DNA of 64,000 nt, taken from contig ONAB01000001.1 of NCBI GenBank assembly GCA_900315705.1, positions 62,001 through 126,000 on the forward strand. Direction: 5' to 3'. This DNA comes from an uncultured Bacteroidales bacterium (GTDB lineage: Bacteria > Bacteroidota > Bacteroidia > Bacteroidales > WCHB1-69). The position numbers and the translations under genes are program-made. The notes beneath the pieces were generated by a model that saw nothing but the letters and a program-made list of their open reading frames with translations, ran no database searches and was not told the origin of the DNA. Positions 1-64,000 of the stretch are shown here, in pieces. The number at the start of each line of letters is the position of its first letter. Within the stretch, counting starts at the first letter, position 1.

Positions 1-284
1 CGGAATCCAAGCACGTCATCAATGTGCAGCTGCGCAATGCGATGCAGATGTGCGACGACGCCAATGTCCGTAATGTGGCCGAAGCCCACACGGTCGGCAA
101 CAACGATGTGTGCAGCACCATCCTCAAGGCTGCCAAGGATATGGACGCCAACCTGATTACCATTATGCGTGAGGAGCAGGAGACTGATTTCACCGCCTCT
201 CGCAATATGCGCCAGATTCTGAGCACCTCGGCTCTGCCGCTGCTCATTATCCCCAACCGCAACACGTTCTCGGTCGGCCGATAG
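1..284 (+). CDS. Universal stress protein (UspA family), C-terminal part
   Basis: The reading frame is open from the left edge, so the gene begins outside the window; about 94 C-terminal residues are present. The end of the domain has the alternating pattern of the UspA fold: a helix, a segment around NNDVCSTILKAAKDMDANLI, and the last strand ALPLLIIPN, where family members usually carry a VLVV/P motif. The usual ATP-binding G-2x-G-9x-G(S/T) signature is not intact, although RNMRQILSTSALPLLIIP occupies its place, so nucleotide binding is uncertain. A clear intrinsic terminator follows within 30 bases, so this gene ends its transcription unit. Confidence 0.7.
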   Translation, partial: ESKHVINVQLRNAMQMCDDANVRNVAEAHTVGNNDVCSTILKAAKDMDANLITIMREEQETDFTASRNMRQILSTSALPLLIIPNRNTFSVGR

Positions 285-310
285 TCGTCCGCGCTGTTGA
301 CAAAAACCAT

Positions 311-346
311 AAAGACGTTCCACCCAAGCCGTGGGACGTCTTTTTT
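311..346 (+). terminator. Intrinsic terminator of the stress-protein gene
   Basis: Bases 311-323 pair with 331-343 (13 bp, one G-T wobble) around a 7-base loop and run into six T. The stem lies inside the longest upstream extension of the next reading frame, which argues that the next gene starts downstream at 378. Confidence 0.85.
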
Positions 347-377
347 CAAATCCACAGGTTACAATATTATATTATAT

Positions 378-956
378 ATGGTCAAGAAAAACGGAAAAAG
401 AATCCTGCGGGCGGGCAATATGCTGAACCCTTCCCCGGTAGTGATGGTCAGCTGCGGCAGTTCCATCGATGAGTACAACATCATCACCATCGCCTGGACG
501 GGCACCCTCTGCTCCGACCCGCCGATGTGCTTCATCTCCGTGCGGCCCCAACGCCATTCGTATGAAATCATCAAAAGGAGCGGCGAGTTTGTCATCAACC
601 TGGTCAGCCGCGACCTGGTCACTGCCGCCGACTGGTGCGGGGTGCGCTCCGGCCAAAAGTACCACAAGTTTCTCGAGACAGGTCTCACCCCGACGAGAGC
701 CACGAAAGTGCAGGCTCCGCTCATCCACGAAGCCCCGGTGAACCTCGAATGCAAGGTCAAGCAGATTGTGCCGCTGGGCACCCACGATATGTTCATCGCC
801 GACATTGTGGCCGTGCACGCCGCCGAATCGCTCTTCAATCACAAGACCGATGCCTTGGAATTGCAACGTGCTCATTTAGTGAGTTATTCGCACGGGCACT
901 ACTATGAACTCGGCAAGATTCTCGGCAAGTTTGGATTCTCTGTGGAGAAAAAATAG
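378..956 (+). CDS. Flavin reductase family protein (FMN-binding split barrel)
   Basis: A 192-residue protein starting at the ATG at 378; a longer frame from 297 runs through the upstream terminator and is rejected. The N-terminal PSPVVMVSCG, then DEYNIITIAW and PPMCFISVRPQRHSYEII, match the flavin-binding strand-turn elements of the flavin reductase-like (DIM6/NTAB) family. These proteins bind FMN and often act as NAD(P)H:flavin oxidoreductases or flavoredoxins. The C-terminal half carries the usual LECKV and IADIVAVHA strands. The substrate cannot be told. No TAnnTTTG box is obvious in the AT-rich leader. Confidence 0.8.
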   Translation: MVKKNGKRILRAGNMLNPSPVVMVSCGSSIDEYNIITIAWTGTLCSDPPMCFISVRPQRHSYEIIKRSGEFVINLVSRDLVTAADWCGVRSGQKYHKFLETGLTPTRATKVQAPLIHEAPVNLECKVKQIVPLGTHDMFIADIVAVHAAESLFNHKTDALELQRAHLVSYSHGHYYELGKILGKFGFSVEKK

Positions 957-1072
957 CCCATATTTTTTTATCAACATTTTCACCTCTTTTTTTATAAACA
1001 CCTTGATACAAACGGCAAAGGAGTGTTTATAAAATCTACCCCTCAAAAAAGGGCCCATCGCCAAAATAATTT

Positions 1073-1080
1073 TATTTTTG
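1073..1080 (+). promoter_or_regulatory. Promoter -7 box of nrdDG (TATTTTTG)
   Basis: A TAnnTTTG box of the Bacteroidota sigma-ABfr type sits 6 bases before the predicted riboswitch, so transcription would start at about the first riboswitch base. No clear -33 TTTG element is seen. Confidence 0.7.
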
Positions 1081-1083
1081 CAA

Positions 1084-1250
1084 CCGGTATCAGGTTCCTT
1101 GAGATCAATAGGGAATCCTGTGAAAATCAGGAGCTATTCCCGTAGCTGTGAGGTTCTTATAAAGCCTTCGGTATAATGCCACTGACAATTCACCATTGTT
1201 GGGAAGGCGCCGGAGGAGGACCAAGCCAGAAGACCTGCCTGACACCAGAT
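1084..1250 (+). promoter_or_regulatory. Cobalamin (B12) riboswitch upstream of nrdD
   Basis: The closing stem pairs GGTATCAGG (1086-1094) with CCTGACACC (1238-1246). The conserved B12 box GCCACTG is at 1178-1184, followed by GGGAAGGCGCC and the CCAAGCCAGAAGACCTGCC segment typical of the adenosylcobalamin aptamer. Downstream, 1256-1272 (GCTTT/AAAGC), 1282-1293 (CTATC/GATAG) and 1309-1327 (AAGTTG/CAACTT) can form small hairpins. None has a T run, so I infer control of translation rather than attenuation. Ligand-bound RNA should reduce expression of the B12-independent reductase that follows. Confidence 0.92.
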
Positions 1251-1351
1251 TTGTAGCTTTCGGGATAAAAGCATACGTGTCCTATCGGGATAGTCTTGCC
1301 TACCTGTAAGTTGCCTTATTAGTACAACTTAACAAACCACACAAACAACCT

Positions 1352-3457
1352 ATGATTGCTGACATCTACATCATCAAACGAAACGGAAAGAGAGAGCCTT
1401 TTTCCGTGGACAAAATCCGCAACGCCATCTCCAAGGCCTTCATCTCCGTGGGCGGTTTTGCCTCTCAGGAGGCGATGACCAATATCCTGAGTCGCCTCAA
1501 CATCTATGACGGCATCGCCGTGGAGGAGATCCAGAACCAGGTGGAGCGTTCCCTGATGGCGGAACGTTACTACGAGGTGGCCAAGGCCTACATCCTCTAT
1601 CGCCAGAAGCATTATGAGGACCGTGAGGTGAAGGACAAGATGGAGTTCCTCATCAACTACTGCAACGCGCGCAACGCCGCCACGGGCAGCAAGTACGATG
1701 CCAACGCCAATGTGGAGCGCAAGAATATCGCCACACTTATCGGCGAACTGCCCAAGTCAAGCTTTATACGCCTCAACCGCCGTATGCTCTGCGACCGCAT
1801 CAAGGATGTCTATGGCAAGGAGTTGGCGGACAAGTACCTCTATTACCTCAACAACCATTTCATCTACAAGAATGATGAGACTAGCATCGCCAACTACTGT
1901 GCCAGCGTGACGATGTACCCCTGGCTGCTCAACGGCACCCAGAGCATCGGCGGCAACGCCTCACGCCCCACCAACCTCAAGTCGTTTTGCGGCGGCTTCG
2001 TCAATATGGTGTTTATGGTTTCCAGTATGCTCAGCGGTGCCTGCGCCACTCCCGAGTTCCTGATGTATATGAACTATTTCATCGAGCTCGAATACGGCCC
2101 CGACTATTACAAGGAAGCCGACAAGGTGGTGGACCTCTCCCTCAAGCAGCGTACCATCGACAAGGTTATCACCGACTGTTTCGAGCAGGTGGTCTATACC
2201 ATCAACCAGCCCTCCGGCGCCCGTAATTTCCAGTCAGTGTTCTGGAATATCGCATATTACGACAAGTTCTACTTCAAGAGCCTCTTCGCCAACTTCCGCT
2301 TCCCCGACGGCAGCGAGCCCCATTGGGATTCGCTCAACTGGCTGCAGAAGCGTTTTATGCGTTGGTTCAACAAAGAGCGTACCCGCGCCGTGCTCACCTT
2401 CCCGGTGGAAACGATGGCCCTGCTCTCCAAGGACGGCGACGTGCTGGACAAGGAGTATGGCGACTTCACGGCCGAGATGTATGCGGAAGGGCACTCCTTC
2501 TTCACCTATCTCAGCGACAATGCCGACTCTTTGAGTAGCTGCTGCCGCCTCCGCAACGAGATTCAGGACAATGGTTTCAGCTATACTCTCGGCGCCGGCG
2601 GTGTCTCCACGGGCTCCAAAAGTGTGCTCACCATCAACCTCAATCGCTGCATCCAGTATGCCCACCGTAACAACATCCCCTACCTCGAGTTTTTGGAGGA
2701 GATGGTGGACCTTACCCATAAGGTACAAATCTGCTACAACGAGAACCTCAAGTATCTGCTTGAAAAGGGAATGCTGCCGCTCTTCGACGCCGGTTACATT
2801 GCAATGTCGCGCCAATATCTGACCATCGGCATCAACGGTTTGGTGGAGGCTGCCGAATACCTCCATATCCCCATCACCGACAATCCTCAGTATCAGAATT
2901 TTGTAGAGGAGATTCTCGGTTTGATAGAGACCTACAACAAGCGCTATCGCACCAAGGACCTGCTTTTCAACTGCGAGATGATTCCGGCGGAAAACGTGGG
3001 TGTGAAGCACGCCAAGTGGGACCGCGAGGATGGCTATCAGGTGCCCCGCGACTGCTACAACAGCTACTTCTACATTGTGGAGGATCCCAATACCAATCCG
3101 TTGGACAAGTTCCGTCTGCACGGCCGCAAGTATATCACCCACCTTACCGGTGGTTCCGCCCTTCACCTCAATCTGGAAGAGCATCTGTCGCAAAGCCAAT
3201 ATCGCCAGTTGCTTCGCGTGGCGGCAGTTGAAGGTTGCAACTACTTCACCTTCAATATTCCCAACACCGTTTGCAACGATTGTGGTCACATCGACAAGCG
3301 TTATCTCAAGGAGTGTCCCGTCTGCCACAGCAAGAATGTGGACTACCTCACGCGCGTGATTGGCTATATGAAACGGGTGAGCAGTTTCTCCGAGGCACGT
3401 CAGGAAGAGGAACACCGTCGTTACTACGCCAATGCGACCCACGATGAAGTTCTATAA
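1352..3457 (+). CDS. nrdD: Anaerobic (class III) ribonucleoside-triphosphate reductase
   Basis: NrdD makes dNTPs from NTPs without oxygen, using a glycyl radical installed by NrdG. The 701-residue protein has an N-terminal ATP-cone (about residues 3-95, starting DIYIIKRNGKREPFSVDKI) for allosteric control, the barrel core with the FCGGFVNMV segment, a four-cysteine zinc site (C641, C644, C655, C658) and the glycyl-radical motif RVIGY with G671. All are intact. It is preceded by a cobalamin riboswitch and overlaps nrdG, so the pair is one transcription unit. Length and motifs fit a functional enzyme. The riboswitch suggests that the genome also has a B12-dependent class II enzyme; that is inference. 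Confidence 0.97.
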   Translation: MIADIYIIKRNGKREPFSVDKIRNAISKAFISVGGFASQEAMTNILSRLNIYDGIAVEEIQNQVERSLMAERYYEVAKAYILYRQKHYEDREVKDKMEFLINYCNARNAATGSKYDANANVERKNIATLIGELPKSSFIRLNRRMLCDRIKDVYGKELADKYLYYLNNHFIYKNDETSIANYCASVTMYPWLLNGTQSIGGNASRPTNLKSFCGGFVNMVFMVSSMLSGACATPEFLMYMNYFIELEYGPDYYKEADKVVDLSLKQRTIDKVITDCFEQVVYTINQPSGARNFQSVFWNIAYYDKFYFKSLFANFRFPDGSEPHWDSLNWLQKRFMRWFNKERTRAVLTFPVETMALLSKDGDVLDKEYGDFTAEMYAEGHSFFTYLSDNADSLSSCCRLRNEIQDNGFSYTLGAGGVSTGSKSVLTINLNRCIQYAHRNNIPYLEFLEEMVDLTHKVQICYNENLKYLLEKGMLPLFDAGYIAMSRQYLTIGINGLVEAAEYLHIPITDNPQYQNFVEEILGLIETYNKRYRTKDLLFNCEMIPAENVGVKHAKWDREDGYQVPRDCYNSYFYIVEDPNTNPLDKFRLHGRKYITHLTGGSALHLNLEEHLSQSQYRQLLRVAAVEGCNYFTFNIPNTVCNDCGHIDKRYLKECPVCHSKNVDYLTRVIGYMKRVSSFSEARQEEEHRRYYANATHDEVL

Positions 3458-3920
3458 TTACGATATTGTCTTTCAGGAAATTCCCGATGAGGTGACGCTG
3501 GCCATCAACATCACCCATTGTCCGAACCATTGTGTGGGCTGCCATAGTCCGCACTTATGGGAAGATATCGGGCACGAGTTGACCGAAGAGGTCATCGACA
3601 ACCTGACAGCCAAATACAAGAATCTCATCACGTGTGTCTGCCTGATGGGGGGCGACCGCCAATGGCCTGAGGTGAAGCGCTTGATGGGGCACGTGCGCCG
3701 TCATACCAAGCTCCATACGGCCTGGTACTCCGGGCGTGAGCAATTCCCCGACGCCGCCACCAACACGACATCTTCCTCTTTGTCTTTGTTCGATTATGTG
3801 AAATTGGGACCCTACCGCCCTGACTTGGGCGGCCTCAAGTCCAAAACTACCAACCAGCGGATGTATCGGGTGGACAAAGGTAAAATGGTGGATATCACTA
3901 ACCGTTTCTGGCCCCGTTAG
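3444..3920 (+). CDS. nrdG: Anaerobic ribonucleotide reductase activating protein
   Basis: NrdG is a radical-SAM enzyme that uses a [4Fe-4S] cluster and S-adenosylmethionine to generate the glycyl radical on NrdD. The cluster motif CPNHCVGC gives CX3CX2C at residues 26-33 of a 158-residue protein. I chose the ATG at 3444 (MKFYNYD), which overlaps nrdD by 14 bases; an ATG at 3432 would add four residues. The stop codon overlaps the stop of the convergent dipeptidase gene. MGGDRQWPEV takes the place of the usual GGEP-like motif. Confidence 0.96.
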   Translation: MKFYNYDIVFQEIPDEVTLAINITHCPNHCVGCHSPHLWEDIGHELTEEVIDNLTAKYKNLITCVCLMGGDRQWPEVKRLMGHVRRHTKLHTAWYSGREQFPDAATNTTSSSLSLFDYVKLGPYRPDLGGLKSKTTNQRMYRVDKGKMVDITNRFWPR

Positions 3921-3937
3921 AATCCGGTCCAGAAGCG
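3903..3937. terminator. Palindrome over the convergent nrdG/dipeptidase stop codons
   Basis: CGTTTCTGG (3903-3911) pairs with CCAGAAGCG (3929-3937), with one wobble. Both stop codons lie in the loop and overlap each other (TAG at 3918-3920 on plus, TAA at 3917-3919 on minus). There is no T run, so if it terminates transcription it is not a classical intrinsic terminator. Confidence 0.4.
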
Positions 3938-5515
3938 TTCCCACATACTGGCTTCCATCTCCTGCCAGGTCTGGCGCGTGGCACCGGCAAAGTCAGACGT
4001 GTATCGGTTGAGCAGAGCCTGCGCTTCTTCTTTCTTTCCATTGTTCAGCAATTCCTGAGTGCGTTTTTCCAAGGCGGGCAGTTCGTCAAATGCCTTGTCC
4101 TCGTACCGTTGGATATTGTCATAGAACATCTTTTTGACAAGGCCCCAGCGCACTTGGCCAAGTTTGTTGGCCTTGCGGTAGTGCCAAAGAGCCGCGTTCT
4201 CATTGTAGCGGAAATGGCCGCATATATCAAAGCCTGCGGGCATCTTGGAGGCACCGGAGAAGACAGGGATGCGCGGACTTTGGCCAGGGTTTTCAAGCGA
4301 GAACCAGCAGAGCGCCCCTATCTCGTCGGGCATCCACGCGCGGCATTGCGTGATGAATGAGTATGAGCACCACGACATTGCCACGCCGCGGTAGAAGGTC
4401 ACCGCGTCGGGTTTCAGCATATTGTACATAGCGCGCTCGCTGGCGTCCATCCAGGGGTTGGCGTTGGGGCACACCACCGTGTCGGTGACAATCTCCCCGT
4501 TTACTTTGCGCTTGCGCGGATAGAGCAGGTTCTGGGTCTGGTCCAGCTCAGGACACCCCTCGTAGTTGGCCCGAAACAGTTCCATCACCTTGCGCACATC
4601 GACCTTCTGGTCAGGCTTGATGGAGAAGGGCAGTTCCTCGGCATCGAGGGCGAGGTGCAATGACGGGGCCAGCTCGTTGAAGATGTACCACTCGCGTTCC
4701 TTGAAGTTCTTGCCGTTGCTATAGGAGGAGGGGAAGGCCTTGTACCACACAAAGTCGCCTTTGCCATCCCAGAGGCCGTACTTCTTGGCCACTTTTTCGA
4801 TATTGTCGGAGCAGAGGAAGTAGTCTTTGTTCTTGCGGTCGAGTTTGCCGATGCGGGGCACGTTGCAGCTCACGGCCACCTCGTCGTCGGGCACGCGCTG
4901 TGCGACCCAGATGCCGCCGAGCTTGTCGGGGCCCTCGCCGAGGATTTCCATCTGCCACACCTCCTTTTTGTCAGCGATGGTGATGCACTCACCGCCATCC
5001 CCATAGCCGTACTGGGCTACCAGCTCGCCGATGAGGCGGATGGCGTCACGGGCATTGTCGCAGCGTTGCAGTGCTATGCGTTCCAGCTCTTCAATGAGGA
5101 ACATCCCGTTGGGGTTCACCAGCGTGTCGGGGCCCGAGAAAGTGCTCTCGCCAATGGCCAGTTGCTTCTCGTTGAGGCAGGGATAGGCCGTGTTCATATA
5201 GGCGTAAGTGTGAGGCGCTTCGGGAATTTCACCCGCCAAGGTCATTCCTTCCATACTCTTGGGCGTCTCGGTGTGCATTGTGCCTTTATAGACCTTGTGC
5301 ATCGTGCCGGGCTTGTGGTCAGCGGCAGGCTCCATCGTCACCCAGGTGCGGTATTTGCTGTCGCAGGTGTGCGAGGTAATCACCGACCCGTCGGTAGTGG
5401 CCTTGCAGCCCACCATAATGGAGGTGCAGTTGGCCCCCACCAACTCGGTCTCCTGACTGAATAGGGGAGAAAAAAATATGCAAACAAGTGCGAACAGGAG
5501 GAATGCGTGTTTCAT
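3917..5515 (-). CDS. C69 family dipeptidase, secreted
   Basis: A 532-residue protein with a signal peptide (about residues 1-20, ending PLFSQ) followed by the Ntn-hydrolase core of peptidase family C69 (PepD type). The catalytic Cys is C30 in ANCTSIMVG, next to the family pattern TTDGSVITSHTCD. In this family the nucleophile is exposed by removal of the leader. Further conserved blocks are YGYGDGGECITIADKKEVWQ and the C-terminal SLENPGQSPRIPV segment. It probably cleaves dipeptides in the periplasm as part of amino-acid uptake. It stands alone, with its own promoter at 5569-5576, and converges on nrdG. Confidence 0.9.
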   Translation of the reverse strand: MKHAFLLFALVCIFFSPLFSQETELVGANCTSIMVGCKATTDGSVITSHTCDSKYRTWVTMEPAADHKPGTMHKVYKGTMHTETPKSMEGMTLAGEIPEAPHTYAYMNTAYPCLNEKQLAIGESTFSGPDTLVNPNGMFLIEELERIALQRCDNARDAIRLIGELVAQYGYGDGGECITIADKKEVWQMEILGEGPDKLGGIWVAQRVPDDEVAVSCNVPRIGKLDRKNKDYFLCSDNIEKVAKKYGLWDGKGDFVWYKAFPSSYSNGKNFKEREWYIFNELAPSLHLALDAEELPFSIKPDQKVDVRKVMELFRANYEGCPELDQTQNLLYPRKRKVNGEIVTDTVVCPNANPWMDASERAMYNMLKPDAVTFYRGVAMSWCSYSFITQCRAWMPDEIGALCWFSLENPGQSPRIPVFSGASKMPAGFDICGHFRYNENAALWHYRKANKLGQVRWGLVKKMFYDNIQRYEDKAFDELPALEKRTQELLNNGKKEEAQALLNRYTSDFAGATRQTWQEMEASMWERFWTGF

Positions 5516-5568
5516 AGATGACTAATATTTAAGATGTTGTAATAATAATGAACGGTTGTAAAAACGGG

Positions 5569-5576
5569 CAAAAATA
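5569..5576 (-). promoter_or_regulatory. Promoter -7 box of the C69 dipeptidase gene
   Basis: Reads TATTTTTG on the minus strand, 54 bases before the start codon. Confidence 0.6.
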
Positions 5577-5649
5577 CTAAAAATACACATTAAGAATAAA
5601 GTGTTCAAACTTCCTTTTTTTTGATGCGGTCTTGCTCGCATCTTTTTTA

Positions 5650-5657
5650 TATATTTG
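5650..5657 (+). promoter_or_regulatory. Promoter -7 box of the DUF1846 gene
   Basis: TATATTTG lies 27 bases before the ATG at 5684. It is inside the longest open frame, so the longer start at 5621 is rejected. Confidence 0.65.
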
Positions 5658-5683
5658 CACCCCGTATTGCTAATGCGAAAATT

Positions 5684-7159
5684 ATGAAAATAGGTTTTAA
5701 CAACGACCAGTACCTGAAAATACAGTCGGAACACATCAAAGAGCGCATTTCCAAATTCGGGGACAAGCTCTATCTTGAGTTTGGGGGCAAACTTTTCGAT
5801 GATTTCCACGCCAGCAGGGTGTTGCCGGGTTTTCAGCCCGACAGCAAATTGCGGATGTTGATGCAATTGAAAGACGATGCGGAAATTGTCATTGTCATCA
5901 GTGCCATCGACATTGAGAAGAACAAAGTGCGGGGTGACATCGGCATCACCTACGATGAGGATGTCTTGCGCCTGCGCGAAGTGTTCCAGAGCCGTGGACT
6001 CTATGTGGGTTCCGTGGTTATCACGCACTATAACGGACAGGTCGGTGCGGTTGCCTACCGCGAGCGTCTCGAGCGTCTGGGCATCCGTGTCTATTATCAT
6101 TATACCATCGAAGGATATCCCACCAATGTTGATCTTATCGATTCAGAGGAGGGATTTGGCAAAAACGACTATGTGGAGACCAGCCGTCCGTTGGTGGTGG
6201 TTACAGCACCTGGACCGGGCAGTGGCAAGATGGCTGTCTGTCTCAGTCAGTTGTATCAGGAGAACCGCAGGGGACTTAAGGCGGGGTATGCCAAGTTTGA
6301 GACCTTCCCCATCTGGAGCATCCCATTGAAGCATCCGGTGAATGTGGCTTACGAGGCTGCCACCGCTGACCTCAATGATGTCAATATGATTGATCCGTTC
6401 CATTTGGAGGCCTACGGCAAAACCGCAGTCAACTACAACCGTGACATAGAGATATTCCCGGTGTTGAATGCTATCTTTGAAGGCATCTACGGAGAGAATC
6501 CTTATAAGTCGCCCACCGATATGGGGGTCAATATGGCTGGTTTCTGCATCTCTGACGATGCAGTGTGCTGTGAGGCTTCCCGTCAGGAGGTGATTCGACG
6601 TTATTTCACCGCATTATGCAATCTGGCCATCGGAAAATCCTCCGAAAACGAAGTCAACAAAATCGCCTTGTTGATGAAGCAGGCGAAAATCAAGGTTGAA
6701 GATCGTCGGGCCACGGTGGCTGCCCGCGAGCGCAGAGAACTGTCGGGAGTGGCGGCGGCCGCCATTGAGTTGGCTGACGGAACGCTCATCACCGCCAAGA
6801 CCAGTTCGCTGTTGGGACCGAGCGCCGCTTTGTTGCTCAATGCCACCAAGCATCTGGCCGGCATCGATCACGGCGTCAAACTCATTCCGCAGGAGATGAT
6901 AGAGCCCATACAGAAGACCAAGGTCTCCCTGTTGCACGGCAATAATCCGAGGCTCCACACCGATGAGGTGCTGGTGGCGCTCTCTATGTTGAGTTTGAAT
7001 GATGACAACTGTCGCCGTGCCTTGGAGTGTCTGCCGCAACTGAAGGGCTGCCAAGTGCATTCCACAGTGATGCTTAGCGAGATTGATCACAAGATTTTCA
7101 AAAAACTCGGCATTGGCCTCACCTGCGACCCGATTCGCAAAAAGGTTTCGAAAGGATGA
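5684..7159 (+). CDS. DUF1846 family protein
   Basis: A 491-residue cytosolic protein that matches the DUF1846 family over its whole length. The N-terminus MKIGFNNDQYLKIQSEHI and FGGKLFDDFHASRVLPGF are family hallmarks. Residues 177-182 (GPGSGK) form a P-loop-like motif, preceded by VVVTAP, and suggest nucleotide binding. Structures of family members exist but a reaction is not settled to my knowledge, so no function is claimed. It is monocistronic, with its own promoter, and is convergent with the Rpn gene four bases downstream. No signal peptide or membrane segment is seen. Confidence 0.9.
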   Translation: MKIGFNNDQYLKIQSEHIKERISKFGDKLYLEFGGKLFDDFHASRVLPGFQPDSKLRMLMQLKDDAEIVIVISAIDIEKNKVRGDIGITYDEDVLRLREVFQSRGLYVGSVVITHYNGQVGAVAYRERLERLGIRVYYHYTIEGYPTNVDLIDSEEGFGKNDYVETSRPLVVVTAPGPGSGKMAVCLSQLYQENRRGLKAGYAKFETFPIWSIPLKHPVNVAYEAATADLNDVNMIDPFHLEAYGKTAVNYNRDIEIFPVLNAIFEGIYGENPYKSPTDMGVNMAGFCISDDAVCCEASRQEVIRRYFTALCNLAIGKSSENEVNKIALLMKQAKIKVEDRRATVAARERRELSGVAAAAIELADGTLITAKTSSLLGPSAALLLNATKHLAGIDHGVKLIPQEMIEPIQKTKVSLLHGNNPRLHTDEVLVALSMLSLNDDNCRRALECLPQLKGCQVHSTVMLSEIDHKIFKKLGIGLTCDPIRKKVSKG

Positions 7160-7163
7160 TGGG

Positions 7164-8171
7164 TTAGAGATTCTCTATTTCATTAACGGAAAGTCCAGTG
7201 ATTTCGGTGATAAGATCGAAAGGAAGTCCGTTGCGCTTCATTTTGGCGGCCATTTCCAATGCCGCCTCTTTGCGTCCTTCTTTGCGTCCCTCTTTGCGTC
7301 CTTCTTTGCGTCCTTCTTTGCGTCCCTCTTTACGTCCTTCCTTGCGTCCTTTCTCAAGCCCCTTCTCAAGTCCCTCCTCAAGTCCCTTTTCCAGCCCTAT
7401 TTGATGACCCTCGGCCAATCCTTTCTCCAAGCCGATGGCACGTCCCTCGAGCATAGCCGTTTCCAATTGGTCCTCATAAATGGCAATATCCATAAAATGA
7501 CGGTCATACACCCTGCGTTCTTTGTCACTCATCATCATATAGATGAGTTTCTTCCGCGCCTCTTCAAGTCCGGGCACAATAGTGTCGTCCTTGATGTTGC
7601 CGTTCCCAAAATAGTCCATCCACTCCTCCAAAGGTGTTTCGGCCTTTTTATTGAACGAATTGACCCTTAAAATATAGTATTCGGGGAAAACATCGTTGAT
7701 GGGGCGCATCCCTAATATGTCGCGTTCGCGGTCGTTTACCTGCAAAATGTCGTGTTTGTTCACCCCGCGGAATACGGTCTCCCCGTGATAAATATAATCA
7801 TCTCCGGTGCCCATATCGAAATAGATGATGTTGATACTGTACACTTTCTTGATCTGCTCGTATTTCAAGCCCTTCTCGATGTGCTCCGTGACGGCCTTGG
7901 AAGCGCCGAAGAGTATTCGTTCCAAGTAGTGCATTTCACGGGCTTGTTGGATTTCCACGATGATGATTTCATCCCGGGTGTTGCGCGCCTTTATGTCCAC
8001 ACGGTTCGTTTTTCCCCGCTCGTTATCCTTGTTGCTTTCGCTTTCCAGAATTTCCACAATGGTGATTTTTTCACCCAGAAGCACCGTCAGGAATCCTTCC
8101 AATATGTCAAAATTGGCCTTGTCGCGGAGCATATGCTTGGCCGCCCAGTCGAATCTGATATACTTTTCCAT
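7164..8171 (-). CDS. Rpn family PD-(D/E)XK nuclease, copy 1
   Basis: A 335-residue member of the Rpn (recombination-promoting nuclease, formerly putative transposase) family. The N-terminal nuclease domain shows D59 in RVDIKAR and E73-x-Q75 in IVEIQQ, the metal and catalytic positions of the fold. The C-terminus is a charged helix built of four-residue units: GLEK/GLEE-type units, then seven exact GRKE units (residues 275-302), then AALEMAAKMK and ITGLSVNEIE. The start at 8171 is set by a promoter at 8200-8207 inside a longer frame. A run of three Met codons (7530-7538, residues 212-214) is a candidate internal start for a short C-terminal product. It is the paralogue of the gene at 17557. 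Confidence 0.88.
   Translation of the reverse strand: MEKYIRFDWAAKHMLRDKANFDILEGFLTVLLGEKITIVEILESESNKDNERGKTNRVDIKARNTRDEIIIVEIQQAREMHYLERILFGASKAVTEHIEKGLKYEQIKKVYSINIIYFDMGTGDDYIYHGETVFRGVNKHDILQVNDRERDILGMRPINDVFPEYYILRVNSFNKKAETPLEEWMDYFGNGNIKDDTIVPGLEEARKKLIYMMMSDKERRVYDRHFMDIAIYEDQLETAMLEGRAIGLEKGLAEGHQIGLEKGLEEGLEKGLEKGRKEGRKEGRKEGRKEGRKEGRKEGRKEAALEMAAKMKRNGLPFDLITEITGLSVNEIENL
7266..7349 (-). repeat. 12-bp tandem repeat encoding seven GRKE units
   Basis: Seven near-identical 12-bp units, in frame with the Rpn nuclease gene. Unit copies differ only by silent third-base changes. Adding or losing units keeps the frame, so slippage would change helix length without breaking the protein. 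Confidence 0.9.
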
Positions 8172-8199
8172 TGCTTTTTGATTTTGATTTTCAAGTCCG

Positions 8200-8207
8200 C
8201 AAAGATA
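8200..8207 (-). promoter_or_regulatory. Proximal promoter box of Rpn copy 1 (TATCTTTG)
   Basis: Lies 36 bases before the start codon, exactly the spacing found in Rpn copy 2. Confidence 0.75.
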
Positions 8208-8271
8208 CCCTTTTTTTTCTTTATTTATCATATTGTTAGATTTTTTTGTTTATGTATTTTTAAAACGGCGG

Positions 8272-8279
8272 CAAAAATA
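8272..8279 (-). promoter_or_regulatory. Distal promoter box of Rpn copy 1 (TATTTTTG)
   Basis: Lies 72 bases upstream of the proximal box. Copy 2 has the same pair of boxes with the same 72-base spacing. Confidence 0.55.
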
Positions 8280-8319
8280 CAAAAAAAATCTTTATTTTTT
8301 ATCGAAATCAAAATGATAA

Positions 8320-8359
8320 ATAAAAATAAAGTTAAATTAACGTGGATTTGTTAATTTAA
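8320..8359 (-). terminator. Likely terminator of the GtrA-like gene
   Basis: A perfect 11-bp inverted repeat, GTTAAATTAAC at 8330-8340 and its complement at 8349-8359, with an 8-base loop. On the minus strand it is followed by a T-rich stretch and lies just after the gtrA-like stop codon. Confidence 0.6.
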
Positions 8360-8367
8360 CAGAGGGG

Positions 8368-8868
8368 CTAAGCTCCGTGGAGTCGTATTATCAAAAATAT
8401 GATGAACTCGATGGCAATGATGCTGCACATCACCCACCAATGGGCAGGTTTTGTGTCGTGTCGGAAGGTGAAAATCTTGTTGCAGAAATAGTTCAAGAGG
8501 CCGACAGGTAAAGCCATCAACGCACTGGCCCAATAGTTATTCACCCCAACCTGCTCCAGCAATCCGATGCCAAAGATGTTAACAAAATAAGTGAGGGTGC
8601 AAACCATTATGAATTTGAATATCAGACGATTGTCCCCAACTTTGAAAACTAACTTCCCATAGGTTTTGAAATTAAACAACACGCTGATAATCGTGCCTAA
8701 AAATGCCGCGAGCACGAAAGGCTCTTTCAGCGGAGTGAACCCCAGCAAGAAACGCAGAAGGACGAAGACAATCCACCCGAATGCTGTGTTCAGCATTGCC
8801 ACCAGCACAAACCGTATGAATTGTGGCGTGAGAAATTTCCCTATGAGATTTTTGAGGTTGTAAGACAT
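8368..8868 (-). CDS. GtrA-like membrane protein
   Basis: A 166-residue protein with four predicted membrane segments and the GtrA/DPMS pattern: [16 protein letters not shown] at the N-terminus, [10 protein letters not shown] in the middle and [12 protein letters not shown] before the last segment. Family members help move or handle lipid-linked sugars for cell-surface polysaccharides. I chose MSYNLKN at 8868, because the promoter at 8884-8891 leaves only a short leader. It is divergent from rho and not adjacent to a GT2 partner here; a GtrB-like GT2 lies at 22674. Confidence 0.82.
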
Positions 8869-8883
8869 TTTTTTACGAGGGCG

Positions 8884-8891
8884 CAAAAATA
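8884..8891 (-). promoter_or_regulatory. Promoter -7 box of the GtrA-like gene
   Basis: TATTTTTG on the minus strand, 16 bases before the start codon, back to back with the rho promoter. Confidence 0.65.
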
Positions 8892-8904
8892 TGAAAAAAA
8901 AATG

Positions 8905-8912
8905 TATTTTTG
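8905..8912 (+). promoter_or_regulatory. Promoter -7 box of rho
   Basis: TATTTTTG, 102 bases before the ATG at 9014. The roughly 95-base leader could allow autoregulation by Rho, as known in other bacteria; that is inference only. Confidence 0.65.
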
Positions 8913-9013
8913 CCGCTCCATTTACAAACCGCGGGCAAGCACCTGTTTATCCCTTCTTCGGTGTTGCCTTTTTACCAATAAATAAAGATTATTGTATAAC
9001 AAATTCCCCCATA

Positions 9014-10813
9014 ATGTTTACAAGTGATAGTAATGAAAAGAAGCCAAAGCGGAAGAGAATAACCAAAAACAACGACATTCCAGTGGCAACTTCTAACCAA
9101 AACAAGAAAACTGTCAAAGTCAACATCCCGGAAAAAAGAATCGAAGACCTTTTCAAGACCTCCCAGGTTCCGGAGAAAGATATACCCCAATCCATTGAGA
9201 TTCAAGAGCACATTGAAGAACCCGTTTTGTTCGCCAATCCGCTCCCCTTGGACGAGAAGCCCAAGCAGACACGCAAGCGCAAGCCCAAGACCGAGGCAAC
9301 GCCCTCGACAGAAGTCCCTGTGCCGGAACCACCTGCCGACGTGGTGCCCGTGAAGCGCAAACGCGGCCGACCCAAAAAGAGCGAATCAGTAACCCCTAAC
9401 CGCGAAAACACGACAGTTGGACAGGAACCTGCTATCCCTATTTTGGATCCGGAAGTCTTGCCCAAGAAAATCAATTCTGACTATACTTTTGAGGAGAAAG
9501 GCGATACGTCCAAAGACGTTAAAGCTGAAGAACCCGAAACTGAATTGCGGCCACAGGATGAAAAACGCCAATTGCACCGCAAGCGTCCCAAGGGAGAGCA
9601 TTCGCAACCAGCCCCAGACCCCACCCCTGTCCCTGCCAAGAGTGAATTTGACACATTGTTGGAAGAGCAGACAGCACAATTGGCTGAATCCCAGTACGAA
9701 GGCACGGTGATGGCAGAGGGCGTGCTCGAAATCACCAGCGACAATTGTGGTTTCTTGCGCTCCTCCGACTATAACTACCTCACTTCGCCGGACGACATCT
9801 ACGTGTCGCTTTCCCAAATCAAGCTTTTCGGCTTGAAAAACGGGGACACGGTCTATGGCGCCATCCGTCCACCCAAGAGCGGCGAGAAATATTTCCCGCT
9901 TACCAAGATCGACAAGATAAACGGCTGCAATCCTGACGACATCCGTGACCGTATCCCGTTCGACTACCTTACCCCGATGTTCCCTGACGAGAAAATCAAC
10001 CTCACCGGGCATCCGGGCTGCAACCTGTCCACCCGCGTCATTGACCTTTTTGCCCCTATTGGCAAGGGCCAGCGCGGCCTTATCGTGGCCCAGCCCAAAA
10101 CCGGTAAGACTGTCTTGCTGAAGGATATCGCCAATGCCATTGCTGCCAATCACCCTGAAATATACCTCATCATCCTGCTCATTGACGAGCGTCCCGAGGA
10201 GGTTACCGATATGCAGCGCAGCGTCAATGCGGAGGTCATCTCCTCCACATTCGACGAGCCCGCCGAGCGTCACGTCAAGATTGCCAATATGGTGCTGGAG
10301 AAGGCCAAGCGTATGGTCGAGTGTGGCCACGACGTGTGCATCCTTCTCGACTCCATCACCCGTCTGGCGCGTGCCTTCAACACAATGGCGCCCGCTTCCG
10401 GCAAGGTGCTCTCCGGCGGTGTGGAGGCCAACGCCCTCCAAAAGCCCAAACGTTTCTTCGGCGCGGCCCGTAACGTGGAAAACGGCGGCTCCCTCACCAT
10501 CATCTCCACTGCCCTCATCGAAACCGGATCCAGAATGGACGAGGTTATCTTCGAGGAATTCAAGGGTACTGGCAATATGGAACTCCAACTCGACCGCAAA
10601 CTCTCCAACAAGCGCGTCTATCCCGCTGTCGATCTGATGGCCTCCAGCACGCGCCGCGATGACCTGCTGCAGAAGAAGGAAGTGCTCCAGAAAATGTGGA
10701 TCCTCCGCAACCACCTCGCCGATATGAACACCATAGAAGCGATGACCTTCCTCAAAGAGAAGATGGAACGCACGCGCAACAACGAGGAGTTCCTGGCCTC
10801 TATGAATGGATAG
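9014..10813 (+). CDS. rho: Transcription termination factor Rho, long N-terminal extension
   Basis: A 599-residue Rho, against about 420 in E. coli. The C-terminal RecA-like ATPase is complete: Walker A PKTGKT at 361-366, [13 protein letters not shown], the Q-loop region and [11 protein letters not shown]. It is preceded by the RNA-binding cold-shock-like domain ([15 protein letters not shown] and PDDIYVS). The first ~230 residues are charged, Pro/Lys/Glu-rich and low in predicted structure, with [11 protein letters not shown] resembling an AT-hook. I do not find the usual Rho_N helical domain (LKELKEIAK-like). The start at 9014 is used because the promoter at 8905 falls inside the longer frame. 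Long N-terminal insertions are known in Bacteroidota Rho. Confidence 0.95.
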
Positions 10814-10874
10814 CCCCCTGTGAATATGGGATTTTTTCGTGCCGAAAAACTGGTCGCGGTATTCTATAAAATCC

Positions 10875-10882
10875 TATCTTTG
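10875..10882 (+). promoter_or_regulatory. Promoter -7 box of the serine hydrolase gene
   Basis: TATCTTTG, 16 bases before the ATG at 10891, giving an almost leaderless message. Confidence 0.65.
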
Positions 10883-10890
10883 CAACTGCT

Positions 10891-12207
10891 ATGTTGAAAA
10901 GAATATCGATTATATTTTTTGTCTTCTTCCTGTGCATCAGCTTCTTGAAAGCCGACTGCTTTTTACGGAAAGATTCATCTGGCGGATTTCTCGTCCCCTT
11001 TTCCATCAAAAACCTGACCACGGCCATTCCCGACATCGGGAATGCCAACGACCGTGATGTGCTGATCGACTCGCTCACGCTCTTCGCCGACAATCTCGGC
11101 AAGCGGCTTAATGGCACCATTTTGATAGCACGCCACGACACTATTTTGGTAGAAAAGGCGTACGGATACCTCCATCTCTACCGCAGCCACGACGGCTACG
11201 GATGGATGCCGGCCTCGGAACTTGAGAAACGCCGTCTCCAGCCATCCAACGCGATGACCTCCAACAGCATCTTCGAATTGGCCTCCGTGTCGAAACAGTT
11301 CACCGCCGCCGCCATCCTCAAGCTCTGCAGCGAGGAAAGAATGAGCCTGTCAGACACCCTTGGGCAATATTTTCCCGGCATCCCTTACAAGGAGGTCACG
11401 GTGCGCCAGCTGCTCACCCATACTTCCGGCCTGCCCGAATATTTCAATTTCGAATACAAGATTTACGATACGGCCACCTTCATCACCAACGATGACTTGG
11501 TGCGCATCCTGGTCAAAACGAAACCCCAGCGGATGTTCTTGTCCGGACAAGGGTACAAATACTGCAACACCAACTACGCTTTGTTGGCCTCCATCGTATC
11601 CATAGTGTCCGGAGAGTCATTTGAACAATATGTGCGCGACCACCTTTGGAAACCGGCGGGGATGAAGAACACCTTTTTCTTCACGGAGTTGGTAGGACTC
11701 TATCCTGGCGGCGAGCAACCCGAATGCGCCGTCCGCAAAGGCCAGGACTATGTCAACGTGAAACCCCTCGAGGGGGTGACGACCTTGCCGCTCACGCGAG
11801 GGCATTGGAGAACCGGGAACTTGGCCCTCTACGACCGTCTCAACGGCATCCTTGGCGACAAGGGTGTCTTCACCAACGCCGAAGACCTCGTACGCTGGAC
11901 AAATGTCTATTTTATGGAATACCAGATTCTTACGAAAGACTGGATTGACGAGGCCACCCGCTGCCAGAACAAACTTCCCAACGGCACGGTTCCCCGCGAT
12001 ATGTACGGCTATGGCGTCCATCTCGAGGAGAGTCCCGAGCACGGGCTCATCGTCTATCACGGCGGCCTCTGGAACGGCTACCATAACCTCTGGGCCTACC
12101 GCCCGTCAGACGGATTGATCATTATCTTCCTCAGCAACCTTTATAACTCCTCCCATTCAGGACAGAGCAACGAGTTGCTGAATATATATGACAGGCAGTC
12201 CCTATAA
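10891..12207 (+). CDS. Secreted serine hydrolase, beta-lactamase class C fold
   Basis: A 438-residue protein with an N-terminal signal or anchor (residues 4-21, ending LKADC; C23 may be a lipid site but the lipobox is poor). The penicillin-binding-protein/class C fold shows SVSK (S132, K135) and the YxN motif Y224-C-N226. Near the C-terminus, VYHGGLWNGY supplies the HGG-type third motif. Family members are esterases, D-aminopeptidases or DD-peptidase relatives, so the substrate is open. The next gene follows after 27 bases on the same strand, and the polysaccharide genes continue from there, so they may be co-transcribed. Confidence 0.88.
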   Translation: MLKRISIIFFVFFLCISFLKADCFLRKDSSGGFLVPFSIKNLTTAIPDIGNANDRDVLIDSLTLFADNLGKRLNGTILIARHDTILVEKAYGYLHLYRSHDGYGWMPASELEKRRLQPSNAMTSNSIFELASVSKQFTAAAILKLCSEERMSLSDTLGQYFPGIPYKEVTVRQLLTHTSGLPEYFNFEYKIYDTATFITNDDLVRILVKTKPQRMFLSGQGYKYCNTNYALLASIVSIVSGESFEQYVRDHLWKPAGMKNTFFFTELVGLYPGGEQPECAVRKGQDYVNVKPLEGVTTLPLTRGHWRTGNLALYDRLNGILGDKGVFTNAEDLVRWTNVYFMEYQILTKDWIDEATRCQNKLPNGTVPRDMYGYGVHLEESPEHGLIVYHGGLWNGYHNLWAYRPSDGLIIIFLSNLYNSSHSGQSNELLNIYDRQSL

Positions 12208-12234
12208 CCATCGGAACCATAAGGACAACAAACT

Positions 12235-13074
12235 ATGATTGAACTGAATACAAACTACCACACACACAGTCTCTACTGCGACGGAAAAGAACCTCTTTCG
12301 GCATTCGTGACCGCAGCTGAGAAACTGCATTACACCCAATTGGGATTCTCCTCCCACGCCCCTGTCCCCTTTGAAAACGACTTTGGAATCAAGGAGGAGG
12401 AGATTGATACCTATTGTCAGGAAATTGACGAACTGCAACAACATACGCCCGTTACGCTGCTCAAGTCGCTGGAATGCGACTTCATCCCCGGACAGTCCAA
12501 GTCTTTCGATGCATTCCGCGAGGAGCATCACTTGGATTATATCATCGGTGGGGTGCACCTCGTGTTACCCCCTCACGGCGAAGGTCTCTGGTTTATCGAC
12601 GGTTCCAAGCGCGAGATTTACGACGAAGGTCTTGACCGTTTGTTCGGACACAATATCCGCCAGGCTGTCACCTGTTTCTGGGAGCAGACCTTCGAGATGA
12701 TTGAGACAGAGCATTTTGAGATTATCGCCCATTTTGACAAAATCAAGATGCACAACCAGCATCGTTTCTTCGAGGACGACGAGCCCTGGTTCCAAGTTCT
12801 GGCCGACAAAGCGCTGCAACTCATCAAGCAACACGACCTGATTATCGAGGTCAACACCCGCGGCCTTTACAAGAAGCGTTGCGATGCCTTCTATCCCTCC
12901 ACCACTCTGTTGCAAAAAGCCCGGAAGTTGGACATTCCCGTTATCATCAGCAGCGACGCGCACAAATCGGAGGACCTCGGCCAGTTCTGTCCAGAGGCCC
13001 GCGACGAGCTGATGCGCTGCGGCTTTGACCATCTTGCCACCTTCGACACGACTACCCGCCGTTTCCAATACTGA
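12235..13074 (+). CDS. PHP-domain phosphatase, histidinol-phosphatase (HisK-type)
   Basis: A 279-residue PHP-superfamily protein. The metal ligands begin with H9-T-H11 in NYHTHSLYCDG and continue through SSHAP, LECDF, GVHLV, IAHFDKIK and the terminal ISSDAHK. The whole length matches the monofunctional histidinol-phosphatase (HisJ/HisK) family, which removes phosphate from L-histidinol phosphate. It is not in a histidine operon: it sits between a serine hydrolase and polysaccharide genes. A different phosphoester substrate is therefore possible. Confidence 0.85.
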   Translation: MIELNTNYHTHSLYCDGKEPLSAFVTAAEKLHYTQLGFSSHAPVPFENDFGIKEEEIDTYCQEIDELQQHTPVTLLKSLECDFIPGQSKSFDAFREEHHLDYIIGGVHLVLPPHGEGLWFIDGSKREIYDEGLDRLFGHNIRQAVTCFWEQTFEMIETEHFEIIAHFDKIKMHNQHRFFEDDEPWFQVLADKALQLIKQHDLIIEVNTRGLYKKRCDAFYPSTTLLQKARKLDIPVIISSDAHKSEDLGQFCPEARDELMRCGFDHLATFDTTTRRFQY

Positions 13075-13094
13075 ACCCCCTAAAACACATCACG

Positions 13095-13982
13095 ATGAAC
13101 CTGCGCTCCACTCCCAATATCTGGTTCCGGTACCTGCTTACCACGCTCTCGCCCCGTTGGAACGTGCGTTTTCTCTATCGCCATTGCCATCACAAAAAGC
13201 TGAACCTTGACCATCCGCAAACGATGGACGAGAAGTTGCAGTGGCTGAAGATTCATTATTACGATCAGGATCTTGTGAAGCAATGCGCTGATAAGTACCG
13301 CGTGCGTGAGTATGTGGAGGCGTGCGGCCTTGGGCACATCCTTAACCCGTTGCTGGGAAAATACCATTCCGCCAGTGAGATACCCTGGGAAAAGCTGCCA
13401 GAGAAGTTCGTGCTGAAATGGAATTTCGGCTGTGGCGGTAATGTCATTTGCCCCGACAAAAGCCGGCTCGACATCCCTGCCGCCGTGCGCGACCTGAACC
13501 GTTTCGGCAAAATCAAGTTCCATCTCCTCGCCGCCGAGCCCCAGTACGATATTGATGAAAAACTCATCCTGTGCGAACAGTTCATAGAGACCGATGACGG
13601 GCACGCCCCGGTGGATTACAAGTTCTACTGTTTCAACGGGAAAGCCGAGTATGTGCTCTGTTGCTACGGGCGTGGTGAAAACGAGCGCCCTTCGTTCTAT
13701 TTCTTCAACCGCCAATGGGAACTGCAGCGGCTCAACAAACAGGGACTCGAGGCACCGGAAGGCTTTACGCTTCCCAAACCTGACGGCATCGACCAACTTT
13801 TCGACTATGCGGAAACGCTGTCGAAGCCTTTCCCCTTTGTGCGCGCCGATTTCTACCTCGAAAATGGCAAGCCCTACTTCGGCGAGCTGACTTTTACCCC
13901 GAGTGGCGGCTTCGACAACGGCCGGCTGCCCTCCACCGATTTGCTTTTTGGACAAATGATCACCCTGCCGGAAACACACTAA
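13095..13982 (+). CDS. TupA-like ATP-grasp protein of polysaccharide synthesis
   Basis: A 295-residue protein of the TupA-like ATP-grasp family, named after teichuronopeptide synthesis and common in surface-polysaccharide loci, where it is thought to add amino acids or similar groups. Visible family segments are MDEKLQWLKIHYYD, CADKYRVREYV, FVLKWNFGCGGNVIC (ATP-grasp loop), DYKFYCFNGKAEYVLCC and the terminal VRADFYLENGKPYFGELTFTP, which carries the metal-binding Asp/Glu. No signal peptide. It lies 21 bases before the next gene of the cluster. Confidence 0.85.
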   Translation: MNLRSTPNIWFRYLLTTLSPRWNVRFLYRHCHHKKLNLDHPQTMDEKLQWLKIHYYDQDLVKQCADKYRVREYVEACGLGHILNPLLGKYHSASEIPWEKLPEKFVLKWNFGCGGNVICPDKSRLDIPAAVRDLNRFGKIKFHLLAAEPQYDIDEKLILCEQFIETDDGHAPVDYKFYCFNGKAEYVLCCYGRGENERPSFYFFNRQWELQRLNKQGLEAPEGFTLPKPDGIDQLFDYAETLSKPFPFVRADFYLENGKPYFGELTFTPSGGFDNGRLPSTDLLFGQMITLPETH

Positions 13983-14003
13983 TACCCTATTCCTTTTGAC
14001 ACT

Positions 14004-16301
14004 ATGAAACAGACCATCGCCAAATACTTGCTCTTTCTTACCCTCACGCTGGTAGCGGCTTCCTATTTGCCCTGGATTTACCTCACCAAGGTCTATTATA
14101 TCCTTCGCTATGCGATTATGGGGAGTATGGCCCTATCCGTTATCCTCACCTTTTCGGTGGAAAAATATTTCTCAGCCCGTTTTATGCGGCTGTTTGCCCT
14201 TACCATAGTCATCGTTCTTGCCGAATTTGTCATCTTCCATTTCACAGGCCATCGGTTCCGGCCTTCCGACCTTACCCAATTGGTGATTGCTTTCCTTTGT
14301 GTGGGCATCGGAATCTCCTTGGACAGCGACTTGAAAACGTGGGCCAACATCTGCTATTTTTACACCTTGGGGCTCATCGTGATGGGTGTTCTCAACTGCT
14401 TCTATTGGGCTGGCGGCCTTTATATTCCGGAGTATTATATGTTCAACGAAGGCAAGAACCAGGTAGGCGGAATGCTGGCCATTGCGGGTATCGCTTGCCT
14501 CTTTTTCGGCATCAAGCTCAAGGAACAAAGGACCCACTTTCTGGTACTGTTCATCCTCACGATGCTGGTACTACTGCTTATCCGCGCCCGTTCCGACTTC
14601 TTTGCCCTGTTGGTCTGCGCCGCATTCATTACTATTAAGGACAGCAATTGGCGCATCGACCTGAAGACGGTCATCACGCTCCTCTGCTTCTGTCTGATTG
14701 GCTATATTCTCTACACAGCTTTCCTCAGTGAGGAGCTGCACACCTTTATGTTGGGCGGAAAATCCTCGCAGAACCTGGATGTGGTCACATCCAACAGGTG
14801 GGCCCGCGACAAGCAGGGGCTGGAATACATCTTCAATGACTCTGTTGTGGGTGAGCAGGAATCCTCTTCGGGCATTCTGCTCATACACAATTATATATTG
14901 CTCCGTCTGGTGCGTTATGGCATTTGGTCGTTCGCCTTGGTGGGCTTTTACCTCTACTTTGGCATCACCACCGTGGTGGCCCTGTTCCGTTCTCGCAAGA
15001 CCGACTTGCAGGATGTGGGCTATGTGGCCTGTGCTTTGCCGCTCATTGTCAGTTTTGTGGAGCCCAACTTCCCGTATGGTCCGGGGTCGGTGCAAATGAT
15101 GGCCTTCCTGCTGCTCGGTGTCACGTTGCGTAGCCGCCAGCAATGCGAGCGGCACGCCATTCTTGCCGACGACGGGCAACCTCACCAAGTGCTGCACATC
15201 TGCAATGACTTCCCCAACAGCACTGTGCACGCCGAACTGTACCGGCATTTGGACCGGGCCGGCGTGGAGCAGGTGGTCTATTCGCCCATCCGTGACCCGA
15301 AACTGGAGGGCGGGAATGCCTTTGAAGGAGCGCACACTCGCATCGTCTATTCCTGCATTCTGAGGCCTTTGCACCGTGTTTTCTTCAACCACAAGATAGA
15401 TGTCATTGTCAAGGACCTTGGCAAGAAGGTGGACCTTACGCACATTCGTTATGCACACGCCACCAACCTGTTCAGCGACGGGGCCGTGGCCTTGCGCCTC
15501 AAACAGCGTTATGGGATTCCCTATATCGTGGCGGTGCGCAACAGCGACGTCAACGCCTTTTTGCGGTATATGCCCCATCTGTGGTGGGTGCACCGCGCCG
15601 TCATCCGCGAGGCCGACCAGGTGATCTTCATTACCCCCGCTTTGCACCGTCGCCTGGAGAATCATTGGACCCTTTGTGGGATGAAATCGTGCCTGCAGCA
15701 GAAAAGCCAGATCATCCCCAATGGCGTCAACCCGTACTGGCTTGACCATCTGCAGGCTACGCCATCCGCCGCCGCGCCGGGCCGTCTCCTCTACGTGGGT
15801 CTTTTCGACGACAACAAGAATGTGCTGCGCCTGATGCAGGCGGTGTTGCAACTACAGCAGCAAATGCCCGACGTCCATCTCGACCTGGTTGGCGGCGGAG
15901 GCAACCGAGAGAGAGAGGTGCTGGACCTCGTGCAGCAGCATCCTGGCACTTTCCGGTATCTCGGCAAAGTGTATGACAAGGAGAAATTGCAACACATCTA
16001 CGCCGAGAACCGCGTCTTTGCGATGCCCTCGTTGCACGAAACCTTCGGACTGGTGTATGTGGAAGCCCTGTCGCAAGGACTCTCCCTGCTTTACACCAAA
16101 GGGGAGGGTATTGACGGACTTTTCGAAGAGAAGGTGGGGGAAGCCGTCACGCCCACCGACGTGAACGGAATTGCCGAGGCCCTGTGGCTATTGCTCACCC
16201 AACCGGAGCAGTATCAACGGCCCGCGACCTTTGCCCGCTTCAACTGGGAGGAGATTGCAGAAAAATATCAGAAAATTTATGACATCCCCTCGATATGTTA
16301 A
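14004..16301 (+). CDS. Fused O-antigen polymerase-like membrane domain and GT4 glycosyltransferase
   Basis: A single 765-residue frame with two parts. Residues 1 to about 375 form a multi-spanning membrane region (about 10-11 segments) with a large loop (about 240-290), as in Wzy/O-antigen ligase proteins. Residues 394-765 are a GT-B family 4 glycosyltransferase: VLHICNDFPNSTVHAELYRHL, IIPNGVN, GRLLYVGLF, the ExFGLVYVE block of the donor site, and GVGEAV. The joint is in frame, with no repeat or frameshift sign. It overlaps the next GT2 gene by 7 bases. Polymerase and transferase steps may thus be coupled at the membrane. The fusion order is unusual in my experience. Confidence 0.85.
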   Translation: MKQTIAKYLLFLTLTLVAASYLPWIYLTKVYYILRYAIMGSMALSVILTFSVEKYFSARFMRLFALTIVIVLAEFVIFHFTGHRFRPSDLTQLVIAFLCVGIGISLDSDLKTWANICYFYTLGLIVMGVLNCFYWAGGLYIPEYYMFNEGKNQVGGMLAIAGIACLFFGIKLKEQRTHFLVLFILTMLVLLLIRARSDFFALLVCAAFITIKDSNWRIDLKTVITLLCFCLIGYILYTAFLSEELHTFMLGGKSSQNLDVVTSNRWARDKQGLEYIFNDSVVGEQESSSGILLIHNYILLRLVRYGIWSFALVGFYLYFGITTVVALFRSRKTDLQDVGYVACALPLIVSFVEPNFPYGPGSVQMMAFLLLGVTLRSRQQCERHAILADDGQPHQVLHICNDFPNSTVHAELYRHLDRAGVEQVVYSPIRDPKLEGGNAFEGAHTRIVYSCILRPLHRVFFNHKIDVIVKDLGKKVDLTHIRYAHATNLFSDGAVALRLKQRYGIPYIVAVRNSDVNAFLRYMPHLWWVHRAVIREADQVIFITPALHRRLENHWTLCGMKSCLQQKSQIIPNGVNPYWLDHLQATPSAAAPGRLLYVGLFDDNKNVLRLMQAVLQLQQQMPDVHLDLVGGGGNREREVLDLVQQHPGTFRYLGKVYDKEKLQHIYAENRVFAMPSLHETFGLVYVEALSQGLSLLYTKGEGIDGLFEEKVGEAVTPTDVNGIAEALWLLLTQPEQYQRPATFARFNWEEIAEKYQKIYDIPSIC

Positions 16302-17296
16302 CCGTCATTTGTCCTATTTACAACGAAGAGCAATACATTGTGGAATGTATGGGGTCCATCCTGCGCCAGGACTATCCGAAGGATGAGTTGGAGGTCATTT
16401 TTGTGGACGGAATGAGCACGGATGGCACGCGTACATTGGTGGCCGATTATGCAGCAAAATACCCGTTCATCCATCTTTTGGACAATCCGAAGCGCATTGT
16501 GCCCACGGCCCTCAACACCGCCATACGTGTCGCCAAGGGCGACCTGGTGGCCCGTATCGACGCGCACGCGAAGTATCCCGACAACTATCTGAGCGTGTTG
16601 GCCAAGAAGTTACAGACGCTCGAGGCTGACAATGTGGGGGGCGTGTGCCGCACCCTGCCCGCCAAGGAGACTCCGCTGTGCCAGGCCATCGCCGCCGCCC
16701 TCAGCTCTCCCTTCGGGATGGGCAACTCCTATTTCCGCATCGGTGCTGACCGCGACCGGCAGGTGGATACAGTGCCTTTTGGTTTCTTCCACCGCTCACT
16801 GTTTGACCGCATCGGGATGTTCGATGAAGAACTTATCCGCAACCAGGATGACGAGTTCAACGGGCGCATCATCCGGGAAGGAGGGAAGATATTTCTGGTT
16901 CCCGAGGTGGTCATCGACTACTTCGCACGCGACACCATCGGGAAAGTGTCCAGAATGTTTTACCAGTATGGCTTATTCAAACCATTGGTTAACAGCAAAT
17001 TGGGGAAACCTGCCACGGTGCGGCAGTTTTTCCCGTTGGCGTTTGTGTTAGCTTTGATAGTGGGAGCAGGGCTCTGTTTTGTGCATCGGTTTTTCCGGTG
17101 GCTGTACATAGCGATGTTGGGATTATATCTTCTGCTGGCCCTTTGGTTCGGGAAGAAGTTGGCCAAGAATTGGCGCGTGCTCCTGTGGATGCCTATTGTC
17201 TTTTTTGTGGTGCACATCAGTTACGGATGGGGGTACTTGCGCGGGTTGTGCAAGCTTGTCGCCAAGCGCGGATTCCAGGCCCAAGCTAACCGGTAG
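16295..17296 (+). CDS. Family 2 glycosyltransferase, ExoA-like
   Basis: A 333-residue GT-A enzyme starting MLTVICPIYNEEQYI, with VDGMSTDGT and the DxD-like RIDAHAKYPDNY, followed by DTVPFGFFHRSLF and ELIRNQDDEFNGRI. This arrangement matches the succinoglycan-type ExoA subfamily, which adds a sugar to a lipid-linked saccharide. Three C-terminal membrane segments (about residues 245-315) anchor it. It is translationally coupled to the fused protein upstream by a 7-base overlap and ends the cluster. Confidence 0.88.
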   Translation: MLTVICPIYNEEQYIVECMGSILRQDYPKDELEVIFVDGMSTDGTRTLVADYAAKYPFIHLLDNPKRIVPTALNTAIRVAKGDLVARIDAHAKYPDNYLSVLAKKLQTLEADNVGGVCRTLPAKETPLCQAIAAALSSPFGMGNSYFRIGADRDRQVDTVPFGFFHRSLFDRIGMFDEELIRNQDDEFNGRIIREGGKIFLVPEVVIDYFARDTIGKVSRMFYQYGLFKPLVNSKLGKPATVRQFFPLAFVLALIVGAGLCFVHRFFRWLYIAMLGLYLLLALWFGKKLAKNWRVLLWMPIVFFVVHISYGWGYLRGLCKLVAKRGFQAQANR

Positions 17297-17448
17297 TGTA
17301 AGATACCTTATTATTACTTTAGTCACGATTATATGTTCGAGGTCAGCCTTCTAAACACAACTCGCTCCTTAATTGTGTTTACTTTTAACAATTAACACAT
17401 AATTTCATACTATTTAATATTTTAATAAATTAGCGTCTGATTTTTTTG

Positions 17449-17456
17449 TATTTTTG
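17449..17456 (+). promoter_or_regulatory. Distal promoter box of Rpn copy 2 (TATTTTTG)
   Basis: Part of a roughly 100-base upstream cassette shared with copy 1, including TTTTTTTGTATTTTTGCCGC. Confidence 0.55.
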
Positions 17457-17520
17457 CCGCCGGTTAAAAAAATTATAAATAAAAAAATCTGACGTTGTGA
17501 TGAAAAAAGAAAAAAAAGGG

Positions 17521-17528
17521 TATCTTTG
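17521..17528 (+). promoter_or_regulatory. Proximal promoter box of Rpn copy 2 (TATCTTTG)
   Basis: Lies 36 bases before the ATG and 72 bases after the distal box; both distances equal those in copy 1. Confidence 0.75.
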
Positions 17529-17556
17529 CGGACCCAAAAATCAAACCCGCAAAAAT

Positions 17557-18474
17557 ATGGAAAGCTACATCCGTTTCGACTGGGCCGCCAAGTATATGCT
17601 TCGTGACAAGGCCAATTTTGACATATTGGAAGGATTCCTCACGGTTGTCCTTGGGGAGCCCGTTACCGTAGTGGAAATACTGGAGAGCGAGAGCAATGCC
17701 GACCACGAACTGGGCAAGGTCAATCGTGTGGACATCAAGGCTCGCACCACGCGCAATGAGATTATACTGGTGGAGGTGCAGCAGACGCGCCAGGTGCACT
17801 ATTTGGAGCGAATGGTCTTCGGAGCATCCAAAGCGGTGGTCGAGCACGTGAAGAAGGGGGAGGAATATGAGACGGTCAAGAAGGTGTATAGCATTAACAT
17901 CGTCTATTTCGACCTGGGGGTGGGGGAGGACTATTTTTATCACGGTGAAACTGTCTTCAGTGGTGTCAACACGCACGACATTTTGAAGGTGAACAAGCAC
18001 GAGCGCGATCTTATCGGGATGGAGCCTTACAACAATATCTTTCCCGAGTACTATATTCTCAGAGTCAAGGCCTTCAACAAGAGGGTGGCCGAGAATCCGC
18101 TGGAGGAGTGGATGGACTACTTCCGCAACGCCCACATCAAGGATGGCACCACAGCACCGGGGCTTGCGGCGGCCCGGACGAAACTCATCTATATGATGAT
18201 GACAGAGAAGGAACGGCGCCAGTACGACCGGCATTTCGACGACCTCTTTTGTTATCAGGACGAGTTGTTGGCCGCCGTGCGCGAAGGGCGCGCTGAAGGC
18301 ATCGAGATGGGGCTGAAGGAGGGTCATCAAATAGGTTTGAAAGAGGGCCGTGAGGAAGGGAAGAAAACTGCCGCTACGGAAATCGCCGCCAAAATGAAGA
18401 ACAACGGTATCCCCCACACCCTAATTACAGAATTGACAGGACTTTCTGTGAAAGAAATAGAAAAACTCAACTGA
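17557..18474 (+). CDS. Rpn family PD-(D/E)XK nuclease, copy 2
   Basis: A 305-residue paralogue of the gene at 7164-8171, with the nuclease residues D59 (RVDIKAR) and E73-x-Q75 (LVEVQQ) at the same positions and near-collinear sequence through most of its length. The C-terminal helix has only degenerate units (GRAEGIEMGLKEGHQIGLKE) and no GRKE expansion; that accounts for the 30-residue difference. The upstream promoter pair is conserved too, so gene and control region were duplicated together. MMM codons at 18193 again offer a possible internal start. A clear terminator overlaps its stop codon. Confidence 0.88.
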   Translation: MESYIRFDWAAKYMLRDKANFDILEGFLTVVLGEPVTVVEILESESNADHELGKVNRVDIKARTTRNEIILVEVQQTRQVHYLERMVFGASKAVVEHVKKGEEYETVKKVYSINIVYFDLGVGEDYFYHGETVFSGVNTHDILKVNKHERDLIGMEPYNNIFPEYYILRVKAFNKRVAENPLEEWMDYFRNAHIKDGTTAPGLAAARTKLIYMMMTEKERRQYDRHFDDLFCYQDELLAAVREGRAEGIEMGLKEGHQIGLKEGREEGKKTAATEIAAKMKNNGIPHTLITELTGLSVKEIEKLN

Positions 18475-18492
18475 ATCGATATGAGTTTTTTT
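18461..18492 (+). terminator. Intrinsic terminator of Rpn copy 2
   Basis: AAAAACTCA (18461-18469) pairs with TGAGTTTTT (18482-18490) and continues into T. The stop codon of the gene lies in the loop, so the last codons form part of the stem. Confidence 0.8.
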
Positions 18493-18535
18493 GTAATTTG
18501 ATTTGTATTGAGCTGGGAAAACAACGAGGGGAACT

Positions 18536-21500
18536 TTAGAGGATAAGCACTGCGCCCTTGAGCAACTCCATAGCTCCATCCGTTCCACGATATCGAATTG
18601 AATAATTAAAGAACGAGTTCTGTGGGGCCGATCGTTCATTGTCAGGTCGCCATCTGAACATTGGATCTTTTGACATAAACACCAACTCGCCCCACCGATT
18701 GTAGATGCGAATCTCAAAATCGCGAATTGAGGCGGGGTCGGGACAATAGATTTGAAAATAATCATTCAACCCGTCCTTGTTGGTGAAAGATATTGCATTG
18801 GGAACAAAGATGTTAAATGTACAAGCAGAAACAGTGTATGGCACAGAGAAACTACATTCCCCTTGCGTTGCCGTAACCGTATAATGACCCGATTGCATCA
18901 CTTCTACGGATTGCGTGGTCGCTCCCGTACTCCAAACATACGCTTCCATCGCAGGCTGAACCTCCAATGAGATACGATACTCCTCGCAGAAATCCACCCC
19001 TCCGTCTTCAATCCTGAATTGAGGCAATGGCAATGTTTTAAGGGATAGTCGAATTAAACTGTCACATCCATTTGCCCCGATTGTATGCCGGTCGAAAATA
19101 TGATTGCCTGCATAGTTCGTTTGTGTCTGTGTCAATGAGAATCCATAGTTTTCGTAGGGCATTCCCATACAGACACTGTCGCTGAGAAACAGGGTGTCGC
19201 AAGGCTCCACAAAGCAACTGTCGGCGGCAATGTGGATGGATTCAGAATAGAAGGAACAAAGCCCGTCTAGCAATCCCGTCTCCGCCACTTGAATTCTATA
19301 AAACCCCACATTGGCCCGGGACATACTTTGTATGGAATACTGGAGATGGCCGCTGTTGGGCAAGTCCTGCCAATTGACACCGTCAGGAGAATACTGCCAT
19401 TCATATTCCAATGTTGCATCGGCTGGGATGGAATGACGCACAAACAGGGCAGAAAGAGTCACTGGTTCGCCAAGGCAAAATGTCGTGTCTGCCGACGGAT
19501 TCAGAATAAGAGCTTCGCCGCCACAATAAGTGACTTTAATGTCATCTATGGCCCAGTCATTGCCAATATTGTCAACGTTTTTGTTGATAATGCGAAAAAT
19601 CACATCGTGAACGTTGTTGGGCAAAGAATATGAAAATCCATATTGGTGCCAAATCAACGGATTATTGCGGGGCACATCAACAATATGGCTGCGTACAAGC
19701 AGGGAACTGTCGTCGGAGTTGATGAGCTGCATCTCAAAAGCGGGGTGTGCGTAATTACGCTGCAGGTCGGTGGCCCACAGGCTGAAATTGAGCCGTGCAT
19801 TGTCACACAAGCCGTTTATGGGTATTTCATATAGTATGGCGTTCATTTGATTGGGTCCAGGATCGAGGTACATAAAGTATCCGATGTCAGGGTCGCCAAG
19901 ATGGGAATGGTCATAGTTTGGTTGAACAGCCCAGGTCTCAGAACATTTCTTAACTAGGCAGTAATGGCCGGAAGAGGTGGATGTCCCGCTGAAAAGCAGA
20001 TCAGAGTGCCCGCCGACAATATCTGTGGGGGAGATCCAAGGGTCGGAGACGCTGTTGCCCCCGAAATCTTGATGATAGAGAACCCTACCCTCGCAGTCGC
20101 CGTCCAAGGTGTCACCACAAAGGGTGGTGAGAAGGATCGGGATTTGGAGTCTGTCGCCGAAAGCATTGGCAGCGAACAATTGGGCATAGACATATTGCAC
20201 GGAATCCTGGTTTTTCGTCACAGTATAGGATGTGCCAGTGTGTATGATGTTGTTGCCGGTGGCGTCGGCATACCAGTTGACGTTATAGTCGCCGATGGAT
20301 GTGATGTGAATGGTGATATTCTCACCTGCACAGGCTACATAGGTGGCGACATCGGAAGCAATATAACGCTGATAGTCGCTGAAGAAACCGTAGCTGCACC
20401 CTCCCGCAGTGCCTCCCTCGAAAACCCCGAGATGGAAAGGCGCCGGATTGCGTACGACAGCTGTCTGGTTGGCATCTACCACTGAAGTGGGGATGTCAAG
20501 GGAGGCATACACCCACCCGCCGTTAGTGCCCGCCACGGGATGGAAGTCAGAGGCTTGGATGGCGGTACTGCTGCCATTGAGCGTGAAATTGCCCTCCGTG
20601 CCAGCGCGTGCGATGAGGTTAAATGTCATCTGTCGGCTTGAGCCCGTGCTCCTCTTGTAGCTGACCTGCGTGGACCCTGTGTTCTGTACGGACGGCAGCA
20701 CGGCACTCCCAAACTCGTGCCCCAGACCTGTCAGCTGGAACGCATACACGGGACGGTCGCTTGTAATATAGAGCGTGCTGCTATTGGCTCCGAACCCAAT
20801 CGGGTGCGTTTGTCCCGCATTGAGGGTCGTCACCGCGGTTGTCAAGCCGTTCACATAGATGTGCGTGTTGTTCTCGGTGGCAGTCACATATACTTTGTCG
20901 GCCTGCTGGTAGAGTTCGCCCTTGATAGCCACGAACTCAAGGCCTGCCTGCTCGACGGGTACGGTCTGGTCGCCCACCAAGTCCTGCCCGCCCGAGGGAT
21001 GGTCCAGCAGGTCGTCGCTCACCGTCACCGCGATGGGTTGTGACGAGGTGATGGTGCTGCCCACGAAGTGGTTGGCAGGCTGTCGCCCGACGGCTGCGTA
21101 ACAGTAGGTCTGGCCCTTGTTGAGCGTGACGGAGAAGGGCACGCCCGCCGCGTGTCCCTCTATTGCGACCCGCGGCGTGAACGTCACCACAGTGTTGTTT
21201 TGCGTGGCCACGACGTCCACGCGGTTCAGAGGTGTGGGCTGGTAGGTGTCGCCGTTCATATACTCGTTCTGTCCAGGCACGAAGAAGTTGGTGCCCAAGG
21301 CATTGCGATCTTTCAGGGCATACACTTCCGGTGTCAATCCTGTCATACAGACCTCGTAATATGCGTTGACGGGATGAGTGCTGGATATGTGCAGCCCCTT
21401 GTTGAGCACGGTGTTGGCCGGGGCATTCTCAATGTCGGCGATATGGCTGGTCAGGTCCACGGTCGCGCTGCCGTTGGCAGGCACGTTTTGTTGGATAGGG

Positions 21501-21745
21501 GTGAAGGCGGGGTTGGCAGGTTGGGTGATGGTCACCGTGGCTGATACGTTGCCGGGCGTGGAGAACACCAGTTTGATGGGGCGGTCAAAATTCGTCGGAT
21601 TGTTCCACTGGCACACCTCCGGCGCCACGAACCAGAACGAAGTGTCCAACTGGGCGTAACAGGCAAAAAGGGAAACCAGCCACAAGAGCGTGGCAACAAG
21701 GCGTTTGGTGCCAATAGTCCGACCGTGATGAGACCTTTCGTTCAT
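18536..21745 (-). CDS. Large secreted protein: IgGFc-binding-like domain and type IX sorting domain
   Basis: A 1069-residue exported protein with a signal peptide (about residues 13-32, ending FACYAQ). The N-terminal ~470 residues resemble the IgGFc-binding domain (FWFVAPEVCQW, VSDDLLDHPSGGQDLVGDQ, PVYAFQLTG). A jelly-roll-like segment follows (about 560-740, TWAVQPNYD and NDWAIDDIKVTYCGGE), then an Ig-like region. The C-terminal ~85 residues are the gliding-motility (CHU_C) sorting domain (FVPNAISFTNKDGLNDYF, YNRWGELVF), which directs export by the type IX system. The true start is 21745, downstream of a promoter box at 21770. Base composition changes sharply near 19.8 kb. Confidence 0.85.
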   Translation of the reverse strand: MNERSHHGRTIGTKRLVATLLWLVSLFACYAQLDTSFWFVAPEVCQWNNPTNFDRPIKLVFSTPGNVSATVTITQPANPAFTPIQQNVPANGSATVDLTSHIADIENAPANTVLNKGLHISSTHPVNAYYEVCMTGLTPEVYALKDRNALGTNFFVPGQNEYMNGDTYQPTPLNRVDVVATQNNTVVTFTPRVAIEGHAAGVPFSVTLNKGQTYCYAAVGRQPANHFVGSTITSSQPIAVTVSDDLLDHPSGGQDLVGDQTVPVEQAGLEFVAIKGELYQQADKVYVTATENNTHIYVNGLTTAVTTLNAGQTHPIGFGANSSTLYITSDRPVYAFQLTGLGHEFGSAVLPSVQNTGSTQVSYKRSTGSSRQMTFNLIARAGTEGNFTLNGSSTAIQASDFHPVAGTNGGWVYASLDIPTSVVDANQTAVVRNPAPFHLGVFEGGTAGGCSYGFFSDYQRYIASDVATYVACAGENITIHITSIGDYNVNWYADATGNNIIHTGTSYTVTKNQDSVQYVYAQLFAANAFGDRLQIPILLTTLCGDTLDGDCEGRVLYHQDFGGNSVSDPWISPTDIVGGHSDLLFSGTSTSSGHYCLVKKCSETWAVQPNYDHSHLGDPDIGYFMYLDPGPNQMNAILYEIPINGLCDNARLNFSLWATDLQRNYAHPAFEMQLINSDDSSLLVRSHIVDVPRNNPLIWHQYGFSYSLPNNVHDVIFRIINKNVDNIGNDWAIDDIKVTYCGGEALILNPSADTTFCLGEPVTLSALFVRHSIPADATLEYEWQYSPDGVNWQDLPNSGHLQYSIQSMSRANVGFYRIQVAETGLLDGLCSFYSESIHIAADSCFVEPCDTLFLSDSVCMGMPYENYGFSLTQTQTNYAGNHIFDRHTIGANGCDSLIRLSLKTLPLPQFRIEDGGVDFCEEYRISLEVQPAMEAYVWSTGATTQSVEVMQSGHYTVTATQGECSFSVPYTVSACTFNIFVPNAISFTNKDGLNDYFQIYCPDPASIRDFEIRIYNRWGELVFMSKDPMFRWRPDNERSAPQNSFFNYSIRYRGTDGAMELLKGAVLIL

Positions 21746-21769
21746 ATTCCCCAATTCGTTTATTCGCGG

Positions 21770-21777
21770 CAAAGATA
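21770..21777 (-). promoter_or_regulatory. Promoter -7 box of the IgGFc/CHU_C gene
   Basis: TATCTTTG on the minus strand, 25 bases before the chosen ATG, divergent from the next box. Confidence 0.7.
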
Positions 21778-21790
21778 ATGATATTTTTTT

Positions 21791-21798
21791 TATTTTTG
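21791..21798 (+). promoter_or_regulatory. Promoter -7 box of the methyltransferase/glycosyltransferase operon
   Basis: TATTTTTG, 54 bases before the ATG at 21852. It drives three collinear genes. Confidence 0.7.
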
Positions 21799-21851
21799 CA
21801 ACTTCGAAAAAGTATGTTTTGTATTTGATTTGTGATTTAATTTTTTAAAGA

Positions 21852-22631
21852 ATGGATATCAAAGAACTCGATGTAAACATTAAGAAGAATCTTCATAACA
21901 ATCATCCTTGGGAATACGCAAGAGCCAAAGTTGTAATGCATTTACTTAAACGACATCTGTTTGAGAAAGGCAAAACAGATTCTGTGATCGATATAGGTTG
22001 TGGAGATATTTTTTTCTTGGATCAATTCTGCAAAAAGCACACGGTGACTACAGCGGTAGCAGTGGACACTGCTTTTGATGATGCACTTATTTCACAAATG
22101 AGGCTCAAGAACCAAGACATCGTATTTGTTGATGACGTTAGTAAGGTCGATTTACAAGGTAAAAAGGCAGACGTAGTTTTCTTAATGGATGTATTGGAAC
22201 ACATTGAGAAAGATGCTGAATTCCTGAAAAGCATAGCATCCTCTGATTTTGTAGGACCAGATACGATATTTATGATAACCGTCCCTGCTTACAACGGATT
22301 GTTCAGTTCTCACGATAAATTTGTGGGGCATTACAGACGATACACCCAAAAGATGCTCCAAAAAACAATTGTTGCAGCCGGCTTGCAAAAATTGGACAAT
22401 GGATATTTCTTTACAACTCTCATAGTGGCGCGAGCAATACAAAAGATGCTTGAGAAAATCAAAGGAGCCCCTCTGACAGAACCTAAAGGGGCTGGCGGAT
22501 GGAATGGGGGCGCTTTCGTTTCCAAGGTGTATGAGTTGTTCTTACTCTGTGATTTCTATTTTTTCAGATTGTTTAGATGGATCGGAATCCGTATGCCGGG
22601 TCTTTCAGCCTATACAATCTGTAAATTATAA
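21852..22631 (+). CDS. Class I SAM-dependent methyltransferase
   Basis: A 259-residue protein. Motif I is VIDIGCGDIFFLDQF, motif II-like AVDTAF, and DVVFLMDVLEHI is the acidic post-I/IV segment, so the AdoMet fold is complete. A C-terminal hydrophobic stretch (about residues 225-245) may attach it to the membrane. The operon with a lipid-sugar GT2 and a GT39-like protein suggests that it methylates a surface glycan or its lipid carrier; that is inference. DNA here is clearly AT-rich compared with the genes on either side (22 G+C in the 60 bases from 22081), a sign of foreign origin. Confidence 0.83.
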   Translation: MDIKELDVNIKKNLHNNHPWEYARAKVVMHLLKRHLFEKGKTDSVIDIGCGDIFFLDQFCKKHTVTTAVAVDTAFDDALISQMRLKNQDIVFVDDVSKVDLQGKKADVVFLMDVLEHIEKDAEFLKSIASSDFVGPDTIFMITVPAYNGLFSSHDKFVGHYRRYTQKMLQKTIVAAGLQKLDNGYFFTTLIVARAIQKMLEKIKGAPLTEPKGAGGWNGGAFVSKVYELFLLCDFYFFRLFRWIGIRMPGLSAYTICKL

Positions 22632-22673
22632 TCACTTTGCTAGATATTATTATTCCATACAAAACAAATAGAT

Positions 22674-23603
22674 ATGTTATTAAGTGTTATTATCCCTTGT
22701 TATAACGAGGAATTGGTTGTCCAAGAGACATATAAACGGCTATCAGAAGTTATGGGTAGAACTGGGATGGACTATGAACTTGTTTTCATAAATGACGGCA
22801 GTCAGGACCAAACGTTCCCGATGCTCTGTCGTTTGGCGCAAGAGGACCGTGCGGTCAAGATTTTGAACTTTTCGCGAAATTTTGGACACCAATGTGCAGT
22901 GACGGCTGGTATCAACAACTGCAACGGGGATTTGGCCGTGATAATCGATGCGGATCTGCAAGATCCTCCCGAGGTGATTTTGGATATGCTTGACATTCAG
23001 AAAAGAGAAAATGCCAATGTGGTTTATGGTGTGCGGAAAAAAAGAGAGGGAGAAAGTAAGTTCAAACTCATCACTGCTAAATACTTCTATCGTACCCTAA
23101 ACAAACTTTCTGATGTCCAATTTCCTGTGGACACTGGCGATTTCCGACTCATTGACAGGAAAATCATTGAGGAATTCAACAGATTACACGAGAAAAACAA
23201 ATATATTAGAGGCTTGATAAGCTGGATGGGTTATAAACAGGTCCCTTGCTATTATGAGCGGAAAGAGCGTTTCGCAGGGGAGACTAAATATCCATTGAAG
23301 AAGATGCTCAAATTCGCCTCCACAGGTTTGTTGTCCTTCTCCAAAAAGCCCCTTAAAATTGCTTTGTGGACTGGTTTGGTATCTGTGCTCATTGGTTTGA
23401 TATATGCGTTAACTATCCTGATACTCAAAATCGTACATCCGGCTTTCTTTGTTACAGGATGGACTTCCATCGTTTTTATTGTCATCTTTTTTGGAGGTAT
23501 CCAACTGCTCACCATCGGGATTCTTGGAGAATATATCGGTAACTTGTTTGATGAGGCAAAAGACCGTCCCGAATATATCATCAATAATAAGATTAATTTT
23601 TAA
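22674..23603 (+). CDS. Polyprenyl-phosphate glycosyltransferase (GT2, GtrB/DPM1-like)
   Basis: A 309-residue enzyme: LSVIIPCYNEE, FINDGSQDQT, NFSRNFGHQCAVTAGI, the metal site DADLQDPPE, and VDTGDFRLIDRK. Two C-terminal membrane segments (about 235-260 and 267-293) end in GEYIGNLFDEAKDRPEYII. This is the pattern of enzymes that put a sugar onto undecaprenyl or dolichyl phosphate. The product would be the donor for the GT39-like protein just downstream. It lies in the same AT-rich segment as its neighbours. Confidence 0.9.
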   Translation: MLLSVIIPCYNEELVVQETYKRLSEVMGRTGMDYELVFINDGSQDQTFPMLCRLAQEDRAVKILNFSRNFGHQCAVTAGINNCNGDLAVIIDADLQDPPEVILDMLDIQKRENANVVYGVRKKREGESKFKLITAKYFYRTLNKLSDVQFPVDTGDFRLIDRKIIEEFNRLHEKNKYIRGLISWMGYKQVPCYYERKERFAGETKYPLKKMLKFASTGLLSFSKKPLKIALWTGLVSVLIGLIYALTILILKIVHPAFFVTGWTSIVFIVIFFGGIQLLTIGILGEYIGNLFDEAKDRPEYIINNKINF

Positions 23604-23612
23604 TTAGCCCTA

Positions 23613-25874
23613 ATGAAAGAGTTTTTTCTGAAAAATAAAAAAAACATTTGGTTTTGGTTGTTCGTAATCATAACGGTCGCCACTTTGTTTATACTGCCTT
23701 TAATGAGTCTTGATGCCGGGAACAGCGGTGACGAGGATGGATTCCAGTGGCCATACGCAGAACAAATCTATAATTATTATGCCACAGGTGGCAAAGACAC
23801 CACTTGCCTTCAAAATGAAGATATGGGAATGCACGGTGGTTTTTTTGATCAATTCACCTATGCTCTCACCCAATGGTTTGACGTTGATAATTACAGCCAA
23901 TTAAGACATATTTGCAATTCCATTTTTGGATGGATATGTGTGTTGTTTGCAGGCTTGTTGGCTTATAAGCTGGGGGGATGGAGGGCAGGTGTGTTCACTC
24001 TGCTATTGCTCTTTTTCTCGCCGAGATTCCTAGGACACTCTTTTAATAATCCTAAGGATCTAGTATATGCCTCTATGATGATGGCGGGCCTATATTATGT
24101 TTTTAGTTTTATCAAAGAATATCCGCAACCGAAAATATCCACATCGATTAAGATAGCGGTCTTCGCCGCACTGGCTATTGTCTCCCGTTTTGCCGGTTTT
24201 TTGCTGTTCGCTTATCTGGTGCTATTCCTTATTATATATCATATAATAATCAATAAAAAGCAGAGTTTATCTAAAAGTAATGTCAAACTTATTGGAAAAT
24301 ACGCATTGTTTGTCATCGCTATCGGGTTAGTTACATTTGGACTTTGTATTGCGTTATGGCCCTATATAATGTCTTCACCAATAAAAACCATGGTGAAGAT
24401 CTTTACGGGGATGTCTCATTTCAGTGTCTCTCTCCGCCAGCTCTTCGAGGGCACGATGCAGTGGTCCGACTACCTGCCGTGGTACTATACCCCCAAATAT
24501 ATCCTTATTACCATCCCCATCGCGGTCATTCTGGGCGTCATCCTCTTCTTCGTCTTCTGCTGGCGCAAGAAAGAAGACCGTTTCTGGGCATTCTTCCTCT
24601 TCTTCACCTTCTTCTTCCCTGTGTTCTGGATTGTGTTCACCAAGGCCAACGTCTATGGCGGCTGGCGCCACGCTATGTTCGCTTACCCGCCTATGGTGGT
24701 CGCCGCCGGCTGGGGCTTCGATACGCTGGTGAAATGGGTGGAGGCAAAATTGGGAATTATGAATGAAGAATTGAGAATGGAGAATGGGGATGCAAATGAT
24801 GGTGGAGATGGAGCGCGCCCCGTCTCTACGAAGGGCATCATCGTCAATGTTGCCAGCGTGGTGATATTGCTGGCGCTGCTCATCGGCCCCATCCGCCATA
24901 TCATCGCCAACCACCCCTACGAATACGTCTATTTCAACGAGCTGGCAGGCGGCACCAAGAAGGCCCTCGGCCAATATGAGCTCGACTACTACTACCACTC
25001 CACGCGTGCGGCTTCCGAATGGGTCATTGCCAATGCCGAGCCCAAAGCCGACGGCTCCAAAATCCGGGTTGGCACTTGGCACACCGCCTCCGTCAACTAT
25101 TTCTTCCGCCACGACACCGCCCGCTTCCAGCCCACCTTCATCCGCTGGTACGAGAAGGAGAACTCCGACTGGGACTATGCCATCTTCACTGTCACCGGCA
25201 TTGCGCCCGAATATCTCCGTAGCCCCTATTTCCCGCCAAAGAACACGGTCAAGACCATCGATGTGGACGGCGTGCCCATCTGTATCATCCTTAAACGCCA
25301 AGACAAAAATGATTTCCTGGCCGCGCAGATGAAGAACGACAATACCAAACTCGACTCCGCCATCGCGCTGTATCAGCAGGCCCTTGCCGTGGATCCCGAC
25401 AATATCGGCGCCCTCCTCGGAATCGGTGAGTGCTATGTGCGCACCAATCGTCCCGACAGCGCCCTCCTCTACCTCGACCGCTATCACAAGATTGACCCCG
25501 AAGCAGAAATGGCCAACTATATGCGGGCGTATGCGTATGTGTATAAGCAAGATGCCAAAACCGCCCTCGATATTCTTCTTGATATCGAGGAGCAGAATCC
25601 TAAATATGCCGGCGCTTACCAGCTTGCCATCCAACTCTATCTGCAGCAAAAAGACTTTGTCAATGCCAAGAAGCAGTTTGTGAAGGTGATGGATGTGGAT
25701 CGCTTCGACGAATCCTTTGTGCAGCTCTGGCTCCAGTACAACCAAATGCAGAACATTGACCAGAATACGGCCTACAGGCAACTGTACAAGTCAATGGCCA
25801 AGAGTTTCGAGAAGCGCGGCAAGAAAGAGGAGGCGGCACGCTTCCGTGAACTGGCAGGAATAAAAAGCAAATAA
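23613..25874 (+). CDS. GT39-like membrane glycosyltransferase with C-terminal TPR domain
   Basis: A 753-residue protein. Residues 12-32 are the first membrane segment, followed by an acidic loop with GDEDGFQWPYAEQI, the position of the catalytic acidic residues in GT-C enzymes. About ten more segments extend to ~450, and a soluble part follows. From about 575 to the end there are TPR-like repeats (DSAIALYQQALAVDPDN, DSALLYLDRYHKIDPEA, KQFVKVMDVD). It probably transfers sugars from polyprenyl phosphate at the periplasmic side. Two oddities: composition jumps from AT-rich to GC-rich near 24415 (around residue 268), and residues ~379-392 (LGIMNEELRMENGD) look like a translated dispersed repeat. 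Confidence 0.82.
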   Translation: MKEFFLKNKKNIWFWLFVIITVATLFILPLMSLDAGNSGDEDGFQWPYAEQIYNYYATGGKDTTCLQNEDMGMHGGFFDQFTYALTQWFDVDNYSQLRHICNSIFGWICVLFAGLLAYKLGGWRAGVFTLLLLFFSPRFLGHSFNNPKDLVYASMMMAGLYYVFSFIKEYPQPKISTSIKIAVFAALAIVSRFAGFLLFAYLVLFLIIYHIIINKKQSLSKSNVKLIGKYALFVIAIGLVTFGLCIALWPYIMSSPIKTMVKIFTGMSHFSVSLRQLFEGTMQWSDYLPWYYTPKYILITIPIAVILGVILFFVFCWRKKEDRFWAFFLFFTFFFPVFWIVFTKANVYGGWRHAMFAYPPMVVAAGWGFDTLVKWVEAKLGIMNEELRMENGDANDGGDGARPVSTKGIIVNVASVVILLALLIGPIRHIIANHPYEYVYFNELAGGTKKALGQYELDYYYHSTRAASEWVIANAEPKADGSKIRVGTWHTASVNYFFRHDTARFQPTFIRWYEKENSDWDYAIFTVTGIAPEYLRSPYFPPKNTVKTIDVDGVPICIILKRQDKNDFLAAQMKNDNTKLDSAIALYQQALAVDPDNIGALLGIGECYVRTNRPDSALLYLDRYHKIDPEAEMANYMRAYAYVYKQDAKTALDILLDIEEQNPKYAGAYQLAIQLYLQQKDFVNAKKQFVKVMDVDRFDESFVQLWLQYNQMQNIDQNTAYRQLYKSMAKSFEKRGKKEEAARFRELAGIKSK
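24750..24790. repeat. In-frame fragment of a dispersed simple repeat
   Basis: The bases GAATTATGAATGAAGAATTG and the following GAGAATGGAGAATG have the look of the short dispersed AT-rich repeats often found between genes in Bacteroidota and other phyla. Here the stretch is in frame in a cytoplasmic loop, in otherwise GC-rich DNA. Confidence 0.5.
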
Positions 25875-25885
25875 TGATGAGATAC

Positions 25886-25915
25886 AAGAGCGGCTTTGAC
25901 GGCCGCTCTTTTTAT
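25886..25915. terminator. Bidirectional terminator between the GT39-like gene and ispE
   Basis: AAGAGCGGC (25886-25894) pairs with GCCGCTCTT (25902-25910), followed by T on the plus strand and preceded by A on the plus strand only weakly. The ispE stop codon overlaps its end. Confidence 0.8.
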
Positions 25916-26673
25916 TTAGGGAACAGGCCAAACACGGCGGTGCCGCTGCCGCTCATTGCGGCATAGGCAGCGCCCTTCCGGTACATTCCAGCCTTCAGTT
26001 CCGCCAATTCAGGATGCCGTTGGAAAATGCTCTCTTCAAAGTCGTTGCGCAGTTTTCCGTCCCACTCTTCCACGGGCAGGCGCATGATGTCACGCACGTT
26101 GAGCTCGGGCACGCGCGGCGTGATGCCGGCATACGCCTCTTTGGTGGAAACGGAGATGTCGGGCTTCACGATTTCAAGGCGGTAGCCGGAAAGGTCGAGC
26201 GCAATGGGAGTGAGAATTTCCCCTCGCCCAGTAGCGTACATCGGGACATTGTCGATGAAAAAGGGCACATCGCTGCCCAGTTGGGCGGCGTACTGCTTGA
26301 GGCGGGCGTTGTCGAGCGGCAACGAAAAGGCCTCCGTCAGCATCTTGAGCGTGAAGGCAGCGTCGGCCGAGCCTCCGCCCAGGCCCGCGCCGATGGGAAT
26401 GCCTTTCTCCAATACCAATTGCCCGCCACGAATGCCGTAATCGCGTTGCAGCAAACGGAAGGCCCTCACGCAGAGGTTGTCGCAGTCGGCGCCAGTGTCC
26501 CACGGACTGCGACACTCAAACACCAGTTCCTCCCCGCCCGGCTCGAAAATGAGCCTGTCGGTATAGAAATCGGTCGGAAAAAAAACGGTCTCCAGGTCGT
26601 GGTAACCGTCCTGGCGCTTGCGGATGATGTTCAGTCCGAGGTTGATTTTGCAATTAACGGGAGTGGTGATCAT
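25912..26673 (-). CDS. ispE: 4-diphosphocytidyl-2-C-methyl-D-erythritol kinase
   Basis: IspE phosphorylates CDP-methylerythritol in the non-mevalonate isoprenoid pathway. The 253-residue protein begins with VNCKINLGLNI (substrate Lys), has the GHMP-kinase ATP loop PIGAGLGGGSADAA (residues 93-106), SDVPFFI with the catalytic Asp, and the C-terminal AMSGSGTAVFGLF motif. Everything expected is present. The start codon at 26673 follows directly on the repeat block at 26680-26899, which therefore occupies its upstream control region. Confidence 0.96.
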   Translation of the reverse strand: MITTPVNCKINLGLNIIRKRQDGYHDLETVFFPTDFYTDRLIFEPGGEELVFECRSPWDTGADCDNLCVRAFRLLQRDYGIRGGQLVLEKGIPIGAGLGGGSADAAFTLKMLTEAFSLPLDNARLKQYAAQLGSDVPFFIDNVPMYATGRGEILTPIALDLSGYRLEIVKPDISVSTKEAYAGITPRVPELNVRDIMRLPVEEWDGKLRNDFEESIFQRHPELAELKAGMYRKGAAYAAMSGSGTAVFGLFPK

Positions 26674-26677
26674 ATTG

Positions 26678-26899
26678 ACGATTTGCGATTTACGATTTGC
26701 GATTTACGATTTGCGATTTACGGGGTTCCTCCTCACGGTTCCATAGTCTCCTCCTCACGGCACCACACTGCGCTTCGCTTGTGTGGGGTTCCTCCTCACG
26801 GCACCACACTGCGCTCCTTCGTCGCTTGTGTGGGGTTACTGGAATTTTGTCCCTTCGGGACTGCTCAAGGAAAGTCTTAAGTCTAAAGTCCTACGTCTA
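26678..26899 (-). repeat. Composite hairpin-rich repeat, copy A
   Basis: On the plus strand: six 7-bp units GATTTRC (26680-26721), then CTCCTCACGG units, two copies of a hairpin module beginning CACCACACTGCGC and ending CTTGTGTGGGG (26761 and 26802), then a TTACTGGAATTTTGTCCC-TTCG-GGAC hairpin (about 26837-26862) and AAGGAAAGTCTTAAGTCT. The same modules in the same order, in opposite orientation, occur at 31168-31350. No coding sequence or transposase is seen inside. It fills the gap between ispE and the YitT-like gene. Confidence 0.85.
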
Positions 26900-26904
26900 T
26901 AATT

Positions 26905-27771
26905 CTACAATTTCAACGTATCAAAGTTCTTTCCGAACACATTGGACGTTTTGGTGATGGTGACGAAAGCGGAGCTGTCGATTTCCTTGATGATGCGGCT
27001 CACGCGCACCTTGTCGGTGCGGTGGGCGATGATGAGGAGCACGTCGTTTTCGTGTCGGTCGTAGGCCCCGTATCCTTTGAGGAAGGTGGCGCCACGGTGC
27101 AGTTCCTGGTTGATGCGCTGCGAGATTTCATCGTTTTTCTTGGAGAAAATCATAAACTGATAAGTTTGGTGGAAACCGTCAATGACGCTGTCGGCCACCA
27201 ACATACTGACGAAGAGCACCACAAAGCTGTACACCAGTCGCTGCACGTCCATCAGGATGAAGAAGGAGGAGCCGACAATGAGGAGGTTGCACATCATATT
27301 CACCTTGCCGTAGGAGATGTTGCGGTATTTGCCCACCATCAGGGCGATGATGTCCAGGCCGCCGGTGTTGCCGCCCCAGTTGATGGAGATGCCGGCTCCC
27401 AGGGCGCCGAGCGACGCTCCGATGATGACGCTCATAAACATATCGTCCAGGATAGGTTGCGTGAAAATGCGTTGCCCGATGTAGAAGAAGACGGACATAA
27501 TCAGGGTGCATATCAAGGAGTTGATGCAGAATTTGGGCCCCAGCACCTTCCAGGCGATGGCGATGAGGATGGCATTGAGCACGAAAGTGGTGAAGCCGAT
27601 GGGGATTTTCGTGGCGAAATAGAGGATGGAGGCAATGCCGGCCACACCGCCGCCAGTGACTTCATAAGGAGTCATAAATGCGGACCATCCGAACACAAAA
27701 ATACCCAAACCGATAGTGATAAAAAGATAGTTTTTGGCCTCATTGAGGATTTCTTTGAATGTGATCTTCAT
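26905..27771 (-). CDS. YitT family membrane protein
   Basis: A 288-residue protein with five to six N-terminal membrane segments (YitT/DUF161 domain: TPYEVTGGGVAGIA, ISINWGGNTGGLDIIA) and a cytoplasmic C-terminal DUF2179 domain (NDVLLIIAHRTDKVRVSRII, SNVFG). The family is widespread and its role is not established. It has its own promoter at 27837-27844 and ends at the composite repeat, so the repeat also serves as its 3' region. Confidence 0.88.
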   Translation of the reverse strand: MKITFKEILNEAKNYLFITIGLGIFVFGWSAFMTPYEVTGGGVAGIASILYFATKIPIGFTTFVLNAILIAIAWKVLGPKFCINSLICTLIMSVFFYIGQRIFTQPILDDMFMSVIIGASLGALGAGISINWGGNTGGLDIIALMVGKYRNISYGKVNMMCNLLIVGSSFFILMDVQRLVYSFVVLFVSMLVADSVIDGFHQTYQFMIFSKKNDEISQRINQELHRGATFLKGYGAYDRHENDVLLIIAHRTDKVRVSRIIKEIDSSAFVTITKTSNVFGKNFDTLKL

Positions 27772-27836
27772 TGAATGATATTTTTATTATATTGATAATC
27801 AGTTTTGTAATAATAATCTGTTGTAAAAAAACGCTG

Positions 27837-27844
27837 CAAAAGTA
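27837..27844 (-). promoter_or_regulatory. Promoter -7 box of the YitT-like gene (TACTTTTG)
   Basis: TAnnTTTG on the minus strand, 66 bases before the ATG, divergent from the tRNA promoter. Confidence 0.5.
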
Positions 27845-27883
27845 AAAATTTTTTTCGGGTGATGAAAGTATTGAAAAAAAATG

Positions 27884-27891
27884 TATTTTTG
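27884..27891 (+). promoter_or_regulatory. Promoter -7 box of the tRNA-Asn gene
   Basis: TATTTTTG, 30 bases before the mature tRNA 5' end. Confidence 0.65.
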
Positions 27892-27920
27892 CAGCCGTTA
27901 ATCCAAGCGGTTAACGAACC

Positions 27921-27994
27921 GCTTCCTTAGCTCAGTTGGTTAGAGCATCTGACTGTTAATCAGAGGGTCCAAGGTTCAAGTCCTTGAGGGAGCG
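27921..27994 (+). tRNA. tRNA-Asn (anticodon GTT)
   Basis: A complete cloverleaf of 74 bases: acceptor stem GCTTCCT/AGGGAGC (with wobble), D-arm with AGCTCAGTTGGTTAGAGC, anticodon arm CTGAC-TGTTAAT-CAGAG giving GTT, and the T-arm with GGTTCAAGTCC. The CCA end is only partly encoded (CAA follows the discriminator G). A terminator stands 8 bases downstream. Confidence 0.97.
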
Positions 27995-28001
27995 CAAAAC
28001 G

Positions 28002-28031
28002 AAAGCACCGATTCAGTCGGTGCTTTTTGTT
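28002..28031 (+). terminator. Intrinsic terminator of tRNA-Asn
   Basis: AAAGCACCGA (28002-28011) pairs with TCGGTGCTTT (28017-28026) around a 5-base loop and is followed by a T-rich tail. Confidence 0.9.
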
Positions 28032-28060
28032 TTTATAACCTCGAAAAGTCTGTTTTTCCG

Positions 28061-29380
28061 CTACCGGTGCTCCTGCTCGAACACCCATTGCGCGTTGTCG
28101 TGCAGACATTGCTCGATGCTGATGCCCTTCTCCTTGGCTTGCCGCACCACCTTGTCGTACCATTCCGGCGAGGCCTTGATCCGGACGATGATGCCCTGGA
28201 TGGTCTCCTCTGCGTCATAGCCGGGACCGTCCTCCAACGCACGCTCCACGGTGTTGAGGAATCCGAAGAAATAGTCATAGGCGTGCATATCCGTGAAAAT
28301 CAGCAATATCACATCCGCCTGTGTGATGATTTCGTAGCGATGTAACAGAGGTATCTTCCCACTGCGCTCCTTTTTGTCAGAATAGGCTGTCTCATTGTAC
28401 TTCCAGAAATCAACCCTCTGAAATGCTTTGGCGAAGTCCGTTTTGTTCAATTGGTCAAAATAGCTGTCGCCCACAACCAGCAGATTGGGCTTACGAGAGC
28501 AGTTGCCCGTTTCCAGCCGGTAGCGTGGATTCGGAATCCTGTCGTGGCGAAGAGGGAAGAGCAGGTTCAGCTGCGCCTCCAGTTCGCTGTCGCTGTTGGG
28601 ATGATTTGTCGTGAGATTGCTGTCCACATAGATGGTGTGTGGCATTGGGAAGTGCTTGACCGACGCGATTTTCTGCAGTATTGTGTCCGCCACGAAGGGA
28701 ATGGTGGAGTAGGCCCAGTGGGTGCCGTGTTTGGTATATACAGGGTAGCGACTTGTCTTCTTCAACTCTCTGAAAATCGGGACGAAGTTGATGTGTTCCA
28801 CCCCGGCTTCTTCATACAGTTTTGCATACTCTTCTTGAATGGAGAAGGAACAATGCTCCCGTTGAATCTGATCGGGCAGATATTCGGGGCAGATCAGGGG
28901 CTTGGAAGGGGCCAGCACCACGATGATGTTGGTGCCGAATCGCCGGAGGGTGTCGATAACACGCAGGGTATGCTCCACGTTCTGCCGCATCGCCACGCGC
29001 GCGCTGTCCACGGTGCCGTAATGGTCGTGGAGCACCTTGCCAGTATAAACATTCGTATATTGTTGCAGATAGAGCTCATCGTTTCGCCCCATTACAATGT
29101 TGTGGTTTGTGGTTTCGTGGAAGCAACTGTACACAAACTGATTGTAGGCTCTGATGTATATGTCTCTGAATCCGAAGTTGTTCTGAAGGTTCTTCCGCAC
29201 ATACTCCTGATAGGTTTGGTTGCGATAGGTTTCCAGACTCAGCTTGACAGGTTCCACCGGGGCGGTGAAGCCGTCCACTTTCCGGATGTGGAAAATATTC
29301 CCAACGTGCTGTACCAAAGGAAGACACAGCACAGCCATAATGACGGCAAACAGGATAATATGCAGGGAGGGCTTTTTCAT
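28061..29380 (-). CDS. AlgX/AlgJ-like O-acetyltransferase partner
   Basis: A 439-residue protein with one N-terminal membrane anchor (about residues 8-26). The periplasmic domain has the SGNH-type features of AlgX/AlgJ: YVRKNLQNNFGFRDIYIRAYN, GRNDELYLQQY, the Asp-His element YTKHGTHWAYS and the nucleophile motif VVGDSYFDQ. Such proteins hand acetyl groups from a membrane MBOAT protein to exopolysaccharide. It overlaps the MBOAT gene by one base, so the two are translationally coupled and act together. The polysaccharide they modify is not known. Confidence 0.85.
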   Translation of the reverse strand: MKKPSLHIILFAVIMAVLCLPLVQHVGNIFHIRKVDGFTAPVEPVKLSLETYRNQTYQEYVRKNLQNNFGFRDIYIRAYNQFVYSCFHETTNHNIVMGRNDELYLQQYTNVYTGKVLHDHYGTVDSARVAMRQNVEHTLRVIDTLRRFGTNIIVVLAPSKPLICPEYLPDQIQREHCSFSIQEEYAKLYEEAGVEHINFVPIFRELKKTSRYPVYTKHGTHWAYSTIPFVADTILQKIASVKHFPMPHTIYVDSNLTTNHPNSDSELEAQLNLLFPLRHDRIPNPRYRLETGNCSRKPNLLVVGDSYFDQLNKTDFAKAFQRVDFWKYNETAYSDKKERSGKIPLLHRYEIITQADVILLIFTDMHAYDYFFGFLNTVERALEDGPGYDAEETIQGIIVRIKASPEWYDKVVRQAKEKGISIEQCLHDNAQWVFEQEHR

Positions 29381-30795
29381 CAGAACCGGAAATAAATGAA
29401 GGGATTGAAGTCGTTGGTGGCCAGTGCGCCGACGGAGAGGAAAAACAGCAGTATTGTGACGATAAACAGTACTATCGTGCGTTTTTGTGAAGGATTGTTG
29501 TCAAAACACGCCTCCATCCATCGGTCCCCGATTTTCAGGGCGGGCAGGAAGGAGAACGCGATGGCCAGTCCGAAGAACAGGATACATTGGGAGGAGATGG
29601 TCGCGGAGGCGCCCGTGCGGAAGGCGAAGAGCGCCCGGTAGAAGGAGAAAGCCTCCCCGACGGTGTCGGCACGGAAGAGCACCCATCCTAACACCACAAT
29701 CAGGAAGGTTAGCATAATGGAGGGGAACTTTCCGATTTTTCTCAGAAAATCCACCATAAACAGCCGGTCCAGGATCAGGAACGTGCCGTGGAAGACGCCC
29801 CAAAGCACGAAAGTCCAGGAGGCGCCGTGCCAAAGACCCGAGATGAGAAACACTATCCACAAGTTAAGATAGGTGCGTCCTTTGGAAATCCGGTTGCCGC
29901 CTAACGGGATATACAAGTATTCTTTCATAAACCCGCCCAAAGTGATGTGCCATCTTCGCCAGAACTCGCTGATACTTTGGCTGATATAGGGCGCGTTGAA
30001 GTTTTCGCTGAATCGGAACCCTAACATCTGGCCGATTCCGATGGCCATATCGGAGTAGCCGGAAAAGTCGAAATAGATCTGGAAGGTGTAGGCGAGGATG
30101 CCCATCCAGGCGCTGCCCGACGACATTGTGAGGTAGTCCATCGCGAAAACTTCATCAGCCAGCACTGCAAGCGTATTGGCAATCAGCACTTTCTTGCCCA
30201 ACCCGATGGCGAAGCGCCGAAACCCCGCCACACGTCCCTCTACGGGTATCGTCCGATTGACCAGCTGTTCGGCGATGGTGTTGTACCGGATGATGGGGCC
30301 GGCAATCAGCTGGGGGAAAAGCGAGATGTAGAGCATATAGTCGTACCACCGCTTCAGGGGCTCGGAGACCTTGCGGTACACGTCAACGGTATAGCTGATC
30401 GACTGGAAAGTGAAGAAGGAGATGCCGATAGGCAGCGCCACCCGGGCGAATTGGAGCGTGGCGTGATGCGTGAAAGCCAGCACCGCGTTCACGTTGTCCA
30501 CGAAAAAGTTCATATACTTGAAATAGGCCAGCAGCCCGATGTTCAGAATCAACGACGAGGCCAGCCAACCTTTTCTGGCTCTGGTCTCTGTGGTCTTGTG
30601 CATTTTTCCGGTGATGAGAAAATTGCAGATCATCGAAACGATGAAGATGGGGAAGAAGTCGGGGGCACCCCAGGCGTAGAAAAACAGCGAGGCCAGCAGC
30701 AGCACAATGTTCTTGGCCACTTTGGGCGCCAGATAGTACAGTACCAGCACTATCGGCAGGAAATAAAAGATGAATTCTATGCTACTGAATACCAT
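29380..30795 (-). CDS. MBOAT family O-acyltransferase (AlgI/DltB-like)
   Basis: A 471-residue polytopic membrane protein starting MVFSSIEFIFYFLPIVL at 30795; the promoter at 30811 lies inside the longer frame. Typical family blocks are FFTFQSISYTVDVYR, FPQLIAGPIIRY, IYFDFSGYSDMAIGIGQMLGF, FWRRWHITLGG and SGLWHGASWTFVLWG with the catalytic His. It moves acyl (usually acetyl) groups across the membrane for transfer to glycans by the AlgX-like partner encoded next. Confidence 0.93.
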   Translation of the reverse strand: MVFSSIEFIFYFLPIVLVLYYLAPKVAKNIVLLLASLFFYAWGAPDFFPIFIVSMICNFLITGKMHKTTETRARKGWLASSLILNIGLLAYFKYMNFFVDNVNAVLAFTHHATLQFARVALPIGISFFTFQSISYTVDVYRKVSEPLKRWYDYMLYISLFPQLIAGPIIRYNTIAEQLVNRTIPVEGRVAGFRRFAIGLGKKVLIANTLAVLADEVFAMDYLTMSSGSAWMGILAYTFQIYFDFSGYSDMAIGIGQMLGFRFSENFNAPYISQSISEFWRRWHITLGGFMKEYLYIPLGGNRISKGRTYLNLWIVFLISGLWHGASWTFVLWGVFHGTFLILDRLFMVDFLRKIGKFPSIMLTFLIVVLGWVLFRADTVGEAFSFYRALFAFRTGASATISSQCILFFGLAIAFSFLPALKIGDRWMEACFDNNPSQKRTIVLFIVTILLFFLSVGALATNDFNPFIYFRF

Positions 30796-30810
30796 CGCTG
30801 ATAATTTCCG

Positions 30811-30818
30811 CAAAAATA
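30811..30818 (-). promoter_or_regulatory. Promoter -7 box of the MBOAT/AlgX-like operon
   Basis: TATTTTTG on the minus strand, 16 bases before the ATG, divergent from the TM1266-like gene. Confidence 0.65.
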
Positions 30819-30866
30819 CATTTTTTGTGGACATATATTTTTGTCCCAACCATTTGGAAAATAGTG

Positions 30867-30874
30867 TATCTTTG
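30867..30874 (+). promoter_or_regulatory. Promoter -7 box of the TM1266-like gene (TATCTTTG)
   Basis: Lies 43 bases before the ATG. The preceding CATTTGGAAA is shared with the promoter at 36118. Confidence 0.65.
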
Positions 30875-30916
30875 CCGCGCTTTAAATAACAATCACCTAA
30901 TCCAAAAGTTTCACTA

Positions 30917-31165
30917 ATGGAAAAGAGAATTGGAACCGTCACGGTGCTGGTCAAGGACCGCGCCGTAGCCTCGCAGGTCAACACTGTGATTTCCCAGTAC
31001 GCCGACATTGTCCTGGCCCGTCAGGGCCTGCCGTTCCGCGACAGCGCTGTCGCGGTCATCTCCCTCATTGTGGAAGGCGACACCAACCAGATCAACGCCC
31101 TTTCCGGCAAATTGGGCCGCCTCGACAACATCGAAGCCAAGGCGGTGGTGACGAGGGCGTCGTGA
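30917..31165 (+). CDS. TM1266 family putative [FeFe]-hydrogenase regulator
   Basis: An 82-residue ACT/NikR-like small protein. The sequence IGTVTVLVKDR, VNTVISQYADIVLARQGLP and ISLIVEGDTNQINALSGKLGRLDNIEAK is typical of the iron-only hydrogenase system regulator family, which is usually encoded with the hydrogenase maturases. Here it precedes hydG by 198 bases, but the gap is filled by a composite repeat. No DNA-binding helix is evident, and the regulatory role is assigned from genome context in the literature rather than shown here. Confidence 0.88.
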   Translation: MEKRIGTVTVLVKDRAVASQVNTVISQYADIVLARQGLPFRDSAVAVISLIVEGDTNQINALSGKLGRLDNIEAKAVVTRAS

Positions 31166-31167
31166 GA

Positions 31168-31350
31168 ATGGAGACTTGAGACGTAAAACTTAAGACTTTC
31201 CTTAAGCAGTCCCGAAGGGACAAAATCCCAGTAACCCCACACAAGCGACGAAGTCGCGCAGTGTGGTGCCTTGAGGAGGAACCCTTAGAGCCTTGAGGAG
31301 GAGACAGTGGAGCCTTGAGGAGGAACCAAATCGTAAATCGCAAATCATAA
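31168..31350 (+). repeat. Composite hairpin-rich repeat, copy B
   Basis: Inverted relative to copy A. In plus-strand order: CTTAAGACTTTCCTTAAG, the GTCCCGAAGGGAC hairpin, the stem CCACAC-aa-GCGAC-gaa-GTCGC-gca-GTGTGG (about 31234-31263), three CCTTGAGGAGGA units, and three heptamers of the GATTTRC type (31326-31346). It separates the TM1266-like gene from hydG. It contains no open frame of its own. Confidence 0.85.
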
Positions 31351-31363
31351 AACCCCTAACAAT

Positions 31364-32818
31364 ATGCAATTCAATCCAGAAAAATGTCGTATTCCCGACG
31401 AAATAGGAAAACCTTTCATCGATGCCGATGAAATATGGGATTATATCAACAAAACCGAAAGCACGCCCGAGCGCGTGCGGGCCATCATTGAGAAGTCGTT
31501 GGCCAAAAACCGCCTCACGATGGAGGAGACCGCCGTGCTGGTCAACACCACCGACCCTGCCTTGGTGGAGGAGATCAAAGAGGGCGCGCGCGAGCTGAAA
31601 CGCCGCATCTATGGCAACCGTATCGTGCTCTTCGCCCCGCTTTATGTGGGCAACTATTGTGTTAATAATTGCAAATATTGCGGCTTCCGCTCTTCCAACA
31701 AGGAGCAGGTGCGCGCCACGCTCTCTGATGAGGAGTTTGTGCGCAACATCGAAGCTCTGGAGGATGATGGCCAGAAGCGCCTGATTCTCGTCTATGGCGA
31801 GTCGCCGAAATATTCGCCCGAGTACATTGCCCACACCACTCGTCTGGCTTACTCGGTGAAGAAGGGCAACGGCTCCATCCGCCGTGTCAACATCAATGCC
31901 GCCCCGCTGGATGTGGAGGGCTTCCGCATCGTGAAGGAGGCCGGCATCGGCACCTATCAGATTTTCCAGGAGACCTATCACCCCGAGGCTTACACCTGGT
32001 ACCATCCCGCCAACACCATCAAGGGCAACTACGAGTGGCGCCTCACCTCGATGGACCGCGCGCAGCAGGCTGGCATCGACGACAACGGCCTGGGCATCCT
32101 CTTCGGCCTGTACGACTGGCGCTTTGAGGTGTTGGCTATGATTCGCCATACCAACCACTTGGAGGCTTGCTTTAACGTGGGACCGCACACCATCTCCTTC
32201 CCGCGCATCAAGGACGCCTCCGGCTTGAACATCGACACCAAGTACTTTGTGGATGATGACACGTTCGAGAAGATCATCGCCATCTTCCGCTTGGCCGTAC
32301 CCTATACGGGTATGATCCTCACCGCCCGTGAGACGGCCGAGTTCCGCGCCAAGGCCATCCAATACGGTATCTCCCAGATTGATGGCGGCACCAACCTCCA
32401 GATTGGCGACTACAAATATCATCACGAGGAGACCGAGAAAAATAGCGACAAGCAAGAGGACCAGAACCTGCACCGCGAGCAGTTCAAGATAGGTGACGAC
32501 CGTAATCTCGGCGACATCATCGAGGAGCTGCTGGACGGCAACTACATCCCCAGCTTCTGCACAGCCTGTTACCGTTTGGGACGCACCGGCGAGCACTTTA
32601 TGGAATTCAGCGTGCCCGGCTTCATCAAACGCTACTGCACGCCCAACGCCATCCTCACCCTGAGCGAATATCTGGTGGACTACGCCACGCCCGAGGTGGC
32701 CGCCAAAGGCTGGAAGGTCATCGAAAACAATATGCCCAATGTGGATGAGAAGTTCCGCGACGAGGTCTTGAAACGCATTGAACGCATCAAGGCCGGCGAG
32801 CGCGACCTGTATTTTTAA
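31364..32818 (+). CDS. hydG: [FeFe] hydrogenase H-cluster radical SAM maturase HydG
   Basis: HydG cleaves tyrosine to make the CO and CN ligands of the hydrogenase H-cluster. The 484-residue protein has the radical-SAM motif C99-x3-C103-x2-C106 (CVNNCKYC), followed by GFRSSN, and the second cluster motif CTAC...C (CX2C plus a distant Cys in FIKRYC) near residues 407-433. The tyrosine-lyase core is complete and the length is normal. HydE, HydF and the hydrogenase itself are not in the window. The composite repeat occupies its leader, so how it is transcribed is not clear. Confidence 0.96.
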   Translation: MQFNPEKCRIPDEIGKPFIDADEIWDYINKTESTPERVRAIIEKSLAKNRLTMEETAVLVNTTDPALVEEIKEGARELKRRIYGNRIVLFAPLYVGNYCVNNCKYCGFRSSNKEQVRATLSDEEFVRNIEALEDDGQKRLILVYGESPKYSPEYIAHTTRLAYSVKKGNGSIRRVNINAAPLDVEGFRIVKEAGIGTYQIFQETYHPEAYTWYHPANTIKGNYEWRLTSMDRAQQAGIDDNGLGILFGLYDWRFEVLAMIRHTNHLEACFNVGPHTISFPRIKDASGLNIDTKYFVDDDTFEKIIAIFRLAVPYTGMILTARETAEFRAKAIQYGISQIDGGTNLQIGDYKYHHEETEKNSDKQEDQNLHREQFKIGDDRNLGDIIEELLDGNYIPSFCTACYRLGRTGEHFMEFSVPGFIKRYCTPNAILTLSEYLVDYATPEVAAKGWKVIENNMPNVDEKFRDEVLKRIERIKAGERDLYF

Positions 32819-32842
32819 AAATTAACGTTTTTTGAGATAGCT

Positions 32843-33031
32843 ATGAGTGAGCGAAAAAAATTCACCCGCAGTTTGAGCGACCGCAGAATCGGTGGCGTCT
32901 GTGGCGGCATTGCCGACTACTTGGACATCGATTCCACCATTGTGCGAATCCTCTTCCTTGCCAGTGTCCTGATCTGTGGAACTGGCGGACTGCTCTATCT
33001 GATTATCTGGCTTGTTGCTCCGGAGGCATAG
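32843..33031 (+). CDS. PspC-domain membrane protein
   Basis: A 62-residue protein consisting almost only of a PspC domain: RSLSDRRIGGVCGGIADYLDIDSTIVRILF, then one or two hydrophobic segments (about 35-58) ending in VAPEA. PspC domains belong to phage-shock/envelope-stress systems; in Bacteroidota small stand-alone versions are common and their partner is often unknown. It starts 24 bases after hydG on the same strand and may be co-transcribed. Confidence 0.88.
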   Translation: MSERKKFTRSLSDRRIGGVCGGIADYLDIDSTIVRILFLASVLICGTGGLLYLIIWLVAPEA

Positions 33032-33048
33032 GGAGCAGGTCTCCCTAT
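33028..33048. terminator. Palindrome between the convergent PspC and beta-helix genes
   Basis: ATAGGGAG (33028-33035) and CTCCCTAT (33041-33048) are perfect complements around a 5-base loop. They overlap both stop codons. No T run follows, so termination activity is uncertain. Confidence 0.4.
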
Positions 33049-34550
33049 CGCCTTCCCAACCAGCGGAATCCCCTTGTGTCGGGCTCGGGATAATACTCGT
33101 AGGCTCCGATGTCGGGGATGCCGTTGCGTGTCCTTCCCAATAGGTCGGTGGTGATGCCTAACCCGCTCATACCGTTGTCAATAGCGGGCGAGTCCTCCTG
33201 CAAGTTATAGTTTTGACTGTAGTCGCTGACAAATTTGGGCGGCAGGTTGAAACAACTGATGAACATACTGCCCAAATTCTCTTTCTTCAAGATGCAGTTA
33301 TGGAAAGTGAAATCCACCTCCGCGCCATTTGCCCTTGAGATGGCGAACTCGTCCCCGTCATCGGAGCGGTTGCCGTAGATGATGGAGTTGTTGCATTCCA
33401 GATTCGCATCGCCCATCATATAGACGGTCTCATACTCGCCGGCGGCGTTGATTTGCGTCACATCATAATAGTTGCTCAACAGCACGGCTGGCGTTTTGCG
33501 CGCCGAGGTGGTAAAATTGGCCACCGTGACGTGGTTCAACTTGTAGTCGCCCACGTGCATCGCGATGCTGTAGGTGCCGTTGTTGCTCACCTGGCAATTG
33601 TTCATCTCCAGGTTGGCGGCGTGGCAGAGCACCCCGTACAACTTGTTGTCCCGTATAATGGTGTTGTTGACGATAGTCTTGTTGCCTAGGAACTCTTGCA
33701 GGATGTCCGTCTCCAAGCCGATGGCGGCGTGGGAGATGATGGCGTTCTCGATGAGGTTGTCCTGGGTGCCCTCGTTGATGAGGATGCGGTCCCATTGGGC
33801 ATAGTCGGCGTCGAAGAACGACTCCAGATGGTCGCCACGGATGATGACGGGTTGGTCAACCGTGCCGTTGATGTGTATGTTGCCGTAACGATAGACCCAG
33901 ATGCCACCGCCGTGGATATAGACGCGCGTGCCGGGGTCGATGATCAGCTTGCCCAGCGAGTCCACCGCTGCCCATCCGTAGATGACCCACGGCTTGTCGT
34001 TGGTCCAGTGCACCTCCTCGTGCTCGTGTGCCACAATCTTGTAGGGCATCGAGCCGCCGTGGTCGGCCACAATAAAGTGGGCGTCTTGACCGAAGGCCAC
34101 CAACTGTACGGCCTGCCTGCGGTTTGTGTTGTAAAACAGCACAGAGTCGGTCACCAAATAGGGCGTGTTGTGGTCGGTGGGGTTGATGTTGACCTTGACG
34201 AAGACAAAGATGCTGTCGCGGCCCGGAATCTCCACTTCATCGAACTCCACCCCCGATTGGCCGTTCACGTTGATGCTGTAGTACGACTGCTGCGCCCCGG
34301 CCAGGCAGATGCGCAACTTCACAGGCTGTTTTCCGGGATTCTTCACGGTGAAATTGCGTGTCACCGAAGTGATGGTGGTGAACACGGTGTCGAACATCAG
34401 CGTGTCGGTGGAGAACTCCAACTTCACGTCATCGCCATAGCCGCGATGGCAACCCTGGAACAGAGAGCCGCCGCACACGATGAGCAGTATCAATATGCCG
34501 TAAAAAAACGGGAGTGTCTTGAGAAATAGGGTATGGGTCTTATTCGTCAT
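33045..34550 (-). CDS. Right-handed parallel beta-helix lipoprotein
   Basis: A 501-residue exported protein. The N-terminal hydrophobic segment ends in GGSLFQGC, a plausible lipobox with C34. An N-terminal Ig-like region (LEFSTDTLMFDTVFTTI, FTVKNPGKQPVKLRI) is followed by beta-helix rungs from about residue 205: IIDPGTRVYIHGG, GNIHINGTVDQPVIIRG, NLIENAIISHAAIGLE, NNTIIRDNKLYGV. It ends with the DIGAYEYYP motif typical of such proteins. A polysaccharide-binding or lyase role is possible, but no catalytic residues could be assigned. It overlaps truA by 11 bases. Confidence 0.82.
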   Translation of the reverse strand: MTNKTHTLFLKTLPFFYGILILLIVCGGSLFQGCHRGYGDDVKLEFSTDTLMFDTVFTTITSVTRNFTVKNPGKQPVKLRICLAGAQQSYYSINVNGQSGVEFDEVEIPGRDSIFVFVKVNINPTDHNTPYLVTDSVLFYNTNRRQAVQLVAFGQDAHFIVADHGGSMPYKIVAHEHEEVHWTNDKPWVIYGWAAVDSLGKLIIDPGTRVYIHGGGIWVYRYGNIHINGTVDQPVIIRGDHLESFFDADYAQWDRILINEGTQDNLIENAIISHAAIGLETDILQEFLGNKTIVNNTIIRDNKLYGVLCHAANLEMNNCQVSNNGTYSIAMHVGDYKLNHVTVANFTTSARKTPAVLLSNYYDVTQINAAGEYETVYMMGDANLECNNSIIYGNRSDDGDEFAISRANGAEVDFTFHNCILKKENLGSMFISCFNLPPKFVSDYSQNYNLQEDSPAIDNGMSGLGITTDLLGRTRNGIPDIGAYEYYPEPDTRGFRWLGRR

Positions 34551-35310
34551 TATCTTCTATGATTTCAGGCCAGTTATAACGTACATTTGTCAGAAAAAGT
34601 GCACCTGCCGGGACAGAGATGCCGGCTTTGCATCTATCTTTTTGATTGATAATATTTTGAAAATCACTTACACTGAGTTTCCCGAACCCTACGTCCAACA
34701 GGGTGCCCACGATGGCGCGCACCATATTGCGCAGAAAACGGTTGGCAGTGATGGTGAATACCAAATCATCACCCTCCAAAACCCATTGGGCGTGTGTTAC
34801 GTGGCAGATGAAGTTGTTGACTTGGGTGTGTACCTTGGAGAAACTCGTGAAATCCTCGTTTTCAAGCAACAATGCGGCCGCTTCGTTCATCCGCTCGATG
34901 TCGGGTGTGCGGAAACTGAAGTAGCGTTGTGGGAAGGTGAAGGGATTTTTCCGGATGGAGACAAAATACTGGTAGGTGCGCTCCACGGCGTCGAAACGGG
35001 CGTGGGCGCGGGGCTTCACGGGAAAGATGTTGAAGATGACGATTTCCTTGGGCAGAAAGCTGTTGAGCTGGTCGCGGAGCCGTTTCAGCCCCTCGGTGTC
35101 AAGGGTCTCCTCCAGTTCGAAATGGGCGTAGTAGTCGGCAGCGTGCACTCCCGTGTCGGTGCGCCCGCAACCGGTCACCGCGATGTGCTCCTGATGCAGC
35201 AACAATGACAGGCTCCGCTCCAGCACCTCCTGCACGGAGGGATGGTCGGGCTGAACCTGCCAGCCGAAAAAGGGCGCTCCATTGTATGCCAAATGCAGGA
35301 AATACCGCAT
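34540..35310 (-). CDS. truA: tRNA pseudouridine(38-40) synthase
   Basis: TruA converts U38-U40 in the tRNA anticodon arm to pseudouridine. The 256-residue protein starts MRYFLHLAYNGAPFFGWQ, has the catalytic D52 in GCGRTDTGVHA, then RFDAVERTYQYF and the RFLRNMVRAIVGTLLDVG block near the C-terminus. Normal length, all motifs intact. It lies between a DUF4919 gene (9 bases upstream) and the beta-helix gene (overlapping), so the three form a minus-strand operon. Confidence 0.96.
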   Translation of the reverse strand: MRYFLHLAYNGAPFFGWQVQPDHPSVQEVLERSLSLLLHQEHIAVTGCGRTDTGVHAADYYAHFELEETLDTEGLKRLRDQLNSFLPKEIVIFNIFPVKPRAHARFDAVERTYQYFVSIRKNPFTFPQRYFSFRTPDIERMNEAAALLLENEDFTSFSKVHTQVNNFICHVTHAQWVLEGDDLVFTITANRFLRNMVRAIVGTLLDVGFGKLSVSDFQNIINQKDRCKAGISVPAGALFLTNVRYNWPEIIEDNDE

Positions 35311-35319
35311 AAAAGTCGC

Positions 35320-35982
35320 TTATTTAATGGAGAATGATTTGAGATTGAAATAGAGTTTTTCTATTTTGTAATCGTTCTCGTCAACCTCCATCACGTCATA
35401 GCGCTCATTATTGATGACCTGGAGACTCTGTCCGCCGGGTGTCAGGTCGAACAAAGAGAGCAGGAAATATTCGTGTTCCACTTCGTTGACATAGAAGGCA
35501 GAGGAGGGCTCTTTGCCGTTGCCCGACTCGATGATGGCGATGGCGAAGTTACGCTGCATCCAGGAACACTTGGTGGCCAATTCCGTGCTGTCCAGCTGGT
35601 CGCAGCAATATAATATGGTGCGGAAAGCGCTGACTTTGAATGGGTTTTTCTTCAAAACCTCTTGTGCCATCGCGATGAGCTCGCGGCAATCGTCATCGCT
35701 CACCGAAGGCAGTTCCCGCAGGTGCTTCCTCAACTCCAGGTCCGACATATCGTAGGGGTCGTACTCCTTCTGAAACACATAGCCGTAGTAGAGATAGTGG
35801 CTCTCTTTGGTGGTGAAGGTGGTGTCGCCGGCATAGTACCGTTCCAGCAGTTTGGGGTAGTAAAACTCCGATTTCGGATTGGAGATTGCCTTCTTGATGG
35901 CGTTGTAGTCGGGTCGGGTGAACTGGCCGTGGCACAGCATCACTCCCATACAACAGATTAATATAAGCAGCAGTTTTTTCAT
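35320..35982 (-). CDS. DUF4919 family secreted protein
   Basis: A 220-residue protein with a signal peptide (MKKLLLILICCMGVMLCHGQ). The body, starting RPDYNAIKKAISNPKSEFYYPKLLERY and containing KESHYLYYGYVFQKEYDPY, matches DUF4919, a Bacteroidota family without known function. The start at 35982 is chosen for its signal peptide and because a promoter box at 36055-36062 precludes the longer frame. It is the first gene of the truA operon. Confidence 0.85.
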   Translation of the reverse strand: MKKLLLILICCMGVMLCHGQFTRPDYNAIKKAISNPKSEFYYPKLLERYYAGDTTFTTKESHYLYYGYVFQKEYDPYDMSDLELRKHLRELPSVSDDDCRELIAMAQEVLKKNPFKVSAFRTILYCCDQLDSTELATKCSWMQRNFAIAIIESGNGKEPSSAFYVNEVEHEYFLLSLFDLTPGGQSLQVINNERYDVMEVDENDYKIEKLYFNLKSFSIK

Positions 35983-36054
35983 TTCGGTCTGTTTTTTATA
36001 GTTGTTATCAAGGACTTGGGCGTTGCCGTTCCAGTCTTTCTTGAAACAAGGGTG

Positions 36055-36062
36055 CAAAGATA
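36055..36062 (-). promoter_or_regulatory. Promoter -7 box of the DUF4919-truA operon
   Basis: TATCTTTG on the minus strand, 73 bases before the ATG, divergent from the ABC ATPase promoter. Confidence 0.65.
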
Positions 36063-36117
36063 GTTTTTTTTCTTTATGTGCCTCTTTTGGCCGATGCGTC
36101 CATTTGGAAAAAAGGTG

Positions 36118-36125
36118 TATTTTTG
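36118..36125 (+). promoter_or_regulatory. Promoter -7 box of the peptide ABC ATPase operon
   Basis: TATTTTTG, 16 bases before the ATG at 36134. CATTTGGAAA at 36101-36110 repeats the upstream element of the promoter at 30867. Confidence 0.65.
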
Positions 36126-36133
36126 CGCTCTCT

Positions 36134-37873
36134 ATGGAAAAACTGTTGGATATAATAGATTTGTCGCTGGAACTGAAGCGTGATGAGGAGTGGAATCCCA
36201 TCCTGCATCAGGTGAGTTTGCAGCTGTGCAAGGGGCAGACCTTGGGCATTGTGGGCGAGTCGGGCTCCGGCAAGTCGGTGACGGCCTTGTCGGTGATGCA
36301 GTTGCTGAACACCGACATTGCGCGCTATCCCCAGGGGCAAATCCTCTTCCACGAGGAGGGCAAGGAGCAGCCGACAGACATCCTGAAAGCCTCCGAGAAG
36401 CAAATGCAGCAGATTCGCGGTCGCCGTATCGCGATGATTTTCCAGGAGCCGATGACCTCGCTGAACCCTGTGCTGCGGTGTGGCGACCAGATTATGGAAC
36501 AACTCCAGCTGCACACGGCAATGACCAAGGAGCAGGCCAAGGCCCACATCCTCGACCTTTTCCGTGAGGTGATGCTGCCCCGTCCCGAGCAAATCTACAC
36601 TTCCTATCCGCACGAGCTGTCGGGCGGACAGAAGCAACGTGTGATGATCGCAATGGCAATGAGCTGCCAGCCCGACCTGCTGATTGCCGACGAGCCGACC
36701 ACCGCCCTTGACGTCACTGTCCAGAAGGGTATCCTTGAGCTGATTCGCAAACTGCAGCGCAAGCACGGGATGAGCGTGCTTTTCATCACCCACGACCTTG
36801 GCGTGGTGGCCGAAATCGCCGACCAGGTGATTGTTCTCTTCAAAGGACAGGTGGTGGAGCACGGCAATATCCGTGATATTTTCCTCCATCCGCAACACCC
36901 CTACACACAGGGACTGCTGGCGTGCCGCCCCTCGCTGGATGTGCGGCTGCGACAGTTGCCCACGGTGGACGATTTCATCCAGCAACGGCAAAAAGGCGTT
37001 GAGCAAGCCGTGGAAAATCTTTGTGTCTCTCCCGACGAGCGGCGCGCTTTCCACCAGCAGCTTTATGCCGAAAAGCCCCTCATCGAGTTGCGCCATATTA
37101 GCAAACAGTACCCCGTCAGGAAACACAAATTGTTTGAAAAACGACAATATGTGAATGCCCTTCAGGATGTCAGTCTTGAGGTGTATGAAGGCGAGACCTT
37201 GGGTTTGGTGGGCGAGTCGGGTTGCGGCAAGACCACCTTAGGCCGCTCGATGATTCGGCTGATAGAACCCACTGCCGGAGCTGTGTTGTACAGAGGTGTC
37301 AACCTGATGGATCTTTCCCAGAAAGAGATGCGCAAGATGCGCAAGGATCTCCAGATTATCCTGCAAGACCCATACTCCTCGCTCAATCAGCGGCTTACGG
37401 TGGGTGATGCCCTGATGGAACCGATGCGCGTCCATAACATCGGGCAGAACGATGCCGAGCGCAAGCGGAAAGCCATCGCCCTGTTGGAGCGCGTCAATCT
37501 TGGTGAGGAGCATTTCTACCGCTATCCGCACGAGTTCTCCGGAGGTCAGCGCCAGCGCATCTCCATCGCCCGCGCCCTGGCCGTCAACCCGCGCTTCATC
37601 ATCTGCGACGAGTCGGTCTCCGCCCTCGACGTTTCCGTGCAGGCCCAGGTGCTCAACCTGCTCAACGAACTCAAACAAGAGTATCATTTCACCTATATTT
37701 TCATCTCCCACGACCTTTCCGTGGTGAAGTTTATGTCGGACCGCATCGTGGTGATGCAGTCGGGCCGCATTGTGGAGCAGGGCGATGCCGACGAGCTTTG
37801 CGCCCACCCGCAAACCGAATATACCCGCACTCTTCTCGAGGCCATTCCCAGAGGTTTGGTTTCGGAGGTGTAA
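36134..37873 (+). CDS. Fused two-domain peptide ABC transporter ATPase (DppD-DppF/YejF type)
   Basis: A 579-residue protein with two complete ATPase domains. Domain 1: Walker A GESGSGKS, signature [15 protein letters not shown], Walker [10 protein letters not shown]. Domain 2, from about residue 315: [23 protein letters not shown] and [12 protein letters not shown]. Each has the C-terminal oligopeptide-ABC extension with [11 protein letters not shown] and [11 protein letters not shown]. It would energise uptake of di- or oligopeptides. The permeases and binding protein are not in the window. The following two genes overlap or follow closely, suggesting one operon. Domain 2 has ESVSALD in place of EPVSALD. 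Confidence 0.93.
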
Positions 37874-37908
37874 GTCCCGTCATTGTTCATCTATACAATA
37901 TTATATAT

Positions 37909-38832
37909 ATGTCTAAAACCGCAACCATTATAAAAACCATTATCCGCATTCTCATCGGATTGATGTTTATCGTGTCGGCTGTCCTGAAAATATTCTCCCT
38001 GGACACGTTTGAGATTTACATCTACAGTCTTGACTTTTTCGGCTTTGTGTTCTCGGGTTTCGTCGCCCGCTGTGTCATCGCCGCCGAGCTGCTGTTGGGC
38101 AGTTTCCTCATCGCCAAGATTCTGTACAAGCCCACTTGGTGGCTGACAATGGCGATGATGATCGTGTTCACCCTGTTTTTGGTCTATGTGGCCCTGTTCC
38201 GGAATGATGCCAACTGTCACTGTATGGGCGAACTGGTGGAACTCAACCCCGCGTGGTCGATTGTGAAGAACTTGGTTTTGATACTGTTGTTGCTGCTCAT
38301 CCGCAAGGAGGATGACTGGCATTTCCGCGGCAAAGTGGCCTTGGGAATCTCCCTGCTTGTGGCGTCCGTCGCGGTGCCCTTCGCCCTTTTCCCGATGGAC
38401 TCCTTCTACCAAATCTTCAGTCGCGAAGAGCAGAAAGTCGATATGGCCAAGTTCTCGCAGTTTATGCAGGATTCCACCGCACAGGCCCTCCAGCTCGATC
38501 GTGGCAACTATGTGATTGGCTATCTTGCTTCTGGCTGCAAGTACTGCAAGATCAGTGCCTCTAAAATCCACACTATTTTCCAGAATAATCAGCTGGATTC
38601 CACAAGGCTGGTGTTTATGATTTGGGGCTCGGAGAAATCTGTGCGGAGTTTCCAGGAAGAGACGGAGACGCAAGGCTATCGGTATGAATCCATCAACCCT
38701 GTGGAGGCGCTTAACATCGTCTTCGGCCAGTTCCCGACGTATGTGTATGTCCATAACGGCCAGGTGGAGCGTGTGGCCAATTTGCGCGGGCTGGAAGAGC
38801 GCTATACGGTGGATTTCTTAAGCCAAAAGTGA
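37909..38832 (+). CDS. MauE/DoxX-like membrane protein with thioredoxin-like domain
   Basis: A 307-residue protein. Four N-terminal membrane segments (about residues 7-27, 44-66, 73-93 and 115-133) with NCHCMGE in a loop resemble MauE/DoxX redox-associated proteins, which often carry a CGC-type motif there. A fifth segment (about 143-160) leads to a periplasmic domain with ASGCKYCK, a CxxC pair in thioredoxin-like context, and FPTYVYVHNGQVERV. It may handle disulfides or heme/thiol redox in the envelope. The downstream TetR gene overlaps it by 4 bases. Confidence 0.75.
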   Translation: MSKTATIIKTIIRILIGLMFIVSAVLKIFSLDTFEIYIYSLDFFGFVFSGFVARCVIAAELLLGSFLIAKILYKPTWWLTMAMMIVFTLFLVYVALFRNDANCHCMGELVELNPAWSIVKNLVLILLLLLIRKEDDWHFRGKVALGISLLVASVAVPFALFPMDSFYQIFSREEQKVDMAKFSQFMQDSTAQALQLDRGNYVIGYLASGCKYCKISASKIHTIFQNNQLDSTRLVFMIWGSEKSVRSFQEETETQGYRYESINPVEALNIVFGQFPTYVYVHNGQVERVANLRGLEERYTVDFLSQK

Positions 38833-39407
38833 TGAAAAAGGGCATCGACATATCCCGTAAGGAACAGAAAACGGTGGATTTGTATCTGTTCTATAAGGAT
38901 AACGGCTTCAATCATACCATTGACGAGATTGCCTCCGCGATGAAGATTGGCCGGAAAACGTTCTACAACCGTTATGTCAACAAGGAAACCTCCGTGTCAA
39001 CAACCTTGCAATATTGCCACGCCCAGTTTGTGGATTATTTCAACGAGCAGCTCTTGCAATGTAACCATTCTGTGGAAGAGGTGGTGCTGTTGATGTGGGA
39101 GTTCAGGCAGTTTGCCCAAGAAAATCGTGTTTTCTTCCAATATGATTGGGATAATGGCCTCTTTTTTACCGATGAAACCCCTTTCAGAAGTCTTTTGGTG
39201 AGCATTATTCGCAAAGGACTTCGTAGTTATCATATCCGGGAGGACATTGATGCCACGGCCTATGCCAATTTCTTCTATGCCAATTTGTCTTTGTATGTGC
39301 TTTCCGGCCACACGCAATCTGTGATTTTGCGTTATGTGCTGATGCCGCTGCTCAACGAGCGCGGTATGGAGCTGCTGGACGAGCTGAATCTGGAGTCGTT
39401 TGCGTAG
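38829..39407 (+). CDS. TetR/AcrR family transcriptional regulator
   Basis: A 192-residue protein. The N-terminal helix-turn-helix (about residues 25-58) reads FNHTIDEIASAMKIGRKTFY-NRYVNKE, close to the TetR consensus TxxxIAxxAGVSxGTxYxYF, although KIGRKTFYNRY is a little divergent. The rest is an all-helical ligand-binding part. Its start overlaps the stop of the MauE-like gene (ATGA), so they are translationally coupled, and it may control this operon. Confidence 0.8.
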   Translation: MMKKGIDISRKEQKTVDLYLFYKDNGFNHTIDEIASAMKIGRKTFYNRYVNKETSVSTTLQYCHAQFVDYFNEQLLQCNHSVEEVVLLMWEFRQFAQENRVFFQYDWDNGLFFTDETPFRSLLVSIIRKGLRSYHIREDIDATAYANFFYANLSLYVLSGHTQSVILRYVLMPLLNERGMELLDELNLESFA

Positions 39408-39427
39408 CGGGGTGTGTCTTCCAGCAT

Positions 39428-41017
39428 CTATTTCATCACTTCGATGGCCTTGAGAATGGTCTTGTCGGTGGTGTTGATGACAGGGTAGAAGGCTTCGTTG
39501 CCGTAGAGGTTCCGGCCGATGAGTGCCTTGGTCCACTGTTTCAGTTCCTGACGGTCGCCGGCGGTCAATGCAGGGGCGTTGTGCTTGGTCAGCTTTTTGT
39601 AATAACCCAATATTTCCGTAATTTGGGCATCGCTGACGCTGTATTTGGTGATGAAATCCCGGGCGGTAGGATAACTCTTCTTCAGGCTCTCCTTTTGTTG
39701 GGTGACATAATGGAAGGAGTATTGGATGAGGGTCGCCGTGTTGGCGATTTCGTAGTAACCTTCAAGATTCTTAGTCTGTTCCAAAGGAACGAAGAAGTCG
39801 GGCATAATGCCGCCGCCGCCATAGACGGTGCGCCCGCCGATGGTTTTGTAGGCCTCCGACTTGTCGAGTTTGATGCTGTCTTCGGACTCCATCTCGCCGT
39901 TGGTGATACGTTTGTACAGTTCTTCGTAATAGGCGTCGGTGCCCTCCTTGTAATTGCGTTGGATGCAGCGGCCGCTGGGCGTGTGGTAGCGGGCGGTGGT
40001 AAGCCGTATGGTGCTCTTATCGTTGAGGTCGAACTGCCTTTGCACCAAACCCTTGCCGAAGGAACGGCGGCCCACTACATATCCGCGGTCATTGTCCTGC
40101 ACCGCGCCGGCCACAATCTCAGAGGCCGATGCGCTGAAGTCGTCGATGAGGATGGCGACCTTGCCGTTCTCGAAGTTGCCCTTGCGGGTGGCGTAATAGA
40201 CCTCGGGGCGCACGTTCAAGCCCTCCACAGAGACTATCTCCCGCTTGTTGGGCAGCAACTCGTCGCAAACTTGGATGGCAGCGTCGAGAAAGCCCCCGGC
40301 ATTGCCGCGCAAGTCCACCACCAATTGCTTCATACCCTGCTGCTTCAGTTTCAGTATGGCTCTGGAGAACTCCTCCGCCGTGGTGCTGCCGAACTCGTTG
40401 AGCTTGATGTAGCCGGTTTGCTTGTCAAACATATAGGCCACATCGACCGTGTAGGTGGGGATGACGTCACGCTTGACCTCGTAGGTGTAGGTCTCGTCAA
40501 AGCCTGGACGCAAAATTCCCAATTTGACACGAGTGCCCTTTTGGCCTCTCAACAACTTGAAAACCTTGTCGTTGGTGGCCCCGATGAGGGATTTTCCATC
40601 TACGGTGACAATGCGGTCGCCGGCACGGATGCCTGCCTTTTCGGAGGGCCCGCCCGAGATGGTGGAGATGACCATCACCGTGTCGTTCATTATGTTGAAC
40701 TGTATGCCCACCCCCTCAAACGAACCGCTTAACGACTCCATCATTGCCTTGTTCTCCTCCGGTGTAGAATAGGAGGAGTGCGGGTCCAGACTCTGCAGGA
40801 TGGCATTGATGGCGTTGTTGTAGATGGAATCCACGTCCACGGAATCCACATAGTATTTGTCAATGTAGTTCATCACCTCGTTGAGCTTGTAAAGTTGCGG
40901 GTTGGCGGGCGTGATTTTCTTCGAGGGTAAGAAGTTGATGGCCACCGAGATTCCAGCCAGGAAGGCGATGACTAAATATAGTATGGAGATGATGGTTTCG
41001 CGACGGTTGCCGTTCAT
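39428..41017 (-). CDS. S41 family C-terminal processing peptidase
   Basis: A 529-residue periplasmic protease with an N-terminal membrane anchor (residues 10-30). A PDZ domain covers about 88-180 (GSFEGVGIQFNIM, GPSEKAGIRAGDRIVTVDG), and the S41 catalytic core follows with VVDLRGNAGGFLDAA, then S297 in IDDFSASASEIVAG and K322 in SFGKGLVQ, the Ser-Lys dyad 25 residues apart as in Prc/CtpA. A ~100-residue C-terminal extension has no clear match. Last gene of a minus-strand series that begins at 49035. Confidence 0.93.
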   Translation of the reverse strand: MNGNRRETIISILYLVIAFLAGISVAINFLPSKKITPANPQLYKLNEVMNYIDKYYVDSVDVDSIYNNAINAILQSLDPHSSYSTPEENKAMMESLSGSFEGVGIQFNIMNDTVMVISTISGGPSEKAGIRAGDRIVTVDGKSLIGATNDKVFKLLRGQKGTRVKLGILRPGFDETYTYEVKRDVIPTYTVDVAYMFDKQTGYIKLNEFGSTTAEEFSRAILKLKQQGMKQLVVDLRGNAGGFLDAAIQVCDELLPNKREIVSVEGLNVRPEVYYATRKGNFENGKVAILIDDFSASASEIVAGAVQDNDRGYVVGRRSFGKGLVQRQFDLNDKSTIRLTTARYHTPSGRCIQRNYKEGTDAYYEELYKRITNGEMESEDSIKLDKSEAYKTIGGRTVYGGGGIMPDFFVPLEQTKNLEGYYEIANTATLIQYSFHYVTQQKESLKKSYPTARDFITKYSVSDAQITEILGYYKKLTKHNAPALTAGDRQELKQWTKALIGRNLYGNEAFYPVINTTDKTILKAIEVMK

Positions 41018-41029
41018 AACAGGGCGATT

Positions 41030-42055
41030 TTATGATTGTTGTTTCTTGATGGAATGAAGATGAAGGATTTGCAGGAATTCCTCAATGAACTCTTGGTATT
41101 GAATGTCTTGTCCGGGTTTTAAATAGCGTTTGCAAACTTGTTGCCACTGCTGGGGCTGCACCACGGGCAGGTTGTTTTCCTTTTTGATGCGGGCAATCTC
41201 ATCCACGATCTGGAAGCGCCTGGCCAACAATTCGCTGAGCTGCGTGTCCACATTTTCCAGAAGGGCGCGCTGCTTGATGAGCTCGCGGTTAGGGACGTTG
41301 TTCTTGAAGACCAACGATTCGATAATCTCTTCCCATTGGCGCGGAGTGACCTGTTGGTCGGCGTCGCTGAGTGCCTGGTCGGGTTGCGGGTGGCACTCCA
41401 GCATCAGGCCGTCGAAGCCGTACACGAGGGCAAGCTGCGCAATCTGCGGAATCCAGCGAGTGTGGCCGCAGAGATGCGACGGGTCGCACAGGATGGGCAG
41501 GTCCGGGTACTGCACCTTCAGGTCGATGGGGATGTTCCAGCAGGGTGCGTTGCGATAGACGTTCTCGTTGCTGTCGGCGAAGCCGCGATGGACGGCCATC
41601 ACCTGCTTCACGTTGGCTTTGAGAAAACGCTCCACATTGCCGGCCCAAAGCTTGACGTCGGGCACCATCGGGTTCTTCACGAGGATGGTGAAGGGCTTGC
41701 TTTTTACGGCATCCGCCAGCTGCTGCACCGCGATGGGATCAACCCCCGTGCGCGCCCCGATCCACAGGGTGTGGATGTCATAACGTTCGCATAACGCCAC
41801 CTGCTCGGGGGTCATCACCTCCGTGCAGACTGCGAATCCGCATTCGCGCTGCACCCGTGCCAGCCAGGGCAGGGCCTTCTCGCCCATACCGGCAAAACTG
41901 TCAGGATTGCTGCGGGGCTTCCACACTCCCGCACGGAAAAAGGCCAACTCCCAGTTGTGCACAAACACAATTTCGTGGAGCTGCCGGGCAGTCTCCAGCA
42001 ACTGTTGCTCGCTTTCGGCGGCACAAGGTCCAGCTATCAATAAGGGTTTCATCAC
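41030..42055 (-). CDS. Bifunctional DAHP synthase / chorismate mutase
   Basis: A 341-residue fusion. Residues 1 to ~255 are a KdsA-like (type I-beta) 3-deoxy-7-phosphoheptulonate synthase: LLIAGPCAAES, FRAGVWKPRSNP, WIGARTGVDP, LVKNPMVPD, CDPSHLCGHTRW and LMLECHPQPDQALSD with the metal ligands. Residues ~270-341 are an AroQ-type chorismate mutase (LLENVDTQLSELLARRFQIVDEIARIKKENN). It joins the first step of the shikimate pathway to a branch step to Phe/Tyr; such fusions are known in Bacteroidota, where the mutase domain serves as a feedback sensor. No other aromatic genes are adjacent. Confidence 0.94.
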   Translation of the reverse strand: MMKPLLIAGPCAAESEQQLLETARQLHEIVFVHNWELAFFRAGVWKPRSNPDSFAGMGEKALPWLARVQRECGFAVCTEVMTPEQVALCERYDIHTLWIGARTGVDPIAVQQLADAVKSKPFTILVKNPMVPDVKLWAGNVERFLKANVKQVMAVHRGFADSNENVYRNAPCWNIPIDLKVQYPDLPILCDPSHLCGHTRWIPQIAQLALVYGFDGLMLECHPQPDQALSDADQQVTPRQWEEIIESLVFKNNVPNRELIKQRALLENVDTQLSELLARRFQIVDEIARIKKENNLPVVQPQQWQQVCKRYLKPGQDIQYQEFIEEFLQILHLHSIKKQQS

Positions 42056-42070
42056 TTCTGCTTTTTTGCA

Positions 42071-45000
42071 CTATTCGCCATCGGGCTCATCCGGTTCTTC
42101 CTCCTCCTCAATATTGGTGAAATAGTTCTTCACAAACTTGTTCTTCCACCCTCTGTTGCCCAACTTGTAGGTGAAGGAGGGGAGACCTGCGGCGTTGTCA
42201 GGCGCCAACGAACGGTTCTTGGCCTTGGTGTTCTTGATGGCATTGTTGAAGTTGACATCCGACGAGAAGGCCGACACGACATTGTTGTCGAATTGGAAGT
42301 AGTAGAACTGCTCGTCAAATTCGAAATAGACGTACAGCTTGTTTCGCGAGCCTCTTTTCTCCACCACAATACGGCCGGGCACCATCTTGTACACAGTCTT
42401 TCCGCCACAAATGATGAGGGGCAGAGTGGTCTGCGACTTGAAGGTGGAGAGGTCTTTGTCCCACACAAAGTCGATGTTGGAGAACATAAACTTCACTTGC
42501 AAAGCTTCGGGCAGACGTTTGTTGCCGAGAGCCGCGTTGCGGATATAACGTTCATATTCTGTCTTTCCAAGAATCTCATACAGGGCTTCGTTGTAGGCCT
42601 CGTCTTCCGACACGTCCACGAACTCCAGATTGGTGTTGTTGTCCAAAGCCTTGTTCATCAAACGCATACTTTCATCGTTGAAGAAGAAGTTGATGGAGGT
42701 GGTGGCGAACATCTCGGCGGAGTCGGCGAACATATAGTTGATGATGGTACCGTTGGTGGTGAAATCCACACGGCCCAACTTGGCTCCGATGTCAATCTTA
42801 CCCCGGCCGATGGAGACGCAGTCGTCGGTGCGCAGGGTGATGATGTTGCCGTGGGCGCTCGAGTCTGCCAGCTTCTCTTTGGAGGCGGCCCGGAACTCAC
42901 GTGTATCGCGGTCGTAGGTGATGTAGCCGTAAACCGTGATGTAGTCGGCGTCATTGCGCTGGTGCTTGGCGTGACCGAAGGCAGTATAGATGCGGCCGGT
43001 GACGTTGGAGGAGGAGATGGACACCTTCACGGGCAGATCACTCATATCCTTGGTGCGATCGTGGATTTGCAACATAATGTTGTTGGGGTCCACCTGCTGG
43101 AGAATCTTCATACGGGCGTGCGGCACCGTGTCGCAACCCGTGCGGATTTCCACACCGCCGAAGTAGGAGAGGAAGGGCTGCGTGCTGTGCAACTCGGCGC
43201 GGCCGTCGAAACCGAACTGGTCGCTGAACTGGAAGTTTTTCTCCAATGGTATCTTGGCGTGCCCGATGGTCTCCTTCATATAATATATGGTATCCATATA
43301 CAAGGACTGCACCCGCTCGTCGGCATCCACATAATCGTAGTAGCCGTTGGCATAGAAACGCGTTGCGCTCTGGATGCGCGTGTTGCAGTTGTACATTTCG
43401 TGGTATTTGTTGTCGCGGCCCGCCAGAATGCGCGATTTGTTGAGCGGATCCATCACGGCCTTCTTGCGGATGGTCACATCCCCGTTCTTCGGGGTGATGG
43501 CAGCATCGCCCACGTTGATGTAGCGCACGCCGTGGGCTGTGATGACGTTCTGCGTGAAGTCGAACTCGGCACTCAACGCACCAAATCGGTAGCCCACCGA
43601 CGGGTCGGCGGCGTAAAGCTCATTGCCCGGCTCCGGTGCCATATCCACCAGATCGCGGATGGGCGTGTTGTCAATATCCGTGTTCTTATAGTCATCTTCC
43701 CATTGGAAACGAAGCAGCGTGGAGTCAATGGGATCCCAGAAAAACTCCTTGGCCGTGGCCTTGATTTCGTTTTTGACAAAATAGACCTCCGAAGCCTTGC
43801 CATTGGCGACGAAATGGCCTACACGGGTCTTGAAGTCCACGTGCGAGTTGTAGTTGTCAGTGGTGAAGGCAATGTTGTCGTTGCCTTCGCTGATGTCGTA
43901 AATACGCAGGTCAGACGTGTCGGCATTGACCTCGTGATGCTTGAAGGCAAACAGCTTGGAGGTGATGTCGGCGCGGTTGAACTTGAAGACACCGGTGCCG
44001 AACATCCCATACGGCGTGATTTTGGAATTGCCCACCAATTCGGTCTCCCGGAAGATGCTGATGGGGTTCTTGCGGGTATGAATGAACATTTGGTCCTGAT
44101 AAGGCTCCCAATGCAGGTAGGCCTCGTCCACAGAGGCGGGCGGGAACTCGGTGCCGGCAAGTTGCTCATCCACCCTGTGCTGGTTGGCGTTGCCGTTGGT
44201 GGAGTCCAGGTAGAAGACCAAACTGTCGGACATCGTGTGGGAGGTGACGTAGTCGATGTTGCCCTTGCCGCGCAAGCCTCTGTTGCTGAGGTCAATAGTG
44301 CCCTGATAGCCGCCCTTGCCTTCGTACATTGGCAGACCCGAGGTCTTGTGCCGGAAACCGAGCGAGAAGTCGGGACGTACCTGCAAAGGCTCTGCGATGT
44401 CCGGGAAAATGCCACCCGACACCAACGCTCCGGTGAACTTCATCGAGTCAATCACGAAATTGTCCAGATTCACGATGCGGAACTGGTTCACGGCATAGAA
44501 GAAACGGTTACGGTCATACACACCGTTCAGCACATAGGGCTGGTCGTAGAAGACCTTGCCACCCTTGCGGGCCTCGAAGATGGGGTAGTCGGGATAATCC
44601 ACCATACCACTCTTGTTGCCGGGTACATCAATGTAAAGGACGCCGGAAATCTCTTCAATTTGACTGCGAACCCGTTGCAACCGATGGTCACCGTACATAT
44701 CCACTGGACCGTTCTTGTCTTCCACATACATAATCAAAGTGTCGATGACATCCATATCCACGAGGAAACGGTCATAGTCGAAATGACAGTTGTGGGTCAC
44801 AAAGTCGAACAAACCGCCGATGACGCGCCCCGAGAACACCATATCACGGTTCTTCTTGACGGTCACCATCTCGTTCATCGGATAGACGTTCACAATCTGC
44901 GGGTCACTGAGCACGAAGAACTCGCACCCCGTGATCTTCAAGTCATTGGTGAGCAGGTCCAGCGAGGCGTAGTGGTTCTTCGACTCCAAACGGATGTAGT

Positions 45001-46561
45001 CGTAGTCGCGCTTTTTCACCTGATTGTTCAGATAACGGGCAATCTTGCTACGATAGTAAAGCTGGTTGTTGTTGATGTCATATTCGATGAAGCCGCGGGC
45101 AGCGAAGTCAATCATCATCGCTTTGATGTCCAAGGGCGGTTTGTTGAACCACAGGATGACATCTTCAATGGTGACCGGACCGTAATCTTCACCGTTGTAC
45201 AGCTGCCAAAGCGTGTACAAGGGGTTGACATTGTTGTAGCCGGCAATTTCGTGCATCACCGACTCGTCATAATAATTGTATGATTCAAAGAATGCTGAAC
45301 TCTCAACCGTCTGCCCGACGATGGGGCGGAACTCAATGCGCTTGTCATTGGTATTCCACTGCACAGATTCCACATAAATGTCGAGTTTGTGGTACGAGTC
45401 GAAGAATGGGGAACGGCCCACCCCCTGTTTGGGACGGGAGATGAGCAGGTCCTTGGTTTCGTTGTCGTACTTGAAGTTGGCGGCCGGGTGGTAGATGGAG
45501 TCGGTTTCCAGATAGAGACTCACCTTGGCATCCTCAGAGAGCAGGTTGGTGGGTTTGATGAGGAAACTGTGGGAGAGTGCCCGGATGATGACCTCGCCTT
45601 CGCGGCGGATGGAGACCATAGCGAGGGTGTCGCCCTCCGTGGTTCCGAAGATGGAGGAACCGCGCAACTCAAAACCGCCAACATAGTCCACGTCGGGGTA
45701 GAGGTTGGGGATGGCCAGCATACGGCTCTCACTGACAAATCTTGGGTAGGTGGCCTTCTCCTCCGTGGTGGGCAGCGAGGCCTTGTACTCCACACGCCCG
45801 TAGATGGGCTCGCTGAACAGGGCAGGGTAGTGGAAGGTGGCGTGCTCCGACCGCAACTGCGGGTAGCGCAGGTCAATCTCACTCTCCTGCAATGTGGCGC
45901 GCACACTAAGGTCCAGACCGGCACGGTCCCAGAACACTTTGCCCCCCTTGGCATTGAACTTCAGCCGCGAGGGATAGTATCGGCCACTGATGTCGGCCAC
46001 CTCAAAGCTGTCTTTCTTGGATGAGGCTATCAGATTGATGTCCTTGAAGTCGAAATAGGGCTCCTGGTCAAATCCCATCTTGTCGGCCCAACCCATCGCC
46101 GTCCACTGCACGTTGTCCCCGCTGTTGAGGATGTTGTTCTTGAAGAACTGCGTGTAGAGCTGCATCTTGGCTGGGAATTGCGTTAAGGTGTGGGTGGCGT
46201 GGTAGTCCACGAATTGGTTCCACACGGTCAACTCGTCTGCAAAGTCACTGGCTGTGAAAGCCATATAGGCGTGAATAAACGAGGCAAACTGCGGTATAGG
46301 ACGCATCTTGCGCTTCATCAGTTTGTTGGATGCTTCGATGAATGCCTCTTGCGCATCGGCACTGATGCCCGTGGTCCAGTATTCGGTGAACTCTTTCAAC
46401 AACTCGTCGGCCTCCTTCTGCCGGTCCTTGTTAACGGTCGAAAGATACTCTTTCATCTCCTCGACAGTCTTGGAGGGGTCGTGTGAAAATGAAGTGAAAC
46501 GCTGTGCCTGGACCATAAGTGCACTGCACAGCGCAATCAGGAGAATGATGTATTTCTTCAT
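42071..46561 (-). CDS. Very large exported protein of unknown function (1496 residues)
   Basis: The protein starts MKKYIILLIALCSALMVQAQ, a signal peptide, at 46561. That ATG overlaps the prmA stop by 4 bases; the longer frame lies inside prmA and is rejected. After a helical N-terminal part (about 25-200) the sequence is dominated by short beta-strand-like stretches rich in aromatic residues (DAKVSLYLETDSIYHP, AEVDF-type strands) up to the acidic tail EEEEEPDEPDGE. I find no repeat unit, sorting domain or catalytic motif. It could be a large periplasmic or outer-membrane-linked scaffold. I do not recognise the family with confidence. Confidence 0.85.
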   Translation of the reverse strand: MKKYIILLIALCSALMVQAQRFTSFSHDPSKTVEEMKEYLSTVNKDRQKEADELLKEFTEYWTTGISADAQEAFIEASNKLMKRKMRPIPQFASFIHAYMAFTASDFADELTVWNQFVDYHATHTLTQFPAKMQLYTQFFKNNILNSGDNVQWTAMGWADKMGFDQEPYFDFKDINLIASSKKDSFEVADISGRYYPSRLKFNAKGGKVFWDRAGLDLSVRATLQESEIDLRYPQLRSEHATFHYPALFSEPIYGRVEYKASLPTTEEKATYPRFVSESRMLAIPNLYPDVDYVGGFELRGSSIFGTTEGDTLAMVSIRREGEVIIRALSHSFLIKPTNLLSEDAKVSLYLETDSIYHPAANFKYDNETKDLLISRPKQGVGRSPFFDSYHKLDIYVESVQWNTNDKRIEFRPIVGQTVESSAFFESYNYYDESVMHEIAGYNNVNPLYTLWQLYNGEDYGPVTIEDVILWFNKPPLDIKAMMIDFAARGFIEYDINNNQLYYRSKIARYLNNQVKKRDYDYIRLESKNHYASLDLLTNDLKITGCEFFVLSDPQIVNVYPMNEMVTVKKNRDMVFSGRVIGGLFDFVTHNCHFDYDRFLVDMDVIDTLIMYVEDKNGPVDMYGDHRLQRVRSQIEEISGVLYIDVPGNKSGMVDYPDYPIFEARKGGKVFYDQPYVLNGVYDRNRFFYAVNQFRIVNLDNFVIDSMKFTGALVSGGIFPDIAEPLQVRPDFSLGFRHKTSGLPMYEGKGGYQGTIDLSNRGLRGKGNIDYVTSHTMSDSLVFYLDSTNGNANQHRVDEQLAGTEFPPASVDEAYLHWEPYQDQMFIHTRKNPISIFRETELVGNSKITPYGMFGTGVFKFNRADITSKLFAFKHHEVNADTSDLRIYDISEGNDNIAFTTDNYNSHVDFKTRVGHFVANGKASEVYFVKNEIKATAKEFFWDPIDSTLLRFQWEDDYKNTDIDNTPIRDLVDMAPEPGNELYAADPSVGYRFGALSAEFDFTQNVITAHGVRYINVGDAAITPKNGDVTIRKKAVMDPLNKSRILAGRDNKYHEMYNCNTRIQSATRFYANGYYDYVDADERVQSLYMDTIYYMKETIGHAKIPLEKNFQFSDQFGFDGRAELHSTQPFLSYFGGVEIRTGCDTVPHARMKILQQVDPNNIMLQIHDRTKDMSDLPVKVSISSSNVTGRIYTAFGHAKHQRNDADYITVYGYITYDRDTREFRAASKEKLADSSAHGNIITLRTDDCVSIGRGKIDIGAKLGRVDFTTNGTIINYMFADSAEMFATTSINFFFNDESMRLMNKALDNNTNLEFVDVSEDEAYNEALYEILGKTEYERYIRNAALGNKRLPEALQVKFMFSNIDFVWDKDLSTFKSQTTLPLIICGGKTVYKMVPGRIVVEKRGSRNKLYVYFEFDEQFYYFQFDNNVVSAFSSDVNFNNAIKNTKAKNRSLAPDNAAGLPSFTYKLGNRGWKNKFVKNYFTNIEEEEEPDEPDGE

Positions 46562-47409
46562 AATTGGATTTTGCGGAATTGGGCGGCTACCCAGTTGTCC
46601 ATCACTTTGTGCGAAACATATTGCATTCCGTGCTCTTCGCAGCATTGCCGCAAGAGATCGAGGTCCTTGCCGTCATAGAAGCCGCTTAAAAACAGCAGGC
46701 CTCCCTCGTTCAGGCAGGGAATGTATGTGGGAATGTCGTTGAGAAGGATGTTGCGGTTGATGTTGGCGAGGATGATGTCGTATTTCTCTTTGCCAAGCAA
46801 CGAGGCGTCGCCAAGCAGCACCTGGATGTCCTCGCAGTGGTTGTGGGCCACATTTTCCAGCCCGTTGCGATAGGCCCACTCGTCGTTGTCGATGGCGGTG
46901 ACGGGGCTTGCGCCGCGCAGACGTGCCAGAATGGCCAACACTCCCGTGCCGGAGCCCATATCCAAAAGCGACTTGCCCTCCATATCGGTCTCCAACACGT
47001 ACTCGGCCATCTGATAGGTCGTGGCGTGCTTGGCGGTGCCGAACGACATCTTCGGCTCGATGACGATGTCGAACTCCATCTCGGGCCGCGCCGGGTGGAA
47101 GGGCGCGCGCACGTAACAGCGGTCGGCAATGACCACAGGCGTGTAATTCGATTCCCACTCCTTGTTCCAGTCGCGGTCGGGCATCGCCTCCACAGTGCAG
47201 GTCACCTTGACGTCCGGGAATCCGTGGTTTTCCACCACCTCCTTGACAGCGGCTTCATCATAATCCTTCACAGGAATGTAACATAACAACTCCTCTTCCG
47301 TCTCCCCGTCCATAAAACTGTCGCAGCCGATATCGGCCATCATTGCCGTGAAAATCTCTTTCCAGGGGTCGGAAGGCGTGATGTTGAGTTTGATTTCGTT
47401 GTATTGCAT
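46558..47409 (-). CDS. prmA: Ribosomal protein L11 methyltransferase
   Basis: PrmA trimethylates ribosomal protein L11 with AdoMet. The 283-residue protein has an N-terminal L11-recognition domain (about 1-90), the linker with DRDWNKEWESNYTPVVI, MSFGTAKHATTYQMAEY, the AdoMet motif LLDMGSGTGVLAILARLRGA, and ILANINRNILLND with the NPxY-like position. All as expected. It overlaps the next gene by 4 bases (ATGA) and lies 24 bases after the PepSY-like gene. Confidence 0.95.
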   Translation of the reverse strand: MQYNEIKLNITPSDPWKEIFTAMMADIGCDSFMDGETEEELLCYIPVKDYDEAAVKEVVENHGFPDVKVTCTVEAMPDRDWNKEWESNYTPVVIADRCYVRAPFHPARPEMEFDIVIEPKMSFGTAKHATTYQMAEYVLETDMEGKSLLDMGSGTGVLAILARLRGASPVTAIDNDEWAYRNGLENVAHNHCEDIQVLLGDASLLGKEKYDIILANINRNILLNDIPTYIPCLNEGGLLFLSGFYDGKDLDLLRQCCEEHGMQYVSHKVMDNWVAAQFRKIQL

Positions 47410-47433
47410 AGGTTATTGGTTTTTCTTCAAGGT

Positions 47434-49035
47434 CTATTCTAACGGCCGTCCCGAGGTGTTGAACCAGAGCACTTCCTCCTCATTGGTCTTCTTGTTCACG
47501 ATGAAGACCTTGTAGCAGTTCAGCTTCTCGGCCATCTTGCGGACATTGTAGAACTCGGTGACTTTGAAGTTTTTGTAGTTCTTCTTGAGATAGTCTTGGA
47601 TGGTGGCGTTGAGGTTCTCCACTTTGCCCATCACCATCGTCTCCACGATTTCGCCGTAGCTGTTGAAGACGCAGATCTCCTTGCCGCGGGCGCTGAAGAA
47701 GATGGCCTGGAAGTTCATCTCGTCGTCCTCTTTCCACTCCACATTGGTTACGCGCGGATATTTGAGACGGAAAGCGGCCTTCACGTTCTCCGGCACGCTC
47801 TTCGCGTCGTCGTTGTCCAGCGTCATATTCATCTTTTCATAATATTTGTCCAACGCATCGTCATCAGAACTGCTCTGATTGCCGGCCTCGCCCAACTGGT
47901 AGTCGGGGTCAATGGTGCGGATCAGCTTGCCGGTCTTGTCGAAAATGACAGTGGTGACCAGTTTGGCCTTGTAGTTGGCCTTCTCGTAGAAGTCCACCAT
48001 CGTCTTGTCCTGCTTGTCGGCACGCTGCTCACGCACGGCGGTCTTGAACTTGAATCCTTTGTAGAAGTCGTTGAGATGCTTCAGCATCGGGCCGGTGACC
48101 GATTCTTCGGGCAATATGGTGAGTGTCTTGTCCCACATACCGTTGGGTTTGATATAAACGGCGGTCTTCTTGCCGGAATAGACGCATTTGGCCACATAGC
48201 AGCTGTCAATCTTGAACCAGTTGAGGTCTTCGGGATGCATCACCTTCTTGGCCAAGGCTTTGGTGACAATCTCAGGTATGGTGTTGGGCTTCAGGGCAAC
48301 GTTGCCGTGCTCGTCGGTGACCACCACTTCGGGTTTTTCTTTCTTGGGTTTCTCGGCTTTTTCCTCCTTGGGTTCCTTCGGGGCAGTCTCCTTCACGGGT
48401 TTGGGCTCCTTGGGAGCGGTTTCCTTGACGGGTTTTGGAGCCTCCTCTTTGGGCTTGTCGGCTTTCGGGGCGGGTTTGTCGGCCACGGGCTTGTCAGCCT
48501 TCGGAGCCGGGGCCTTGGGCGCGGGCTTCTCGGCCGGAGCTAAGGGGTCCTTGAAGTCTTCAGGGTCGGTGCGCGACACCAGCTCGTTGCGCCCCGTGGA
48601 GCTGAACAGCAGTATGGAGGGCTTCGCACCTACACCATCGGGCTTCACCTCAAGGTAGTAGTTCGTCTTCTCATTATCTTTCTCTTCCAAACAGGACTCG
48701 CTCACCACAAAGTCAGGGTAGTTCTGGCGCACATACGCCATAATTGACGAAGGCAGCTCGTTCTGCGGAACGTTGAAGTGCGTGTGCAGCCACTCACCGG
48801 AGCTGGTGATGTACACTTTCCCGTTGGTGCCCTCGTCCTTGATGGTGGCAACATAGTTGTTGCCCTCCTTCAGCCATCCCGTCACTTTGACGTATGGATA
48901 TTGGAATTCGAGGGTTTGGGTGACATCCGCAGGCACGTCGGCGGGTTTCAGCTTCTGTGCGGAAATCGGACTGCTGAAAAATGCAACTATTTGGATAATA
49001 GTCAATAAGAATAGAAGTTGACCAAGTTTTCTCAT
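47434..49035 (-). CDS. Exported multi-domain PepSY-like protein with Pro/Lys/Ala-rich linker
   Basis: A 533-residue protein with a signal peptide (about 1-26, ending PISAQ). Residues 30-165 and 405-533 each hold units with the PepSY-like pattern (PADVTQTLEFQYPYVKVTGW, PENVKAAFRLKYPRVTNVEW, followed by a G-x-W/Y turn), as in the small Bacteroidota PepSY-like periplasmic family. Between them, about 165-245 is a low-complexity spacer of KP, PAPKA and KETAPKEP units that may cross the cell wall layer. Binding function unknown. First gene of a five-gene minus-strand series. Confidence 0.75.
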   Translation of the reverse strand: MRKLGQLLFLLTIIQIVAFFSSPISAQKLKPADVPADVTQTLEFQYPYVKVTGWLKEGNNYVATIKDEGTNGKVYITSSGEWLHTHFNVPQNELPSSIMAYVRQNYPDFVVSESCLEEKDNEKTNYYLEVKPDGVGAKPSILLFSSTGRNELVSRTDPEDFKDPLAPAEKPAPKAPAPKADKPVADKPAPKADKPKEEAPKPVKETAPKEPKPVKETAPKEPKEEKAEKPKKEKPEVVVTDEHGNVALKPNTIPEIVTKALAKKVMHPEDLNWFKIDSCYVAKCVYSGKKTAVYIKPNGMWDKTLTILPEESVTGPMLKHLNDFYKGFKFKTAVREQRADKQDKTMVDFYEKANYKAKLVTTVIFDKTGKLIRTIDPDYQLGEAGNQSSSDDDALDKYYEKMNMTLDNDDAKSVPENVKAAFRLKYPRVTNVEWKEDDEMNFQAIFFSARGKEICVFNSYGEIVETMVMGKVENLNATIQDYLKKNYKNFKVTEFYNVRKMAEKLNCYKVFIVNKKTNEEEVLWFNTSGRPLE

Positions 49036-49063
49036 AAGATTCCTATTTTATTTTAACGAGGGC

Positions 49064-49071
49064 CAAAAATA
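49064..49071 (-). promoter_or_regulatory. Promoter -7 box of the PepSY-like/prmA series
   Basis: TATTTTTG on the minus strand, 29 bases before the ATG at 49035. Confidence 0.65.
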
Positions 49072-49200
49072 CAAAAAAGTAAGGAATGGCGCACAAACCA
49101 AATATGTTTTTTATTAATAATGGTTAAAATGAAAAAAGCAATGAACAGAGACGTGACGTCGGATGAAAAACGAACAGGGTCGCAACTTTATTATTTTTTG

Positions 49201-49208
49201 TATATTTG
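49201..49208 (+). promoter_or_regulatory. Promoter -7 box of ogt (TATATTTG)
   Basis: Lies 20 bases before the ATG at 49228 and within the longer frame, which is therefore rejected. Confidence 0.65.
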
Positions 49209-49227
49209 CCGCCTAAAACTGCTTAAG

Positions 49228-49830
49228 ATGAACGAGATAAAAGTTTGGATTGAGCCGATGACGCCGGAGGAGTTTGCGGGTGTGCAGAAGCCGCTCACCA
49301 TAAACTACAGCATCCAGTCCGCCCCTTTCGGGCGTGTATTGGTGGCATCCACAGCCAAGGGCGTCTGTTTCCTGATGCCCGCGGCGATGAAATGGTCGCC
49401 GGTGGAGACCCTGAAACGCCATTTTCCAAAGGCCAAGTTCCGTTGCCGCACCGTGGCCCTTCACCGCAAGGCCTTGCTGTTGCTGCGCCGTCGTTATGAC
49501 AAAGTTTCCGACCTTTGCCTGCATCTCTACGGAACCCCCTTCCAAATCAATGTGTGGCGCGACCTGCTGACGGTGCCTGTGGGCAAGGTGACCACCTACC
49601 AGAACATCGCCACCCGCATCGGCCGTCCCAAATCTGCCCGTCCCGTAGGCCAGGCCGTCGGCGCCAACCCGGTGATGTGCATCGTGCCCTGCCACCGCGT
49701 GGTCCGAACCAACGGAACGCTCGGCGGCTACCGCTGGGGTGTCGCCCGCAAGGTCAAGTTCCTCAACGAGGAGGCTCTCAAGTCCGTCAAAACCAAAGGT
49801 CTGCACAACTGGGAACCCACCCTCTTTTAG
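49228..49830 (+). CDS. ogt: Methylated-DNA-[protein]-cysteine S-methyltransferase
   Basis: A 200-residue DNA-repair protein that takes the methyl group from O6-methylguanine onto its own cysteine. The active site P154-C155-H156-R157-V158 is intact. TPFQINVWRDLLTVPVGKVTTYQNIA contains the helix-turn-helix that enters the minor groove, and GTLGGYRWG-ARK closes the site. The N-terminal ~90 residues are the less conserved RNaseH-like part, as in Ogt and the Ada C-terminal half; there is no Ada regulatory domain. Monocistronic with its own promoter. Confidence 0.94.
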   Translation: MNEIKVWIEPMTPEEFAGVQKPLTINYSIQSAPFGRVLVASTAKGVCFLMPAAMKWSPVETLKRHFPKAKFRCRTVALHRKALLLLRRRYDKVSDLCLHLYGTPFQINVWRDLLTVPVGKVTTYQNIATRIGRPKSARPVGQAVGANPVMCIVPCHRVVRTNGTLGGYRWGVARKVKFLNEEALKSVKTKGLHNWEPTLF

Positions 49831-49867
49831 CCCCTCCGCATACGACATCTCCTGTTTCCATTTTTTG

Positions 49868-49875
49868 TATTTTTG
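49868..49875 (+). promoter_or_regulatory. Promoter -7 box of mntP
   Basis: TATTTTTG, 53 bases before the ATG at 49921. It overlaps the start of the longest frame. Confidence 0.65.
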
Positions 49876-49920
49876 CCGCTTGATGGCACCCCGTGCCGCA
49901 TAACTGTATTATTCGTCTTG

Positions 49921-50478
49921 ATGATGTCCTATTTCGACCTTCTCGTCCTCTCTGTCAGTCTGGCTCTCGACTGTTTTGCTGTAAGTTGCACGGCAGGCGT
50001 GTCACAACCCCGACTCAAACTCCGCCAGGTGCTGCTGTTTGCATTCTTTTTCGGATCCTTCCAGGCGATGATGCCCCTCATTGGTTGGTTCGGCGGCGAG
50101 GCCCTCGTCTCCTACATCAGTCGCTTTGCCCCGTGGATTGCCTTCTTGATCTTGCTGTTTATAGGAGGAAAAATGATTTTGGAAGGCGTCCGGAACAAGG
50201 AGGAGGATCTTTTCGACATCACAAAATTCCGTACGGTCCTGCTATTGTCGGTGGCCACCAGCATTGATGCCCTCGCCGTGGGCTTCGGCTTTGCGATGAT
50301 GCAGGAAACACGCATTGGTCGGGCAGTCGCCCATATCGGCGTTGTCTCCTTCCTGATGTCATTGTTAGGCTATGGCCTGACCAGCCGCTGGAGCACCCGC
50401 GTCAAGGCCAATGTGGCGGAGATAATCGGCGGGGTGGTGCTGATTCTTATAGGATTGAAAATATTGTTAGTCAAATAG
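49921..50478 (+). CDS. mntP: Manganese efflux pump, MntP family
   Basis: A 185-residue protein with six membrane segments in two repeats. Each repeat carries an Asp motif: LALDCFAVS in the first and ATSIDALAVGFG in the second, the residues that bind Mn(II) in MntP. The FGSFQAMMPLIGWFGG element is also typical. It exports Mn(II) to protect against overload. It starts at the tandem ATG 49921/49924. In other bacteria mntP is controlled by a yybP-ykoY riboswitch or MntR, but I see no riboswitch in the short leader. coaX follows after 2 bases. Confidence 0.92.
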   Translation: MMSYFDLLVLSVSLALDCFAVSCTAGVSQPRLKLRQVLLFAFFFGSFQAMMPLIGWFGGEALVSYISRFAPWIAFLILLFIGGKMILEGVRNKEEDLFDITKFRTVLLLSVATSIDALAVGFGFAMMQETRIGRAVAHIGVVSFLMSLLGYGLTSRWSTRVKANVAEIIGGVVLILIGLKILLVK

Positions 50479-50480
50479 AT

Positions 50481-51212
50481 ATGTATTTAGCCATTGATAT
50501 TGGAAATACAAGTCAGAAATTAGCCCTGTTTGACCAGAATGGCCGACAGTGCCAATGGCTTCGCAAGGAGCAACTGACATTGGAGGATTTGCAACAGCTC
50601 TTTTCGCAATATCCGGTGAAGGCCGCCATCCTTTCTTCGGTGGGCGACGAGGCGGCCCCGTTGGAGGAGTTCTTGAAAACGCGGGTGCCCACCTATCGGC
50701 TGACCTCCGACCTGCAACTTCCTGTGACGCTGTGCTATGCCACGCCAGCATCGCTGGGTGCCGATCGCATTGCCAGCGCCGCTGGGGCGCACGCTCTTTT
50801 CCCCGACTGCAACGTGCTGGTGGTGCAGGCCGGCACCTGCCTCGTCACTGACCTGGTGACTGCCGCCGGCCAATACCTCGGCGGCACCATCGCCCCCGGA
50901 CTGCGGATGCGCTTGCGGGCGCTGCCGCAATTCACCGCGCACCTGCCTCTGCTCGACCCTGAGCCCGTGGATTATCTGGTCGGTAATTCCACGGCGCAAT
51001 CCATCCTGTCTGGCGTCGTAAATGGCTATGTTTGTGAGATTCAGGGAATGATTTCTCGCTATGAAACACAATATTCCGGCCTGAAAGTCGTTCTGTCTGG
51101 CGGCGATGCGCCACTGTTGGAAAGTTCATTAAAAAATAGTATATTTGCCGCCCAAAATTTAGTGCTGTTGGGATTGTATGAAATCTTGCATTTTAATGTT
51201 TCGGAAACTTGA
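50481..51212 (+). CDS. coaX: Type III pantothenate kinase with altered catalytic site
   Basis: CoaX phosphorylates pantothenate in the first step of CoA synthesis. The 243-residue protein has the phosphate-binding D6-I-G-N-T at the start, SLGADRIASAAGA, and YLGGTIAPGLRMRLRAL. However, the second motif, normally DxGTAxT with the catalytic-base Asp, reads QAGTCLVTD, so the key Asp is Q116. This could be inactive, or another residue may substitute. The downstream outer-membrane gene starts within its last codons. Confidence 0.9.
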   Translation: MYLAIDIGNTSQKLALFDQNGRQCQWLRKEQLTLEDLQQLFSQYPVKAAILSSVGDEAAPLEEFLKTRVPTYRLTSDLQLPVTLCYATPASLGADRIASAAGAHALFPDCNVLVVQAGTCLVTDLVTAAGQYLGGTIAPGLRMRLRALPQFTAHLPLLDPEPVDYLVGNSTAQSILSGVVNGYVCEIQGMISRYETQYSGLKVVLSGGDAPLLESSLKNSIFAAQNLVLLGLYEILHFNVSET

Positions 51213-52482
51213 AGCGATACTGTTCTTAGGATTGGCGATGCTCCTTCTGGCAAATGTTTCGTTTGCGCAGAATGAGATCCGTCAACCCTACTCTATCTTC
51301 GGCATCGGGGTGGTGAACAAAGCCTCCAATGGCATCCTGAACGGGATGGGAGGAACGTCCTATGCTATGCAAAGTCCCTATTTCATCAATTTCCGGAACC
51401 CCGCTTCGTACGCCGCCTTTGACTCCCTGTCGTTTGTGGCCGATGTCGCCGCTTCCATTTATGTTTCCTCCTTGGCTTCCGGCGACGCCAATCTATCGCA
51501 GAAAAACACATACGTGCGCCCCGACTACCTGGCCATCGGGTTGCCGGTGACGCGCCATTGGCGTACCTCCGTCGGCCTTGTCCCCTTCAGTACCATCGGC
51601 TATGATATGGTCGCTTCCCGCACCGTGAACCCCATAGGCGAGGTCTCTTACGAATACTCGGGCAAGGGCGGCCTCAACCAACTCTACTGGGGCAATGCCT
51701 TCCGCCTGTGCAAAGGACTTTCCATTGGCCTCAACACTGCCTATATGTTCGGGTCCATCTACAATTCCAGCAGAACGGAATTCTCAGGCACCAATTTCTA
51801 CAATACTAACATCACCGATGCCTATCATCTCGACGGCATTTATCTCAATGCCGGTCTTCAATATGTCTTCAAAGTGAAGGAACAACACCAGATAGGCCTT
51901 GGTGCTGTCTATGGCAACACCGCCTACATCTGGGCGCGTGAAAACCTGTTGATTAACTATTATCAAGGTCCCTATAATTCAGTAACCACTTATGATACAG
52001 CATTGTATGATAATGCTTCCCGCGGCAATCTGCACATTCCCCAGTCTGTGGGAGGAGGCATAAGTTACTCCTATAAGGAAAAAATCACCGTGGCGGCTGA
52101 TGTCACTTGGAACAATTGGAACCGGTACAAGTTTATGCAGCATTCCGACTCCCTGAAGGATGCCGTCAGCGCCTCCCTGGGTTTCCAATATGTGCCCGAT
52201 CCGCTCTCCCCGAAATTCTTCAAGCGTCTTGCCGTGCGTGTCGGCGCCCACTATTCCACCGGAGAATTTTTCCTCCGCGATAAACCTATCTCCGAATTTG
52301 GAGTCTCTTTGGGCATTGGAATTCCATTGAATACCTTCATCACCCACTCGAGTATCAATTTGCTGTTTGAATATGGGAAAATGGGAACACTTGCCAACGA
52401 ACTTGTAAGACAAAACTACTTCAGATTCACACTCAACTTCACTCTTCAAGAGAAGTGGTACCAAAGAATGAAAATTGAATAA
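51196..52482 (+). CDS. Outer-membrane beta-barrel protein (FadL/OmpP1-like)
   Basis: A 428-residue protein with a clear signal peptide (MFRKLEAILFLGLAMLLLAN, ending SFAQ). The mature part starts with IRQPYSIFGIGVVN and the N-terminal block GMGGTSYAMQSPYFINFRNPAS, which resembles the hatch region of FadL/OmpP1-type channels. Amphipathic strands fill the rest, and the last strand ends in aromatic residues (YFRFTLNFTLQEKWYQ). It probably moves hydrophobic compounds across the outer membrane; substrate unknown. The start overlaps coaX by 17 bases; an ATG at 51178 would extend the overlap to 35. Confidence 0.82.
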   Translation: MFRKLEAILFLGLAMLLLANVSFAQNEIRQPYSIFGIGVVNKASNGILNGMGGTSYAMQSPYFINFRNPASYAAFDSLSFVADVAASIYVSSLASGDANLSQKNTYVRPDYLAIGLPVTRHWRTSVGLVPFSTIGYDMVASRTVNPIGEVSYEYSGKGGLNQLYWGNAFRLCKGLSIGLNTAYMFGSIYNSSRTEFSGTNFYNTNITDAYHLDGIYLNAGLQYVFKVKEQHQIGLGAVYGNTAYIWARENLLINYYQGPYNSVTTYDTALYDNASRGNLHIPQSVGGGISYSYKEKITVAADVTWNNWNRYKFMQHSDSLKDAVSASLGFQYVPDPLSPKFFKRLAVRVGAHYSTGEFFLRDKPISEFGVSLGIGIPLNTFITHSSINLLFEYGKMGTLANELVRQNYFRFTLNFTLQEKWYQRMKIE

Positions 52483-52507
52483 CCTTAAAAAATAAAGTTT
52501 TAGAAAG

Positions 52508-53968
52508 ATGAAAAAATTAGTTGTTGCAATTATGATGCTTGCCTTTGGCGGCTCCCTCTTCGCTCAATGCCCCTTCAAATATGGTGCAACCGAGGAGGAT
52601 TCATTGAAAGGCCTTGAACAAGTGAGCCTTTTCAATATGTCATACAAGGCCAAAAACTATGCGGAAGCATACGAGGCTTGGCAATATATCGTCAAACACT
52701 GCCCGTGCGCGTGGGATGGCGTATATACCAATGCTCAGAATATGTTGCAGAACCTTATCAAGGATGAGAAGGATTCTTTGAGAAGAGAACACCTCATCGA
52801 TACGCTCATCTATTCCTATGAGGTTCGCAGCAACTATTTCCCCGAAAAGTTCACGAAGGGCTACGGCTTGGGATTCAAGGCGTACAACACCCTGATTTAT
52901 CGTGGAAAAAACTGCACCTCCGACGAACTGATGCAAGTGCTCGACTGGTTCATCCAGTCTGTGGAAATGGAGAAGGAGAAGACTCAGCCCGCCATTTGGG
53001 ACAAGTACTTCCAGCTGGCTGAAATCGTCACCAAGTCGAAAAGAGACACTTCCTATGTCATTGAGGCTTACGGACGTGCTACCGACTATCTGGATGTCTC
53101 CACCAACAACGCTTTGGTCAAGTACGAGAAGCAGTCTGAGGCCCTGGAGGCCCTCAACGCCCAACTGGAGGCTGGTCAAATCGACCGTATGGCCTACGAC
53201 AAGCAGGCCAAGGTGCTGTCTGCCGACACCGCCCGCCAGATGAAACTGGTCTTGAACTATCGCAAAACCCTGAAGAAGATTGAAACCGCTGTGACGCCGT
53301 ACGCCTCCTGCGAAGTGCTGGAAGAGGTTTACTCCAAGAAACTTGCCGCCAGCAAGGATGATATCTCCGCCATCAACAAGATGGTGATGACGATGTACAA
53401 GGGCGGCTGCCTTTCCAGCCCTGTCTTCAAGGAGGCCCTGCAGGTGCTTCACAACGCCAACCCGAACCGTAATACCGCTTTCTGGCTGGGTAACCTCTCT
53501 TTGAGCAGCTGGGGCAACACGAAAGACAACGCCGAACTGGATGCTGCCATCAAATATCTGCAGACTGCCATCGAATTGAGTGAGACCAACGAGCAGAGAG
53601 CCGATGCCAACTACACCATCGCTGTCGCTTATCAGCTCAAGGGAGCCTACTCCGAGTCCCGCAACGCCGCTTACGCTGCTCTGAAGGCCAATCCCAATAT
53701 GGGCAAGGCCTACATCCTGATCGGAAAACTTTACGCTGCCTCCGCTGGCAGATGTTCCGGTGAGGACCTGCCTCTGGCTTGCTGCTGGGCTGCCGCCGAC
53801 AAATACGCCAAAGCCGTCGCGGTTGACCCCAGCTGCGAAAAAGATGCCGCCAAAGAGCGTGCTAACCTGAGATACCCCAGCAAGGACGATCTTTTCAAAC
53901 GCGGTCTCAAGGCTGGTGATTCTTATAGAGTGGGCTGCTGGATTCAGGAAAGCACTACCGTTCGTTAA
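52508..53968 (+). CDS. Secreted tetratricopeptide-repeat protein
   Basis: A 486-residue protein with a signal peptide (MKKLVVAIMMLAFGGSLFAQ). An N-terminal TPR-like pair (SLFNMSYKAKNYAEAYEAW) is followed by a helical middle and clearer TPRs in the C-terminal third (DAAIKYLQTAIELSETNEQ, YSESRNAAYAALKANPNMG, ADKYAKAVAVDPS). It has unusual periplasmic cysteines (HCPCAW, GRCSG, ACCW). Such proteins with an OMP and lptC in series are common in Bacteroidales, so an envelope role is likely; partner unknown. Confidence 0.82.
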   Translation: MKKLVVAIMMLAFGGSLFAQCPFKYGATEEDSLKGLEQVSLFNMSYKAKNYAEAYEAWQYIVKHCPCAWDGVYTNAQNMLQNLIKDEKDSLRREHLIDTLIYSYEVRSNYFPEKFTKGYGLGFKAYNTLIYRGKNCTSDELMQVLDWFIQSVEMEKEKTQPAIWDKYFQLAEIVTKSKRDTSYVIEAYGRATDYLDVSTNNALVKYEKQSEALEALNAQLEAGQIDRMAYDKQAKVLSADTARQMKLVLNYRKTLKKIETAVTPYASCEVLEEVYSKKLAASKDDISAINKMVMTMYKGGCLSSPVFKEALQVLHNANPNRNTAFWLGNLSLSSWGNTKDNAELDAAIKYLQTAIELSETNEQRADANYTIAVAYQLKGAYSESRNAAYAALKANPNMGKAYILIGKLYAASAGRCSGEDLPLACCWAAADKYAKAVAVDPSCEKDAAKERANLRYPSKDDLFKRGLKAGDSYRVGCWIQESTTVR

Positions 53969-53974
53969 TACAGA

Positions 53975-54538
53975 ATGTCTTTAAGGACAAATCATATTAC
54001 CCTAAACATCATAATGGCCTCGTGCCTTATGATGTTTTTTATTTCCTGCCATCAAAAGAGCAAAGAATCCGTGCTCTTTGAGTACGAAGGGAAATATCCC
54101 GACGAGTCGGCCGAGAATATGGTGCTGACAATGAGCGACTCGGGGGTGGTCAGCTTTATCCTGGACGCCCCTTTGATGAACCGCTATTACGGGGATTCCA
54201 CCTTCGCGGATTTTCCCAAAGGCATCAAGGTGACCTCCTTCACCGAATATGGGCAGAAACAGGCGGAACTTTCCGCTGACTATGCCTGCGAGGTGAACGG
54301 ATCCAAGTACAAAGCCACTAAGAATGTGGTCATCATCGACGTGATTAAGGGTGATACCCTGCGTACCGAAGAGATTGAGTGGAACCAGCTTACCCGTACG
54401 GTCCTCAGCAACAAGTTGGTGAAGCAGACGAAGGCCGACGGCTCCGTCAACTACGGGGATGGATTCACGGCGGATGACAGGTTCACCCGATACACCATCA
54501 TCCACCCGCGAGGGGAATTGGCCGGATATGATTTCTAA
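53975..54538 (+). CDS. lptC: LPS export ABC transporter periplasmic protein LptC
   Basis: A 187-residue lipoprotein. The signal ends MMFFISC, a lipobox with C25. The beta-jellyroll of the LptC family is seen in AENMVLTMSDSGVVSFILDAP, FPKGIKVTSFTEYGQKQAELSADYA and DVIKGDTLRTEEIEWNQLT. LptC joins the LptB2FG exporter to LptA in the lipopolysaccharide bridge. Most Proteobacterial LptC have a membrane helix, whereas Bacteroidota forms are lipoproteins like this one. It is the last gene of the coaX series and ends at a strong terminator. Confidence 0.88.
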   Translation: MSLRTNHITLNIIMASCLMMFFISCHQKSKESVLFEYEGKYPDESAENMVLTMSDSGVVSFILDAPLMNRYYGDSTFADFPKGIKVTSFTEYGQKQAELSADYACEVNGSKYKATKNVVIIDVIKGDTLRTEEIEWNQLTRTVLSNKLVKQTKADGSVNYGDGFTADDRFTRYTIIHPRGELAGYDF

Positions 54539-54539
54539 G

Positions 54540-55145
54540 CTAAAAGGTCGCCGCAGTCACACTGACGGCGACTTTTTTTAATGCCGCCACGATGCGGTCG
54601 GCTTCGCGCAGGCGTACACTGAAGCGGATGGTGCAGTTGAGGTCGCTTTGCTGGCTGAGTATGGTGACGCCGGGGTCTTTCATCAGTTGCATCACACTGT
54701 TCATTTGCACATAATCGAAGACCACATCATATTGCTCCTCGATGGTCTTCTCTACGATGGTGGCGGCATCGAGCGCAGCTTTGGCGGCCACCTTGTAGGC
54801 GTTTTGCAAACCGCTGACACCCAACTTGATGCCACCGAAATAGCGGACCACCACCACCAGGGTGTCGGTAAGGTCCTTGGAGAGCAGTTGCCCGTGGATG
54901 GGTCTGCCCGCCGTGCCGGAGGGCTCGCCGTTGTCGTTCAGGCGATAGGCCTCCTTGTGTGGTCCGAGGATGTAGGCGTAGCAGTGGTGCCGCGCGTCGT
55001 AGTACTGCTTCTGCAATTCCGCAAGATGCTTCTTCACCTCCTCCTCCGTCTTCACGGGGAAGGCGTACGCGAGGAACTTGCTGCGTTTCTCGCTGTAGCT
55101 GCCTGTCGCGGCGGCGGCAATGGTCTTATAGGTGTCTTCGAACAT
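54540..55145 (-). CDS. yigZ: YigZ/IMPACT family protein
   Basis: A 201-residue protein of the YigZ (IMPACT N-terminal) family. SYSEKRSKFLAYAFPVKTEEEV, DARHHCYAYILGP, NDNGEPSGTAGRPI and VVVRYFGGIKLGVSGL are its signatures. The C-terminal ~70 residues form the second ferredoxin-like domain. Some members bind elongation factors or nucleic acids, but no reaction is established. I chose ATG 55145 (MFEDTYKT); it overlaps the ribD stop by 20 bases. Its last codons form one arm of the shared terminator. Confidence 0.9.
   Translation of the reverse strand: MFEDTYKTIAAAATGSYSEKRSKFLAYAFPVKTEEEVKKHLAELQKQYYDARHHCYAYILGPHKEAYRLNDNGEPSGTAGRPIHGQLLSKDLTDTLVVVVRYFGGIKLGVSGLQNAYKVAAKAALDAATIVEKTIEEQYDVVFDYVQMNSVMQLMKDPGVTILSQQSDLNCTIRFSVRLREADRIVAALKKVAVSVTAATF
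54547..54579. terminator. Strong terminator of lptC overlapping the yigZ 3' end
   Basis: GTCGCCGCAGT (54547-54557) pairs with ACTG-a-CGGCGAC (54561-54572), with one bulged base, followed by seven T. On the opposite strand the arm is followed by a short T run, so it may work both ways. Confidence 0.8.
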
Positions 55146-56091
55146 AAAGCAGGGTGTTGTTGTCCACAATCTCTTTTTCTTCAGGCGTTTCCGAAAGGGT
55201 GGGGGCGGGCAGTCCTTTGCCCCAGGTCACGTCGCCGACCAGGATGCGTGCCTCGTCCCAAAGTCCCGATTCGATGAAGCGGTCGAGGGTTTTGCGCCCG
55301 CCTTCCACAATGACCGACTGGATGCGCTGCTCGTACAATTGCTGCAGGCAGGTCGCCACGTCGGGTGAGACGGCTGTGCAGGGCAGAGGGGCGTTCACCT
55401 CGTCGCCGCGCTGCATCACAAAGCGCCGGGGACTCTTGCCCGGATAGAGGCGGGTGGTCAGTTGAGGCTGGTCGTTGGCCATCGTGTTGTATCCCACCAG
55501 AATGGCGTCCTCTTCGCTGCGCCATTTATGCACCAGCACGCGCAGGGCGTGATTGGTGATCCAATAGTTGTGGGGTTGGCCGTCGGAGCGGTCCACATCC
55601 ATAAAGCCGTCAGCGGTTTGGGCCCACTTGAGGATGACGTATGGGCGCTTTTGAGCGTGGTATGTGAAGAATCTGCGGTTCAGTTCGCGGCACTCCTGCT
55701 CGCACACGCCCACGGTGACCTCCACGCCGGCAGCGCGCAACTTGGCGATGCCGTTGCCGTTCACCTTGTCGTGGCAATCTACGGTGCCCACCACAACGTG
55801 GGGGATGCCGTGGCGGATGATGGCGTCGGCGCAGGGCGGCGTCTTCCCGAAATGGGAACAGGGTTCCAGGTTGACGTAGAGGGTGGAATCCTTCAGCAGG
55901 GCGGGATCCTTGACTGCGGCAAGGGCGTTCACCTCGGCGTGCGCTTCGCCGTAGCGGTGGTGATAGCCCTCCCCGATGATGCGCCCATCGTGCACGATGA
56001 CAGCGCCCACCATTGGGTTGGGCTGCACCCGGCCCAGCCCTAACCGGGCCAGCTCCAGGCAACGTTCCATATAAGGGATATGTCCGGTCAA
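55126..56091 (-). CDS. ribD: Bifunctional riboflavin biosynthesis deaminase/reductase
   Basis: RibD deaminates and then reduces the pyrimidine intermediate of riboflavin synthesis. The 321-residue protein has the N-terminal cytidine-deaminase-like zinc site H51-A-E53 and C78...C87 in PCSHFGKTPPC, and the C-terminal reductase domain from about residue 150 (RPYVILKWAQTADG, ILVGYNTMANDQPQLTTR, SVIVEGGRKTLDRFI). Both domains look complete. Other rib genes are not adjacent. No FMN riboswitch is seen upstream; the DUF4340 gene precedes it by 10 bases. Confidence 0.95.
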   Translation of the reverse strand: MTGHIPYMERCLELARLGLGRVQPNPMVGAVIVHDGRIIGEGYHHRYGEAHAEVNALAAVKDPALLKDSTLYVNLEPCSHFGKTPPCADAIIRHGIPHVVVGTVDCHDKVNGNGIAKLRAAGVEVTVGVCEQECRELNRRFFTYHAQKRPYVILKWAQTADGFMDVDRSDGQPHNYWITNHALRVLVHKWRSEEDAILVGYNTMANDQPQLTTRLYPGKSPRRFVMQRGDEVNAPLPCTAVSPDVATCLQQLYEQRIQSVIVEGGRKTLDRFIESGLWDEARILVGDVTWGKGLPAPTLSETPEEKEIVDNNTLLYVRRHL

Positions 56092-56101
56092 AGCAATGAT
56101 G

Positions 56102-57184
56102 CTATTGGCGTTTGAGGAAATAAGACAACGGCTGCAACTGGCGGTCGAAGTGATAGTACTGGCATTGCACCAGATTATGCTTGTTTCCGTTCAGTACGGC
56201 ATAGAACCTGTCGCGGTTATAGGGCAGTTCGTTAGGAGTGGCATCTTCGCCTAAGATAGCGTCCAGAGAGAGGGCGTCGGGCGTCAGCTTGCGATACATC
56301 TCCAAGGTGGTTTTCTGACCGTCTATATCTGTTAACGTAATGGTTTTGAAGTGGTTGAACCGAAATATGGAATCGCGCTGTTCGGCGCTGAGGTCGGTGA
56401 CGAACTGATTATAATTCTTGTCACGGTATTCAGCCAGCATATCCAGCAACTTGACGGTGTCATAGTCGGGCACCAGCTGGTGCTGGGCGTCATAGAGGGC
56501 GAAGAAACGGGCTCCGGTCTTCTCTATGGTGAAGGAGTTTTCCGGATTCTCGAAGTCCTTTACCTCCAGTGTTTTGATGCGGGTGATCTTGGTGGAGAAG
56601 AGGTCGCAGGTGTACCAATCTACTGGTTTGAAAGAGTAGGTCGGGGTGAGGAAACCCTTGAAGCCGGGGTTGTGTACGATGCAGGGCTCGTCGAGGCCCT
56701 CGAGGATGGCGAAGTTGGCCATATTGTCCATCGTGGACGGTCCCATATAGTAAGTCTTCACCAGTCTCTCTTTAGTGAATAATTTCATTCCAAAGAGGGT
56801 GAACTTGGGCTTGGTCTGGTATATTTCCACCTTCACGGCATTCACCGACATCATCTTGTTGATGTTAGACTGGGCAGACTTGGGCACCGTCTGCTGCAGG
56901 GTCACGTTGCGGATGGTGGAGAGCAGTTCTTCCACCTTGCTGTCCATAGCCCGGATTGAGTCTTGCACATACCAAATGCCATCCTTCCGGGTGAGCAGCA
57001 CGTTGTCGCCCGCCATACTGGCGATGAACACTTTTGTGACGTTGGCGGTGTCTTTCACTGCAAAAATATCGGATTTCGGGGTGCGGTTGGCACCGTGGAT
57101 GACGCCGGTCTTGAAGAGTACAATCAACAAGCAGGCCAACAGTAAAGCGGCAAGAATGAGGAGCCGAATGGTATTCTTTTTCAT
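56102..57184 (-). CDS. DUF4340 family membrane-anchored protein
   Basis: A 360-residue protein with one N-terminal membrane anchor (about residues 7-25). The DUF4340 pattern is seen in SDIFAVKDTANVTKVFIA, LTRKDGIWYVQDSIRAMDSKVEELLSTI and KTYYMGPSTMDNMANFAIL. The family is often found near gliding-motility or ABC-exporter genes and its function is not known. It leads the ribD-yigZ series on the minus strand, with its own promoter. Confidence 0.85.
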   Translation of the reverse strand: MKKNTIRLLILAALLLACLLIVLFKTGVIHGANRTPKSDIFAVKDTANVTKVFIASMAGDNVLLTRKDGIWYVQDSIRAMDSKVEELLSTIRNVTLQQTVPKSAQSNINKMMSVNAVKVEIYQTKPKFTLFGMKLFTKERLVKTYYMGPSTMDNMANFAILEGLDEPCIVHNPGFKGFLTPTYSFKPVDWYTCDLFSTKITRIKTLEVKDFENPENSFTIEKTGARFFALYDAQHQLVPDYDTVKLLDMLAEYRDKNYNQFVTDLSAEQRDSIFRFNHFKTITLTDIDGQKTTLEMYRKLTPDALSLDAILGEDATPNELPYNRDRFYAVLNGNKHNLVQCQYYHFDRQLQPLSYFLKRQ

Positions 57185-57202
57185 ATCTTATGATTAAGGC
57201 GG

Positions 57203-57210
57203 CAAAAATA
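57203..57210 (-). promoter_or_regulatory. Promoter -7 box of the DUF4340-ribD-yigZ series
   Basis: TATTTTTG on the minus strand, 19 bases before the ATG. Confidence 0.65.
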
Positions 57211-57315
57211 CGAAAATTACGCCGACACGCCCCTCTTTAACAAAAGTGTTTTTTTATATGTTTTTTTAAACTTATGGTAAAAACTATAGTCTTTAAATAG
57301 TTAATTTTACGCTGT

Positions 57316-58650
57316 ATGAAAAAAGGAATCCCTATAATCTTAGCCATTCTTTTATCTGTATGTCAATTAATTGCGCAGCAAGATAATCCATCTGACAATC
57401 GTTCCTCCTCAAAATCCTTCACCTTGGAAGAGTGCCTTCGTTATGCGGAGGAGCATAATTTCGCCCTGCAGAACGCCGGTTTGAACGTCACATCGTCGGA
57501 AATCTCTTTGCGGCAGGCGAAGGAGAACATCGCCCCGTCGGTGTCGGCCTCCGCGTCGCAAGGGTTCAATGCCAACAACTATCAGAAATCCATCGGCTGG
57601 AACGGCAGTTACGGCATCAACGCCGGAATGACCCTCTTCAGCGGGCTTTACAATTATAACAACATCAAAAAGAGTCAATTGCAGGTGGAACAGTCGGACC
57701 TTGAGTTGCAGCAGAGCCGCGATAAGGTGCGTGTCTCCATCATACAGGCGTTTCTGGCCATTATGATGAACCAGGATCTTCTGGATTATCAAGAAGAGGT
57801 GCTCAAGAGCAGCCGCGAGCAGATGGAGCAGGGCGAGCAGCAGTTCCGCGTGGGCCAGATTCTGGAGAGCGACTATAAGATGCTGCAGGCGCAATACACC
57901 TCCGACCTGTACAACATCGAGAATACGAAAATCAACATTCAGAATAATTATCTGGCACTGAAGAATTTGCTTTCTATTGCACCAGGCGAGGAGCTTGCCA
58001 TTGTGCGCCCCGACAGCGCCACGCTCTTCCGCAACCTTGAGGTGCCCACCTTGCCGGAGCTGATGGAGAAGTCGAGGGCTTATCTGCCTCAGCTCAAAAT
58101 CTCCGAGAACGACATTGCGAGCGCGGAGTACGACGTCAAGTTGCAGAAATCCAACTTCTACCCCTCTTTGTCGTTGAGCACGGGCATCAGCACAGGCTAC
58201 AGCGGCAACAACCAGTCCGACAACCTGGGTTGGGGCACGCAACTCTGGCACGGCCTGGGCGAGAATGTGGGACTCAACCTCAGCATTCCCATCTACCAGC
58301 GCAGTCAGGTGCGCAACAGCGTGAAACAGGCGCAACTGCGTGTGCAACAGGCCGAACTGACCAAACAAGAGGTCTCTTACCAGATTGATCAGGAACTGCA
58401 GCAATATTATCTGGACGTCCTGTCGGCGCAAAACGACTACCGCGTGGCCGAGGCCCGAAAGGAGGCTTATGAGGCCAACTATAACGCCTACAGTTTCAAG
58501 TTCAAGTACGGCTCCATCACTGCGGTGGACCTCATCCAGCAGCAAACCAACTATATCAACCAACTCAACCAATATATGCAGTCCAAGTACTCGTTTGTTC
58601 TGCAAAGGAAGATTTTGGATGTGTTGATGGGCGTGCCGGTGAGACTATAG
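57316..58650 (+). CDS. TolC family outer-membrane efflux protein
   Basis: A 444-residue protein with a signal peptide (MKKGIPIILAILLSVCQLIAQ). Two OEP repeats are seen: the first with SFTLEECLRYAEEHNFALQNA and the coiled-coil region ~115-220, the second with YLPQLKISENDIASAEYDVKLQKSNFYPSLSLSTG and its coiled coil ~310-400. It forms the trimeric outer-membrane tunnel for the MacAB-like pump encoded next. No TAnnTTTG box is clear in the AT-rich 130-base leader. An 8-bp repeat tract separates it from macA. Confidence 0.92.
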   Translation: MKKGIPIILAILLSVCQLIAQQDNPSDNRSSSKSFTLEECLRYAEEHNFALQNAGLNVTSSEISLRQAKENIAPSVSASASQGFNANNYQKSIGWNGSYGINAGMTLFSGLYNYNNIKKSQLQVEQSDLELQQSRDKVRVSIIQAFLAIMMNQDLLDYQEEVLKSSREQMEQGEQQFRVGQILESDYKMLQAQYTSDLYNIENTKINIQNNYLALKNLLSIAPGEELAIVRPDSATLFRNLEVPTLPELMEKSRAYLPQLKISENDIASAEYDVKLQKSNFYPSLSLSTGISTGYSGNNQSDNLGWGTQLWHGLGENVGLNLSIPIYQRSQVRNSVKQAQLRVQQAELTKQEVSYQIDQELQQYYLDVLSAQNDYRVAEARKEAYEANYNAYSFKFKYGSITAVDLIQQQTNYINQLNQYMQSKYSFVLQRKILDVLMGVPVRL

Positions 58651-58727
58651 TTTATTAAATCATTAAATTATTAAGTTGTTGGGGCGGAGGTTAAGAAATT
58701 AAGAAACTAAGAAATTAAGAAATTGAG
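58651..58727 (+). repeat. 8-bp simple repeats between tolC-like and macA-like genes
   Basis: Four contiguous units of YTAAGAAA (58691-58722) and, upstream, three degenerate ATTAARTY units (about 58654-58677), separated by GTTGGGGCGGAGG. There is no gene in this 97-base gap inside an operon. Confidence 0.7.
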
Positions 58728-58747
58728 TTTAGAAAATCATTTGTTAT

Positions 58748-59995
58748 ATGTCTAAGTTATCTAAAAAAGCAAAATGGATTATGGCCATCGCGGCGGTGGT
58801 GCTGCTGGCGTTGATATTGTCACTTGTTCTTAAGAAGGGCAAGCACGCAGAGTTGCAAATCAACACGGTGCGGAGCTCCATCGACAGTGTGGAGGTGACG
58901 GTGACGGCCACTGGCGAACTGCAGCCCGTGTACAAAGTGGATGTGGGCACGCAGGTGTCTGGTATCGTGGAGCACATCTACGTGGATTTCAACTCGGTGG
59001 TGAAGAAGGGCCAGAAACTGGCTGAACTGGACCGCTCCAATCTGAATGAGCAGCTTACGCAGGCCCAGACCAGCGTCTCGAACGCGAAGAGCAACCTCAC
59101 TCTGGCGCAGCAGCAATACGACCGCGTGAAGGCGCTTTACGACAATAAGGCGGCCACGCAGGAGTCGTACGAGTCGGCGGTGAACTCGCTGAATCTGGCC
59201 AAGAACCAGCTGAAGACCGCCCAGTCGGAGTTGTCGCGCGCCCAGACCAACCTCTCCTACGCCACCATCTATTCGCCCATCGACGGGGTGATTATGGACA
59301 AGGCTGTGGAGGAGGGCCAGACAGTGGCCTCTTCGTTCAGCACCCCGACATTGTTCACCATTGCCAATGACCTGACTCAGATGCAGGTGCAGGCTTCCGT
59401 GGATGAGGCCGACATCGGCGAAGTGAAGGCCGGCCAGCCCGTAACGTTTACCGTGGATGCCTTCCCTGATGATGTGTTTGCCGGCACGGTAAAGGAGGTG
59501 CGCATCAATCCCACGGTGACCTCCAACGTGGTGACCTATACGGTCATCATCAACGCACCCAACCCCGAGATGAAACTCTTCCCCGGTATGACGGCCAACG
59601 TGAGCATCACCACCAAGAAAGAGAGCGGGGTGTGTATCCCCTTGACGGCGTTGTTCACCACTATCGAGCCGGATGTGATGAAGCAGTTTGAGAAAAAAGG
59701 CTATACCTTCCAGTCTTTATACAAAAACCAGGAGGAAATTGCCCAGGGACTGAAGGACATCACCAAGAAGACCATCTGGGTGAAGAAGGGAGATAAGAAT
59801 TATGAGCAGGTCAGGGTGTCGGTTGGATTGAACAATGGTGTCAAGACACTGGTTCCTGAAGGCTTGCAAGAGGGCGAGGAAGTGGTGATTGGCGTCAGCG
59901 AGGCGATGGGAGGGATGCCGAATGGAAACAAGGGCGGCAATAGTGGAAGTTCCAATCCGTTTATGCCCGGGCGACCCGAGCGCAAGACCAGATAG
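58748..59995 (+). CDS. Periplasmic adaptor subunit, MacA-like
   Basis: A 415-residue membrane-fusion protein with an N-terminal anchor (about 10-29). The lipoyl-like halves are VDVGTQVSGIVEHIYVDFNSVVKKGQKLAELD and ATIYSPIDGVIMDKAVEEGQTV; between them is a ~110-residue coiled-coil hairpin (about 100-190). The beta-barrel and membrane-proximal domains follow. The C-terminus is Gly/Ser/Asn-rich (GNKGGNSGSSNPF). It bridges the MacB-type ABC transporter and the TolC-like tunnel. It starts 97 bases after the tolC-like gene and 2 bases before the ATPase gene. Confidence 0.92.
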   Translation: MSKLSKKAKWIMAIAAVVLLALILSLVLKKGKHAELQINTVRSSIDSVEVTVTATGELQPVYKVDVGTQVSGIVEHIYVDFNSVVKKGQKLAELDRSNLNEQLTQAQTSVSNAKSNLTLAQQQYDRVKALYDNKAATQESYESAVNSLNLAKNQLKTAQSELSRAQTNLSYATIYSPIDGVIMDKAVEEGQTVASSFSTPTLFTIANDLTQMQVQASVDEADIGEVKAGQPVTFTVDAFPDDVFAGTVKEVRINPTVTSNVVTYTVIINAPNPEMKLFPGMTANVSITTKKESGVCIPLTALFTTIEPDVMKQFEKKGYTFQSLYKNQEEIAQGLKDITKKTIWVKKGDKNYEQVRVSVGLNNGVKTLVPEGLQEGEEVVIGVSEAMGGMPNGNKGGNSGSSNPFMPGRPERKTR

Positions 59996-59997
59996 CT

Positions 59998-60741
59998 ATG
60001 GGAAAAGATATTTTAAAAGTGGAACGTCTGGAGCGCGTGTTCCGCGTAGGCAGTGAGGATGTGCACGCTTTGCGAGGTGTCTCCTTCACCATCCAGGAGG
60101 GGGAGTTTGTCAGCATAATGGGTACTAGTGGCTCGGGAAAATCGACGCTGCTGAACATTCTGGGATGTTTGGACACGCCCACTGCCGGCGACTATATTAT
60201 TGACGGGGTGTCAATCCGGAATTTGAGTAAGAACGAGTTGTCCACTCTGCGCAACCGCAAGATTGGTTTTGTGTTCCAGAACTATAACCTGCTGGCGCGC
60301 ACCACAGCCTTGGAGAATGTTGAGCTGCCGCTTTTTTACAACAACACTGTGCCGGCCAAGGAGCGGAAGGAGCGCGCGGCGGCGGCCCTCAAGTTGGTGG
60401 GCTTGGAGAAACGTATGGAGCATATGCCCAACCAGCTCTCCGGCGGTCAGCAGCAGCGTGTGGCCATCGCCCGCGCGTTGGTCAACGACCCCGTTATACT
60501 CCTGGCCGACGAGGCCACCGGCAACCTTGACACCCGCACTTCCTACGAGATTATGAGCCTGTTTCAGGACCTTCACGAGCAAGGCAAGACGATTGCCTTT
60601 GTGACGCACGAGCCAGACATCGCCACCTTTACCACGCGCAAGATCAAGCTCCGCGACGGGCAGATTATCGAGGACGCCCCCATCAACACCCAGTCGGCCG
60701 CCGAGGCGCTGGCCGCCATCAACCTCCAAAAAGAAGATTAA
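59998..60741 (+). CDS. ABC transporter ATPase, MacB/LolD type
   Basis: A 247-residue ATPase: Walker A GTSGSGKST, Q-loop GFVFQNYNLL, signature LSGGQQQRVAIARAL, Walker B VILLADEATGNLD and the H-loop THEPDIA. The subfamily is that of mechanotransmission ABC systems (MacB, LolD, FtsE). In E. coli MacB the ATPase and permease are one protein; here they are two genes, 3 bases apart. Confidence 0.94.
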   Translation: MGKDILKVERLERVFRVGSEDVHALRGVSFTIQEGEFVSIMGTSGSGKSTLLNILGCLDTPTAGDYIIDGVSIRNLSKNELSTLRNRKIGFVFQNYNLLARTTALENVELPLFYNNTVPAKERKERAAAALKLVGLEKRMEHMPNQLSGGQQQRVAIARALVNDPVILLADEATGNLDTRTSYEIMSLFQDLHEQGKTIAFVTHEPDIATFTTRKIKLRDGQIIEDAPINTQSAAEALAAINLQKED

Positions 60742-60744
60742 GCT

Positions 60745-61965
60745 ATGAATATCGGAAATCTTGTCAAAATAGCCATCAGCTCGCTGTTCCGCAACAAGAT
60801 GCGCACCGCCCTGACGATGTTGGGCATCATCATCGGCATTGCCTCGGTCATCGCGATGGTCAGCATCGGGCAGGCCTCCACGCAAAGCGTCAAGTCGGAG
60901 CTCTCCTCTATGGGCTCCAATATGATTATGATAATGCCCGCCCGTCAGCATCGTGGCGGTGTGGATATGGGAATGTCGTCATCCAAATCTTTGGACGACA
61001 AGGATTTGGCATCTATACAAAAGAACACCCGTTATGTGGCCGCCGTGTCGCCTATGGTGAGCAGCGCCAAGCAGCTGATCTATGGCAACAACAACCATAG
61101 CTGTTCTGTCAATGGCGTGTCGGATGCCTACCTTGAAATCCGGAAATACGAGTTGGCCGACGGGGTGATGTTTACGGAGGAGGATGTGAAGCGCTACAAC
61201 AAAGTGTGTGTCATTGGGCAGACAGTGGTGAAGGAGTTGTTTACCAACGGCGAGAACCCGATAGGCAAGTCCATCCGTTTCGGGTCGATACCGATGACCG
61301 TGATAGGGGTTTTGGCCTCGAAGGGTCAGAACGGGATGGGGGAAGACCAGGACGATATAGTGTTGGCGCCTTACACCACCATTCAGAAGCGTTTTTTGGG
61401 CATTAACTATTTCAATATGTTGTTTGCCTCGGCCACTTCCGAGGAGGAGTCGGAGCTGGCCGCCACGGAGATTACCTACATCTTGCGCAGCAACCACGGC
61501 ATCAAGCAGGGTGCGACCGACGACTTCGACATCCGCACGCAGGAGGAACTGGTCTCCACCATCAGTTCGGTCACGGGATTGATGACTACATTGCTGGCCG
61601 CCATCGCTTCCATCTCGTTGGTGGTGGGCGGCATCGGCATTATGAATATAATGTATGTCACGGTCACGGAGCGCACCAAGGAGATTGGTTTGCGTATGGC
61701 CATCGGCGCGCACAACCGCGACATCAAGTTGCAGTTCTTGTGCGAGAGTGTGATTTTGAGTCTGATAGGCGGCATTATCGGCATTATCTTTGGGCTGATC
61801 ATATCCTACGTCGCTTCCAAATTGCTGAAAATGCCCTTTGTGGTGAGTCAGATGGCTATTGTGCTATCCTTTGTGGTGTGTGCCCTCACGGGTATCTTTT
61901 TCGGTTGGTATCCGGCCAAGAAGGCGGCCAATATGGATCCCATCAGCGCTTTGCGGTACGAGTAA
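60745..61965 (+). CDS. ABC transporter permease, MacB type
   Basis: A 406-residue permease with an N-terminal membrane segment (about 18-42, LTMLGIIIGIASVIAMVSIG), a large periplasmic MacB domain (about 45-270) and three C-terminal segments (GLMTTLLAAIASISLVVGGIGI; ESVILSLIGGIIGIIFGLIIS; VVCALTGIFFGWYPAKKAA). The cytoplasmic TERTKEIGLRMAIGA segment couples to the ATPase. It exports peptides, macrolides or siderophore-like compounds from the periplasm through TolC; actual substrate unknown. Confidence 0.94.
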   Translation: MNIGNLVKIAISSLFRNKMRTALTMLGIIIGIASVIAMVSIGQASTQSVKSELSSMGSNMIMIMPARQHRGGVDMGMSSSKSLDDKDLASIQKNTRYVAAVSPMVSSAKQLIYGNNNHSCSVNGVSDAYLEIRKYELADGVMFTEEDVKRYNKVCVIGQTVVKELFTNGENPIGKSIRFGSIPMTVIGVLASKGQNGMGEDQDDIVLAPYTTIQKRFLGINYFNMLFASATSEEESELAATEITYILRSNHGIKQGATDDFDIRTQEELVSTISSVTGLMTTLLAAIASISLVVGGIGIMNIMYVTVTERTKEIGLRMAIGAHNRDIKLQFLCESVILSLIGGIIGIIFGLIISYVASKLLKMPFVVSQMAIVLSFVVCALTGIFFGWYPAKKAANMDPISALRYE

Positions 61966-61987
61966 TCTCTGCGTATTGCGAGTTTTT

Positions 61988-62034
61988 ATACGATATGGAT
62001 TTTTTTAACAAAAAAACCCCATATCGTATTTTAT
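61988..62034. terminator. Large hairpin terminator after the MacB-type gene
   Basis: ATACGATATGG (61988-61998) pairs exactly with CCATATCGTAT (62019-62029). Within it seven T (62000-62006) face seven A (62010-62016) around AAC, giving an 18-pair stem with a small internal loop. TTTATT follows. It probably ends the efflux operon. Confidence 0.7.
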
Positions 62035-62048
62035 TAAACAGAATTTTA

Positions 62049-62056
62049 TATTTTTG
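62049..62056 (+). promoter_or_regulatory. Promoter -7 box of the AAA/DUF4143 gene
   Basis: TATTTTTG, 55 bases before the ATG at 62104, right after the hairpin. Confidence 0.65.
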
Positions 62057-62103
62057 CACCGTTTTTATAAAATACAATTTAATAAAATCTATTTGTGAAA
62101 AAT

Positions 62104-63393
62104 ATGGCCATAACTAGAAATACGCTGAAACAGATTCTCCTTGACAATCAGAAGGATGTGGAGCAATACAGTGTTTTCCCACGCCAATACGATTTGGACA
62201 GTTCCCCGTTGCAGGTGTTTGTTGGGGTGCGGCGTTCAGGGAAATCATTTCTCCTTTTCCAGAAAATGCGTCAGATGCTTGATGAGGGTCATACTTGGGC
62301 CGATATGCTCTATTTGGATTTTGAAGACACTCGCTTGGAGGGCTTTATGCCAGATGATTTCAATCTAATTTTGGAGTGTCATCAGGAGATGTATGGCAAG
62401 CGTCCGATGCTGTTCTTTGATGAGATGCAGAACATAGAGGGGTGGCAGAAGTTCGCCCGCAACCTTGCCGACAAAAAATACAATGTTTTCATTACAGGCA
62501 GCAATGCCAAAATGCTTTCAAAGGAAATTATGGCCACTTTGGGTGGACGTTATCTTCCCATAGAGGTGTATCCGTTCAGTTTTCGGGAATACTTGTCTTA
62601 TAGAAATGTTCCGTTTGATGAGTTGTCGCTTATGGCCACGGAATCCAAAGGCCGTTTTATGAATGCCTATCGTGAATATTTCACTTGGGGTGGTCTGCCC
62701 GAATCCATTAATTTGCCGGTCAAAAGAAACTATTTGTCAAGTGTTTATCAGAAAATTTACCTTGGCGACATCGTTCAGCGAAATGGCATTTCAAATCCTC
62801 GTTTGTTGCAACTGATGCTCAAGAAAATGGCGGAAAGTGTGAGGCAGCCTATATCCTATAACCGAATTTCAAAGATCCTTTCCATTGTGTCGGGCAAAAT
62901 CAGCGTGCCTACGGTTTCAAGCCACGTGGGGTTTTCTGAAGATGCCTGGTTATTGTTGCGCGTGAGGAACATCGCTTCGGCTTTTGCCGAAAAGGAGAGT
63001 GTCAGCAAATATTATTTCATAGACAATGGCCTGTTGTCACTGCAGCTGATGGATTGCGAAACACTTTTGTTGGAGAACTTGGTAGCGCTTTCCCTTTTCC
63101 GCAAATACGGCCACGATGAGGACAATGAGCGTGTGTTCTTCTACAACACCAACATAGAGGTGGATTTCTATGTGCCCGATGACGAGCTCGCTGTGCAGGT
63201 TTCCTACTCAATCGGCGACCCCGATACTTTGCGCAGGGAATCTGTCGCGCTCGGCAAGTTGCCGCAGGTTTATCCTTGCCGCCGCCGCGTCATTATCACT
63301 TATGACGAAGAGGGGTCATTAGAGGATAACTATGGAATCATAGAGATCATCCCCGCGTGGAGGTGGTTGTTGGAAGAGGACACAAATCTATGA
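62104..63393 (+). CDS. AAA ATPase with DUF4143 C-terminal domain
   Basis: A 429-residue P-loop protein of the AAA_14/DUF4143 family: Walker A GVRRSGKSFLLFQ, Walker B MLFFDEMQNIEGW, sensor ITGSNAKMLSKEI, then the winged-helix-like middle (YREYFTWGGLPE) and the DUF4143 domain, with a nuclease-like part FYNTNIEVDFYVPDDELAVQVSYS at the end. Family members are common accessory genes, often near mobile DNA. Roles are mostly unproven. The final segment has an Asp-x(9)-Q arrangement reminiscent of PD-(D/E)XK nucleases. I took the ATG at 62104 rather than the GTG at 62095. Confidence 0.85.
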   Translation: MAITRNTLKQILLDNQKDVEQYSVFPRQYDLDSSPLQVFVGVRRSGKSFLLFQKMRQMLDEGHTWADMLYLDFEDTRLEGFMPDDFNLILECHQEMYGKRPMLFFDEMQNIEGWQKFARNLADKKYNVFITGSNAKMLSKEIMATLGGRYLPIEVYPFSFREYLSYRNVPFDELSLMATESKGRFMNAYREYFTWGGLPESINLPVKRNYLSSVYQKIYLGDIVQRNGISNPRLLQLMLKKMAESVRQPISYNRISKILSIVSGKISVPTVSSHVGFSEDAWLLLRVRNIASAFAEKESVSKYYFIDNGLLSLQLMDCETLLLENLVALSLFRKYGHDEDNERVFFYNTNIEVDFYVPDDELAVQVSYSIGDPDTLRRESVALGKLPQVYPCRRRVIITYDEEGSLEDNYGIIEIIPAWRWLLEEDTNL

Positions 63394-63484
63394 TCCCTTA
63401 CGCAGAACCTTGAAAGATGCGTTTTTGTCATATACGCTCAAAGGAGTTGAAAATGTAGGGGGATGAATAGATAGGAATGATTAT

Positions 63485-63516
63485 AAAAAAAACAGGGCTT
63501 TTGCCCTGTTTTTTTA
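63485..63516. terminator. Bidirectional terminator of rubredoxin
   Basis: AAAAACAGGGC (63488-63498) pairs with GCCCTGTTTTT (63503-63513) with a TTTT loop, with an A run before and a T run after, so it works on both strands. It overlaps the rubredoxin stop codon. Confidence 0.88.
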
Positions 63517-63675
63517 TGCTTCGGGTTCGAAATCCTCTTTGCCGACGCCGCAGATGGGGCAGCTCCAGTTGTCGGGAAGATCTTCGAAAGCGGTGCCCGG
63601 GGCTATGCCGTTATCAGGGTCGCCCTCGGCGGGGTCATACACGTGACCGCAAACTTTGCAAACGTACTTTTTCAT
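63514..63675 (-). CDS. Rubredoxin
   Basis: A 53-residue electron carrier with one Fe held by four Cys: [18 protein letters not shown] (C6, C9) and [13 protein letters not shown] (C39, C42). The aromatic core residues Y4, Y13 and W37 are present. It probably serves peroxide or superoxide reduction in this anaerobe; no partner gene is adjacent. The start at 63675 (MKKYVC) is clear because a promoter at 63735-63742 leaves a 60-base leader. Confidence 0.96.
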
Positions 63676-63734
63676 AAGCGATAGTTTTAATAGTGGTTGT
63701 TTTATATTTCTGGTCAACAAAAATTTGTTGCTGG

Positions 63735-63742
63735 CAAAAATA
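63735..63742 (-). promoter_or_regulatory. Promoter -7 box of rubredoxin
   Basis: TATTTTTG on the minus strand, 60 bases before the ATG. Confidence 0.65.
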
Positions 63743-63755
63743 CTAAAAAAAATTA

Positions 63756-64000
63756 TTACGGTTCCACCGGTTGTTCGCGGACGTTGGAGCGCAGAGCCTG
63801 GTTGATTTGTTGCTTGAGCTGCATCACGTTCTTTTCCACCACGTTCTGCCGTTCGGGTTTGAAGAAGTCGGCGTATTTGGCCTTCCCGAGCTTGTACTTC
63901 AACTTGTCGGTGCCGATGATGTCAAGACCTAACCGGATGGGCTTCAGCAGAGATACATTATAATTATAGGTCATATCCAGGTTGTGGCGTCCCGAGAGGA
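63756..64000 (-). CDS. AsmA family protein, C-terminal end (partial)
   Basis: The frame is open to the right edge, so only the last ~80 residues are visible; the Met at 63974 is internal. The segment [20 protein letters not shown] followed by [24 protein letters not shown] matches the C-terminal AsmA-like repeat of large Bacteroidota envelope proteins thought to carry lipid between membranes. The tail (about 45-80) is a Gln/Arg-rich helix ending VREQPVEP. It lies upstream of rubredoxin on the same strand. Confidence 0.7.

Follow-up and report, generated by a model that had tools for sequence, protein, structure and literature searches.

We propose that two genes in the window, a stretch of 64,000 nucleotides from an uncultured Bacteroidales bacterium, encode sister Rpn DNA endonucleases (c1 and c2) whose four-residue repeats and exchangeable tail would serve as a pairing module, and that these nucleases are probably not controlled from an internal triple methionine (MMM). 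Judged from sequence, we give this reading somewhat better than even chances. Each would be a one-gene unit under a promoter of its own, and the nuclease would occupy the N-terminal ~210 residues, where intact residues point to activity. The G-x-x-x repeats would extend a helix that should pair two subunits, by analogy with the solved tail of E. coli RpnA. Each unit would add about one helical turn, so that unit number together with the short tail's sequence may set the possible partners, as the E. coli work suggests. Copies in one genome would be kept apart by gain or loss of whole units and by tail exchange, with the nuclease domain unchanged; this step is seen in relatives, and in c1 and c2 as unit number alone. 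The tail, which by sequence also forms a gene of its own and the end of HepT in this genus, with a presumed function there, would be a portable pairing module. Nuclease activity would probably be restrained through this module; for c1 and c2, a product initiated at MMM is not the likely agent. A defence role would be plausible by descent.

Table 1. Features of the c1 and c2 loci and of the DNA between them, in window positions.
Feature	Position	Strand	Remarks
c1, Rpn-family PD-(D/E)XK nuclease, 335 aa, 15 four-residue units	7164..8171	-	profile matches, alignment
c2, Rpn-family PD-(D/E)XK nuclease, 305 aa, 7 four-residue units	17557..18474	+	profile matches, alignment
12-bp tandem array encoding GRKE units of c1	7267..7351	-	7.1 copies, 90% matches, found independently
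Complete G-x-x-x run of c1, residues 243-302	7266..7445	-	
Complete G-x-x-x run of c2, residues 244-271	18286..18369	+	
MMM of c1, residues 212-214	7530..7538	-	proposed internal start, unsupported
MMM of c2, residues 213-215	18193..18201	+	proposed internal start, unsupported
Upstream region of c1 (116 bp), homologous to that of c2	8172..8287	-	TANNTTTG boxes at -108 and -36
Upstream region of c2 (116 bp), homologous to that of c1	17441..17556	+	TANNTTTG boxes at -108 and -36
Intervening block, from a GtrA gene through a glycosyltransferase gene	8392..17151	.	inverted vs G015 and G028

Both proteins exceed the curated cut-offs of TIGR01784 (89.1 bits for c1 and 88.5 bits for c2, cut-off 52.1) and PF12784 (85.3 and 89 bits, cut-off 27.4), in agreement with the Rpn identity assigned in an earlier note on this DNA, which also had the coordinates and frames of the two paralogues right. 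The genes are 72% identical over the 241 aligned codons ahead of the repeats, and we found no further Rpn copy in this genome. The catalytic residues named earlier, D59, E73 and Q75, are present in c1 and have identical counterparts in the alignment with c2. By motif and spacing rather than by a significant alignment to RpnA, the five residues required for RpnA-promoted recombination (D11, D63, E82, Q84 and R94) correspond to D8, D59, E73, Q75 and R85 of c1, with the same correspondence in c2. These positions are kept in 87, 87, 86, 86 and 84 genes, respectively, of a family set of 87 that includes c1 and c2; a scan of contigs gave at least 543 confirmed relatives, and the 80 best were retained. 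The relatives are found in Bacteroidota, the group to which the earlier note had assigned the host, and gut Bacteroidota are rich in Rpn genes. A phage origin was set aside: there were three phage records, none with 80% coverage of c1, and one viral contig. Plasmid records matching c2 number 610, and the 146 that cover at least 80% of c2 all have less than 60% identity to it. Matches to FliH and Yae1 were set aside, being centred on the repeat region and under the cut-offs. PADLOC gave a weak match of c2 residues 222-285 to a "putative invertase" (E 1.1e-4) and a weak match of the protein encoded at 8891-10810 to mad8 (E 2.9e-5).

The G-x-x-x units number 15 in c1 and 7 in c2. The two proteins do differ by 30 residues, as was first noted, but the attribution of this difference to seven GRKE units is slightly off: the alignment gap spans 32 residues, or eight units, and the net difference is 30 because of two single-residue differences elsewhere. 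Variability of the repeat extends to the family, where unit number is unequal in 17 of 19 pairs with N-terminal parts at least 90% identical; the lengths differ by a multiple of four residues in 16 of these 19 pairs, some of which share members. A preference for GAA at the first Glu of the repeat was discounted as a signal, as it also occurs before Gly elsewhere in the repeats. Both the Rpn identity and the variability of the repeats are borne out here, and both had been published before, also for Bacteroides fragilis.

Among relatives whose nuclease domains are nearly identical, unit number and tail vary, and three pairs point to exchange of the tail at the repeats or next to them. In two pairs, L136/L150 and L011a/b, there are zero synonymous differences over 247 N-terminal codons, and tail DNA identity is 41% and 66%, respectively; identity breaks off within the repeats of L136/L150 and, in L011, where the repeat-like stretch ends. 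Of 12 pairs, 5 gave no significant result in synonymous tests, and the tails are short and difficult to align. For c1 and c2 themselves, identity is 71% in the tail and 72-74% in the N-terminal part, and since there is no excess of tail divergence, tail exchange is indicated for relatives and not for this pair. Residues 296-332 of c1 align in register with the RpnA tail in structure 7TH0, a weak match (E 1.1) that is not significant alone, and the end of NF007418 matches the end of c1 (E 0.0018); for c2 the match to NF007418 has E 0.02. Matches to designed pentatricopeptide proteins in the PDB were rejected as similarity of short helices.

Both genes carry a TATCTTTG box at -36. Longer versions of the open reading frames (355 aa for c1, 325 aa for c2) begin upstream of this box, and because the shared box would fall inside them, we set the longer N-termini aside and consider the shorter starts of the earlier note (335 and 305 aa) the probable ones. 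Promoter boxes in the family cluster 30-39 nt ahead of the start, and 71 of 86 family genes have a TANNTTTG box upstream. True starts in the family combine strong codon bias, open RNA and promoter boxes.

The tail also occurs outside complete Rpn genes. In genome G018, of the same genus, locus L073 holds a 60-aa open reading frame (1724-1903 of the locus) that consists of repeats plus tail; a TATCTTTG box ends 6 nt ahead of its ATG, and no N-terminal Rpn part was found in the 3.5-kb locus. Its product is 72-80% identical to three other Rpn tails of G018 and belongs to a subfamily that differs from that of c1 and c2. Moreover, an Rpn-like tail closes several of the genus's HepT toxin genes; all four tail-bearing HepT proteins scanned score above the PF01934 cut-off, and the tail of one, at locus L308, also matches the end of TIGR01784 (E 0.00015). 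HepT of the MntA-HepT system can bear an Rpn-like tail at its C-terminus in this genus, whereas its catalytic domain is unrelated to that of Rpn and the repeats are absent from the HepT tails seen. The likeness could be convergent, since the tail resembles a general helix-turn-helix-like end. A tentative and on balance doubtful extension is that the tail is a portable addressing module beyond Rpn, swapped at the repeats, made from its own gene and carried on HepT, with a single set of pairing tails governing nuclease toxins of unrelated kinds within the genus, and that Rpn cutting may drive both the exchanges and the inversion described below. The stand-alone tail and the HepT tails offer a direct test bed for the tail as a general control module.

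L073, which combines repeats and tail behind a promoter box of its own, suggests that a tail may be produced separately. A tail product could then come not from MMM but from another internal start, in family members that have one, or from tail genes acting in trans; we consider this unlikely. One candidate start is the Met of IM[VI]QND, at column 230 in c1 numbering, 12 residues ahead of the repeats. It is an ATG in 60 of 87 family genes, its raw context ranks third of 231 columns, with 35 of the 60 above the 10th percentile of true starts, and A/T-ending codons are modestly enriched just after it (codons 234-240, t 3.7). RNA folding, however, does not back this enrichment as a start signal: column 230 has slightly more RNA structure than synonymous shuffles (t -2.7), along with no codon-level context excess over them (t -0.4) and an SD-like site in just 1 of the 60 genes. 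Column 230 is not Met in either c1 or c2, and the context scores of c1 M227 (-4.0), c1 M240 (-2.8) and c2 GTG241 (-13.9) are low. M227 is an ATG of c1 only within 8-20 residues of the repeats, the distance reported for the internal translation start, and c1 and c2 have no ATG in common there. As for tail genes in trans, L073 is the one clear case, from another subfamily; the flanks covered at 81 family loci showed none, aside from L162, a broken gene, and L180, a piece at a contig end, and among the matches listed for this genome none besides c1 and c2 was better than E 0.05.

A second alternative regards c1 and c2 as mobile passengers: the nuclease would promote RecA-independent recombination, repeats and tails would be by-products, and the pair would have mediated, or would mark, an inversion. 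Compared with G015 and G028, two of the three species nearest to this one, the 8.39-17.15 kb block is indeed inverted, with c1 and c2 at its two ends, and overexpression of E. coli Rpn raises RecA-independent recombination. But this is a single locus, accessory genes often sit at the ends of rearrangements, and the left-side neighbours also differ from those of relatives in ways that one inversion does not explain. Ordinary homologous recombination between c1 and c2 is unlikely because their DNA identity is only ~73%, and Zhong et al. (PMC10327210) argue against transposition. We would bet against this account.

The earlier note had proposed a gene-within-gene toxin-antitoxin pair as in E. coli, with a C-terminal product from MMM blocking the nuclease. 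The codons were placed correctly, at nearly matching residues of c1 and c2, and family name and repeat design are common with E. coli Rpn. The internal-antitoxin model was shown for E. coli itself and for a single C. difficile gene, whose expression in E. coli was reported to yield an RpnS (Zhong et al., PMC10327210). The last Met of the triple, the only one conserved, is kept in 82 of 87 genes (the five exceptions are CTG, CTG, CTA, TGT and TTG), c1 M214 (1.9) and c2 M215 (4.9) rank first for start-like context among the in-frame internal ATGs scored in each gene, c2 M215 also exceeding the 10th percentile of true starts (2.3), and a 23-nt run identical between c1 and c2 spans MMM. Nevertheless, both context scores lie below those of the genes' own true starts; across the family the context does not surpass that of synonymous shuffles (t 0.2), and the 10th percentile is exceeded by just 10 of 82 genes. 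The 23-nt run is the second longest of its kind, and synonymous identity in codons 200-225 (9/17) resembles that overall (106/209). The initiation signals of true starts are absent from MMM in family genes: A/T-ending codons are not enriched on either side of M214 (t -0.1 and 0.1, vs 4.5 at the true start), RNA structure is not reduced (t -0.3 at codon 212 and -0.9 at codon 215, vs 8.8), and none of 82 genes has an SD-like site ahead of the conserved Met. An internal promoter is not indicated either: 4.0 of the 87 genes would be expected to contain a TANNTTTG box in codons 100-245, and 3 do; the single internal box of c2, at nucleotide 775, lies within the repeats, downstream of MMM. Finally, MMM stands 28-30 residues ahead of the repeats, vs the reported 8-20. 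With these results, initiation at MMM is quite improbable.

In E. coli, RpnA-RpnE and plasmid RpnP2 are RpnL/RpnS toxin-antitoxin systems (Zhong et al. 2023, PMC10327210), and a separate RpnS gene adjoins some rpn genes. Like c1 and c2, E. coli Rpn proteins consist of a nuclease, a variable four-residue repeat and a short helical tail, but they are described under PF04754 and c1 and c2 under TIGR01784/PF12784. The internal start of RpnA lies behind AAGGAG, 9 residues ahead of the EG that we align with the repeat, whereas c1 and c2 have neither an ATG nor an AAGGAG-like site at that spot. Our sequence tests suggest that the E. coli-type internal start does not simply carry over at MMM, and that repeat and tail diversification does. 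The TIGR01784/PF12784 Rpn nucleases of Bacteroidota show no essential difference from c1 and c2, having the same domain, catalytic residues, repeats and tail, and within them c1 and c2 form a branch of their own.

Curated models place c1 and c2 in the Rpn nuclease family, and the two genes of the earlier note are real, correctly read members of a known family. Both retain residues that correspond, by motif and spacing, to those on which RpnA-promoted recombination depends (Kingston et al, 2017; PMC5350276). They are the only Rpn copies detected in the host genome (3.0 Mb, 47 contigs), and 29 of 41 genomes in the genus, the host included, have at least one Rpn match. A genome-contig scan gave at least 543 confirmed relatives, of which we kept the best 80; the titles of the matches listed all point to Bacteroidota. 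In the tree c1 and c2 group as sisters (support 100/100, with the bootstrap not settled), and c2 has the longer branch (0.44, versus 0.14 for c1). Their DNA homology extends from 116 bp upstream to a few bases short of the stop codon, so the shared unit is promoter plus gene. The upstream regions also contain facing AGATTTTTTT-like and AAAAAAATCT stretches. A further gene of this family lies on a viral-collection contig (L184).

Coordinates of the Rpn genes, their surroundings and loci of relatives
Feature	Location	Coordinates	Strand	Remark
c1, Rpn gene	window	8171..7164	-	335 residues
c2, Rpn gene	window	17557..18474	+	305 residues
Shared upstream region of c1	window	8172-8287		two TANNTTTG boxes
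Shared upstream region of c2	window	17441-17556		two TANNTTTG boxes
Block read as inverted	window	8392-17151		
Gene presumed to encode Rho	window	8891-10813		
Rpn gene, c1/c2 family	L184	1791-2675		41% identity
Tail ORF	L073 (G018)	1724-1903		60 residues
Broken Rpn frame	L162	near 3692-4030		
Neighbouring Rpn genes	L173	1264-2103; 2971-3840		
IS110-family transposase gene	L251 (G015)	4237-5247		
HepT-like gene, Rpn-like tail	L308	1386-1883		
HepT-like gene, Rpn-like tail	L316	1188-1694		
HepT-like gene, Rpn-like tail	L307	1804-2304	-	
HepT-like gene, Rpn-like tail	L317	964-1461		
HepT-like, further tailed locus	L309			

The four-residue repeat is variable, as had been proposed: c1 carries 15 G-x-x-x units and c2 carries 7. 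Any two of six GRKE units in c1 differ, on average, at 23% of codons. Between c1 and c2 the share is higher: of 209 degenerate codons that encode the same residue in both, 103 differ. The c1 array therefore probably arose after the two genes had diverged. Across 87 family genes (c1, c2 and relatives), unit number ranges from 1 to 20. In 19 pairs, which have members in common and are not independent, the N-terminal parts are at least 90% identical. Unit number is unequal in 17 of these, and in 16 the two lengths differ by a multiple of four residues.

The earlier note had also proposed an internal start at a Met triple (MMM; residues 212-214 of c1, 213-215 of c2). We extracted 91 genes (the 80 best relatives, one from a viral collection, and ten from the host and related genomes, including c1 and c2), removed four before counting (two that ran past a contig end, one fragment, one duplicate), and assigned as each start the nearest ATG ahead of the conserved N-terminal motif. 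The last Met of the triple is conserved in 82 of 87 genes, and is otherwise Leu (CTG, CTG, TTG, CTA) or Cys; the first and second are Met in 27 and 11. Gene starts, our positive control, showed an excess of A/T-ending (t 4.5) and A-ending (t 8.6) codons and a loss of RNA structure (t 8.8). Across the 87 genes the conserved Met showed no A/T-ending codon excess (t -0.1 and 0.1) and no structure loss (t -0.3 and -0.9), and an SD-like site precedes it in 0 of 82. Using a Bacteroidota-type consensus, we found a promoter box in the 150 nt preceding 71 of 86 genes (6.0 in base shuffles), and within codons 100-245 of only 3 of 87 (4.0 in synonymous shuffles). In a start-context model trained on gene starts, the upstream context of the conserved Met placed it 42nd among 231 columns and did not outscore synonymous shuffles. 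A Met at column 230, present in 60 of 87 genes and absent from c1 and c2, had the third best raw context, with codon-level and folding signals both absent. M214 of c1 (1.9) and M215 of c2 (4.9) are the top-scoring in-frame internal ATGs among those scored per gene; the true starts score 13.3 and 11.3. These top scores count in favour of MMM. The claim of an internal start there nevertheless exceeds what the sequence permits, though a missing initiation signature is no proof that the product is absent.

The broader idea of a separately acting tail, the short C-terminal end after the repeats, gains some support elsewhere in the genus, while its proposed start in c1 and c2 does not. The available flanks of 81 family loci contained no separate tail gene, apart from one disrupted gene and one fragment at a contig end. 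Many C-terminal Rpn pieces occur elsewhere in the genus, and most of those examined (14 and 17 loci, picked from the matches for short frames) sit at the edge of a contig, belong to split or truncated genes, or lack repeats. A clear exception is the L073 ORF, which starts at the repeats, in a 3.5-kb locus where no N-terminal Rpn part was found. A TATCTTTG promoter box ends 6 nt ahead of its ATG. The ORF aligns to the end of two models, TIGR01784 (E 1.8e-9) and that of RpnA (E 4.1e-5), and has 79%, 80% and 72% identity to three other Rpn tails in the same genome. L073 fits a separate antitoxin-like product, in a subfamily different from that of c1 and c2. In the host genome, apart from c1 and c2, none of the listed matches to the tail model had an E value better than 0.05. 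In L162, an Rpn frame is broken at the repeats and the tail lies in a different frame. Eleven C-terminal pieces from same-genus genomes (L035, L054, L057, L061, L067, L068, L071, L082-L085) sit at contig ends, as if near-identical N-terminal parts had halted assembly.

Eleven same-genome pairs, c1/c2 and L011a/b among them, were chosen by eye via accession prefixes. In all 11, identity is lower in the tail than in the N-terminal part, and likewise in the 11 same-genome pairs of a second subfamily (N-terminal identity >0.7). L136/L150, from a metagenome assembly, and L011a/b each show zero synonymous differences in 247 codons, with tails 41% and 66% identical in DNA. Synonymous rates, from hand-rounded counts, are higher in the tail than in the body for L136/L150 (p 9e-17), L153/L165 (p 2e-7) and L011 (p 2e-12); across 12 of 16 compared pairs, seven gave p <0.05 uncorrected and five did not. 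In L136/L150 the switch falls within the repeats, and in L011 it falls where they end. This pattern points to exchange of tails in these relatives, rather than fast substitution alone; it was not seen in c1/c2. A narrow literature search found no report of tail exchange. Separately, the neighbouring Rpn genes of L173 belong to different subfamilies, with N-terminal parts 22% identical and a final 38 bp in common at 94.7%.

Several genomes of the genus also have frames of ~166-169 residues that the tail model matches, and all four scanned resemble the toxin HepT (PF01934, 71.7-79.1 bits; cut-off 23.5). At three loci (L301, L311, L313), shorter pieces carry this type of tail. In L308, an ORF ending just past the HepT start is presumably an MntA partner. 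Compared with the end of TIGR01784, the tail of L308 gave a match (E 0.00015) and that of L316 gave none at E up to 1; the likeness of Rpn and HepT tails could be convergent.

The neighbouring genes that we scanned encode a DUF1846 protein, a C69 peptidase, a GtrA protein and a glycosyltransferase; PADLOC found no convincing defence protein among ten proteins, including c1 and c2. In the relative G028, the stretches that match the GtrA gene and the large gene ending at 18536 lie ~50 bp apart, with the genes convergent; G015 has the same pair with an IS110 gene between, and G004 a similar convergent pair (48% identity). Since the ends that pair up in G028 and G015 are located at c1 and c2 in the window, the 8.39-17.15 kb block, with an Rpn gene at each end, is by this comparison inverted. 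c1 and c2 are themselves mutually inverted, and one more stretch of the right flank has the same orientation in G015 as in the window. The L251 transposase gene lies at the junction broken by the host inversion. G022 has a different neighbour next to GtrA. A single inversion does not account for the left side: in G015, G022 and G028 the DUF1846 gene, on other contigs, has a second C69 gene after it, and the glycosyltransferase adjoins an ATPase gene in G015 and G022 that lies on another contig in the host. The Rpn match is absent in all three relatives compared. Because overexpressed E. coli Rpn proteins promote RecA-independent recombination (Kingston et al, 2017; PMC5350276), a causal link from the Rpn genes to the inversion is possible, although one locus cannot demonstrate it.

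Zhong et al (2023; PMC10327210) describe RpnS, the separately translated C-terminal product, as arising at internal starts in each of the five E. coli genes and also when a C. difficile gene was expressed in E. coli. The internal start of E. coli RpnA, 49 residues from the C-terminal end, has AAGGAG in front, whereas c1 and c2 lack such a site. Moreover, the repeats begin 8-20 residues past the RpnS Met in that study (Zhong et al, 2023; PMC10327210), but 28-30 residues past MMM in c1 and c2. Given both differences, c1 and c2 look like Rpn nucleases whose place in the gene-within-gene toxin-antitoxin class is not established. The same study records repeat variation in species such as Bacteroides fragilis (Zhong et al, 2023; PMC10327210).
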